From Halichondria panicea (taxonomy: Eukaryota > Porifera > Demospongiae > Suberitida > Halichondriidae): a DNA stretch of 64,000 nt. The position numbers and the translations under genes are program-made. Positions within the stretch are counted from its first letter, which is position 1. Each line of letters begins with the position of its first letter. Positions 1 through 64,000 of the stretch are shown here, in pieces. The stretch covers positions 434,001-498,000 of the forward strand of contig NC_087383.1 in NCBI RefSeq assembly GCF_963675165.1, written 5' to 3'. The notes below the pieces were generated by a model. That model made no database searches, had not been told where the DNA came from, and saw only the letters and a list, made by a program, of their open reading frames with translations.

Positions 1-257
1 ATATCTTGGAAATAGATCAAAAGAGAATTCGGGATTATTATTTGCACAATTTCCTTGAGCTCGTCTACAGTAAGTTTTTCAATTATAGATTTAAATTTAG
101 ATATTAGAATGTCAAACTTGCGCTGAATATCCCTTGTATCGTTGTTAGCTTCACTGGTATTGAGAGGGTAATTTATGTATCTAGCTTCATAGCAGCTACT
201 CCATGGATTAGTAGCTAGTCTAGATGCACTACTATCTTCTGCTTGTTTTACTTCCAT
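1..257 (-). CDS. Family A gene A1, 5' part, runs off the window
   Basis: An open frame starts at an ATG whose complement is at 255-257 and continues without a stop to base 1, giving 85 codons. I do not recognise it from a named family. Residues about 41-50 (DTRDIQRKFD) match the motif KTRDLQAKFD in A4 and QTRNLQSDFD in A2, followed by a helix-rich stretch, so this is a divergent member of the same small-protein family. It faces gene B1, whose first exon starts at 540, across a 282-bp gap, which repeats the head-to-head layout of the other pairs. The C-terminal half lies outside the window. Function is unknown. Confidence 0.55.
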   Translation of the reverse strand, partial: MEVKQAEDSSASRLATNPWSSCYEARYINYPLNTSEANNDTRDIQRKFDILISKFKSIIEKLTVDELKEIVQIIIPNSLLIYFQD

Positions 258-539
258 TTTTAAGGCTATGACCTACACAAAGAGAAGAAGCTTAAAGGTC
301 ACATGCATGCAATTGCTTAATTGAGGATATTCATAAGAAAACATGATCCACCCCATGTACATCTCATGGGACTACCATATTTATGTGCTGATGTTGTACT
401 ATGCATAACAGGATAACACCTGCTTGATGTGTGGGGATGAATATTGTTAACCTTTGTGTATTGGTAGTTATTTTGGCCTGCATATGGTATAGCTACTGCA
501 TTATTGGGATAAGCCGCTTGGCCTAGAGATCAGTTGGAG
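258..539. promoter_or_regulatory. Intergenic gap between A1 and B1 (putative bidirectional promoter)
   Basis: This 282-bp spacer lies between the start codons of A1 (-) and B1 (+). The head-to-head layout implies a shared promoter region. I see no clear core motif in it. This is inference from layout only. Confidence 0.35.
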
Positions 540-1362
540 ATGGGGAATGTAAATTCGGGATCAACAACTCTGCACCAAAAGGTTTGTTATCAGGGTTTGT
601 CGATATAATTATATAGTTAATGTTGTTTTCTCTGTATAGCAGCTAGATGGCATACAGCTAGATGGCATACTGCTAGACGATGAGCTCTCGATCGCTACAA
701 AGTGCATTCAAGATCGTCATTCTCAGTTGATAAAAAAGCTTCTGTGTTCACTTTTCGAACACCTCGACTCGATTCACACAGCCCAGGAATTTCTGCTTTC
801 CCAACCGATGCATTCTTTGATAACTCACAAAGAGCGTACACACATTGTACATGCTCAGTCTTCTCAAGAATTGCTGGAAGTTTGCTCTGGAAAGTTCAGG
901 TGGTACGATAGCATGGCACTGGAGGAGCTATTTGAGTTCATTCAAAGAAATGAATTAGAAATGAAGATGAAGCATCTAAAAGATGAAATTCTTCTGGTGG
1001 TTCGCCAGTTTTTTGAGGAACATGGTCGAATCATCAAGGATCCCTCGAGTGGTTGCACTATAGTTATGGTGGACTCTTACTTAAGACAGAGTGATTCTGA
1101 TGAGTGTATGATGTACAAGCTCTACCATTTGGCATCAGGTGCCTTAGCCCTGAAGAATGATAGTGCGCTACAACTTCAAGACACACAGCTCAAGAAAGAT
1201 TTGACACCACCAAATGATTCCTGCATTGGTAATGATCATGTTGGAAAGCTGCCGACGAGAATCCAGCACAAGACAAGTCTGACCAAGAGTAGGCGTTCTG
1301 ATAGGAGTTCGACAGGAGACTCACTCTCAGATGTTGATATTGACGAACTAACCTCTACATAA
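540..1362 (+). CDS. Family B gene B1 (two exons, 253 aa)
   Basis: Proposed exons are 540-581 and 643-1362, with a GT donor and an AG acceptor; together they give 254 codons including the stop. The first exon encodes 14 residues beginning MGNVNSG, which fits an N-myristoylation pattern (Gly2, Ser6). The main exon begins with a short repeat (LDGIQLDGILLDD). It then shares the family B layout: a helical region, a KFRWYDSMALEEL block, a QFFEEHGRIIKDPSS block, then a beta-strand-like IVMVD. Compare KFQWFNSTL and EYFNGTGRLIIDPS in B2. The C-terminus is Ser/Arg-rich and lacks the VSQAE ending of B2 and B4. Function is unknown. The first exon is less certain than the second. Confidence 0.55.
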
Positions 1363-1496
1363 TTCCATTACATGATTGTATAATACTTTCTATATGCTGG
1401 GTGTCCAACTGTATATGTATATATGTGTGTCATAAACGATATGAAAATATGTATCAAGCAAATTGTGCAATTATAACATTCAGCATGAAAAATAAA

Positions 1497-1800
1497 ATCG
1501 TAGAGTCCACAAGACACACCACACAGAGAGAACACACACACACAACCGGTCACATCCACTTGTTCAGTGAACTTGTCCTGACAAGCCATGTGTATCCTCT
1601 CACAGGTGGCAGGGCTGTCCAGTCGATAGTAGCCACTCACTTCACTTTCTGCCCGTGCAGCTGTGACGAGTGTGATGGCCTCCCTCATGCATGCAGGGCA
1701 GCCCCGCCATCTGTGAAAGGATACGCATGGCTCCCCTCCAGATATACACACTGCTCCAGGGTCACCAGACCAAGGCCCTGCATGTGTAAACACTCCCTCT
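1497..1800 (-). pseudogene. XDH 3'-end fragment F1, rearranged
   Basis: Antisense sequence closely matches the last exons of the two full XDH genes. A remnant of exon 25 lies near 1500-1520, exon 24 at about 1556-1690 and part of exon 23 at about 1735-1800. Between them, about 1690-1735, is a piece of exon 24 in the opposite orientation (ATACGCATGG on the plus strand, against CCATGCGTAT in the normal copies). Splice sites and frame are lost. It is a broken duplicate, not a gene. Confidence 0.8.
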
Positions 1801-2033
1801 ATTCCAGGCAGAGGGGGGTAGAACTACATTAAAACAGTCATATACATTACTAACACGGCCTTTCTATTACTCTATTGTACTTCGTAAAGATGATACTATC
1901 ACTTACTGTATACTATTCTAAGCATGCAAAATAAACTGTGATGTGCTTTGCAGTACATCACACTCGGTGATTTTGCTTTTGCCTGACAATTTAATGAAGC
2001 ACTATAAGCATGCACAATAAAAGACTGTGTTCC

Positions 2034-2560
2034 TCCTTTCCCTGCAGTAGCCATGGCTCCATAGCTCGAAATGGCAGTATAGGGCTCAAGAAAGGCCACA
2101 AGGTCACCAAGACCCGGAGACGAGGGGGGTGAGTAATGTTAGCGAGGATTACTGTAAACAGGTTTAATCATGGTAAACCATTGTTTGGCACTAACAGTGT
2201 ATGTTTTGATAAGAAATTTGGAATTTCACGTTTTGTTTTATTGTATGTACTATTAATATAATTATGTCCGTTCTTTCCGTTGCATGCAGTTTCTGAGAAA
2301 ACGTGTTGTGGGTGAGGTGTGTGGTCAGGTTTCCTATAAGAAAAGGTTGATTGAGCTGCTCAAAGTGCAAATACTCAGCACTCATGTTTGCCAAGAAAAG
2401 GCTGAGGGGTGTGGTCTTTGTTAATAGTTTTCTGTGCTCCTGATAACTCCCCCACATACACACATATACACAGTCAGGAAGTCACTGTAGAGGCAACAAA
2501 ACGAGAGGAAATGCAGAAGTTACCATAAGAAAAGCTCCGGCTGCTTCCTTAATAGTATGT
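2034..2560 (+). pseudogene. Ribosomal protein L36 (eL36) pseudogene fragment, three exon remnants
   Basis: A remnant at about 2060-2132 encodes GLKKGHKVTKTRRRG before a GTGAGT donor, matching the N-terminal part of eL36. The next, from about 2291, reads VVGEVCG..SYKKRLIELLKV and then, after a frame slip, SALMFAKKRL, matching the middle of the protein. The last, from about 2478, reads CRGNKTREEMQKL and then a stop, matching the C-terminal HxRAKRKREEL region. Frame slips and stops make it non-functional. Its retained intron-exon order shows that it came from a DNA-level duplication rather than a retrocopy. A second copy of the last exon is at 9085-9180. Confidence 0.75.
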
Positions 2561-2749
2561 TATGATTTCAAATTTATCATAGAATGGGTTTGTTCGATTT
2601 TTGGCATAATAAACTATTTAATCAATTCAGCATTTCAAGTTAAAACATAGAGACCTTTACTTGCTAAACTAATGTGTTTTTGCTCATTGAGGAGGCTAGC
2701 TAGATATATTCGAATATCTATGATAAAATATAAAATACAAAATCTTTGG

Positions 2750-3421
2750 TTAGGAAACTGTAATAACTAGCCAGGGTTCGTGATAATCACCTACGACACT
2801 CCCACTTTTACCAAGAATGGACACAATCTTGCGGCACGTTTTGTTGCAATTTTCTCCTTCCAAAACAGACAGATCCCAGTTCCTATCCACGTTTATTATG
2901 TATGTTTCTCTTGAACTGTGATTGTTGTCCGCTGTTAATAGTTTGACACGCTCTTTAAAATAATGCTTTAATTTTACATCGTATTCAGTAAGCTCAGCTT
3001 TACATTCGCTAATGTCATCTTGTTCGAGTTGATCTAGCAAAAACTTCAACACATCATAGTGAAACCATGAGATGGGAAGGGTTATCCTCAGAAACAGATT
3101 GTCTATAGTATGAGCCTTTTTGAATACTTTGGAGTATGCATGAGGTATTTTTTTCAGGGCCTTTTTCACGTCTGAAAAGCAATAACGATTCTTGATCCGT
3201 TCTACCAGATCATCAAAATCTGACTGAAGGTTCCTTGTTTGCTTTCCTAAAGCTTGCCTCTCTAAAAACTGTGGGACATGAATATGAATGGCTGCCAGAT
3301 GTTTTTCTTTTTCCAGAACGATATTTTTCAGAATGATATTACGTTCTGTCTCTTGAATCTCTTTGGACGGGGTTGCGGAAACTACGACAATAGTATCATG
3401 TAGTATAGAACTCTCAGACAT
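2750..3421 (-). CDS. Family A gene A2 (223 aa, single exon)
   Basis: An uninterrupted frame starts at an ATG (complement 3419-3421). I do not recognise a named family. Visible layout: a variable N-terminus (1-60); QTRNLQSDFDDLVERI (61-76), probably coiled; a helical block with PISWFHYDVLKFLLDQL (116-132) and YDVKLKHYFKERVKLL (147-162); then a probable beta strand YIINVDRNWD (174-183) and a short alpha/beta end containing two Cys (192, 196). No signal peptide or membrane segment is visible, so a cytosolic protein is likely. The helical-plus-strand layout reminds me of an uncharacterised domain seen in sponge predicted proteins beside ankyrin or NACHT modules; that is from memory and unverified. 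It is head-to-head with B2. Confidence 0.7.
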   Translation of the reverse strand: MSESSILHDTIVVVSATPSKEIQETERNIILKNIVLEKEKHLAAIHIHVPQFLERQALGKQTRNLQSDFDDLVERIKNRYCFSDVKKALKKIPHAYSKVFKKAHTIDNLFLRITLPISWFHYDVLKFLLDQLEQDDISECKAELTEYDVKLKHYFKERVKLLTADNNHSSRETYIINVDRNWDLSVLEGENCNKTCRKIVSILGKSGSVVGDYHEPWLVITVS

Positions 3422-3800
3422 AGTGTTAACTCTCTAACTAGTACAACTTGTTACTATACTGCAGCAAACTTGTTTATTATATAACGGTGTGTTAACACAC
3501 TAGCCTGGGTAAGCACCATGAAATATGATCACATAGATAATTATTGTGTTGACTGAACGGCCTGACACACAGGTGGTCCCTAATGTATTTCTATGTATTC
3601 TTTGTTATATCCAAATAAGGATGGATAACTCATAACACTGGCGCCTGGGGTCTGCATCCTAATTAAACGTCATTGATAAGCTATAAATAATTAGCTATGC
3701 TTGCAAAATAACACTGCCCTAACTGGAAAAACCTGTTCTTACCTTGAGATTGACTGATCTAGCTAGAGTCTATGCTTGATTGACTGTTTGTCTGGATTGG
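3422..3800. promoter_or_regulatory. Intergenic gap between A2 and B2 (putative bidirectional promoter)
   Basis: This is a 379-bp spacer between divergent starts. It contains AAACGTCATT at 3665-3674, a half-match to a cAMP-response element (TGACGTCA). A full CRE-type palindrome occurs in the equivalent spacer of A4/B4. Regulation is inference. Confidence 0.35.
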
Positions 3801-4677
3801 ATGGCAATGATAAACACTGATCGTGATTGCCAGCAAACCCTGCCTCTCCCCCCAGAGGCTATAAAGGTGACAGTAATAATAGTGTGTTTGATTAGAGTAT
3901 ATATATATGGTGTATATAGTAAGTTAGTAGGTTACACATAATGCATGTATTAATTTGTGGTTGTATTTACTATTCAACATAATTATACAGTTAGCGGACG
4001 AGGGGCTGTCAAGCTTAACTAAGCAGGTTGAAAAAAAGTTCAAGGAGGATTTGATGGACATTACGTGCCTACTTTTGCTCCCAACCTATATTCCTGAATT
4101 CAAGAGGTTTCTCCTCTCCCAAACGATGCGACATTGCGTTTCCGAAGAAGAGCGTTTGCTAATACCTAAGGCCAGTCGCAAGGAACTTCAAGAAATGTTC
4201 GTAAATAAATTCCAATGGTTTAATTCCACATTATTTGATGTACTACCCAAGTATGTACCTGAGAGGATAAAAGATGTTGTTATGCCCAAGTTAGCTGCAA
4301 TACAAAAAATTGTGGATGAGTACTTCAATGGAACGGGAAGACTGATAATAGATCCATCACAAATTCTTATTGTCTTTGATTCGGCTTATGAGGATATTCC
4401 AGCCTCTCAATTTGATGATCTGTATAAGATAGCTCTAGAAGCAACGGGGTTCGAATGTGATGTTGGCCACTGCGACGTTGCTGAAGCTATGATTATTAGG
4501 ATGAAAATGTACGATAAACCCATACAGGAGTCTCTACAAGATAGCGATTACGAAGAGGAACTGTGCCCACTGGGACGAGGGCATAGGATGAAACGTAAAC
4601 TGAATAATAGGAAGACGGTTACTGATACCTCAAGCTACACGGACACAATGCACTTTGTGTCCCAAGCCGAACCATAA
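3801..4677 (+). CDS. Family B gene B2 (two exons, 250 aa)
   Basis: Proposed exons are 3801-3866 (22 codons, donor GTGACA) and 3991-4677. The intron is in phase 0, as in B4, whose donor has the same GTGACA sequence; this supports the structure. The protein has a helical N-terminal half, then KFQWFNSTLFDVLPKYVPE, then VDEYFNGTGRLIIDPS, then a strand ILIVFDSAYED and a helix. The block W-F-x(n)-Y-F followed by a strand ending in Asp parallels SWFHYDVL..YFKERV..IINVDRNWD in family A. The C-terminus is basic (MKRKLNNRK) and ends in HFVSQAEP. The first 300 bases of 3' flank match those after B4, showing that the whole unit was duplicated. Function is unknown. Confidence 0.65.
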
Positions 4678-4980
4678 AAAATGTCTGTTATAGGTTTTTC
4701 CTCACATTTGCATGCATGGAGGTTTTTTCCTTGCTTTATCTCATAAAGCAAAATTATGTGTGTATCTATAATGCTCAATAGTCATGTATATTATCCTATA
4801 GAGTTATAATTATACAAGCTTTACTTTATATAGTTATGTTCAAAAAGAACACGCCATATAATTTGATGATTTGTTGTAATTAAGCTTTACTTTAAGTTCG
4901 GTTAAAGAAGGGCCGCTATATATAATTTGATATTATTAAAATTGAATAAGCTACATTCAGCATGAAACTCTCTAACATAG
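4678..4980. other. 3' flank of B2, shared with B4
   Basis: The first stretch (about 4690-4760) is nearly the same as the B4 flank at about 11480-11550; both contain CACATTTGCATGCATGGAGG. The rest is A+T-rich with no gene visible. Confidence 0.6.
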
Positions 4981-5380
4981 TGTGAAGGGTATACTTCTAT
5001 CAATGTCTATAATTTATATAGCTATATGCTTCAACAGTCCATCTCTTTGCAGCAGGGTCCACAACAACACACACCTGCATAATTATAGAGAGTACATGTA
5101 CATTCACTGTAAAGTAAAGCCAGCACATGCACACACTATACCCAGAGCTCTCACCTTGGATGAGAAGATAGCCTTGGGGTTGGGCGCCCTGTCTAACAGA
5201 CTAACATTGAACACCACAGGTATATCAGACACAGAGGGTATCTTGTAGGTCCCCGGTCCAGTGGTGAAGGTGGTCCCTCGCTGGGTCCTCTGGTTCCCCT
5301 CCAGATACACACACTGCTCCATGCAGGGTCAATACCAAGGCCCTGCATGTGTGAACGCTCCCTTTATACATGCATGCATG
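4981..5380 (-). pseudogene. XDH 3'-end fragment F2 (exons 25 and 23)
   Basis: Exon 25 (about 5026-5084) and exon 23 (about 5153-5380) of XDH are present in antisense; exon 24 is missing between them. The start of exon 23 carries small insertions and deletions (CTCCATGCAGGGTCAATACC against CTCCAGGGTCACCAGACC in the intact genes). Part of the normal 3' flank also remains. It is non-functional. Confidence 0.8.
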
Positions 5381-5791
5381 GGGAAGAGGAGGGTAGAACT
5401 ACATTAAAACAGTCATGCAGATGTACATTGACTATAAACAGTTACACAGCATTTCTATATTGTACTGTGTAAAGTTAATAGTAACTCTCTTACTGCAGAT
5501 ATATAACTTTACATTTCGTTTGTGCAATTTCTCTTTCACTGTAAAAAAAATTGTCTTTTACATAATAAGCTATTTGATTACCAGTATATGAGGGACTGAA
5601 TCTAAATTAGTAGTTAGTTAATGTACTACAAAAAAGAGTTAACTATTTTTATAGAAATTTAAGTTATGTAGTTCTTGTAGCAGAACACTAGCATGTTACT
5701 CTACAACATAACTAAATGTAGCAGAATACTAGCATAAAATGTAGCAGAACACTAGCATGCTACTCTAGATCTACAACATAACTAATGTTTG
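5381..5791. repeat. Intergenic stretch with a short tandem motif
   Basis: It contains three imperfect copies of GTAGCAGAACACTAGCATG at about 5680-5765, and A+T-rich DNA resembling the flank of the eL36 remnants. No gene is visible. Confidence 0.45.
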
Positions 5792-6521
5792 TCATGACGA
5801 AATTCTAATGTACAGATAAGGTTTGTGTAGAGACCCGGAGACTCGACCTTCCTTTTTTAGGACCGCAGCAATTTGCTTGCAAGTTGTCGTGCAATCGCTG
5901 CCTTGTAGGGCTTCACTATCCCAAGCGTCATCTGTTCTCACGAGAAGCATTTCCTCGTGCTTGACTGTCGGCAGTTGTTTCACTCTGTAGGTAAAATAGG
6001 TTTGTAACTCTTCTACGTACGCTTTTACGCGTACAGGTATGTCTACAGCTTTTTCTAACAATACATCACTAAGATGTGTGAGCAGGTTGCTCTGGTACCA
6101 AGTAGAGTACACACGAATCCAATCGAAAGCATTCGTAATGTCTGTCGCTCGAGCTAAATCCTCTTTAAATTCCTGTGACATGGTGACGTCTTTGCATGCA
6201 TAAAGTATTACAACATCAACCGGTGTGCCTAGTTTTTTTATTTCCTGTTCGATCATCGATAGCAGTTCATCGTATCTTCCTAGCAATCGTTTAGTGAAGT
6301 ACATATCAAAACAGTTAACAAACAGAAACACAATTTCATCTTTGTCCAAGTTATCATTTGCATCTTTGTCCGAGCTATATTTATCAATCACACGTACATC
6401 TTTTAACAGCAACTCTATTATAGGGGAAGAAGTAAAAATAGTGATAACAAACTGAATAATGTTCACCTTCTCTTTTGACAGTAGAAACAGAATAAACACG
6501 TTTTAAAAAGGTTGGACTCAT
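5792..6521 (-). CDS. Family A gene A3 (two exons, 225 aa)
   Basis: Proposed exons in transcript order are 6521-6467 and 6414-5792, with a phase-1 intron; total 226 codons including the stop. The decayed relative A5 keeps the same first-exon ending (VSTVKR) and the same donor position, which supports this intron. The protein is clearly related to A2 and A4 at its C-terminus: TDDAWDSEALQGSDCTTTC aligns with VDRNWDLSVLEGENCNKTC, and YFTYRVKQLP with YFKERVKLL. Its N-terminal half differs (a long charged helical stretch with DKDEIVFLFVNCFDMYF). Function is unknown. It is head-to-head with C1, not with a B gene. Confidence 0.6.
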
Positions 6522-6976
6522 GATATACACTCTCTATGTAAGATATAGTTGGATACTTTTAAATACTGGTAGAAACGCCCAATTTGTGCTGATAAATCAA
6601 CCTCTTGAGGATATTCACAATCTGTACAACTATTTGCTATAGTAGTTGAGGTCGCTATATGCCATTCATTGAGGATAAACCCTCGGATAAATAAACAACT
6701 CAAACAGATTCACCATGAACAACTATTCGCTAATACCATTTATGGAGGATAAAGTCTTGAATAAATATACACTGAATTACGTTCACACCTTACACCTGAT
6801 CTGTGATTATGACAATGGTTACCATGAAAATTTTGTGACGTAGTACCGACCTAAATTCTTTGATCTGCAACTATACACATCCCATATACTTAATGTTCAG
6901 TTACAACTTAAACTACTTCATCTCTACAACTAGTTTTGCATTGGCCACTATACTGAACTTGAAGAACCTTATAATC
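6522..6976. promoter_or_regulatory. Intergenic gap between A3 and C1 (putative bidirectional promoter)
   Basis: A 455-bp spacer. A block near 6818-6843, GGTTACCATGAAAA followed by TGTGACGTAGTA, recurs almost unchanged before C2 (about 16238-16267). It includes TGACGTAG, a CRE-like site at 6836-6843. Conservation between two copies hints at function but could simply reflect common descent. Confidence 0.4.
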
Positions 6977-7779
6977 ATGGCTGATACTCAATTCAGCTCA
7001 ACTGATTTGGATTGCCACAGAAAGACAGGTAATTTTCTAGACAGTTTACCTTCCTTGCATATACTATGTCATTGCTATCTTGCATTTAATTTGCAAACAT
7101 GCAGTATATATGTTTTTTATGTTCACCTATTAATGCAGGAAGCGACTTGGATTCCCTAAAAAGTCTCAGTATTGAACTGATTCAGAAGGGTCTACTTGAT
7201 AATGAACCAGCTAAAGAAAAGGCTCTCTCCCAAGAGTTCCGTGATGTGTTTAAAAAGAAAGAGCGAAAGATTGTGCTGGCAGCAGCAGCTAATAAATCTC
7301 TCTCTGATGGCTTTTTGAAGATAGTTAAAGGATACGATATTGTTCTACCATTGGTTCAGTTTCTTAAATTTCTAAGGATATGCCTTGGCAGTTCAAATAT
7401 TCTGGAAAGTAACCGGATTGACGAGATTTTGCTAAGATTTGATTCGGCAACCCCTGATTGTTCATTGAGTAACGTGAAACGAATGCAATTATCCACAGCA
7501 ACCGATTTTAAACCGACAGAAGTTGTCACAACGTCTAAATTGGATATCACGGCAAATACTTTTATTGATTCTTCCCAAAGCACTGATTCATCATCTCGAT
7601 CTATCTATTCGAGGAGTAGTGATTCTTTTCAAGTATCCTCTCAGCTCAATGCAGAAAAACTGCTTCCATCTAACAATGAGTTAGTTTGTAGTACATCATC
7701 GATGCCTTCTCTGGGCGAAAAAGACGAGCTAGTCGTTGGCATCGCTTTACCTATTTTTACAACGATGCTCAAATGCTGA
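6977..7779 (+). CDS. Family C gene C1 (two exons, 230 aa)
   Basis: Exons are 6977-7028 and 7139-7779 with a phase-1 intron; 231 codons including the stop. C2 has the same exon lengths and phase. I do not recognise the family. Residues about 18-110 are helical and include ERKIVLAAAANKSLSDGF and a hydrophobic VLPLVQFLKFLRI. Residues about 125-215 are rich in Ser and Thr (for example SSQSTDSSSRSIYSRSSDSF) and look unstructured. The end is hydrophobic (VVGIALPIFTTMLKC). Similarity to the A/B domain is not evident. It stands head-to-head with A3. Function is unknown. Confidence 0.6.
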
Positions 7780-8149
7780 GCGTCAACAACACAATGCATA
7801 TACTGTACACAAGTGCCGAGTGGTGTCCTGCTGCATGAGCTAGTACCATCATCTTTGTTGGATACTGTCTAGCTGTCATTTTACATTTTGCGCACAATAA
7901 TTGTTGTTTGATTGTTCAAGCTTCTTTTTTTTGTTATAGTACGTAGTTTGATGCTTTTTTCAAGCTTGTTAATTTAGTTCAAGCTTGTAAATCAAGCTGC
8001 TTTAGTTCAGTATGATATTATCACCAAAGGTATATTTTTTGCCACCTATATAATTAAATTATGCACACCCCCGGCTTTTTTTTAATATGGCCACGATTAC
8101 TTTATTAATTTTTTATAATTATACAAGTAGAAAAATGATTGTTTATCAA
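7780..8149. other. 3' flank of C1
   Basis: The first part (TGTACACAAGTGCCGAGTGG, about 7804-7823) is shared with the flank of C2 at about 17285. The remainder is A+T-rich; no gene is seen. Confidence 0.5.
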
Positions 8150-8955
8150 CATGAAACTCTCTAAAATAGTGTCTACAAAAGTAAGGGTCATGTCCAATGT
8201 CTATGATACAGCTATGATACAATGTCTATTAGCTATGCTTCAACTGTCCATCTCTTTGCAGCAGGGTCCACAACAACACACACCAGCATAATTATAGGGA
8301 GAGTATGTAATATAACGAGACCACCACCCTCAGCACACACACCTGCTGAACGAACTTGTCCTGACAGGCCATGCGTATCCTCTCACAGGTGGCGGGGCTG
8401 TCCAGTCGATAGTAGCCACTCACTCCACTCTCTGCTCGTGCAGCTGTGATGGCCTCCCTCAGGGCAAATAACACACTGGCTGCCAGGAACAGTGGCGGCT
8501 CACCAACAGCCTGGAGGGTAGGGGGGTGGGGGCATGTTAGCAGAGCAGGGAGAGTATTATAATAATTATGACAAAACTCTATGAATAAATGAATACACAG
8601 GATCAAGAGTTCCTGACAGTATAATTATGTACATGCAGTACAAGGTGTGTACAAATGTGCTGTTTACAGTAACCACCCACTCAATCAATTACTCATAAGC
8701 ACACATGTGCTGCTTCACTTCTATAAGAGCTTCCCCCCTCACCTTGGATGAGAAGATAGCCTTGGGGTTGGGCGCCCTGTCTAACAGACTAACAAATATT
8801 GAACACCACGGGTACATCAGACACAGAGGGTATCTTGTAGGTCCCCGGTTCAGTGGTGAAGGTAGTCCCTCGCTGGGTCCTCCAGATACACACACTACTC
8901 CAGGGTCACCAGACCAAGGCCCTGCGTGGACGCTCCCTCCACCTGGGGGAGGGGA
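8150..8955 (-). pseudogene. XDH 3'-end fragment F3 (exons 25, 24, 23)
   Basis: Exons 25 (about 8232-8282), 24 (about 8348-8515) and 23 (about 8742-8945) are in normal order and antisense, with the XDH 3' flank. Exon 23 has a 4-base insertion (ACAAATATTGAAC against ACATTGAAC) and a deletion of about 11 bases, so the frame is broken. Exon 24 remains open. Confidence 0.85.
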
Positions 8956-9084
8956 GGAGATGGGGGGGAGTAAAAAATATATATCAACTCTATCGTATAC
9001 TGCTAATTAGTTGTGCTGTTGTTTGTGCTCCTGAACTTTTAAACGTAATTGACACCCTTTACTTCACACACACACACACACACA

Positions 9085-9180
9085 CAGTTGGGAGGTCACC
9101 GTAGAGGCAAGAAGAAGCGAGAGGAGATGTAGAAGTTGCTGCAAGCCATGAGAAAAGCACAGCAAACTTTAATAGTATGT
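9085..9180 (+). pseudogene. eL36 last-exon fragment
   Basis: After an AG acceptor the frame reads GGHRRGKKKREEM, then a TAG stop, then KLLQAMRKAQQTL and the normal end. It matches the eL36 C-terminus (HxRAKRKREEL...AAMRKA). The in-frame TAG replaces an expected Gln codon. An (AC)n tract sits directly before it. The first two exons are absent. Confidence 0.75.
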
Positions 9181-9521
9181 TATATTTCGTTTGCAAATTT
9201 CTCTTATATACATGATAAACTATGATCCATATATCAGGTTTAATGCACAAGGCTTAGCGAATGACACTGTACAAGCTTGATTCCGTTTCTATTGCAAATT
9301 GCATGCGCATGCTCACTCTTTGCGATTGTGAATTATGCGAAAAAATTCCCAATTCACAATAGCAAAACCCCGATATGCGATAATACACAATTATAAGTCA
9401 CACTCATTGCTAATGAACAAAAATGTTCTACTCCATGTATACATGTTCTTCTAGCTATATGTAATGTATTATATGCAGCTAAAACATAGTTTCATAAAAT
9501 AATAAAACATAAGAAACCTTT

Positions 9522-10175
9522 TCAGGAAACTGTAATAACTAGCCAGGGTTCGTGGTAATCACCTACGACACGCCCACTTTTCCCACTTTTCCCAAGAATG
9601 GACGCAATCTTATGGCACGTTTTGTTGCAATTTTCCCCCTCCAAAACGGACGGATCCCAGTTCCTGTCCACGTTCATTATGTATTTTGTTCCCCTTGAAC
9701 TGTGATTGTTGTCCACTGGTATTGTACCTATTGTTGTACCTACCTCCGTTAACGGTTTGACACGCTCTTCAAAATATTGTTTTAATTTTACATCGTATTC
9801 GACAAGCTCAGTTTTGCATTCGCTAATGTCATCTTGTTTGAGTTGATCTAGCAAAAACTTCAACACATCGTAGTGAAACCATGAGATGGGAAGGGTTATC
9901 CTCAGAAACAGATCGTCTATAGTGTGAGCCTTTTTGAATACTTTGGAGTATGCATGAGGTATTTGCCTCAGAGCTTTCTTCAAGTCCGAAATACTAACAT
10001 GTTTCTTGAACATTCTCATTAGCTCATCAAACTTTGCCTGTAGGTCTCTTGTTTTCTTTGCCATACCTTGCCTCTCATGAAGATCAACCAATGGTATATT
10101 TTGTAGTGCTGCCATTTTAGCCATTGTATATAGAGCTGCATGAGATAGCGCATGCACGAGCTTGCTATCACACAT
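9522..10175 (-). CDS. Family A gene A4 (217 aa, single exon)
   Basis: An uninterrupted frame closely related to A2 over its last 165 residues, including KTRDLQAKFDELM (41-53), PISWFHYDVLKFLLDQL, YDVKLKQYFEERVKPL and a VDRNWDPSVLEGENC end. The N-terminal 35 residues are unrelated to A2, so the two genes may have acquired different starts. Two small insertions (around VGTTIGTIPV and GKSGKSG) distinguish it. Function is unknown. It is head-to-head with B4. Confidence 0.7.
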   Translation of the reverse strand: MCDSKLVHALSHAALYTMAKMAALQNIPLVDLHERQGMAKKTRDLQAKFDELMRMFKKHVSISDLKKALRQIPHAYSKVFKKAHTIDDLFLRITLPISWFHYDVLKFLLDQLKQDDISECKTELVEYDVKLKQYFEERVKPLTEVGTTIGTIPVDNNHSSRGTKYIMNVDRNWDPSVLEGENCNKTCHKIASILGKSGKSGRVVGDYHEPWLVITVS

Positions 10176-10565
10176 TTAATGAATAATTATAGCTAGACCA
10201 TGAAATACCATTCACACATAAAATGTGCTGAGTCACTTTGTAGTACAATGGCTACACATAAAATCGAAGTGCAGGTGTCCTTAATTGTATTCATTATTGA
10301 CCAAACATAGGCTCTGGATAACGAACCTTGACGCTCTTTGACGTCATCATGATTATAAGGAAACATCGAGAAGCTCGAGAAGTAACACATGATGGCTATG
10401 AATAATTATATGCATATACATATACGTACGTTACTGTGCCGTCTATATAGCTTGCTTACCCTGATGCTTAGTTTGAGTGAGGACTAACTCTAGCTAGCAT
10501 CTGGCTCTCATTGCGTTTGTTATATGTCTATGTGGGCATACTATTATCGAAATTAGAACATTGCA
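10176..10565. promoter_or_regulatory. Intergenic gap between A4 and B4 with a perfect CRE palindrome
   Basis: A 390-bp spacer between divergent starts. It contains TGACGTCA at 10339-10346, the consensus binding site for CREB/ATF-type bZIP proteins, about 170 bp from the A4 start and 220 bp from the B4 start. That the site is used is inference. Confidence 0.45.
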
Positions 10566-11470
10566 ATGGATACCAATAACGACTCCATGTATACTCCAGG
10601 GGCTAAGCAGGTGACACTATATAGTGTGTGTTTTAATGTGACACGGTGTTAGACTATGTGATATAATAATATTATTATGGTACACTTATAACACTCTTTT
10701 TATTAATACAGATAGAGGTTGAAAACAAAAGGCTGGCCAGCTCAACTGAACGGGTGAAAAAAAATTTCAAACAACATTTGATGGATATTCTGTGTCTGAT
10801 TATGCTTCAAGACCTTCCTGCAATAAAAAGCTTTCTTCTGGCAAACACAGTCCGGCATCGGATTCCTCCCAAACAACAATCTCGGATCCCAAAAGCTGAT
10901 TATAAGGAATTGCAGCAAATTGCTTCGAAGGCGTTTGAATCGTTTTTTAGTCCAGTATTCCTCGATGAAGTACCCCACCACCTACCCGATAAGATTAACA
11001 ACAAGGATATCCTGTCAAAATTAGCTGATATGAGAACCATGGTCCAAGATTACTTCAATGGGACGGGAAGAGTGATTATTGATCGAACAAAGAAGAAAAT
11101 TGTTATCGTCTTTGATTCATCGTACATGTACGATAATATTCCAGACCGTCAATTAGAAGAATTGTATACGACAGCTCTAGCAGCAACGGGTGAGATTTAT
11201 GACACGAATATGACAGTTGGCCATTGCGACATTAGAACAGCTCTCATTATGAGACGAAGCTTGTTTGAAAGGCCGATTGAGGAATCACTAGGAGAAAACG
11301 ATGACATGGAAGAGCTGGTAACAATGGGACGAGGCAGTGGGAGGAAAAGACGAAAATTTAATAACACCACGAATACTTATATAGGCTCCGAATCTGGCTA
11401 CACAATGAACTTTGTGTCTCAAGCCGAAGCCGAAGCCGAAGCCGAAGCCGAAGCTGAAATCGTAGTCTAA
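10566..11470 (+). CDS. Family B gene B4 (two exons, 267 aa)
   Basis: Exons are 10566-10610 (15 codons, donor GTGACA) and 10712-11470, phase 0, 268 codons in total. The layout matches B2: QDYFNGTGRVIIDR, a strand IVIVFDSSYMYDNIP, then HCDIRTALIMRR (B2: HCDVAEAMIIRM), a basic GRGSGRKRRKFNN that could act as a nuclear localisation signal, and YTMNFVSQAE. After this, B4 adds a (GCCGAA)n-type tract coding for repeated Ala-Glu (AEAEAEAEAEAE) before the end; B2 stops after QAEP. Function is unknown. Confidence 0.65.
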
Positions 11471-11674
11471 GAATTTTATGTTGGGTTTTTCCTCACATTT
11501 GCATGCATGGAGGTTTTTTCCCTGCTTTATGTTGAGCCTCATAAAGCAAAATGTTCTGTATAATGCTAATTTGTGATGGCTATAGTCTAGATTAGTTGTA
11601 TATCATGCAGAAGCTCCGGCTGATTGATATTAGTTTGTGTATGCAATGACCCGAAAAATTTAATCAAAATATGA
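11471..11674. other. 3' flank of B4
   Basis: Shares the B2 flank sequence around 11485-11550. No gene is seen. Confidence 0.5.
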
Positions 11675-11914
11675 AAAACTCTCTAAAATAGTGTCTACAA
11701 AAGTAAGGGTCATGTCCAATGTCTATATAATACAGCTATGATACAATGTCTATTAGCTATGCTTCAACTGTCCATCTCTTTGCAGCAGGGTCCACAACAA
11801 CACACACCTAAATAATTATAGGGAGAGTATGTAATATTGAACAAGACCACCCCCCCCCACACCTACACACCTGTTGAGTGAACTTGTTCTGACAGGCCAT
11901 GCGTATCCTCTCAC
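11675..11914 (-). pseudogene. XDH 3'-end fragment F4, cut inside exon 24
   Basis: Contains XDH 3' flank, exon 25 (about 11762-11812) and the last part of exon 24 (about 11872-11914). The match stops at CGTATCCTCTCAC, where intact copies continue with AGGTGGCGGGG. The next base begins methyltransferase-like sequence on the other strand. This is a clean junction. Confidence 0.8.
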
Positions 11915-12757
11915 TATAAAGATAAATTCGAAGGTAATCAGTATCTATCACAGTACTACAACATACCGGGAACTCCGCAGAACTATTATCGTGATGTTCG
12001 ATTGAAACTTGTACACGATATGTTCAAGAAACTTTTACCGGATGAGGAAGTTGAAGGAAAAGATGATTTTAGGGTGCTTGATTATGGTTCTGGACCAGTG
12101 ATTGCGTACGTGATCAGTGCCGCTGGTAAAAGAAAAGTGTCTGAGATTGTGCTTGCAGAGTACACTGAAAAGAATCGAGACGCTTTAAACAAGTGGCAAG
12201 CAAACGATTCATCATCATTCAATTGGCTGCCCTACATTAAGAATGTTGTTCAAGACATCGAAAAAAAGCCGGAAAGTGAGGTTCGTATACGTGAGCAAAG
12301 ATTACGCGATCTTATGAAAGTGGTGTCGTGTGACATAAAAGCTGAGCAACCAATTGAAAAAGGATCTGAAGGCCCATTTGATGTCGTAATTACGTTCCTT
12401 GCAATTGAGTGTGCTTGCGTGAGTGAAGCTGAATACATTGAGTTTATAGAAAAACTATCAAAGATGGTAAAACCAAATGGTGCCATCATAATGTTTTCGA
12501 AATTGGCAAAAAAAGCACAATCGATTAGCTATGCAATTGGGAGAGAGAGGTTCTACTACTACGCAGTGACGTATGACATGCTTTTAAACGCACTCAGCAA
12601 GGCTGGATTCGTTAATGTGCAGTGTACCAATGTGCCCATAATGGAAGCTATATCACAGCTGACACCTTCTGAAATTGCTCAGCTTGAGGCCAACCCTTGT
12701 GAAAATGAGGAGTTCTATTACATGTCTATTACTGCTGATAAAATAGTATCTACTTGA
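11915..12757 (+). pseudogene. NNMT/PNMT/TEMT-family amine N-methyltransferase, 5'-truncated
   Basis: An open frame from the junction at 11915 reads KDKFEGNQYLSQYY and continues to a stop at 12757. The first in-frame ATG is at 12020. It matches the S-adenosylmethionine-dependent N-methyltransferase family that includes nicotinamide and phenylethanolamine N-methyltransferases. The SAM-binding motif I (VLDYGSGPVIAYV) is present, followed by VLAEYTEKNRDALNKW, a DVVITFLAIECA segment and a KPNGAIIMF strand. Conserved sequence continues upstream of the first ATG up to the XDH junction, so the true N-terminus (about 20-30 residues) appears lost, unless an upstream exon joins it. The body has no stops, so it could be recent or still transcribed. 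No partner gene is visible nearby. Confidence 0.65.
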
Positions 12758-13140
12758 AAAAACAAGTTAGCTTCTTAATACTGCAAACTAGTGTCTCATC
12801 TTGTGAATTGGGCGTAGATGTGTATATGTTATTCTCTTGAAGCTTTTGGGCTATAATTGTGTGAAATGAATTTTGTCATTAAACTCCCGCCTATAATTTT
12901 ATCATTTACACTTAACATGCATTGCATTGCATGCTACAAAAGTTGCAATAAATAAATCCACTAAAATTTTATTACCCCACTTGTAGGCGCCTGTGCTAAG
13001 TGGGCGGTGGAATTTACTGGAAAAGTACAGTAATATCTAAAAATAGATTGTAGGCGTGTCTGATTTTGTGTAAAGTACATGTAGCAGATAGCTATAAATA
13101 GATCAAATAAAGTTTTTGCTAGCACGTTGGACTAATAGTG

Positions 13141-13199
13141 AGTTGCATGCCCTATTCTCTCATACGCCCTTGGTATGAGAGAAGAGGGCATGCAACAAC
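13141..13199. repeat. Near-perfect hairpin with GAGGGCATGCAAC ends
   Basis: The left arm GTTGCATGCCCT..CTCTCATAC pairs with the right arm GTATGAGAG..AGGGCATGCAAC. The end sequence matches the terminal inverted repeats of the 0.6-kb element at 38065-38665, so this may be a minimal, deleted relative. Confidence 0.6.
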
Positions 13200-13576
13200 T
13201 TGCGAGCAAAAACTGTAAGTGGGCCCTTTTACATAATAGGCACTGTGAAAATAGCTTGAGTTGTACACCCAGTATAGCTCAGAACACGCCAACATTTTAC
13301 ATGGCAGTAAATCTAATTTTTATGATTGTTAGTCCAATCAATGTTAATTGAAACCACATTAATTTTTTTTTGTGCTACTTAAGTTTGTTATTTCGCTGCT
13401 GAAATTAAAAAAGTAATGCCCATTTTTTGGTGCTATATAATTTATACAGTATAGGTGTTTTATTTCGCTGCTGTGTATGTGAATAATCGGTGTCATCAAT
13501 TTGCGAAAATCAATGAATAATTGGTGAAAAATTTGCACAGGCCTATACCCACTTGGTATGTCATCATGCACTATAG

Positions 13577-13663
13577 CCTCAGTCCCAGGCCAAATTTTTT
13601 TTTAATATATAATGAGGAGAAATTTATCCCTTCTGTCTTTAGAGAATAATTGGCCTGGGACCG
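13577..13663. repeat. Inverted repeat, GTCCCAGGCCAA arms
   Basis: GTCCCAGGCCAA on the left and TTGGCCTGGGAC on the right enclose about 60 A+T-rich bases. It is probably a small non-autonomous element. Confidence 0.5.
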
Positions 13664-14062
13664 GTCCGAGTGTATATATTCCGTCGTATAATTCGCAAAA
13701 AGACATTGTCGATTTTTTGCAAGCTTGCATTATTGTTAAGCCCCCTATATACATGCATGACTATAGTCAATCATAAAGGTGTATATGTTTAGCGAACAGG
13801 GCACACGCGCGTACCACGTGCATGTGTGTCCGCAATACATACTAAGTATAGGGGTTCCCCAGCAATAGGTTTTGCATGGGCACTTTTAATATCTCATCTG
13901 TAAAGTTTAAAGGTCACGAACTACCGAGTACGAACTATTATCTGCGAAGTAGCAACTGCATGCCAACTACCAATTATAGCAACGTACTGCGAACTAGCAA
14001 CTGAAGCGTGCTATATATGCGACATTTTAGCATGCAAAGTGCACTTCCATGCAGTTGTCATG

Positions 14063-14186
14063 TTACACAGTAAAAACACAATAAAACATGTTAAATGAAA
14101 CGCATCTTTTGAAATTTCTGTCATTTTACAAAATACGATGATGCATCTCATATATATAACATAGTTATGTGTTTTTACTGTGTATC
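14063..14186. mobile_element. MITE-like element with ACACAGTAAAAACACA arms
   Basis: ACACAGTAAAAACACA at about 14066 and its exact reverse complement TGTGTTTTTACTGTGT near 14170 enclose about 90 A+T-rich bases. No coding capacity. Confidence 0.6.
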
Positions 14187-15879
14187 AAGTATAAACTAGT
14201 ATTATAGCACTCGTGCAGGGTACAATAGAGATCACTCGAGGTCAATATCAAGCTTACCTATAATTATGACAATGTGTAATATGATCTTGATTTTTGTAAT
14301 TGATACTATTACAGCTAGATCTGTATGACCTCATGTTCTGTATGACCTCATGTAAATGCCACAGGCACTTTTAACAGTCTGACACCATTACCAAGGGTGT
14401 ACAAAACATATCTTCTCTTCCCTTTATACGCCCTTGATAATACTAAATCCTTATTATAGTTGCTTGAGAAGCTAATTCAAAAGCTAAATCTATACTGCTA
14501 TATAGATTCATTGTCACCACTTCAACCATATAGCTCAATAGACCTATATAACCTAGACAGAGGGTATATAATAATTATAAGTGGTTAAATCTTGTAATTG
14601 TGCACAGAATTAATAGTGGGATGTGCCAAGAAAGAAGTATAATAGTAACTGTATATAAATGCTCGCGGTCATGATTGTATTATACCCACGACTTCAATCA
14701 TGCATATACTGCAAAAGGCTGCTACAGTGTAGACTTTTTTGTTAATCCAGCCACCCTTGGGACAGTGCAGCTTGACCAGAATAGCGAGGTGGCTGCATGT
14801 CAGAAATATCTGCAGCTAAAAAACGACCCTACCTCGCATCTAATGACTAATTTTGCGGTGCAGTCTCAATCGTTATGCTTAGCCTCGATCCCAGGCCGCA
14901 CTAACTATCATCAGCAGGTAGATCACATTCACATTCACATTCAGGGAAGTGGGAAGGGGAGGCTATACATTGTGTGCTCTCTATACATTTAACCAATTTT
15001 ATCTGCCAAACCACATCCAAAACGTCATAAACCTGGTTTGGGGCAGCCCAGGGCAAGTTTATGCAGTAAACATCTGCTAACAATCTGTTCCAAACCAAAT
15101 GGCTGGTGTATCGAAGTGGCCGTACTTCAGACAGCGGGAATAGCAAGAGACTACCGCAAAACTTAAATCCATGAAAACCTCTCTAACGATCTTTCCGCGA
15201 AAGTTTATACCCTCGAAATATACCTGCTATAAGGTATACTAATAGGTGCTCTAATAAATGAATATCTTGCGGCTTTGTTTATGTGCATGCAGTGTATAGG
15301 TCAAAGGTCATGCATAACGGATAAGCTAACACTTTCTGAAATTGCTAAACTTGGGGTTAAAGTCGATCTTATATAAAGGCTTGCAATGACGTGACATTCT
15401 GAGATTGAGTTCCTTCAGTGCTCCTGTTTACAACATTTTTCATTAAGACTTAATTATTATAATTATGTGTGCTAGATCTGCATTTGTGAGGTTGATAACA
15501 GGCTGACATGCATCAATAACAAATCTTGGTAAGCTCAAAAATGAGATTTATACACTACTCTTTGTCACATGTGGCCTAGTGGGGAAACATTCTTGTACTG
15601 TTACCCTTTTTACAGGTTTTATAATTGTCATAATTATCTGTCACCAGGAAGTTACCAAAGCCATATAAATACCAACCGCATGCATGGTTGCTTTTATATG
15701 GGCGTAGCTGCACTAGCAGTATAGGTCTACTATAGAGATTAGTGGAGTCAATTCAACAGCTAGCGTTGGTCTACTCTCTGCTGCTAGCATTTATTTAACT
15801 GGCTCAGTACTGAAGAAAGACAGAAGGTAAGTCATTGGTTGTCTAGAGCTATAGTGGGGACTATTTTTTACATATTTTG

Positions 15880-16059
15880 TACATATCAAGACAGTTAACA
15901 AACAGAAACACAATTTCATCTTTGTCCGAGTTATTTGTACCTCGGAGCAGCAACTCTATATAATTATATTAGATTTAGTTAGACAAATTGAATAGTAGAG
16001 TCTTACTCACCTTTTCTTTTGACAGTAGAAACAGGGAAAAAAGACACTCTTATATACAT
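15880..16059 (-). pseudogene. Family A remnant A5 (5' part only)
   Basis: The first exon (16059-16011) ends PVSTVKRK before a GTGAGT donor. A second exon begins at 15955 with ELLLRG..NSDKDEIVFLFVNC, matching A3 (ELLLKD..DKDEIVFLFVNC), and meets a stop after about 35 codons. The rest of the gene is gone. It faces C2 just as A3 faces C1, so the pair was duplicated as a unit and then the A member decayed. Confidence 0.7.
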
Positions 16060-16414
16060 GATACTCTTCTCTGTGTAAGAAAGAATACTGGTATAAATGC
16101 CCGGCGCCCACTGACAACTTAACTACATGTATTTGCTGGAGGTATGTACATGTGTACGTATGTAGCTAAAGGTCGCTATTATGGATAATTACGATAGGGG
16201 ATAAAATAAACACTGAATCACGTTCACACTGACAACGGTTACCATGAAAACTGTTGTGACGTAGTAGTTTCCGAGGTAGTTTTCTACTCTTATTATTAAT
16301 TTTTACTACAATTAATTGATTTTATACTGGCACATTAGCTACTATTAAAGTTGCAGCTTCATCCCAAAAGTAATTTGCATTGGCTACCACTGAACCTGAA
16401 GAACCTTATTTAAT
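16060..16414. promoter_or_regulatory. Intergenic gap between A5 remnant and C2
   Basis: A 355-bp spacer. It keeps the GGTTACCATGAAAA..TGTGACGTAGTAG block shared with the A3/C1 spacer, including TGACGTAG at 16257-16264. Confidence 0.4.
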
Positions 16415-17257
16415 ATGGCAGTTGATACTCATTTAAGCTCAACTGAGGGTTGCCACAGTGAGACAGGTAAGTATTATTAAAATAATTCTAGACAGTTTCA
16501 GTATCTTCCTAATACAAAATTTATATATACTATGTCTCATTGCTATCTTATATAATGTTTATGAGTGTGTTCACTATTAAATTAGTAATGTTTATGTGTG
16601 TTCACTTGTTTTAATGCAGAAAGCCAACTAGTTGTCCTTAAAAGTCTCAGTATTGAACTGATTCAGCAGGGTCCAATCGATAATGAACGAGCTAAAGATA
16701 AGGCTCTCTCCCAAGAGTTCCGTCATGTGTTTGGCATAAAAGAACGCAAGATCGTGCTGGCAGCAGCAGCTAATAAATCTCTCTCTGATGGCTTCTTGAA
16801 GATAGTTAAAGGATACGATTTTGTTCCACCTTTGATTGAGTTTCTCAAATTTCTAAAGATATTCTTTGACGATTTTAATATTCTGGAAAGTATTAACCAG
16901 ATTGACAAGATTTTTCAAAGGTTTGATCTAGTCCCAGAGTATTCATTAAATAATATGAAACAAATCACTACATGTACTGATTTTGATTTTAAACAGACAG
17001 AAGTTGTCACGACGCCTAAATTGGATATCACGGCAAATATTGTTGATTCTTCCCAAATCACTGATTTGTCGTCTCTGTCTATCTATTCGAGGAGTAGTGA
17101 TTCTTTTCAAGTATCCTCTCAGCTCAATGCACCCATATTGCTTCCATCTAACAGCGAGTTAGTTTGTACTACATCATTGATACCTCATCTGGGAGAAAAA
17201 GACGAGTTGGTCGTTGGCATCGCTTTACCTATTTTTACACCGATGCTCAACCGCTGA
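16415..17257 (+). CDS. Family C gene C2 (two exons, 229 aa)
   Basis: Exons are 16415-16466 (52 nt, the same length as in C1) and 16620-17257, phase-1 intron, 230 codons. It is collinear with C1: SLSIELIQQG, ALSQEFRHVF, ERKIVLAAAANKSLSDGF, then a Ser/Thr-rich region (SIYSRSSDSFQVSSQLNA) and a hydrophobic end VVGIALPIFTPMLNR. The strong C1/C2 match, with open frames in both although the A5 partner has decayed, suggests that the C product does not require its A neighbour, or that the decay is recent. Function is unknown. Confidence 0.6.
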
Positions 17258-17639
17258 GCGTCAACAACATACAATGCATATACTGTACACAAGTGCCGAG
17301 TGGTGTGCATGTACCAACACTGTCCTGCTGAGCTAGTGTCACCATCATCTGTCTAGCTGTCGTAATTATAATACTATTATTTTGCGCACACAATTGATTA
17401 TGTCACCTTATGTGATGTCTTATTTGATGATAGCTGCTTTTTTTGTTTAGTTCACAGATTATATTACATCACCAAATTAAATAGAGCCAGTTTTATATGC
17501 TTTATACATGTATATTTTTGTATTGTCAACCTAGAGTATGTATATTGTACACCCCCGGCCTTTTTAATATGGCCACAATTATATTGTTGTTTTTAATAAT
17601 AATTATATATACAAATAGAAAATTTATATCATTGTTTAT
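17258..17639. other. 3' flank of C2
   Basis: Begins with sequence shared with the C1 flank; otherwise A+T-rich. No gene is seen. Confidence 0.5.
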
Positions 17640-18846
17640 CAAGAAAAAAAATTAATATGAAACTCTCTAAAATAGTGTCAATAAAAGTAAGGGTCATGTC
17701 TCTACTTTTTAATGTCTATGCTTCAATAGTCCATTTATTTGCAGCAGAGTCCACAACAACACACACCTGCAGCACAGAGAAAGAGGGGAGTGTGTAATAT
17801 TAAATGCATTATAAGACCACCCCCTCCCCCCCCCCGAGAAAGGGAGTAAGCAATATTGAACAAGGCCACCTCCACACACCTGTTGAGTGAACTTGTCCTG
17901 ACAGGCCATGCGTATCCTCTCACAGGTGGCGGGGCTGTCCAGTCGATAGTAGCCACTCACTCCACTCTCTGCTCGTGCAGCTGTAATAGCCTCCCTCAGG
18001 GCAAATAACACACTGGCTGCCAGGAACAGTGGCGGCTCACCAACAGCCTGGAGGGTAGGGGGGTAGGGCATGTTAGCAGAGCAGGGAGAGTATTATAATA
18101 ATTATGACAAAACTCTATGGATAAATGGATAAAAGTATCAAGTTCCTGACAGTATAATTATGTACATGCGGCACAATGAGATGAACTGTGTACACATGTG
18201 CTGCTGTTTACTAAACACCCACTCAATCAATTACTTATAAGCACACATGTGCTGCTTCACTTCTATAAGAGCTTCCCCCTCACCTTGGATGAGAAGATAG
18301 CCTTGGGGTTGGGTGCCCTGTCTAACAGACTAACATTGAACACCACAGGTACATCAGACACAGAGGGTATCTTGTAGGTCCCCGGTCCAGTGGTGAAGGT
18401 AGTCCCTCGCTGGGTCCTCTGGTTCCCCTCCAGATACACACACTGCTCCAGGGTCACCAGACCAAGGCCCTGCGTGAACGCTCCCTCCACCTGGGGGAAG
18501 GAAGAGGGTAGCTAGAAATACATTTTAGTCATGTGTAGTGTCCTAATGAACTCTTGGTACTGTACATTATAATAATAAGTGATTTTTGCTCAACTCTATT
18601 GTACTGCCAATTAATAAAGTACTAGGACTTTAGCGTGCACAATGAATGCACTATGGTACATGTACACCATGCATATGTACCTGCCCGATATCAATGGCAG
18701 GGTTGATGCTGTCCCCCACGTCCATGACAATGTCAGTCCTCAACACAGTGAAGTCTCCAGTCAGAGTGTCCGGAGAAGTCTTGCCCGTAGCCAGCATTGG
18801 AGTACAGCTGGAGGTCAAGAGAGGTCAATCTCCCGGCAGAGGTGAA
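17640..18846 (-). pseudogene. XDH 3'-end fragment F5 (exons 25, 24, 23, part of 22 joined to 18)
   Basis: Exons 25 (about 17718-17767), 24 (about 17880-18050), 23 (about 18285-18491) and the end of 22 (about 18681-18770) are in order and nearly identical to the intact genes. At about 18771 exon 22 jumps directly into exon 18 sequence (CTTGCCCGTAGCCAGCATTG, about 18780-18840). Exons 19-21 and the intervening introns are therefore deleted. Exons 23 and 24 are still open, so the copy is young, but it lacks the 5' two thirds of the gene. Confidence 0.85.
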
Positions 18847-19426
18847 CTGAATATTTAATATATTACTGATACAAGTACATGTAGCTAACCTTATTTACAG
18901 GATCTATGACTGCTAGCTAGCTGTCCGATGCATAATTATAGCTTCAACAGAACTTGGAGTTTATATAATTATAATACAACCCCATAAAGTTGACTAGCTA
19001 CCAATCACTACATCCGTATCTGCACACAAGCACTTGACTCAAGAGGTTAGTATTACAATATCACGTGACAAGTCTCTGACCAATGAACTTATATAATTAT
19101 ATATATATGTATACAATATAATATTGAAGATCTGCATAATATGACGAGTGACTTTAACCTACAAATCCGGGGAAAAAGCAGCTTTTAAAAATAAACAATA
19201 ACTTGTAGGCACTTAATTCAAAGTTAAATTAGTCCTAACCTTCAACCTACTTGAAAAGCACCACCCACTACACACACCACACTCGCTCCACCACTTTCCA
19301 CTCAAAAAGGACTCCTACACAAGAATCCCGTAAGTGTTACTACTATATTATTTATGCAGCTAGCTAGCTAGAGCTATGATGTTTGCAATGCAAGTAGTAT
19401 CAAAACTTATTCTTTGTACCCATAAG
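18847..19426. other. A+T-rich spacer
   Basis: No gene is supported. It holds simple (AT)n and GCTAGCTAG-type runs. Confidence 0.4.
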
Positions 19427-20889
19427 ATGGTCGTCAGCATATTGCAGTACCATAAACGAAGCGGCACGACTGAGCCACTACTTTGCCCAACGTGCTTCTT
19501 GCAGCCCGGAGCTCCCGTAATGGTAAGTAGCTAATTAAAAGTTTCAGAAAACTAGCTAATTTTTTAACAGTCGATTTATAGCTATCCTTCATCATTCCAT
19601 ACAGACTGAGTTCTCTTGGAGAGACCCGATTGATCGAAAAGATCATTCGTACCGAAATGCCACGACCTATATCAAGCACTTGAATGAGTAAGTTGCATGC
19701 ATTTGACTTCCATGAGAGATATTATAGCGCCGTGCATTAGGCCGACTAATAATTGCATGGCGTATGCGTAGACATCATTTTGCCATTTTTCTTGAAGAGG
19801 CATGTGATGGTTGCTATAGTTACGATACAAACAAATCCATTGTATGCAGGGGCATAGCTAGAGTGATCAGGCTAGGGTTATCGATTACAATATTGACGAC
19901 CATTACCTACCTAGCTACAAAAAGTGGCCACCAGCCTGACCGCTTGCTACGGCCTTGCACCATTCAACAAACTTTTTGCCAACTACACCATCACAGGCCT
20001 AATTATAACAACGGAAGCAACGAAACTGACAAACGCCAATTTGACATATGAGGATCAAACCAGGCCTTCCTGATGAAGTCCAAATGCACAGTTAATGTGT
20101 ATGTCAGTAATGGCTGCAATTAGCACTATAATTAATTATAGGCCGGCCTAACAGTTCATCTAATCAAATGTCGTTTGCTAAATTTCCTATGCTTGACAGC
20201 CCACTCCTCTGGATTGGCACAAAAACGTATACAGACGTACAGTCGTGCATAATTAACCCTGTGAACATTCTACATCCTCAATTTACAGACGCCCTCATTC
20301 CCAGCCCCAACATTATGCCAAATGGCTAAGATGGGTCAAATACCCACCACCACCAACTGAGGACGAAGGAGGACAAGGCGGAGGCACTGGTTCGGGGGGA
20401 ACATATATGGAACAGCTTCTTGCATACATACTCGATTATTTATCACTAAATTTTCTTTTTTCTTGCAGAGGGAGCTTCTACGAGTCTTGAGGGAGGTAGT
20501 GGGGTTAGTTCCCTGCATGCCTCCAAGGCTCTCAGCAAGCTGCGCGAGTTTTCCGTAGAATTAGAAGAGCGCAATATAATATATGACCCGCCAAACGACC
20601 CCATTGAATCACATCTCAATGGACCCGGGTTGACAACAAACACGACAACGACAACGACGAACACTGGACCAACAACAAACGGAATAATAACAAACAATGG
20701 GGCAACAACTAACAATGAACCCGGGATGGCAACAAACACCCTGACGACAACGAACAATGGAACAACAACGAACGGAACAACAACAGACATGGATTGACGG
20801 CAACAAACACCCTAACGACGACGACTAACGATGGACCCAGTGGAGTATCCTCCTCTAGTTCTAGGAGGAAGCGCAAAAGGGGGGAATGA
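19427..20889 (+). pseudogene. Possible broken multi-exon gene with a Thr/Asn-rich end
   Basis: Two plausible exons with strong donors (19427-19522 and 19605-19687, each followed by GTAAGT) are followed by a long final segment from an AG acceptor at 20468 to a stop at 20889. The final segment reads SKALSKLREFSVELEE and then a low-complexity region built on Thr, Asn and Gly. It needs one frame slip near 20795 to reach a basic end, SSSSSRRKRKRGE, which resembles a nuclear localisation signal. I do not recognise the protein. The slip and the weak middle exons suggest a decayed gene, but an unrecognised intron is possible. Confidence 0.3.
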
Positions 20890-21450
20890 TGAGGTGGTCC
20901 GACTTTACAAAAAATCGTGAGTAATAATTTATTTCATGTGGCGAGTAATTTTCTAGTTATGCCTAGCCCCAGTATCATTTGGGTCTGGGCAGGACCAAAA
21001 AGATACAACGAGTAGAAATACTGTCATAATAAACGATACCTGCCCTCGTAATTATACAACTCACAACTCCAATTGTCTCTCCTAAAGCACTGCCGTATAT
21101 ATGTTGTATTCTTAGTGTGTTGTGTTATATGTCATATATTCTTAGTGTGTTGTGTATTCATCCAATATTCTTACTGTTAGCGTGTTCTTTGCCAGGTATT
21201 AATCCAATTTCCTGCCATATATATGAATTAATAAACTTGGAATAATTTGCATACATGATCAGTAGAACATGCCAAGACACTACGGGTGAGAGCTGTGCTA
21301 TCTTTGTAATCTCTGAATGGTGACGAGGAGGGTGCTGACATTCACACTATAATATACTGATCAAGTTTCCATTCTCAACTGCTGATCCAATTTATCTTTG
21401 TTCTTCACTGAATCTATTGCTCATAGTTACTGATGGCTGGTCGAGGTATT
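20890..21450. other. A+T-rich spacer
   Basis: Contains a short duplication (CTTAGTGTGTTGTGT twice at about 21112-21155). No gene is seen. Confidence 0.4.
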
Positions 21451-24400
21451 CGACTATGTCTGCCTAGGAAGCAGTTTAAAATAGCTTATTCTGGATATCA
21501 AGATCAGAATTCCAACATGGCAAAGACACACAATTATAACCCTAAATACACACATGCAGTAACGCAGTGCTAAAGTTACTTCTATTATAGAGATTTTCGT
21601 GGGTGCACGCTTGAGAGCCCACACAAAAATAATGGATTTGCTTTTGCCACATTTCACAATGAGAAATATCGGCTGACAAAGTTATACAAAAAAGAATTTT
21701 AATTAAAGGCAAAAATGTAGATGTAAGTTAACATGACTGACTCTCTACACCAACCTCCCAAGGTTCGGCAGTCATCATCCCGGGTGGGAAAGAAGGGAGG
21801 GGTTAGTACCATCTTTATTGTATATATAGTAGCTAAATCATTACTTGTTGTTTCCAGGGTTCGCTTTTGTCAAGAAAAAGCAGCCGAGAAGGCTATAAAG
21901 AAAAATAAATTTTAATTAAAGGAAATTTTTGAATTTCATATAAACTGCTGCAGGTGCACGACTGGGAGCTGCAGCGGATGTGCGCCTACCAAATGCGTGT
22001 TGCATGACATTCGCTCCTTACAACCGCCTCGATATCTACCTCCACCTCCATAGCCACATCTTCAACAACACCAGTCACAGCAACCAACACAGCCACATCG
22101 TCCTCAACAGCACCAGTCACAGCAGCTATGATCCATATTATGTCATGATGCTTGTTAGCCAATGTGTGGGTCAATACGGTTGAAGGGATTGCCGAGGCTC
22201 CATTACTTTGGGGAATCGTGTGTATATGTTACTATTGTTATGAGCTGAATCATGGAAATTAAAGTATTTAAAAAAGAAGTAACTTTAGTACTGCGTTACT
22301 GCAAACGGTAACTCCACCAGACATAGCCTCTTGTGTACGTGAATAATTATGAGCTGAATACATGTAACTCAGTCTTGTCACTGGTTCCTTCACCCCCTCA
22401 CAACAGCATCCAGAGAAATTTATTTGGGAGGCCTCCCTGCCCGTACCACCAAGGGGGATATCAAAAATGCATGCCCTTTGTTGCTTCGGACCGACCAGCG
22501 TGAGTCATTATTAAAGGTGGTGGTTTGGCAAATTAACTTATACATACTTCTCTGTTGTGCAGTCGGTGGTCATCCCTGGTAGAAAGGAAGGAAGGAAGAG
22601 GGTTAGCAGCCACTCACAATATTCTAGTAGCTGAATCATTATTTGCTGTCTCCAGGGTTCGCCTTTGCCACTTTGTTTAACAAAAAAACTGCTAAAATGG
22701 CCGTAAAGAAAAAATTTGTTAATTAAAGGACAAAGTGCACATTTTTAAGTTTTCGAATTTTGTATGATGTCAGCTGGCACCATGCATGCACTTCAATCAA
22801 TCAAACAATCAACAGACAAAAGATCATAATTAACTGAGTACAATAATAATACGTGTTTAATTTCTCATTCCTTGCAGGAAGTCATCAAGCTCAATAATGA
22901 GCTCACTCGTGTCAAGCGAACCAACCATGAAAAGAAGGGAGGGATTAGCACATCGTTCTCAACAACGCCACGTTACGTATTATGTATATGTTACTATTGT
23001 TATAAGCTGAATATACACATGTCATCCACAGGTGCGTGGAAATTAAAAGAAGCTGCGTTACTGCATGCATGTATTAAGGTTATAATTGTGTATTAGACAT
23101 TTTCGCGGGTACACGCTTGAGAGCCCACACACAAACAAAGTTCAAGTGGAACTAATAAGAGTAACTAACCCCCAGTAGAGGAGGGCAGAGTCGGTGTTTT
23201 ATATTTTATAATGTCTTGTCGTAGAATAGCAACCTCCCCTGCACACACTGCACAGCAACCTCCCTCCCCCGCACACACTGCACAACAACCTCTCGTCAGC
23301 TGGACAGCTCCTCCTACATGGCTACACTAAATGGCCATGGCTCGGAAGCTGCTGTTTTTTGAAGCGGAGATGGCTGGATAACACCCCTCCCCCCCTGCCG
23401 AAACCCCACTGGCTCGGCAGCAGCCCTTCACAGCCAATATGGCGTCCCTAGAGAGGACGGCAGAGATGGGTGCCCTGCGCATGGAGAAAGGGTGGATGCT
23501 CTACTGAACATTTGTGTTGAGTTTAGGACTAAAGCTAAATAGAAAATAATGGGCAAATACCCAAATGCCTTAATTCATCCAACATCAGAGAATCAATCGT
23601 GGTGGTCCGGCAATAATTATTGTGCTTACTTCAGGTAAGGTCGAAAAGAAGGCAGGGATTAGTACCAGCCACTCGATATTCCCGACCTTACTGAAATGGT
23701 GCGCTTTATACCTCCCGCCTAACACGACATATATCTAGAAGAGAAGAAGAATAGAGAACTACAACTATCAATAATTCCACTTTGCCACTTTATGCAATGA
23801 AAGGGCCCGAGATGGCTATTAAGAAAAACACACCATGAATGCACCAAAAAAGTGTGCCTCGGCTGTCAATTCCTTCGACCTTATTGACCCACAATACGGA
23901 TATGGCCCTCACGGTTTCTGGGTGGTTGATGAAGAGGTGGCTGTGTCTGGATCAAGATCACAAAACACTTGCAACACTACAAGCATTTGACGTAAAAATT
24001 CCCCAAATTAATGGAATCGGCTAAAAAGGCCATATAATTATATTATAGATAAAAAAAATATTGAGTTTGTTTTTCCTGCTTGAATGTTATGTATCGGTGC
24101 TGACCATGCACACTTGTCCACAGGTGGAAATTAAATATTTAAATATTAACTGTATGTGTTGGTTGTAGTTAGATCATGATATTGTGTATATGAATTGATT
24201 TTAGCCAAATCACTCAAAATGCTGTCTACAGGTGTTGCATGTACTAGCAGAACCTCTCACAAGAATATGATCACCCAGATGGCAAGTAGGGCCCCTCCAG
24301 TGCAATCTTCCACTCCCTCACAGACAGCGTCCAAACAATTTATATGGCTGCTGGTATCACTGTAGGGTATGTCAGAGAAGCTCTCCACTAACTAGTGCGA

Positions 24401-25060
24401 GTCATTATTAAGGATGAGAGCAAGTACATGTATATAAAGGCTTATATGAGTGGCATGGTACTACCTCTTTGTCCTCGCCCGGTATTAGGGATGACCACAC
24501 TCTAACATAGTATAGCACAAGTTAATTAGCTGAACCACATCAGGGTTTGGATATGTCAGATTTGCAACGAAAGAATCAGGGAAAAAAAAAAGCGCTAGAA
24601 AAAAATTTATTTCAAAAGACCACTTACTGATGTGCTGACCATGCACACTTGTCCACATGTGGAAATTAAAAAAAAGTAACTTTAGTACTGTGTTACTGCA
24701 TGTAATATGTATTACGGTTATTATTATACATTTTCGCGGGTGCATGCTGGCAAAGTTTCTCCGCCACTGACTGCTATACTGAGCGTGAGTCATTATAAGC
24801 TGGAGTATAGTTCTCTGTTGTATGCATGGAGTGTCGTCCTCCCTAGTGGAGCAACAAGGGGTTCACATTCGCAAAAGTGTCAGCTGACAACGCCGTATAC
24901 AGGGGAAAAAATGATTTTAATTAAGCGGACCACCATATCGAAACTTAATCAAGGACAATTATGTGTAGTATTATTGTAATTTGTATAGTTGTGGTTAAGG
25001 AAAAATGTAAGTTAATGTGCATGTTCCTGTTTTGTGTTGAGTGAGTATCAATCTCTGCCT
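21450..25060 (+). repeat. Array of degraded copies of an RRM-like gene segment
   Basis: Similar pieces recur in the same orientation. After an AG acceptor, GFAFVKKKQ (from about 21857) and GFAFATLFNKKTAKMAVKK (from about 22655) resemble the RNP-1 motif of RNA-recognition motifs, and a weaker copy is near 23790. A piece reading REIYLGGLPARTTKGDIKNA (about 22411) resembles RNP-2 and its first helix. Between them recur ACTTTAGTACTGCGTTACTG and CGCGGGTGCACGCTTGAGAG words (about 21590, 22285, 23105, 24690, 24730). All copies have early stops. I cannot name the parent gene. Confidence 0.4.
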
Positions 25061-25083
25061 AGTCTAAACCACTAACTTCCCAG

Positions 25084-25250
25084 GTGTCTGGTCGTCCCTT
25101 GCACTCAAAGGTGACAGACCACCTCCACCCTGTGCCGGGTTCACCTTCACGAAGTTGGACCAGAACAGGGCAGTCCTCTTTGGAGGGTGTGGAGGATGGG
25201 AAATTGACGACTTATTGAATGATGTGTACATCTTCAATTTCAGGAGCATG
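25084..25250 (+). pseudogene. Isolated kelch-like exon
   Basis: Flanked by an AG acceptor and a GTGAGA donor. It encodes FTFTKLDQNRAVLFGGCGG followed by LNDVYIFNF, the typical kelch-repeat pattern of a double Gly preceded by hydrophobic residues and then an aromatic strand. No neighbouring kelch exons are visible within several kb, so it is either a stray exon or part of a gene with long introns. Confidence 0.45.
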
Positions 25251-25729
25251 GTGAGAGTTGGGATTACTTGTATGTGTGTAAGCAATTTTTGCAGATTTCG
25301 TGGGTAAGCAATCCTACACAAAAATTAAGTCCACGAAAATTATAACATAAATAATAAAAGAGCGACTTTGCAGTGCACAATTTAATTTCTACACCGTGTT
25401 CTTGTACTACAAAGAAGTAGATCTTAGAGCACAAACTATACTCCCTAGCTCCCCTATATAATTACACATATATTTGTCGGAAATCTTTAGGGCGTCCACC
25501 ACGCAGTCCCGCGTCACATGTGGAGGGAGACTAGGCACAAATACTTAATTTTTCTGAGGAAATGGAGGGGCCAAATTAAGATCTACTTATGGCAACCTCT
25601 GTTATGCTCACGGCCTGTAGCATGAAGAACTGTTCTCTCCCAAAGAATCCAGCAAGATTTAAACACTTGCAGCAGCTTTCATAGTTATTTAAAGGATAAT
25701 TTAATCTTACGTTATGTTACATTATTACT

Positions 25730-25860
25730 TTACCATCAGCCGACGTGGCCTCGCTCATCGACCACGACTATAGAATACATTTGGGCGGCCTCTCTCCAGG
25801 CGTATCCGTAGGAGATATTAAGGAGGCCCTCCTTCGTTGCTTTGGGGAAAGGTGTGACAA
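25730..25860 (+). pseudogene. RRM-like exon relic
   Basis: Reads YRIHLGGLSPGVSVGDIKEA and then LLRCFGER before a GTGTGA donor-like site. It matches the relic at about 22411 in layout (GG-L..x-GDIK-A). It is followed by a GDSSGEGGLPQLDG segment that recurs in altered form near 26330. Confidence 0.4.
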
Positions 25861-26428
25861 GTGGTGACTCTAGTGGAGAGGGTGGACTCCCTCAATTGGA
25901 TGGAACGTGAGTCTATGACTTCAGTTTTGTGTATACTATACATAGCTTGCATGCAGCCAGCTTTAAGTACATCTGTTGCACACACGTACTTCATAATCGT
26001 AAAGAAAATCATCTAGTACAAGACGTGTTAATAAAAAAAGGTGAGCAAATGCATTAGTGTTCCATGGCAACAACAAAATATTATGTTGCCAAATTAATAA
26101 TCAGCATAATGTAACGTATACCAGTGCATGGAACCTCCAACCACACGATAGATAAAATGGCCAAGAGCTCAAGTTCGGATTGAAACTATAATGACTGCAA
26201 CCTCTCAGGAACAGCTACTTCTCTGCTCTGTATAATCCCCAATACACTATAACATAACCAGCTTTCCTATATATAATGCCTTTTCTTCCACGTGCACAGA
26301 AGAATTATATATGGTGGCGGTACCAGAGACTCTAGTGAAGGGGATGACTCCCTCAATTGGATGGATCAATGGAAATGCGAGTCAAAGTTTTGTGTATTAT
26401 TATATACATACCAAGCTTCCACAAATTG

Positions 26429-26975
26429 CCTCGCAGGATCAAGATAAACGTGCACGAATAAGACAACTGGGCTCCTTCTCGATAACAGGAAGAGGATAAC
26501 TCGTAAACCACTAATAGTCACCCCCGCAAACCAGGCCTGTGCAGCGCACACAATAAACACACGCACGCACACACACACACACACAGACTTACTCACGAGT
26601 ACGAGTATGCTGCCAGAGTATTGAAGGAGCGTGTGTCGTAATTGACAGTGGGCTCCTTCTCGATAACAGGAAGAGGATAACTCGTAAACCACTAATAGTC
26701 ACCCCCGCAAACCAGGCCTGTGCAGCGCACACAATAAAGAAAATCAGAGCCAAACAGCCCAGGGTGGCAGACCATGGTCCCTCCAACCACCTCGTGGAGC
26801 AATCAGATTGTGGTCATCTGCAAGCAAGCTAGCTCTCAAGCTCAGGACGGCTGCAAGATATGTCGGAATCTGTAGTCGGACTCAGATGCAGAAGTGGCAT
26901 CTGCCAATCTTGTGTATGCAAAAAGAAAAGAATACCATGCCTCGCAGGATCAAGATAAACGTGCACGAATAAGGA
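26429..26975. repeat. Nested direct repeats
   Basis: A block of about 90 bases starting GGGCTCCTTCTCGATAACAG occurs at about 26469-26556 and again at about 26650-26738, essentially identical. The first copy ends at an (AC)n run. A further block, CCTCGCAGGATCAAGATAAA, occurs at about 26430 and 26940. Recent local duplications; no gene. Confidence 0.7.
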
Positions 26976-29843
26976 ACACCTCCGGCTGCAGCTCCTTCTG
27001 CTCTTTCAAGGAAGCGCAGTTTTGGGCGGTTACAAATTTTTTCCTGTCATCCTTAAGAATTAAAAAAATTGCATTCCCATGATTTTTTTAAGTTGCCGTT
27101 GCCGGGGTGATGTAAGGGAGAGATGCTCGGCATAGCATAATTATTGTATAGCCATGCAATAACTATGACTATCACCATTGATAAAAATTAAATTAATGGT
27201 ACTTCAGTTGCACACAGTGGTATAGTGGGTTGTTCCCACGCCCCTACCGCTCCTTAAATCAGCGACTATGCAGTGCTGTACAATAATAATTCAACTATAA
27301 ACGTCTATAATTTTATGCTTTGCTGTCTGCGATCCTTTTATCTGGCAGACCTCAAATCTCTCATCCTTTCAGCGTCTGCCACGGCATCTATAAAATGTTG
27401 CTGCAAGTACAACACGGGAATCTGCAGCTATATAGTCAGATAGTCGTCATCACAATCCCATACTCCGGTCTCAACGCAGCATCTAAATGCTCAACGCAGC
27501 ATCTAAATGCTGACTACAGCAATCTGCTTTAGATAAGGCATTGACAATTGCAGGAACTGCATGCATGCATGTGTGTATCTCTAAAACTGTATTCTTGACT
27601 AGGTAAAGTATATATATTTAGCAACTGCCTCCCTGGAATGAGGTGGTTAGTTATGCAAAGAAAAAGAAAATCTATTAAAAAAATACCACAAAATGTACAC
27701 TCCCTTTAGCTGGTGAGCTGGAGATATCATCAAGAACATTCAAGATGGTGAAGACCTAGCCAAATTTCTCAGTTGGCAAAAAAAGCACTTTGAGTAGAAA
27801 TATCGCACAATTAAAACAGGAAGTTAACTATAACTTTGTCCCTTCACATAATACGCATGCAGGTGATATGAACATAGCATGGCGTAAACACAGAAGTTAA
27901 TCACAGACCTCGTCGAGCACACGGTGGACGCTCTAAATATATGACAACTCATGAGCTAAGTGGGACCAGCACTGCATGCACACACATTCACAACACCGAG
28001 GGAGTTAGCAATAACATGGATATAGAGACTAACCTAAAGGTGCCCCCCATATCATATTATACAATTTCAGAAGTTGCATCCCACTATTCTATTTATATAC
28101 CCTCGCTCTGCTGTGGTTTCTGTCGAAAAATTGTGAATGTATGTTTCTATATATACACAAATTGAACGCCTGAAGGCTACAATACTCATGGCAGACAATT
28201 ATTATGCACTGGAAAATCATAATGGAGCGGAAGCGTTTATACTACCATTTATCAATATAAATGTTCGCGGTTTTCGCGGATTGAGCCTCTACCGCGAAAA
28301 TTTATACCCACGAAAATTTATATCTTTATTGAATAGTAGGCGTGTTCAGTATTATTGACCACACCTATCGACAATAAGAGGTGCTTATAGGCTAGGCCTG
28401 GATTCGAGGCTAACGGTGTGGAGGTACAGCTGCATGTTGATGTGCGCATGCGCCAAAAGGCTGGAACTCAGACCACGAAAATAAAATCCACGAAATCCTT
28501 TGTAATGGTCCATCCGCGAAAATTTATACCCTCGAAATATACCCGCTATACGGTATATGCTTTGTTCCCATCCATTAATTTAATAATACGATTACGATTA
28601 GCTTAACATGCAAGTAATATCTTTGTGTATGGGAGAAACATTACACGATTATTGATTATTGACTACAAAATTATGTATCAGGCCATGAACACAAAGAATG
28701 CTGGCCTGCTAAAAGAGATGCATGCATGCTCACAATTATAAAAATACCTTATACCAAACCTGCATACCTCTTAGCTAGTACACGAAAATCCCTCACGAAA
28801 TAGAAAAGGGTCACATAATATAATGTCAAAACTAAATACTGCCTTCTAAATACAGAGGGCAGTATATAGATTAATTGTACCTCAAGTGCAGTGCATGTAA
28901 GTGAGAAGATCCCCTCCCTCAGTGCTGCATGCCGTTGATTCTTGCTTGGTCCTCCATGAATGGCATCAGAGAACTTGAATATTGTACATGTGAGAAGAGA
29001 AGAGAATAAAGTGAAAGTGAAAGTGAAAGTGGAGTACTTGCATGTATACTAGTCTAGACTAATTTCATGCAAGCACAAGCCAAGCTAATGGACCACAAGC
29101 TAATGGGACCACAAGCTTACTACTCTAGCAAACCCACAGACCATAAGACACTACCTACTTGTCTGTTTGGAAGATAACAATTAAGTGTAAGGGGTGCTGT
29201 TCATGCTCATACAGAGCCTGGATTTACACTGTTGTAGTTCGTATGTGCACGTGCATGCATGCATGCAGGCTATATTTATATAGTTGGTTCGTTCTATAAT
29301 GATATAGTTAGACATTCCTATATACTAATAATTATACGTCCTCGACTATAACATAAACAACAGTATGCAAATGATACACGCAGATAATGAAAAAGAAAAC
29401 TGTTTCTAGCTATACACATCATACATGCATGTATGTATTATACAGTCCCTCACTTGAGTGGATCAGAGATATCTCTGAGTGGATGCAGTCAACGTTGTCT
29501 GGCACAGTTATCATAGCTCGCAGTCAGTGGGTCTTCATGTGATCTTGGTTGTCATTTGGATTGAATCATGAAGACATCTGTATTAATATAACAACAACAA
29601 TTGGTTATATCCCGGTTGCATGCAGAATACAGAACAATAATTACGTAACAAACGGCATAAATATTAATATTAATACTGATTTTTATAGGACAAAAAGTTG
29701 CAACTAAAACAAAAACATACAGTACTCACAGTTGCTTAGCTTTAGAGGCACCGCAGCGCCAGAGAGATACGCCTAACATACGCCGGCTTCATGGTGAGGC
29801 CGTAAGCCATGAGGTAGAAATCAGATGTACGCATGCGCATTAG
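26976..29843. other. Gene-poor stretch
   Basis: No gene is supported. It has a 22-base doublet (CTCAACGCAGCATCTAAATG at about 27470-27510) and end pieces of the CGTATAG-type elements at about 28258-28330 and 28478-28562 (CCCTCGAAATATACCCGC then TATACGGTATA). A GTGAAAGTGAAA run lies near 29010. Confidence 0.45.
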
Positions 29844-30175
29844 ATGCCACGTGCATATGGTAGCCCCCTCAGTGCCAGGCCAGCCCCACCCCTGTGCCCG
29901 AGATGTAATAATGTGGTGGATCTAGAGGATCAAGGAAAGTTATACACTCCAGCTTACTTTGGAATGTTGGTGAGACCCAATGCTAGATTTCTGTGTGTTT
30001 TCCATTTCTGTACTGTAGCCCATGACACAGCAACATAGGAGAGACACTTGTACTCATTAATTTTAGTCTTATGTTCCCCCGACCCCTCCCATTCCCTCAC
30101 AGACCACTGGCTGTGCCCCCAGACTGGGCCCAGTGCCACTCCCCCAGCCCCTCCTTCCTCACCTACACAGCCTAG
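29844..30175 (+). other. Possible exon remnants, unidentified
   Basis: A segment reading LCPRCNNVVDLEDQGKLYTP followed by a GTGAGA-like donor near 29969, and a proline-rich segment near 30100-30170 after a CTCACAG acceptor, look exon-like. I cannot assign a protein and cannot join them confidently. Confidence 0.25.
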
Positions 30176-30529
30176 CAGAGAGCATGGACGTCACATGTGA
30201 GTGACCATGTTGTCATGTTGTTATGGAAATGCTGAGATTGGCTATAATATAGTAGCAATTTGCAGCATTGGAGTCCCTTCGTTTTTTAAACTAGAGTTCT
30301 GATGGTCGAATATCAATGATGAACAAGACCGTGGTATATACTTAGCACGCCACAAGTACTAACAACTAAAGTTATGGCCGTTCAATTTAATCCTACTTAC
30401 TATCCACTCTTTCTGAGATGATGCAGACGGGAACTCGCTAGCACAGCAAGTTATTTATTGCTAAGGCACTGCGTGTGTATCCCCTTCCATGCATGGCACT
30501 ATATCCTCTAATATATGGTAGATTAGTTT

Positions 30530-30815
30530 ACTGCCCCCCAACAACCAACAGTATAAGCTACATTGTGTGTTTTGTACTCTTTACTTCTAGTACAAGCCTC
30601 CAACAACCAATGGTAAGCTACATTGTGTGTTTTGTATTATTCTGTCTCTTTACTGCTAGTACAAGCCCCCCAACAACCAATGGTAAGCTACATTGTGTGT
30701 TTTGTATTATTCTGTCTCTTTACTTCTAGTACAAGCCCCCCAACAACCAATGGTAAGCTATGTTGCATGTTTTGTATTATTCTGTCTCGATCTTTACTTC
30801 TAGTATAATCCCCCA
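30530..30815 (+). repeat. Tandem repeat, about 68-bp unit, with splice-like sites in each unit
   Basis: Four imperfect units. The core of each is CTAGTACAAGCCCCCCAACA then ACCAATGGTAAGC, so every unit shows an AG acceptor-like end, a 23-base segment and a GTAAGC donor-like start, followed by a pyrimidine-rich stretch. The first unit is the most divergent. Confidence 0.7.
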
Positions 30816-31259
30816 GACAGTTGTCTGTTATACGAGGTATAAGTCGGCTGGTGTTTTTAGGCACTGTATGTAGGACATAATAATTATGTCAGACCTGCAT
30901 CACATAATCAAGCTAGTGATGAGAAGGAAATAGATGCACAAACAGGTGCATGTGTACACGTAACCATGGTATGAGTCAAATAGTGCTGATACAATACATT
31001 CCCCCCCCCTCTACAGTCCTCCAACATCTCCGTGTGCTGCATGCTTGGCTGTTCACCGCTACTCTTTGCTAGGATGCCTCAGGCAAAGTGTTGCTCTCAG
31101 TAACGTCTTCTGGACAACCTCAGAACTAACTGATTTATCAATGACTAATTATGCTTATAATTATATTTATTATTAGTAGTAGATTGTAGATGCTCTGCTC
31201 CATCCAACTTCATAAAATCACCACTTTACATCTCTCCCCTTTATAATCCTTTCAGCTCT
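30816..31259. other. Spacer
   Basis: No gene is seen. Confidence 0.4.
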
Positions 31260-31930
31260 CTTCGTATAAGTGATAAAAGTATTTGCCAATTTGGCGATAC
31301 CATGAGGTTGAAAATGGCCCCGAGGAAATGTTGGATTGAACACATCATTTGAAAGGAATATAATTATAAGCTTTCAGAAAATCATAAAATTTTGGACATT
31401 CGATCAACGGTACTTTAAGTTAATAGCCATTGAAATAAACTGCAACTCCCCCCCCCCCCGGCCTCAATTTAATTATTTTTCAGCTGCCATAACTTGAATT
31501 CCGTGGATCCAATTTCAACGATAATAACAAATTCTGAAAGCTTAGAAACACACCGTTCAAATAGTATCATCAAAATTCTTATTTGACCGATAAAAGTATT
31601 TGCCAATTTGGCAATACCATGAATAATAGCCCATGGTCCAAGGCCGAAAAATGACAAATTATGGCCCCGACGAAATTTTGGATTGAAACACATCATTTGA
31701 AAGGAAATTTTCTAAGCTTTTCGAAAAATCACAAAATTTTGGATATTCGATCAACAGTACTAAAGTTAATAGCTGTTGAAAATAATCCCCCCCCTCCAAA
31801 TAATAATTATTTTTCAGCTGCCATAACTTGAATTCCGTGGATCCAATTTCAACGATAATATAATTTTCTGAAAACTTAGAAACACACCTTTCAAATGGTG
31901 TCATCAAATTTCTTATCATTATTTTAATCA
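31260..31930. repeat. Foldback repeat (GGCCGAAAAATG family), more than two units
   Basis: Units of about 300 bp contain CATGGTCCAAGGCCGAAAAA, GATAAAAGTATTTGCCAATT and CATTTGAAAGG, partly as inverted repeats of each other. The same family occurs in intron 15 of both XDH genes (35497-35810 and 44935-46040, opposite orientation) and at 62311-62637. It lies directly 3' of XDH copy 1. Confidence 0.7.
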
Positions 31931-32017
31931 AAATGTTAACATGTATGAAAAACTCTCGAAAATAGTGTCTATAAAAGTAAGGTCTATGTCCAATGTCTAT
32001 GATACAATGTCTATTAG

Positions 32018-41104
<9,087 letters not shown>

Positions 41105-41489
41105 GCTTAATATAGTGTAGATCTTCAAGCTAGCTATACTACAACTGTTTGCATAGACCTTGCAAAATACTAATTGTATTTATTACCACAAAACCACAGT
41201 TGCTATGTAGTCCTATAAGCAAGATGCTTCTTACCACAAAACCACAGTTGCTATTTAGTCCTGTAAGCAATGATGGCTTCTAGAAGTTATAGTTGTATAA
41301 CATTATTATTATAATAAATTATATGTAGAAGCTCAGGGCTGGTGTTAATCTTGTGTATATATGCAATGATTTTAATTGACACAAAACATTTAATCAAAAT
41401 GTTAACATGTATGAAAAACTCTCGAAAATAGTGTCTATAAAAGTAAGGTCTACATGTATGTCCAATGTCTATGATACAATGTCTATTAG
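41105..41489 (-). promoter_or_regulatory. Spacer between XDH copies: promoter of copy 1 and 3' flank of copy 2
   Basis: The 385 bases between the copy 1 start and the copy 2 stop must hold both the copy 2 3' end signals and the copy 1 promoter. It includes a 49-bp tandem doublet (ACCACAAAACCACAGTTGCT at about 41185 and 41234). The part next to copy 2 (about 41395-41489) matches the 3' flank of copy 1 at 31930-32017. Confidence 0.6.
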
Positions 41490-43344
41490 CTATGCTTCAA
41501 CAGTCCATCTCTTTGCAGCAGGGTCCACAATAACACACATCTGCATAATTATAATCAGTATATAAAGAGGGACCCGGAGTATATAAAACTGAACAAGACC
41601 ACACACACACACACACACACACACACCTGCTGAACGAACTTGTCCTGACAGGCCATGCGTATCCTCTCACAGGTGGCGGGGCTGTCCAGTCGATAGTAGC
41701 CACTCACTCCACTCTCTGCCCGTGCAGCTGTGACAGCCTCCCTCAGGGCAAACAACACACTGGCTGCCAGGAACAGTGGAGGCTCACCAACAGCCTGGAG
41801 GGTAGGGGGGTGGGGCATGTTAGCAGAGCAGGGAGAGTATTATAACAAAACTCTATGGATAAATGGATACACAGTATCAAGAGTTCCTGACAGTATAATT
41901 ATGTACATGCAGCACAATGAGATGAACTGTGTACATATGTACTGCTGTTTACAGTAAACACCCACTCAATCAATTACTCATAAGCACACATGTGCTGCTT
42001 CACTTCTATAAGAGCTTCCCCCTCACCTTGGATGAGAAGATAGCCTTGGGGTTGGGCGCCCTGTCTAACAGACTAACATTGAACACCACGGGCACATCAG
42101 ACACAGAGGGTATCTTGTAGGTCCCTGGTCCAGTGGTGAAGGTAGTCCCTCGCTGGGTCCTCTGGTTCCCCTCCAGATACACACACTGCTCCAGGGTCAC
42201 CAGACCAAGGCCCTGCGTGAACGCTCCCTCCACCTGAGGGAAGGAAGAGGGTAGTTAGAACTATACAGCTATGTGTACATGATTTTGTCTCCAACTCTAC
42301 TATTACTCCATTGTACATGTATATATATACACATACATAAACACTATTCACTATTTATATAGCGCTACATTTTCGAGGGGTTTAATTTTCGCGGATTTCA
42401 TGGGTTAGCAATCATACACGTACACGAAAATTAAGTCTACGAAAATTTTTCTTCAATTAGAATTACCTGCTATAATGTGCAAAGATTTAAAGGCGTGGCT
42501 TCCGGTAAGCAGTCATTCCGCGAATATTGCATGTGAACGAAATGCTTTTAGCGGCCAATCCATGAAATATAAGTGCCTCGAAAATTTCGCGCTATACGGT
42601 ATTACATGTATAAAATGTACCTGCCCGATATCGATGGCAGGGTTGATGCTATCCCCCACGTCCATGACAATGTCAGTCCTCAACACAGTGAAGTCTCCAG
42701 TCAGAGTGTCCACCTCCACCTCAGCTACAGCTGCTCCATACGAGAAGTAGGCGTACAAATTACCACGCCCCTTCTCCCAGTCAAAGTCAAGCCCGGGGGT
42801 GGCGTAGAAACCTTGTACTGAGAGGTTGATACGACGATGGTATGCACTCTGTACCCACTTCGCCCACCCCCCCTCTGGGTCCTCGTCCATCACAGGCTTG
42901 AGGCGGGCCATAATCTGATCACAGCAATCCTAAGAGAGGGGTCAGTAAAAATACATTTAAATCAATATAAAGCAATAATTATATGAAAATCATCATTTTT
43001 GAACGGAGGAATAATTATTTTACTGAAAGCTATCACTACAAATAATCTAACCATAGCAACTCACCTTTACGGCCATGCCATACAAGTCAGTAGACATGGA
43101 GGCAGCTGATGGGCTGGAGTTAGGGACCGTGTCAGTGGAGGTCTCTGATACGAACACTGCCTCAGGGGGAACACCAAGGCAACGTGCACACACCTGGACA
43201 CACACACACATGGACACACACACACATGATAACGAAGTGTTGATGTACTGCACTGGTGTTTGCCAGCTTGTACTAATGTGATATGAGACTGTACGGGAGT
43301 TAAATGCTCCTTCTCTTTATGTGCTCCTTGCAAGGCAACACGCA

Positions 43345-43402
<58 letters not shown>

Positions 43403-46400
43403 CTAATATATACAGTACATTGCAGTAGAGTGTACCTGCACCATCTTGGTATGCAGCCCTTGTCCCATCTCCATCCCTCCGTGGGTGAGGAGGACAGAGC
43501 CATCAGTGTACACGTGCAGGAGAGCACCACCCTGATTCAGGAACGCTATACCAAACGATATTCCAAACTTGGTGGGAACCAGTGACACGCCCCTCTTAAC
43601 CCAGCGATTGGTCCTGAGCACACAGAGCAATCGTTGATTAAAGCAAATACTAATTGCAACACAAATCACAGGCCTAACCCTAACCGCTACCAAAATGGCT
43701 GAAATGTGGGGAAAACGTAAGGCTATAATATAATTATAGGCTTTGCAAGACTAGCGGAGATCAGCAGATTAAATTAGTACACACTGCCCACTCACTGTAC
43801 ATGGTTACTTACACACACTGCCCACTCACTGTACATGGTTACTTACACACACTGCCCACTCACTTGTTGAACTCAGCAGCTGCACTCTTCCTCTCTTCAA
43901 ACACGGGCTTGAGTTGATCCCAACACCTCCTCACAGGGCACTGTGCTTGTACCTGCCCCCAGGGCGTGAGGTCACCATCACGATACATGTTCAGCTCCCT
44001 CACAGCCTCACTGGGCATGCTCAGTACGCTTGCCACATGGGACACCACTTGCTCCATGATTATCATCCCCTGAGGCCCTCCAAAGCCACGGAATGCTGTG
44101 TTGGGAGCAATGTGCGTACGACAGGCCCTAGCAACCGCTCGGAAGTTGGGAATATTATACGTGTTGTCAGAATGAGTTAGAGCTCTTTCCAAAACCTGTA
44201 GCAGAGAAAATCAGCAAATAATTGGACAATTCCATGTAATTAGCATAATAATAATAATTGTGTTTTATTATTATTATTCACTGCTATTGAGAGGTCTTGT
44301 CCGTAGCCGGCATTGGAGTACAGCTGGAGGTCAAGAGAGGTCAATCTCCCAGCAGAGGTGAACCCAACCTGAGGCACCAAAGGTAGACACAAGGACAACG
44401 CAACAGCTAACTCCTCCTACCTTGTACTTAGCCAGGAATGGATGTCGTCCTCCCGACGTGATCATGTCTTCATTCCGATCCAGCATGATCCTCACTGGAA
44501 CTTGGTATCTGAATGGGAACTCAGTCAACATGATAATCAAACAATACCACCACCCCCTCACTTGTTAGCTGCCACGGCAACAGCGGTCGATAGATAAGTG
44601 GATCGCGTCTCTTTACCTCCGAAGCCACCTCCGATACGCTTCACCTTGGCAACGACCCGATTGTAGGGCACGTCCAAAGCCCTAGCAGCGCACTTCTGTG
44701 TAGCCTCAACTCCTTGCGTAGACGATACAATCTCCATCTCTCCATTCTCCCCTTTGGGTACAGCACGACAGCCTTGAGTCTCCAAGTAGAAGTGGTCCTG
44801 GCCCCCCACGCGCACCACCCCCTCTAAACATTGGTCCGAGTCAGAGAGGGCGGAGTCAACGTTACCTGATTCCAGCCTACGCACTGTTGGATAGTACGAC
44901 TCCACAGCTATTGCATCCTGTGAGAATTAAGAACATCTTTCAACAGCCAATAACTTCAGTACCGTTGATCCAATGTCAAAAATTTTCTGATTTTCTGAAA
45001 GCTCAGAAAGAGACCTTTCAAATGATATATTTAGATCCAATATTTGTTTGGGGCCATAATTTGTCATTTTTCGGCTTTGGACCATGGTATTGCCAAATTG
45101 CCAAATACTTTTATCGTTTAAATAAGAAATTTGATGATGCCATTTGAAAGGTGTGTTTCTAAGTTTTCAGAAAATTATATTATCGTTGAAATTGGATCCA
45201 CGGAATTCAAGTTATGGCAGCTGAAAAATAATTATTATTTGGAGGGGGGAGGGTTATTTCAACAGCCATTAACTTTAGTGCCGTTGATCGAATATCAAAA
45301 ATTTTGTGATTTTCGGAAAGCTTAGAAAATGTCCTTTCAAATGATGTGTTTCAATCCAAAAGTTCGTCGGGGCCATAATTTGTCATTTTTCGGCTTTGGA
45401 CCATGGGCTATATTCATGGTATTGCCAAATTGCCAAATACTTTTATCGTTTAAATAAGAAATTTGATGACGCCATTTGAAAGGTCTCTTTCTAAGTTTTC
45501 AGAAAATTATATTATCGTTGAAATTGGATCCACGGAATTCAAGTTATGGCAGCTGAAAAATAATTAAATTGAGGGGGGGGGGGGGAGTTGCAGTTTATTT
45601 CAATGGCTATTAACTTAAAGTACCGTTGATCGAATGTCCAAAATTTTATGATTTTCTGAAAGCTTATAATTATATTCCTTTCAAATGATGTGTTCAATCC
45701 AACATTTCCTCGGGGCCATTTTCAGCCTCATGGTATCGCCAAATTGGCAAATACTTTTATCACTTAATATAATAAAATCGAAGTGAAAGGATTATATTAT
45801 ACTATTTACTATCCATGGTACGGCCAAATTGGCAAATACTTTTATCTCTCAGATATGAACTTTGATGGCACCACTTGAAAGGTCTCTGCATAAGCTTTCA
45901 GAAAATCAGAAAAACATTGATATTGGATCCACGGAATTCAAGTTATGGCAGCTGAAAGAGTCCTTAAACCATTATTAAACGGAGGGCTGGGGGTGTAGTT
46001 AAACATCTTTTAACAGCCATAATTTTAGTACTGTTGATCCAATATCACCACACACACACCTACCTCGATGGTGATGACGGAGGGGAGGTCTTGGTACGTG
46101 ACGATCACCAGTTTACACGCTCGTTGGGCCAGAGGCTGACTCTCGGCAACTATTAGTCCAATCACTTGACCAATCAGATTCACCTTACCATCGGCAAACA
46201 CCACCTCGTCCAACCACGGGCCTGAATAATTCAGAGTGACAGGGTCATGTTATAGCCACACCCCCCTAGCAGCTGCTAATCTAGAAAAGAAAACCAAAAA
46301 TTATGGGAAATTATTAAATAATATCAGAATCAATGAATCCTCACCCCAACAAACAAATAAGACCCTATATATAGTCACACATACCTGTAGCGTTACTTCC

Positions 46401-49400
46401 TGGAACATCTGCCACACCCACATAACCTTTGACCCCTGGAAGTTTGACGGCTTCGCTCCAGTTGACGGTGATGTTAGCGTGAGGATGCGTGCTGAGGACG
46501 AGGCCAGCGTACAGCTCCCCCTCTGTGGGGGGGATGTCGTCCATGTACCTATGCAGGGGGGATGCATATTTAAACAGTAGACAAAATTTGATGGATTTTA
46601 CCCGATCTTTGATGACACCAATAGGACTACACAGCCCCACCCCCTCATAATCTCCGCCCCCTCACCTTGCCTCCCCTGATGCCTGCTGTAGAGCGGAGAG
46701 ATGCATCAATGGTCGCCCCACACTATCCTCTGGCAGCTGCTTGTCTGACACACTCTGAAACCCTTGACTACTCTGCACTGGGGGTCTCTCAAACAACCTG
46801 GGGGGTATAGTACAACCAGGTGGACGAGTAATATCACAGTTGAAAGGACCAGCCTATACACAGAGAGTAGAAATAGGGTAGAAACAGAGCTCTAAATTGC
46901 CTTAGGTGATCTACACAGACGTGGAAACAGTGTGTTCGTATTGGTTTCCCCGAGGCCCTCAAATAACTACGTCTATTAAAACCGTAACAAACGTTCCTGG
47001 TAATGATGAGGCTAACCTAGCAACAATACACACCATGGACCACTGACCTCGTGGCACTAACGAGATCCTGTGGCAGGGGCTCACTCCTCAAACGAGAGAG
47101 GACGGTGAGATAGAACTTGTAGAAGAAGGATGTGACAAGAGAGCGCCTGTAGTCCGGCATGCCCCCAGGTACGTCAGGGGAGAGGGGCAGGTCCTCCAGG
47201 AGTAGTGGACACACCCCCTCCAGTGTAGACTCACACCATGGCCTGGTGATTAATGAAATAATTTAACGCAATACCGTATAGTGCGAAATTTTCGAGGCAC
47301 TTATATTTCATGGATTGGCCTCTAAAAGCTATTTCGTTGCACAATGTTCGCGGAATGACTGCTTACCGGAAGCCACGCCTTTAAATCTTTGCATGTTATA
47401 GCAGGTAATTCTAATTAAAAAACAATTTTCATGGACTTAATTTTCGTGTAGGATTCTAACCCACGAAATCCGCAAAAATTAAGCCCCTCTAAAATTTTGC
47501 ACTATATGGTATTATACTAAACACAAGTATCTCTATTACTGTTGTATGTGTGTACTCACTTTCCAATCAGATAAGCCTGTGTCTTCTTGGCCACTGTAGT
47601 TATGTAACTCATCCCTCCATAACTAAGGCAACAGTCTTGGACTGTCCAATCGGAATCACCCGCTGGTGGTGCTAAGACGACTCTAAGACCAGCGTTGACG
47701 ATGGCAATGTCATCCTCTCTCCTCCTAGCCTGCTTGTAACTCAGCACAAACTCATACTGCAAGGAAAAAATGGGGGATAGTGACAAACTCAGTACATGGT
47801 AGTGATTCGTGCATGCATGTCAGACCTCCCCTGCCCTTCACTACCATGTACAGTGATCACATGACCTACCTCTTTCGTGAAGGGGATAAGGATTGATAGT
47901 AGTATTTCCCCCGGCTTAACGGCTGTCTTCTTGTAGCCAGTGAAGAAGCTAGGATCCATCACTATCACCCGGTTACTGTCTGTAGAGATCAGAGGAGATC
48001 TTTGCTAGTGCAATAGGTATAGTTTTAGTTTAGAAAGGGTTTTCTATATACCTGCACGTATAACAAGAAAATTTGGCAGGTATAATATCTGGCGAATGAG
48101 CCATTTAAACCGACTTATTAATTTAACATCCGTGGCAATACAGCAATGACATTGTGTTCACAGGAAAACTTTAATTTGGCGGTCTTCGGTTCAAATTTCC
48201 CAAATTTTGGTAACATCACTACCTTTGGTTGCTATGGTTAGCTTCACTCCGGCCGCTAACAGAGTTGGATTGAGGTCTGAGATTGGACTAGCGTTGCAGA
48301 TATTTCCACCAATACCCTGAGGGGACAGAGGAGTATTGAGTTACAGGATATAGAGTACCGTATAGCCGGTTATTTTCTTACGTAGGATATTTTCCTTTTC
48401 GAGCATTGATACAAAAATTATAAACTGCGAAATTATTATGTGCAATAGGTTTTACGTCACTATTCTCAGCTGTACAAATATTTAGAATCCGAAATATGTA
48501 ATTGGGTAGTTCATACGATATTAGGGAGAGGTACTGACCGACACATTCCTGATCTGTTGTCCTGCAAACCACCGCAGCATCTCCAGGAGAGCAGAGAATG
48601 TCCTCGTCTTGTTCTCTGTATAATATAATCTAAACACACCATTGGAAAGGTAATTCTGAAATTGGACAATCTGAACACAAATTACGTTAGCACAGATAGA
48701 ATGCATGTGTGCGGACGTTAGCATTAATTAGTAGAACATCACAAAAATGCCACTTCATATAATCAAACCTGGTAGAGACTCCACTAGATGCTTAAGCTGT
48801 TCCTCCAGTCGGGTGAGTGTCACAGATGCTCCCACTGTCAGTCCCTCGTCAGTGACCGCCATCTTGTTGAGCTCAGGTACTTGAGAGCAGCTGATGAGAG
48901 TATCGTAGAAGGCCCCCTTAAACTTGACTTCCACGCCTGTGTATGTGTAGGGCAGTGGGTATGCGGCAGAAACAGGAGAATACACACAAACACAACATGA
49001 GCTACTGCAAATCAAATCATTGTCATTACTGTTAGTCTGTAGCAAGTATATAAAGTATACAGTAGGAATCAAATATCGCATAGTAAGAACGTTATTATAA
49101 TACACTTGCTAATACAGTACCTCACAGTCTCCTTGACAACCACTCACCTATCTCCGTGTTTCCAATGACCAACTTGCTCTGAGGGAACCTTGCTCTCAAC
49201 ACCAGCAACTGGTCCAGGGTCAAAGGTCGATACCATGACACCCTCGGCCCCTTGATAGCCAATGGGATGAGAGGCTCCGTCCTGAGTGCTGGGGGAAAGG
49301 TGGGTTCCTGGGTGGGGTCAAGAGGTCGAAACTTGGAAGCATCAAAGAGGACAGAAGGACCTTTGATCGTCTTAATTCCATCAGAGCTTTCGACATCCAT

Positions 49401-50575
49401 ACAGCATTTGGTAGCACCGCCACAGCAGCCAGTCTGTGGGGGGCATTGTGTGTGTGGGGTCATTATGTGGGGGTATGGTGTGTAGGGGGGGGGTCACAGG
49501 TGAAGCTCACCTGTGAGAAGGTTTTGAATCCCTCTAGGATGGGCCTGTACCCAGTACACCTGCACAGATTGCCTGAGGGGACACACACACACACACTAGA
49601 GATACAGAGGTGACATTGTACACGTACGTACCTTCGAATGCTCCCTCAATCTGCTTCTCTGAGGGGGCGTGGCTGTTCCTGAGGAGAGTGTACATGGACA
49701 TGACAAAACCGGGGGTGCAGAAGCCACACTGTGATCCGTGGGCACGCGCTATACGCTCCTGCATGGGAGGAGAGGGGGAACATGTTGTGAGATATCGTAG
49801 TTGGAAGTAATAATTTCATCTGATATCTATGAGGAAAGTGAGAAGTCTTTGAAAAGAATCAAAAGACTGCAAAACTGTTAGCAGGAAGGAATTAAGCGAA
49901 TGACTTTGTATCGTATATGATCACCTGAACAGGATGAAGGAGACCGCGGGAGCTACCAATCCCCTCCACTGTGGTGACCGCCATACCATCGACAGAACAG
50001 AGGGGGGCAAGACAAGCGTTGACGGCAGCATGTGTAACCACGCCCTCTTGATACCAGGAGAGCATCACCGTACAGGCACCACATCCACCCTCTCCACACC
50101 CAAGCTTAGTACCTGTTAGGCGGACTAGAGGGACGGGGCGCTAAGGAAAGTACTCGGGCAATATACGCATACGCGGGTAATTTTTGTTGGTACACATTTT
50201 TGTATGAACTACATTTTAGTACAGCTCAGGATAGTGACGTTGAGTATGCTGTAGAATAATTTCGTAGTTTTAATTTTCGTATGATGCTCCTCAATACGAA
50301 ATATACAATACAACATTTTGCATGAAAGAGGTTTACGAGGATACGCTGCGTTCTTAGGAAGTACAATAGAGTGGTCTCCGGGTCCGGGCTCTCCACAACA
50401 ACCTGCACACACGGTGTATATAAAATTATCATATTTATTTATAGTGATTAATTAATTAATGTGTATCCAGGATGCAATGCAGTTTAGCTAGCAGTATACT
50501 AGCATGCATACTTCACACCTTTCCTCCATTCACATAGAAGGAAATGCTTTCTTTGGCTCCCTCTAACTCAGCCAT
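41490..50575 (-). CDS. XDH: Xanthine dehydrogenase, copy 2 (25 exons, 1329 aa)
   Basis: Exons in transcript order: 50575-50519, 50402-50345, 50124-49925, 49758-49632, 49572-49511, 49433-49148, 48936-48769, 48615-48539, 48316-48223, 47979-47870, 47756-47560, 47242-47048, 46797-46666, 46548-46385, 46221-46064, 44917-44562, 44508-44421, 44368-44282, 44195-43864, 43613-43436, 43193-43065, 42929-42621, 42233-42027, 41794-41627, 41540-41490. Each exon has exactly the length of its partner in copy 1. All cofactor motifs are intact: [10 protein letters not shown] and LCRCTGYRP for iron-sulphur clusters, [21 protein letters not shown] and GEPPLF for the molybdenum site. Compared with copy 1 it keeps the canonical GGPQG around the catalytic Arg. 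Both copies show GDxTPWGQ where mammalian XDH has Phe (Phe914 region). Promoters of the two copies are not alike, so expression may differ. Confidence 0.93.
42355..42603. mobile_element. CGTATAG-type MITE in intron 22 of XDH copy 2
   Basis: TATAGCGCTACATTTTCGAG at the left and CTCGAAAATTTCGCGCTATA at the right form imperfect inverted repeats. It ends only 17 bases from exon 22. The interior (GTAAGCAGTCATTCCGCGAA) matches the reverse complement of the element at 47272-47513. Confidence 0.7.
43788..43862. repeat. 32-bp tandem repeat duplicating the exon 19 splice donor in XDH copy 2
   Basis: ACACACTGCCCACTCACTGT then ACATGGTTACTT occurs twice, followed by the real exon end. On the coding strand each unit carries GTGAGTGGGC, the same donor sequence used by exon 19. 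Confidence 0.8.
44935..46045. repeat. Foldback repeat expanded to several units in intron 15 of XDH copy 2
   Basis: Three or more units of the GGCCGAAAAATG family, against one in copy 1. The intron is 1146 bp here and 393 bp in copy 1. Homopolymer G runs separate units. The segment around GAGTTGCAGTTTATTTCAAT is the reverse complement of sequence at about 31430-31460. Confidence 0.75.
47272..47513. mobile_element. CGTATAG-type MITE in intron 11 of XDH copy 2
   Basis: TACCGTATAGTGCGAAATTT at the left and AAATTTTGCACTATATGGTA at the right. Same subfamily as the element at 42355-42603, inverted. Copy 1 lacks it at this site. Confidence 0.75.
48049..48215. mobile_element. Element relic in intron 9 of XDH copy 2
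   Basis: Shares GCAATGACATTGTGT and TTAATTTGGCGGTCTTCGG-type sequence with the element in intron 10 of copy 1, but at a different intron, so the insertions were separate. Confidence 0.45.
48356..48530. mobile_element. CGTATAG-type MITE in intron 8 of XDH copy 2
   Basis: Begins TACCGTATAGCCGGTTATTT. The interior (ACTATTCTCAGCTGTACAAA) matches the element at 52422-52590. The right end is eroded. Confidence 0.55.
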
Positions 50576-51138
50576 GATGCTCGCGATGGTTCATGTATTA
50601 ATTAATATTACGGAAGTGGGTATCCATGCATCCTTAGCCCCGCCTCCTTTTCAGTGCATAAGAGGCCTCATCTTCAGTGCGGCCTTGGATCGAGGCTAAA
50701 AGATTCCTTTCCTCCCACGTTTTTGACTTGTTGCAGTTCACCCATGTAGCGTGTGGGTTATAAACCGGGGCTCCGGAGCTGTAGGTGGGTGGCTGGGAAA
50801 CTGGTCACTCACTTTCCTGTCGTCTTTCATTGTGATAGTCAACAGGTCTCCTGTAGTCTTTCATTAGATCACAGCCCTTCCTGTCTTTCATTAGATCACA
50901 GCCCTCCTGTAGTCTTTCATTAGATCACAGCCCTCGGCCTGTAGTCTTTCATTGTGATAGTCAACAGCCCGGCTACAGTGGTAGTTTTTTTTTATGTTTT
51001 TTTTTTATAATGTAATAACTATCACATGCACAGTGCAGTTCGCAACATTCCTTATAATTATAACAATTCACAAAAGCATCTTCTCTAAAGATAATAACGG
51101 CCACAAAAAATGTTACCCTCACTAGCACTATATGAGTG
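50576..51138. promoter_or_regulatory. Spacer between XDH copy 2 and STOML2, with a minisatellite
   Basis: Must contain the promoter of XDH copy 2 and the 3' flank of STOML2. About 50825-50975 holds four or five imperfect units of GTAGTCTTTCATTAGATCAC followed by AGCCCTC. An inverted pair of TTAGCC/GGCTAA words surrounds 50632-50700. No gene is seen. Confidence 0.55.
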
Positions 51139-53451
51139 TTACTTTTCGTCGTCAGTTGGTCTCGTTGGTGAAGTATCTAAAGTGAAGTGTGTATCTCTGT
51201 CCTTCTTTGCTGCCTTCTCTTCGCTGAGCACGGACCTAAATACACTCTCATCGATTGTCTTGTCAATAGAGGCAGTGAGTTGCTCCAGTGTCTGGTCTGT
51301 GGGGGTTGGGTCGTGGGGGGTCCCCTCTTCACCATCAGCGGACTTCAAAGGACTGTTTGATGTCATGTGACCAAATATTCCAACAGCCTGCGATCACAGA
51401 ACAAGAAGCAATAATCATTATCATAAATGCACTCTATGAACAAAATTATTGGACGTTCCTAACACAGTTATAGACAATGTAAGATAGCTCTGAAAACAGG
51501 CCTGATTTAGAAAAAACATCCACTAATATGCGGTGTTTTTACACACAGCACACATCACACACACAGCACACCTGTGCGAAAACAGGCCTGATTTAGAAAA
51601 AACATCCACTAATATGCGGTGTTTTTACACACAGCACACATCACACACACAGCACACCTGTGCGAAAACAGGCCTGATTTAGAAAAAACATCCACTAATA
51701 TGCGGTGTTTTTACACACAGCACACATCACACACACAGCACACCTGTGAGACCATTGAGCTGATGTCACCAGTCTTTTCTGGCAGGATGAGAGTGTTGGT
51801 GGTCCTGGCCAGTTGGGAGAAAGCTGCCACATACTGTTCTGCCACTGCCAGTGAGGCTGCCTTATCGCCATTCTACAGGATAAATAAATAAAAACATCAG
51901 CTGGTACAGATAAGCTATATTTAAAATTGCAGCAAATATATTAAAACAAGTAGACAGCTACCTGTCTTCCAATGGCTGCCCCCAGTGTGTTGAGAGCCTG
52001 AGCTCGGGCCTGAGCCTTGGCAAGAATGGCGACGGCCTCTCCCTTGGCTCTGTTCACCTGCTCAATCCTCACAGCCTCAGAGGCCAAGATGGTGCTCTGG
52101 CGAAGACCCTCAGCACGATTGATAGCAGACTGTTTAGCGCCTGAACACACAATGCATTTAACATTGTACTTGTATTGTCAAAAATTGTACCACTATATCA
52201 ACCACTAAGTAGCTGATAATACCCGTGGAAACACACCTTCAGAGTCTAAGATGTTTGCTCTCTTCTTTCGCTCAGCCTCCACTTGCATCTGCATGGCTTC
52301 CTTCACTTTGGTGGGGAGCGCAATGTCCCTAATCTCGTATCTCATGCAGCGAATTCCCCAGGCCTCAGCCGCGTGGTTGATCGCCTCTGTGGACATGTGT
52401 GTGGGTGGGAACATTTAGACATACCGTATAGCAGGTTATTTTTGTATGGTGGACATTTTCATATTTTTCAGCATCATCCAAACATTACTACCACAGTAGG
52501 TTCTACGCCACTATCCTGAGCTGTACGAATATTTAATTGCAGTAGTTCATACGAACATTGGCATCAACAAAAATACTCGTTATACGGTAACTAATTTAGA
52601 AAAAGCAGGAGTAATTAAACACACGCTCCATAATTATACAGGTCACACAGTGTACTCACCCACAATCATGTGATTGAGATTTTCTCTCTCTTGAAACACG
52701 GAGTCTAGTTTAATCTTTCCCAACTCTGACCTCATTGTTGTCTGGGCCAACATGACTACTGCATACTCAGCATCCTCAACACCATACGAGGTCTGAAAGG
52801 GAAGGGGGTGGGGCAGTTACATACTGTTCCATGGAGGGGAGGCTTACCTTATAAGGATCCATAACTCTATAGTACAGCACGCCATCCAAGTGTAAAGTTA
52901 CGTTGTCTGTATTAATTAGGTTAATTATGTCATATATGTAATTTGGAGATTAGGTGTAGGGACTGTAGGGTTGTTACTGGACTCACCAAGTGTAATGGCA
53001 GACTGGGAGGGAATGTCTATAGCATTCTCCTTAAGGCTCTGGACATACTTGATCTGGTCAACGATTGGTATAAGGATATTGAGGCCCTGCAGTAAAACTA
53101 TACGGTAATTTACATGCTGAGTATTGAATAATGTAATCTAACCGGCTGTAGTGTTTTTAAGTATCGTCCAAATCTCTCCACAATCCAAGCTTGTTGCTGG
53201 GGCACAAAGTTGATTATCTGAAAAGAAAGGTCAAGTGATTATTGACAGTATTGTGTTGGATGAGATACCTACCAGGTTGGGAGGAGCAGATCTTCGTTGA
53301 GTGACAGAGGTTGTCGAGAATAGACACGCTTGTCTCAATCCCTGCACATGCATAAATGAATGGGTACATTGCAGCCATTACAGACTTGTCTTACTGGAGC
53401 TCTCAAAGCTGAGGCTTTAATCTTTGGTAACAGCACTCTCACACTTGCCAT
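51139..53451 (-). CDS. STOML2: Stomatin-like protein 2, mitochondrial (10 exons, 399 aa)
   Basis: Exons in transcript order: 53451-53395, 53341-53273, 53217-53143, 53086-52987, 52906-52848, 52792-52660, 52386-52237, 52140-51962, 51872-51744, 51387-51139; 400 codons including the stop. The protein is an SPFH/prohibitin-family scaffold of the inner mitochondrial membrane that binds cardiolipin and prohibitins. The first about 40 residues are basic and Ser/Ala-rich with no acid residues (MASVRVLLPKIKASALRAPG), a good mitochondrial presequence. Then follow VPQQQAWIVERFGRYLKTLQ, the SPFH core (YGVEDAEYAVVMLAQTTMRS, ELGKIKLDSVFQERENLN), a coiled coil (EAMQMQVEAERKKRANILDS) and the TLILPEKTGDISSMV end, all as in animal STOML2. 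It is head-to-head with SNAPC3, 193 bp apart. Confidence 0.93.
51493..51750. repeat. Three tandem 86-bp repeats at the exon 9 donor of STOML2
   Basis: Units start at 51493, 51579 and 51665 (AAAACAGGCCTGATTTAGAA) and are nearly identical. Each unit ends in GCACACCTGTG, which on the coding strand is CACAG|GTGTGC, the sequence of the authentic exon 9 donor (exon end at 51744). Confidence 0.9.
52422..52590. mobile_element. CGTATAG-type MITE in intron 6 of STOML2
   Basis: ATACCGTATAGCAGGTTATT at the left and AAAATACTCGTTATACGGTA at the right. The interior matches the relic at 48356-48530. Confidence 0.75.
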
Positions 53452-53644
53452 TGTTGAGTAGATTCTTTTAGGTTTGTACTACTATACTATACTGCTGTAC
53501 TGTAGCTTTAGCCTTTCTTGCCACGTGGGTGGTCAAAGCTAGCTTCTAAGCTTTTGCAATGTGACGATCTTTACCAACTCCACGTGGCTAGCTAGCTCAA
53601 GAAAAGAGAATGCATACCTAGCTAGCTAGCTTTATACTCTTCTC
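53452..53644. promoter_or_regulatory. Bidirectional promoter region of STOML2 and SNAPC3
   Basis: A 193-bp gap between divergent start codons. It has two CACGTG E-boxes: GCCACGTGGG near 53520 and CCACGTGGCTAG near 53580. E-boxes of this type bind bHLH factors such as USF or MYC/MAX in animals; use here is inference. Confidence 0.6.
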
Positions 53645-55497
53645 ATGGCGTCTCCTGATGCATACGATGATGATGGCTACTCTGACGAGGAGGAGGACGA
53701 GGAAGACTGGCAAGATACGGACACAGTGGGAGCATGGGAAAGCTGGAATAAAGACCACCAAGTCAAGAGTTCACAAATATCCGATTTGGTTAGTGTGAGG
53801 GATTTCAAGACACTGTGCAGGAAGAGCGTTCAGAGTCTAGTTGATGGTAGCTTTGACCAGGCGAGGAGCAATAAAACCAATCTCTTTACAGCGTCTGAGT
53901 TGGGGCTAACAATATCTGAGCTGACAAAGCTGAAAGATGAGATGGAGTAAGAACAGTCTAACAATGTGCTGGCCATCTGTATAATCATACATATACACAC
54001 CACCCTAGTAGCTGTATTATTGCTTTTACGTTTATAATTCTGTCCATTAATTTTTTCTTTTTTTCCCTTCATGTACTTGACGGAAATATTAAACAGTCCA
54101 AAGAAACTACTTGTAAGTGATGATACATGATAATTGTATAACAGAGTGATTAAATATTATCGTTTATTTCTGCAGCCCACGGACGGGTTCCCTGGTCTGC
54201 GTAGGCTTGATTTGAGTAAGGTGGTGTCAGAGGAGTCGTGCTTCAAGTCCTTCAAGCATCATAAACTCTTGCGAAACATTTTACGTAAAAACCCAGTGAC
54301 GTACGGCTACAATCTGGTGGGGAGCGAGCCGGTGAAAGAGTGTCCGGCTAAGGTACCCCCTGGAGAAGTGGTTCTCTCAGTAACAGTGTTTCATCCCATC
54401 AATGTAAGCACTGGAGATACTGTAATTTATTGCACAAAAGTGCTGTCTTAACTTACTGTAATGGATAGCCTCGATCCCAGCCCTTCTCAATTGAGAGCGG
54501 CCTGGAGTCGAGGCTATGTAATGGTATCTATTGTGGCATAGATGCTTGTATTGGTGCTCTGTGCGAGCTGATTGTTTTAACAATCACTGATTCACTCCAG
54601 ATGATATATTTTGTTTCTCAGAAGCAGCGCGATCAAGAGTTTGTCGTGCTGGGCTCCCAAAAGTTGACAGAACTCAGGGACAATATTGTGTGCCATAATG
54701 ACTTCTTTATCAAGAAGGACTTCAGTGAGAGCCCCTCCTCTTACCATGAGCAGGTAGACTCTCTACCCAACCCTCCCAACGTGTCACCCTCTGCTTTCTT
54801 CTTCATCAACAACACTTTTTACAATGACAGGAGGCACTCAGACAGTGTTGACCTCAGCAAGTAAGACAACTAATTGCAATATTATATAGTACGTACCGGT
54901 CACTGTGCCATTAAATTTAATTATAAGAATTATTCTGTCAGTTTGTAGATAAGTGCAACCATGCAGACCCATTATGGAGTGGGCAAGTGTCAAGGAGAGA
55001 CAACAACTGGCTCGTAGAGTGGAGCAGTTCACCACAGACAACATGGCTGACACAACCTTCGAAGAGCTCTCACTGCGACTGGGTTATCCCTACCTCTTCG
55101 CTCATCACACTGACTGTGAGCATCTCATCAAGTTCACTGACATGAGGTGAGATGTCGTATAGCCTGGGGGGGGCAAGGTGGCTTAAGGCAATAGCATACA
55201 GATTAATGATTCCACTGTTAATACGATTCTTTCCCCTTGTGCAGGATGTTTCATCAAGGTGTGGACCCTCCCTCTCTTGTACAATATCCTCGACTGTCCT
55301 ATCGACACAGACGACAGGCCATCAAGTGCAGAATGTGTAGGGCCGCACAGCCCCAGTGGGTCACCTTCAATGATGATTTGGCTACTTGCTCCCCCTGTCA
55401 TTTTTGTGAAGATTGCTTTACCCAATTTCATTACTCAAAGGAGGGGAAGAAGATCGGTAACTTTGAGGCCTACCCGTTTCACCCAACTAGCCATTGA
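53645..55497 (+). CDS. SNAPC3: snRNA-activating protein complex subunit 3 (6 exons, about 405 aa)
   Basis: Exons: 53645-53946, a 16-nt micro-exon 54097-54112, 54176-54403, 54622-54860 (start could also be 54601, same frame), 54967-55146 and 55245-55497. SNAPC3 (SNAP50) is a nuclear subunit of the complex that binds the proximal sequence element of snRNA genes for RNA polymerases II and III. Matching features: an acidic N-terminus (DDDGYSDEEEDEEDWQD), VLGSQKLTELRDNI, FFINNTFYNDRRHSDSVDLS, LGYPYLFAHHTDCEHLIKFT, and a C-terminal zinc-binding region CRMCRAAQPQWVT..CSPCHFCEDCF with paired Cys. The length is close to the human protein (411 aa). Its 3' end faces TERB2. Confidence 0.92.
54463..54519. 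repeat. Palindromic element in a SNAPC3 intron
   Basis: ATAGCCTCGATCCCAGCCCT pairs with the following GCGGCCTGGAGTCGAGGCTA around a CTCAATTGAG centre. The half-word TAGCCTCGATCCCAGGC also occurs at about 14879, and GGATCGAGGCTAA at about 50686, so this is a dispersed small element. Confidence 0.55.
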
Positions 55498-55689
55498 ACT
55501 GACTCTGCACTTTGTGTTGTGTTTTTCGATTCCTTATTTTACTCTTTATTGCTCATGCATACAGCCATGCTTTTTCTCGTACAATTTCTTGTCAATTCTT
55601 ATCAATGATGCAAATTTTATGTACACAACAAGAAAATTAAGGACATTGAATGTAGAATTGATGTACCATACCATACAGTAAATGGATAG

Positions 55690-56585
55690 CTAGTTGATCC
55701 GTTTGATAACAAACCCAGGTTTGGAACAGTCAAAGTCATACATCTTTTCATCAGTTCTAATATGGTCCACATGGAGCACCTCTGCATGTACAAAAATAAA
55801 CGTTGTTATTTGTAGCTGTACACCAGTATGAGAAAAAGGCAAATTCACAGACGGTTTACAAAAGTACATGTTTTGCTACATGAGTACAGAGAGATATTGT
55901 ATTATCTATAAGCAGGAGTGCATGAACACTCCTGCTATAAGCTAGAGTGTCCACACTTACCTGCCATCTTGCATGCTAAAGCTTGTGCCTCTAGTTCGGC
56001 CCAGAGCTTTACCTCAGTCATCTTCCCCTCCTCACCACGACCACCATCCAGGGCTGTGTTATCAGTCCAGAGCTCTCCCTCGGTCATCTTCCCCTCTCCA
56101 CCAGGACCACCATCTAGGGCCTGGGCATCACTGTATGTCTCATGAGTGGAGGGTAGTGCCCGGGCCCGTGAGTTGAGGATTTCAGGAGTTGCAATGGGAG
56201 CCAGGAAATGAGGACACAACAAGTGCTGTCCCAATACAACATCATGGAGTTGACATTGTCTCTGCAATATTTCTGTTATCCAAGAAGTCTGGAATACAGC
56301 AATCTCATCCTGAGATTCGTAGATCCTATACAAGTATTCGTATTCGTTTAGTACTAGAATTAGTTGTTTATTACCTGATGGTGTCTTTCATTTTTGCATC
56401 ATCACTGAACAAGTAGTCAGCACATGTTTCATCAGCATAGAGTCCACCATTGACACCTGTAGAGAGCAGTAAATGCACAGGCAAAATCAACAAGGCTACC
56501 ACTTACTCCATTTCTCTATGATCTTGATATCCACGCTGCAGGAGAACCAGGCAGAGTGTCCTCTGAAGGGTAGGTAAGCCATCAT
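55690..56585 (-). CDS. TERB2: Telomere repeats-binding bouquet formation protein 2 homologue (4 exons, 205 aa)
   Basis: Exons in transcript order: 56585-56507, 56456-56375, 56325-55961, 55781-55690; phases agree and give 206 codons with the stop. The N-terminal 100 residues match TERB2: AWFSCSVD..(human GWFCGSVS), GGLYADETCADYLFSDDA (GGTISDPRAADFLFSCDA), TIRIYES (TLRIYQS) and VVLGQHLLCP (VALGHFILPP). In vertebrates TERB2, with TERB1 and MAJIN, tethers telomeres to the inner nuclear membrane in meiotic prophase. The middle holds an internal duplication (ALDGGPGGEGKMTEGELW and ALDGGRGEEGKMTEVKLW). The C-terminus is short; a MAJIN-binding region cannot be confirmed by eye. It is head-to-head with MBD2/3. 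Confidence 0.8.
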
Positions 56586-56954
56586 GCATCCAAGATGCAG
56601 TACTGCACTGCACAGCGCTCACGCCCACCTTTAAGCCCCACCCTAATTAGAGCTGCAGAAGAAAATATTATTTCACACTCAACTATCTAATTATCAGACA
56701 ATCGAAAATTGTATATTTAGAGACCGTGCACCCGTGTCGCAACTGTTCTCTCGAGCGCTCGTTCCTTGCCCCCAGTTACTACGAAGAAGTGATAAGAACA
56801 CCTTCTACAATAGACCACTCACCAGAGGACCCATAAAGAGCTAACCCTGCTACCAACAACGCTCCTACAAGCTTCTGAAGCCCAATAAGTCAGGACCTAT
56901 AGTAAATACACCTCTAATATACATTTAACAGTGATACAGTCCATCTGGCTCAAG
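56586..56954. promoter_or_regulatory. Bidirectional promoter region of TERB2 and MBD2/3
   Basis: 369 bp between divergent starts, with no repeat element and a less A+T-rich middle. I see no strong known motif. The shared-promoter role is inferred from layout. Confidence 0.45.
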
Positions 56955-58691
56955 ATGACCAGCCTACCGTCTGAAAAGGCTCTATCCGATGCCCCCCAAC
57001 CAAACGTTCCATCTGACCTCCCTCCGTCCCTAAAGATCAAGGGACTACCGGCTGGTTGGAGACGAGAAGTGGTTGTACGCAAGAACGGACAATCTGCCGG
57101 GAAAACAGACGTCTATTATTACAGGTGAGGAAAGTGTGAGGTGGTTAATCATGTGACGTCACCCTAATACTATACCGTATCGTTAGATGTTTCATTTTTG
57201 CTAATGCTTAATTATTGAAAACATTTTAGAATTGTTTGTGTTCCCTCAGACAAGCCGCTCTATTTTTAGTAACATGTAGGTACGATTTCCTAATTTAGTG
57301 CTGCCCCTTATCAGTTGCTTAATCACTACCTGTGTACCGTAATGCCTGATGTCATAATTATGGTTGCATGTACACATGTGCTTGAACTGAATGTTGTTCT
57401 GATTTCCTTTTTAGAGCATTACATCATGGGAGAACACACAGTTAGAAATGTCCGTAACTCATTGATATGATGTTAGTTACTGCCCCTTGTAATTCCTGTG
57501 TGCTTAATTGTATTTGAGGTAATTGGGCCCTTAATGCCATATGGGGTGTGGCAATATGGGGTGTGTTCGTCTACTATTTGCCTCATTGTGTTCAACTATA
57601 CACACACAGTTTAGGGAATGTGTTTTAGTCAAATCTTCACCTTGTGCTTCATTATTGTGACATACCCTGTCGTCGTAATTATATATAGTAACCAGCTATT
57701 TATAGCAAATGTTTTGACTTGTCTTTGTCTCTCTCTCTATTTCTGCAGTCCGTGTGGTAAAAAGTTTCGCTCTAAGCCACAAATCGCTCGATTCCTCGGA
57801 GATTGCACTGATTTGTCTGCTTTTGACTTTAGCCGAGCTGGTACCCCTGGAGACGGCACTCAGAGGAGGCGGGCTCGAGATCGTACTACCAAGAAAGTGG
57901 AAATGTTTAGATCAATGCCACTCGTTCGCCCGCTGACTAATAATCCTCTCCGTCCCTCGGGGCCCATTCGTCGTACATGCGGTGTCATCAAGCTACCTGT
58001 TATTCACGTACGAGTTCCGTCGCCCTCGGTCGAAGATGGCAAAGATAACATCGCCAACTCTCCTGATTCTTGCGCTAAAGAGGGGATCCTCCCAGACACA
58101 CCCAAATCTACTCCTCTCTCCCCCATCCCCATAACGACCAGCTCTGGAGTGGCAGTACCAGCTCTATGGGAGAACAGACTCCTCGGCGTAAAGGCATGTG
58201 ACTACGAAACTGGAGATGACATCATTCCACCACCAAAAACAACGCAAAATGGCACTTCAAACAATCGAAAACTGTCAGAATCCACGCTCAACTTGCTAAC
58301 CACTACAGCTGGTACTACTCTGAGTCATTTGTCGTCCCTCAAGTCTCCCCTCTCCTCCCCCGGGGGAAAACTGTCTACCTCTTTATTGGCACAACAACTT
58401 CAGCAATCTCTCAAACAGGCGGTTGGTCTCAGCAACATGTCAGTAATTCCCAGCCTATTGCAGCGCAGTGCTGGGAGACTGTCCTCCTCGATAAAAAATG
58501 GCCAGTCCAAAGACAGTGTTCTACTAACCTTAAACAAGAACAGTGTGAGTAAATCGAGCGGAGCTGTACGAATGGAAGGAAAACAAATGATAGAGAATTT
58601 GTCAAAAATGGTCACTGATTCAGATTTGAGGTTACAGGAGGAGAAGGTGAAACATTTAAGACAACAGCTGATGGCTGCCGAACAGAAATAA
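56955..58691 (+). CDS. MBD2/3: Methyl-CpG-binding domain protein 2/3 (2 exons, 370 aa)
   Basis: Exons are 56955-57124 and 57749-58691; the intron splits the MBD. The protein is the ancestral-type MBD2/3, the methyl-CpG-reading subunit of the NuRD chromatin complex. The MBD spans about residues 30-75 (LPAGWRREVVVRKNGQSAGK, TDVYYYSPCGKKFRSKPQIA). The base-contacting Arg of VVRK, the Asp-Val-Tyr of TDVYYY and the Arg of KKFRSK are all present; Tyr rather than Phe at the DVY position is the MBD2-like, methyl-binding state. A later ALWENRLLGVKACD matches the LFWEKRLQGLSASD segment. The C-terminal LRLQEEKVKHLRQQLMAAEQ matches the coiled coil that binds GATAD2/p66. A Ser/Thr-rich stretch between them is longer than in vertebrates. 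Confidence 0.92.
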
Positions 58692-59341
58692 CTGCAAGCA
58701 CACTCTTTTCACAGTCTTATATATGTATAATTATTGTATTGGGGTTATCGTCAGTAGTGGTCATGTTTTTGTTGCTAATTAGTATATTTCCCTGTAATTG
58801 CCATGGAGACAGGCACACACGGACTACATCAGCTGGTCTTTGTGAAGTAACTCATATTTAAGAAATTCACCTTTTTTCCCTCGTGCACCACATTCTTTAA
58901 TTGTCATTAATTTTACTGTCAGCCATGACTACTATTTTGTATCGTACTGATTGTAACAAGTACTTGTTAAACGTGTTATTGTGTGCATGTATTATGCATA
59001 TCATGTAGTACAACATATGGATTATGATAATGCATGCGTTAGATCATGTCATCAAAATAAATTGTTGATCATGCATGTGATAGGCACATGTGATGGGATA
59101 ATAAAGGTCATGTGATGAATGGCCATGGGGTAAAGGTAGTCTGTAATTATCTCTAAAACACCTCAGGTTTAATTGATCATTTTGCAATAATAATACAGTC
59201 ATAATTCATAATAAGAAGAAAATTCACGAAATATATACACAAAAATGGTGTTTGTGTGCACAACTATCAAACAACAATAAAAACTTGATAAACATAATAA
59301 ACGAATACAACAACAGTTCACAGTTAGTGTGTGTACATGCT
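58692..59341. other. Convergent 3' region of MBD2/3 and the RA-PH-WW gene
   Basis: Possible poly(A) signals for MBD2/3 are AATAAA at about 59057 and 59101. No other gene is visible. Confidence 0.45.
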
Positions 59342-60311
59342 CTAGCTGCGAGTCTCCTCAATGTTCCAGGTGGAGCGTCTTGAGCTGTCATGGTAATAGT
59401 AGACACGCCCATCTTCTGTACGAGCTACCTCCCACCCAACACCCGGCAATGGCTCTCCAACCTGGGGGAGACAAATGAATAGATTAACCGTCAACACAAC
59501 GACCTGTAGCTATATCCAATTAAGATACTACAAGTTAAGATTGATACCGTATAGCAGGTAATTTTCGTGGGCAAGCTGGCCTCCACAAAATTTAACGTAG
59601 GCGTGGCTTATCGGAATGTAGGAATGCAGGCAGGCAACGAGACTAAACGAACATTTTACCATGAAAACCACTGTTTCTCGAGTTGAACGAATTTTTTACT
59701 CCACGAAAATTACCCGCTATACGGTAATCACTTTAAAGTGATTATCAATCTTAACTGTTCATAACACAACTAGCCGCTTTGTCTACAATATGTCCTCACA
59801 GACACTACATGCAAAGCTAAAGACATGCCAATGGCAGACGCAACTTATAAGCCATTTTAACAGCTTTGTAGGAGACTAAATCACATGTTCTGCATGAGTT
59901 ACCTTGTCTAAGCCGCAATGGACAAGAACCTCCCCTAAGTTCCACTTGCTGTCTCCAGTCAGAGCATTGAAGTAGAAGTAGCGACACTTGTTCTCACAGT
60001 ATCCCCTCTCCCACCCGGGGGGTAGCTGTGTGGGGGGTACAACAAATATTATACCTTGCATCACATTACGGGGGTGGGGTATACTATAATATATAAACAC
60101 ACATTACAAGCAATAACATTGCATAATAAATAACAGGGAAATGACGCAATCATTACATGTACATGTACAGTCATGCCAGCATACAAACAAGAAATGATTA
60201 AGGCAATAAGAATGCAAACTGACTTCCCAACCTGGCTAGTAACAACAAGGGACCCCCCCTCACTATTGTTGCAGTAAATAAATCATTTGTTGACTGGTTG
60301 CCTAGTAGTTT

Positions 60312-60372
<61 letters not shown>

Positions 60373-63300
60373 GCCCCCCCCCATACACACACACACACGC
60401 ACTGCACCTGAGGGAGGTCTTCAGTAGAGGACCCATTGGAGGCATAGCCGGTTGACTCCATAGAGGACCGCCCGCTCTCAATCATGCGTCCAATCTGCTT
60501 AGCCTCGGACACCGCCATACCATCACTGCGACTCGTCTCACTCGCACGGCTCTGGTGGGAGGAGTCTGACAAATAACCCCTGGGGCTCTCAGAGGAACAG
60601 TAACCCACGAGAGTACGTTGTGATCCATTCTGATAGCGGTGGGACCTGTTTGGGGATGGGCTCATATCCAAGAGAGGGGATCCGTAACCCGAGGATCGTT
60701 CTTCCATAGTCCTAGGCGGGGTCCTAGGGGGTGGGGTTGGAGGGGGAAAGTGGGAGTGGCTATACGAGTGTAAGCTTTGCGAGGAGTTTTGTCTGTGTAG
60801 GGAGTGTATAGAGCTAGTGGAGGATTGACGTGTACGGCTGTTAGTGAAGCTGGATCCAAGTTCAAACCCTTCGTGCAGGTTACTGAGAGAAGTGCCCAGT
60901 GGTGTGGAGGGACTGCTCGTGTGACTGTGTGTGGAAGATTCAGAATTGGCTCGAAGAAGAACTGAACGTTTTGACGGTCTATTGTTTGGTATGGTGATGG
61001 GCATTGAAGGGGATCGCCCAAGACTACCTCCCAATCGAGGGGTCGGTGGGTGCCCCCCTTTGGGGGACTGCATTAGTACGTAATCGTCTTCTGGGGCACC
61101 GACAGAACTGGATATACTGGTTGGACGAGAGTAGATGGTGATGGCCGAGCTTGAGCGAACTCTGGGGGGCAGTGGAGGACCCGAGGGATCTCTGGGGGGC
61201 ACGGGGGGTGGGTTGTAGTCTCTTGGCGGAAGGGGGACTGCATTCTTTTGTTCTTCAACAATTGGTTTAGGCTGTAGCAACTCGGAACGTTTCGGCTCTC
61301 TGGGGGGCGCAATATTCCTCGGCAAAGGGGCATCATAAATGTCTTCCATATCATCGAATGCTCTGGGCATACAGTACAGCTGCGATGAGCTGCCCTTGTT
61401 GGATTGGAGCAGTAAGAGTCTCTTGAAAGCAACATAGCCACTCTCTCTCTTTCTGTGGTCGTGTAGAATCTTCTCCCTCTTTTGACCGCGAAGGTACGTC
61501 TCTAACACGAGGACCCAGTCGAAATGATCCGTTGGGGTTTCAGCTTTGAGGACAAATCGGCTCTCTGTGCTCTCCACCTCAATGAAGTAATCCACGCCCT
61601 CTCTCATTTCACGAGGATTGTGAACTTTTACGCTTGAAGTGTCAGTGAGATTAAACAAGGTCTCTGCACGTCCGTTCACTAAACATTGTACGAGGCCCGT
61701 ACTGCGGAGTACTGTCCATTGTTTGCCATAATCGACAGCTGCACTTGCGGTCGTGTGTCCGTTGCAAGTGGAGAGTTTGTGTTGCACGACGGGTTGTATT
61801 GGACTGAGCAGTCCTTTCCCTGTTGACTCTTTGGCAAACTCTTGGCATTTAACAAAGCTTGCTTGAGTTACGGCACCATCTCTAGTCTGCAGGAGGATGG
61901 GAGAAGGGTCGAAGGTCTTAGCGGCATTGATGGCTTCGATCCACTGCAGTGTACTGTCCTTGTCCGTGGCTTGAAACGAGAGAAGTGTGCCATCAGCCGT
62001 CTCCACGGTAAAGAGATGTCTATTGGGGGGGGGGGGGGGGGGGGGGGTTAAAAAGGAATACCAATACAATAACAAGTCTAAATACTATACAGCTATTAAA
62101 TGCATATTTTGTTTCTCTAACACAAGTTAATACAACCAAGACGATCTTACCTCTTCTTGCTTCCAGTTGGTGAGACCGTGCAGTTCATAAAGTCGTGATA
62201 GCTCTCCAGTTGTTTGACCCCCTCGTCCTGAGGCAATCAACATGCAAGTGATTACCATGGTGAGCTAGACACACTGTATACACCACATACAGTAGCTACA
62301 ATGTGTATAAATATGCATGGTTTGGGGACTCTTTCAGCTGCCATAACTTGAATTCTGTGGATCGAATATCAACAATTTTATGATTTTCTAAAAGCTTAGA
62401 AAGAGACCTTTCAAATGGTATCATCAAAGTTCATATTTAAGAGATAAAAATATTTGCCGTACCATGGATAATAGCCCATGGTCCAAGGCCGAAAAATGGC
62501 AAATTATGGCCCCGAACAAATATTGGATTAAAACACATCATTTGAAAGGTCTCTTTTTAAGCTTTCAGAAAATCAGAAAAATTTTGACATTGGATCAACG
62601 GTACTGAAGTTATGGCTGTTGAAAGATGTTAAACTCTACAATCATGCAATGTACCCCCCTGTTTAAATATAGAAAAGGGTACACCAACAAAGTGTTGTAC
62701 CTCTTCTTGTTTGTAGCAGAGGAGGGTGGATCCGTCCATGACACACCAGTTCCTGTGTCCCGCCCCTTTCTCCTTGTGTACCAGGTAACCACGAGTGACA
62801 GGGGAGAAAGCTGTTCCATACGCAGGCTGCAAAGGGGAGGCTGTAATATAAACTGGTAGACCAATGAAACAATATGAAAGGCTACAGAGAGGACAGTATA
62901 CTGTAAACAATGCATGCAACAGCAATCGCTAATCTGAACACACAATCTACAAAAATTGAATTTTATGGACACTTGTAACAAAACTGCGTATTATTCTCAC
63001 ACACATTTTGCCTGACAGAGTCTATGAGCTCGAGTAGACCATCTCCAGGTGTGTTGACACAGAGTACGAACATGCCAGTGGGTGGGGCCTCGGTCTTGAG
63101 CGAGAGCACCCTCTCCTCCGAGTCCAGATAGTGAGCAGGAGTACCCGTAGACAAACCACTCACAAGAACTAGACGATAACTGTGTGTGTGTGGAGTGTGG
63201 AGTGGGCGTTATGATGGGTAAGCTTGCACACATATTCTCACATACAGGCCAGTATTAGTACATTATTACGACAAAGCCCAAGAAGAAATGACCCTTAAAA

Positions 63301-63774
63301 TAATGACTGTGGTGAGCGTGGGTAACACCTGTCTAAACCATCCACATCCTATCAAGTGACATCACCTAGAGACTGACCAACTCATACCTTTTTGGGTCAA
63401 GATCTTGTTTCCCGCATTTTGCCAGAGCCGTGGCAACCACTTCGGCTACTGTTGTCTTCTTCCCACACACGACCACCAATCTGTGCTCCAGTGGGTTAAC
63501 GAGGGCAGAGTACACCCGCAGTAGACCACCACCCTTCACAACCACTGACTGATACGACAACTCCTTCACTTTTGATTTTTTCCCGCTTGATTTGTGAGAC
63601 CTGTATAGGTGTAGTACAACAATAATACAGTGTATACGTGTAGAGACCATGTATCTACTGCACGCTACATGCACACTACATTTATATAAGAATGAGACAG
63701 TAAACATACGATTTGGTCTCTGTTCCAGTGGTCTCTTCAGCTGCAACAGTAGGCTTGAGATCTCCACTGTACGG

Positions 63775-63816
<42 letters not shown>

Positions 63817-64000
63817 ACTATAGTTATAAGGTAACTATAGACATCCTATTGTACAAAAATAGTAGTTAAAATGTGTATAATTACAGCCTTTGCTGTGCAT
63901 GTAGCTCCAGGCCCTACCTACGTTGCTGTGTGTGTGTACGATACCTGGCAGCCTTGGCCTGCAATGGTTGGATGCATCCTTGAAGCACCTCAGTGAAGTG
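59342..64000 (-). CDS. RA-PH-proline-rich-WW-WW adaptor protein, 3' part of gene (starts beyond the window)
   Basis: Exons in transcript order: 64000-63945 (partial), 63766-63710, 63601-63388, 63179-about 63001, 62826-62701, 62227-62151, 62019-60408, 60025-59903, 59461-59342. Domains in order: a Ras-association-like fold (LLRVYSALVNPLEHRLVVVC, TVAEVVATALAKCG..YRLVLVS); a PH domain (GYLVHKEKGAGHRNWCVMDG, through HLFTVETADGTLLSFQATDK to STLQWIEAINAA); a second PH/PTB-like module (KQWTVLRSTGLVQCLVNGRA to HFDWVLVLETYLRG); a long Ser/Pro-rich tail with SH3 ligands (NPPPVPPRDPSGPPLPPR) and Tyr sites (SSGYGSPLLD); and two WW domains (LPPGWERGY..KWN and LPGVGWEVA..TWN). The second Trp is kept in both; the usual final Pro is missing in both. 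This suggests a membrane-bound small-GTPase effector. I know no vertebrate protein with this exact order. Confidence 0.75.
59536..59756. mobile_element. CGTATAG-type MITE nested inside another inverted repeat, in the last intron of the adaptor gene
   Basis: The inner element is 59544-59727: ATACCGTATAGCAGGTAATT and CCACGAAAATTACCCGC then TATACGGTA. It is enclosed by an outer pair GTTAAGATTGAT / ATCAATCTTAAC. Confidence 0.75.
60313..60371. repeat. (AC)n microsatellite in an intron of the adaptor gene
   Basis: About 29 AC units; a second (TG)n tract of about 18 units is at 63778-63813. Confidence 0.9.
62311..62637. repeat. Foldback repeat, single unit, in an intron of the adaptor gene
   Basis: A full-length unit of the GGCCGAAAAATG family, from AACTTGAATTCTGTGGATCG to the AGTTATGGCTGTTGAAAGAT end. 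It gives the best view of the unit boundaries (about 320 bp). Confidence 0.75.

Follow-up and report, generated by a model that had tools for sequence, protein, structure and literature searches.

What are the small, fast-diverging proteins encoded by the head-to-head gene pairs at one end of a 64,000-nucleotide stretch of Halichondria panicea DNA (contig NC_087383.1, positions 434,001 to 498,000; hereinafter the window), and does their facing arrangement point to a new system? The initial annotation had placed them in three unrecognised families, with a minus-strand A gene facing a plus-strand B or C gene in five units. The features of the locus, including pieces of RPL36 and of a xanthine-dehydrogenase (XDH)-type gene, are as follows in window coordinates:

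1..257, minus strand: A1, 5' part; the rest lies beyond the window start, with the gene end at C7:433622
540..1362, plus strand: B1, exons 540-581 and 640-1362, phase-0 intron, 254 aa
1557..1841, minus strand: XDH-type 3'-end remnant 1
2026..2521, plus strand: RPL36 remnant 1
2750..3421, minus strand: A2, single exon, 223 aa
3801..4677, plus strand: B2, exons 3801-3866 and 3991-4677, 250 aa
5003..5416, minus strand: XDH-type 3'-end remnant 2
5792..6521, minus strand: A3, exons 6521-6467 and 6414-5792, phase-1 intron, 225 aa
6977..7779, plus strand: C1, exons 6977-7028 and 7139-7779, phase-1 intron, 230 aa
8154..8950, minus strand: XDH-type 3'-end remnant 3, frame broken
9079..9205, plus strand: RPL36 last-exon remnant 2, with an in-frame stop
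9522..10175, minus strand: A4, single exon, 217 aa
10566..11470, plus strand: B4, exons 10566-10610 and 10712-11470, 267 aa
11676..11914, minus strand: XDH-type 3'-end remnant 4
about 15861..16059, minus strand: A5, an A3-like pseudogene remnant, 47 codons and then a stop (read by hand)
16415..17257, plus strand: C2, exons 16415-16466 and 16620-17257, phase-1 intron, 229 aa
17877..18487, minus strand: XDH-type 3' exons, open frame, MoCoBD_2 on 18281-18487

The minus-strand A and plus-strand B/C genes are in frame, with GT-AG introns where introns are present; the full A1 gene (C7:433622-434257) is a single exon coding for 212 aa. Since the fifth A is a truncated remnant of 47 codons, the intact head-to-head pairs number four, not the five first proposed. 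The spacing claimed for the units, 280-460 bp, holds up, with ATG-to-ATG distances of 282, 379, 455, 390, and 355 bp in the five pairs in order. Likewise, the lengths given for A2, A3, A4, B2, B4, C1, and C2 were exact, with only B1 needing correction from 253 to 254 aa. Agreement of introns within families is seen in B (phase 0 in all; exon 1 of 42, 66, and 45 nt in B1, B2, and B4) and in C (phase 1 and an exon 1 of 52 nt in both), but not in A, where A1, A2, and A4 are intronless whereas A3 and the A5 remnant have one phase-1 intron.

Paralogues match each other beyond chance (A4/A2, E 2.5e-81; B4/B2, E 1.9e-52; C2/C1, E 5.3e-85), with identities to the first row of their own family of 22-72% across A1-A4, the three B genes, and both C genes, bearing out the description of multicopy, fast-diverging small proteins. 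In the 131-Mb genome, searches with A1, A4, B1, B2, B4, and C2 found close copies at this locus only; farther afield, A3 reaches a distant module family. The array came about through repeated duplication of a block consisting of RPL36, A on the minus strand, B on the plus strand, and the XDH-type 3' end, which left pieces of RPL36 and XDH behind between the pairs: four 3'-end remnants of XDH type and two of RPL36, broken, are found there, and the exons at 17877-18487 are the apparent source of the XDH pieces. The members of a pair were apparently duplicated together, A2/A4 with B2/B4 and A3/A5 with C1/C2. As this was a segmental duplication of one chromosome stretch, the head-to-head layout is a by-product. 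Moreover, 45% of the genes of another sponge, Amphimedon, are given as head-to-head in the available text of PMC4773876. On both grounds, we rejected the layout as a sign of a new system.

The identity of family A emerges instead from a module present at over 100 other sites in this genome (124 matches at E<0.001 among the matches listed), which combines a helical domain with an RRM-like, TRADD-N-type domain. In sequence, this module agrees with the TRADD-N type that Kaur et al. 2021 (PMC8195603) reported from sponges. Among 21 members scanned with Pfam at E<=10, PF20694 TRADD-like_N was the most-matched model (5/21; best E 0.0043). A genome-wide search with this model returned eight weak matches, all on or within 300 bp of module-family places, the best at 20.7 bits (E 0.044); none reaches the cut-off of 23.7, and the control gave a sub-cut-off match in one archaeon as well. 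PF13820 produced no match, either here or in its control. A [GS][SC] pair is present in 28 of 30 members at the b2-b3 turn, where the available text of Kaur et al. 2021 (PMC8195603) places the uS motif as a TRADD-N feature. Single members show the module fused to a Death domain (L067), in the same open frame as a NACHT (L047) or an LRR (L051), or with a kinase in the open frame that follows (L026); no further domains were found in the other members scanned.

Profile comparisons identify A as a diverged, truncated homologue of this module. A profile-profile comparison with a 30-member family gave P 4.2e-13, with 0 of 200 column shuffles as good, and P 1.3e-14 under other settings; reversed A gave P 0.089. 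With the 30-member profile, hmmsearch recovered A4 (2.2e-10), A2 (4.2e-6), A3 (7.1e-4), and A1 (0.0098), all better than the best of 2,700 shuffled sequences (0.14). Searched by itself, exon 2 of A3 yields 16 matches elsewhere in the genome (E<=10), of which 11 lie on module-family places, including the nine best (E 1.7e-4 to 0.22), and five outside the family; some of the C5 places among these matches are near-identical copies. Two weak matches of A1 also lie outside the family, one (E 0.34) with stops inside and the other (E 2.7) an open frame that looks membrane-protein-like by eye. What had been termed an unrecognised family is thus, for A, a relative of the sponge TRADD-N expansion set out in the available text of PMC8195603.

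All four A proteins in the alignment retain the helical part and b1-a1-b2-b3 and then end, as does the predicted A4 model, in which a helical bundle is followed by E-H-E-E at medium confidence. Because they stop after b3, they lack a2-b4 and any downstream sensor or effector domain; the complete b1-a1-b2-b3-a2-b4 domain is absent from all four, making A a truncated relative rather than a bona fide TRADD-N protein. The b2-b3 motif is also lost in three of the four, the uS/uC position being GD in A1, A2, and A4, and GS only in A3. None of the three families came near the cut-off in Pfam, PDB profile searches with the A alignment and the TRADD-N-like segment retrieved no meaningful relative and no TRADD-N structure, and tblastn of A4 against phages found no match. 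No significant structural match to the A4 model came from Foldseek (best E 0.021, prob 0.23), so that the proposed fold of A draws only on sequence and the predicted order of elements. The helical part shares with Death-like domains only the position described for them, and we do not assign it a Death/DED identity.

Family B may share the architecture of A, with weak to moderate support. Its profile scored P 7.7e-5 against that of the module family (0/200 shuffles as good), P 1.5e-4 against A (0/200), and P 2.3e-5 against both together (0/100). This signal is lost when B is split, B2 with B4 giving P 0.013 (1/200) and B1 alone P 0.035 (3/200); in hmmsearch with a profile including A, B1 (E 0.15) is level with the best shuffle (0.14). 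For B, structure prediction gave a poor model (mean pLDDT 54), whose order of strands resembles that of A in broad terms only. With the same weak to moderate support, the protein may comprise a helical-then-alpha/beta part and a low-confidence, partly basic tail. Outside the cluster, B1 has one weak match (E 2). Family C shows no relation to the module family (P 0.34, 105/200 shuffles as good); we do not claim it as a diverged B (P 0.036, 3/100).

Given these affinities, we lean toward the view that the cluster represents a tandem expansion, specific to this lineage, of small domain-only TRADD-N-derived proteins acting as adaptors or decoys, descended from the animal's own TRADD-N-type immune or apoptotic adaptors, a joint reading that we hold slightly more probable than its opposite. 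The most likely role of A and B would be to tune larger receptors. Both would be produced together from the common spacer; by binding B or the corresponding module of large receptors, A would promote or block receptor assembly. The rapid N-terminal change would then reflect the matching of changing partners or evasion of inhibitors. The defence-type role first surmised for the array gains ground for A in its homology to a module fused to NACHT, LRR, or Death in single examined members. An origin as transposon-encoded proteins found no support, there being no Pfam match of A, B, or C to a transposon family (transposase, reverse transcriptase, or capsid) and, for the six members searched, close copies at this locus only.

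An unlikely but serious alternative is that these are decaying leftovers, truncated TRADD-N-type genes drifting without selected function in an unstable RPL36-XDH duplication. The A5 remnant, the broken RPL36 and XDH pieces, the loss from A of part of the TRADD-N fold, and a C1/C2 dN/dS of 0.74-0.82 are all consistent with decay. However, nine genes (A1-A4, B1, B2, B4, C1, C2) have complete open frames, with GT-AG introns where introns occur, at the identities given above, dN/dS is 0.23-0.38 for B2/B4, and over residues 82-215 of A2/A4 dN is 0.02-0.10 against a dS of 0.14-0.31. The initial annotation had taken a ratio near 1 to speak against its proposal; those of A (0.45-0.56 for A2/A4) and B lie below it, whereas that of C comes close.

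It is rather improbable that A and B/C form allele-specific heteromers for self/non-self or individual recognition, with diversity kept within the species. The joint duplication of pair members is compatible with this, as are the diverged N-terminus and conserved core, noted at the outset and seen in A2/A4; yet inspection by eye reveals no membrane or extracellular part, and genes lying head-to-head at short distances are common in a sponge genome (PMC4773876). Action as nuclear or transcriptional adaptors, with the basic tail of B as a nuclear signal, is decidedly improbable: the TRADD-N proteins NCOA6, a transcription coactivator, and DEDD2, a nucleolar protein, offer nuclear precedents in the available text of PMC8195603, and B4 and B2 carry RKRRK and MKRK, but such clusters are weak evidence and the B1 stretch is weaker still. 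Very improbable, finally, is that A and the facing B/C are two parts of one switch, A being a split TRADD-N domain with its missing a2-b4 supplied in trans by the pair-mate or a receptor; the array would then be a set of two-gene regulators, orthogonal to one another and diversifying by pairs, that act on the NACHT/LRR-type receptors of sponges.

The adaptor or decoy reading has an operational parallel in vertebrates, where CARD-only and pyrin-only proteins regulate inflammasomes. Like A, these consist of a single signalling domain related to that of large receptors; by analogy, A might control its receptors in the same manner, although the folds differ and such regulation is our inference for A. 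Of the sponge NLRs, exemplified by the Dysidea avara repertoire in the available text of PMC12909245, one NACHT gene here, L047, has the same N-terminal module, whereas neither NACHT nor LRR was matched by A, B, or C in Pfam. The pairs resemble the bidirectional pairs of compact sponge genomes (PMC4773876) in lying head-to-head less than 1 kb apart, but differ from those described there in that whole pairs have been copied here, with partners that may have a module in common. The closest counterpart is the NCOA6 clade of the sponge TRADD-N expansion (Kaur et al. 2021, PMC8195603), with its helical domain ahead of an RRM-like b-a-b-b unit and its large, lineage-specific proliferation, like that of the module family here, whose members include single ones with Death, NACHT, or LRR. 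That expansion, in the available text, is described through multidomain proteins; A departs from it in ending before a2-b4, in having no C-terminal variable domain, in missing the uS/uC pair in three of four copies, and in being head-to-head with B/C. As judged from these comparisons, the known kind is the sponge TRADD-N, and what is new is the truncated, domain-only members in tandem head-to-head pairs, which would point to dedicated TRADD-N regulators in an early-branching animal. More generally, the locus offers a compact, testable set of a few small proteins for the function of the sponge TRADD-N arsenal, and illustrates how "unrecognised" fast-evolving genes can be linked to a known module via paralogues in the same genome.

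From left to right in the window (434001-498000 of contig C7), the array runs A1 (which extends past the window edge), B1, A2, B2, A3, C1, A4, B4, a 47-codon remnant of A5, and C2. The minus-strand A genes face the plus-strand B and C genes across the following ATG-to-ATG spacers:

258-539, 282 bp, between A1 (minus strand) and B1 (plus strand)
3422-3800, 379 bp, between A2 (minus) and B2 (plus)
6522-6976, 455 bp, between A3 (minus) and C1 (plus)
10176-10565, 390 bp, between A4 (minus) and B4 (plus)
16060-16414, 355 bp, between the A5 remnant (minus) and C2 (plus)

The intact proteins rebuilt from exons match the DNA. Introns are absent from A1, A2, and A4; A3 and A5 have a single phase-1 intron, and the introns of the B and C genes are in phase 0 and phase 1, respectively. 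The tail of B4 (11425-11460) carries an Ala-Glu repeat not found in B2; encoded by a GCCGAA-type DNA repeat, it is, judging by its sequence, recent repeat growth within the coding tail.

The A proteins are diverged homologues of a large TRADD-N-type module family that is encoded elsewhere in the Halichondria genome. A consensus of a poriferan/cnidarian receptor module gave 151 genomic matches at E<=10 (best 4e-28; 124 at E<0.001 among the matches listed), many of which stand in tandem arrays; such an expansion is in keeping with a sponge. The profile was rebuilt from genome sequences, initially with 10 members (near-duplicates removed) and then with a further 20, each of which matched the 10-member profile. 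The family also forms a larger array at 6715132-6756348 of contig C8, where 15 module copies lie on one strand at a spacing of about 3 kb, with extra open frames next to several of the copies fetched.

When the 30-member profile was run with hmmsearch against 3,201 sequences (9 proteins, 2,700 shuffles, and 492 regional open frames), the A proteins took the top ranks (A4, 2.2e-10; A2, 4.2e-6; A3, 7.1e-4; A1, 0.0098), the best shuffle reached E 0.14, and B and C were absent from the best 22 rows. With A added to the profile, B1 came to E 0.15, the level of the best shuffle. Profile-profile comparison related A to the family (P 4.2e-13), B to the family (P 7.7e-5), and A to B (P 1.5e-4), in each case with none of 200 shuffles as good; for C against the family, P was 0.34 and 105 of 200 shuffles did as well. 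Other settings gave 1.3e-14 for A and 3.1e-4 for B, and the best control P values were 0.065 in six reversed tests and 0.066 in 25 unrelated open frames. Taken singly, the parts of B were not significant against the family (B2 with B4, P 0.013, 1/200 shuffles; B1, P 0.035, 3/200). When 29 family members and A1 to A4 were placed in one tree, the A proteins grouped together on a long branch (100/98) whose placement is uncertain.

When A4, B4, and C2 were each searched against the full genome (131 Mb, 39 contigs), no close copies appeared outside the cluster (E limits 0.001, 0.01, and 0.01); at a limit of E 10, the queries A1, B1, and B2 yielded just chance-level matches beyond it (E 0.34 and 2.7 for A1, E 2 for B1). 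Exon 2 of A3 has 16 outside matches at E<=10, 11 of them on members of the large family, including all of the nine best (1.7e-4 to 0.22).

In alignment, A comprises a helical part followed by b1-a1-b2-b3 of the TRADD-N element order, after which all four copies terminate at roughly one alignment position. An AlphaFold model of A4 built from three window sequences (mean pLDDT 69, pTM 0.65) has a helical bundle (32-138), a strand (163-168), a helix (180-193), and two strands (203-208 and 211-216); Foldseek found no significant match to it in the PDB. At the motif position, A1, A2, and A4 have Asp, and only A3 has Ser. As A lacks two features that define TRADD-N, the complete fold and the uS motif, it is best called a truncated, degenerate relative. 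The poor model of B (pLDDT 54) shows a helical bundle, two strands, a helix, one strand, and more helices, a predicted order that resembles that of A only broadly. The dN/dS ratios are 0.45-0.56 for A2/A4, 0.23-0.38 for B2/B4, and 0.74-0.82 for C1/C2, and the C genes could be under relaxed constraint. Between A2 and A4, divergence is strong over residues 1-41 (dN 0.71, dS 1.09) and very slight over residues 82-121 (dN 0.02, dS 0.14), which fits quickly changing ends on a retained core.

Self-comparison of positions -3000 to 21000 mapped fragments of two neighbor genes between the pairs and, for the last entry, beyond C2:

2026-2521, RPL36 (ribosomal protein gene) remnant
9079-9205, RPL36 remnant with an in-frame stop
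1557-1841, 5003-5416, 8154-8950, and 11676-11914, remnants of the 3' end of an XDH-type gene
17877-18487, XDH-type 3' end, open frame

Upstream of the array, RPL36 lies in three open pieces, the first two matched by Pfam Ribosomal_L36e; Pfam MoCoBD_2 matches one of the two exons of the XDH-type 3' end, which we take to be xanthine dehydrogenase. The pieces between the pairs indicate repeated duplication of a block made up of RPL36, the facing A and B genes, and the XDH 3' end. Ahead of A2 and A4 there are fragments of RPL36; none was seen ahead of A3 or A5. The pair members appear to have duplicated jointly, A2/A4 with B2/B4 and A3/A5 with C1/C2. With dS of 1.1 to 1.8 for B2/B4 versus 0.34-0.41 for A2/A4, the B2/B4 split looks the older; gene conversion between A2 and A4 is one possible reason for their lower value. 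Two more open-frame XDH-type 3' ends (32141-32742 and 41624-42230) lie in the window, and a xanthine-dehydrogenase-like tandem family likely adjoins the array. Directly adjoining the fourth XDH-type remnant is an NNMT/PNMT/TEMT-type methyltransferase open frame (11927-12757; Pfam E 2.2e-40), whose residues 1-243 are 100% identical to 3374911-3375639 of contig C5 and which therefore looks like a recent interchromosomal copy.

GGATAA occurs in all five spacers (p 4.5e-5 against 104 kb of this region; none of 300 random sets had a motif as good) and TGACGT in four, sequences that we liken to GATA and CRE elements. Because the spacers are partly paralogous, the shared motifs are just a hint of common control, for which the two are possible candidate elements. 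Head-to-head orientation accounts for 45% of the genes of Amphimedon, and 11,379 genes there have start sites less than 1 kb apart (PMC4773876). A single facing pair is thus ordinary, and its multiplication here is attributable to the duplications.

By homology, A, perhaps with B, would be part of an intracellular adaptor network joining sensors to effectors; having the docking part only, A-type proteins could help the large receptors to assemble, as bridges, or could prevent it. In the literature passages surveyed on TRADD-N, on its tandem occurrence in sponges, and on sponge NLR, NACHT, and death domains, we saw no account of truncated TRADD-N proteins that stand alone in pairs; the supplementary tables of Kaur et al. 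may list such proteins.

Among C-terminal segments of 21 family members scanned with Pfam at E<=10, PF20694 (TRADD-like_N) was the most frequently matched model (5/21, best E 0.0043); PF13820 (NCOA6_TRADD-N) matched once (E 0.14), as did five other models. Genome-wide, PF20694 gave eight matches with E values between 0.044 and 0.89, the highest score being 20.7 bits (under the 23.7 cut-off), all on family places or within 300 bp of them; PF13820 gave none, but it matched nothing in the control genomes either. Of the members scanned, one carries a Death domain that scores 23.5 bits against a cut-off of 22.6, while a NACHT domain and LRRs occur in one further member each, in the module's open frame; a kinase frame, separate and only putatively linked, directly follows one member. 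The other members scanned and their neighboring frames had no domain above cut-off. The b2-b3 turn reads [GS][SC] in 28 of 30 members (one of the exceptions is a truncated row), which is the hallmark described for TRADD-N by Kaur et al. (2021, PMC8195603). Their study counts 357 TRADD-N proteins in the sponge Amphimedon, mostly with one or more Death-like domains, then TRADD-N, then a variable C-terminus.
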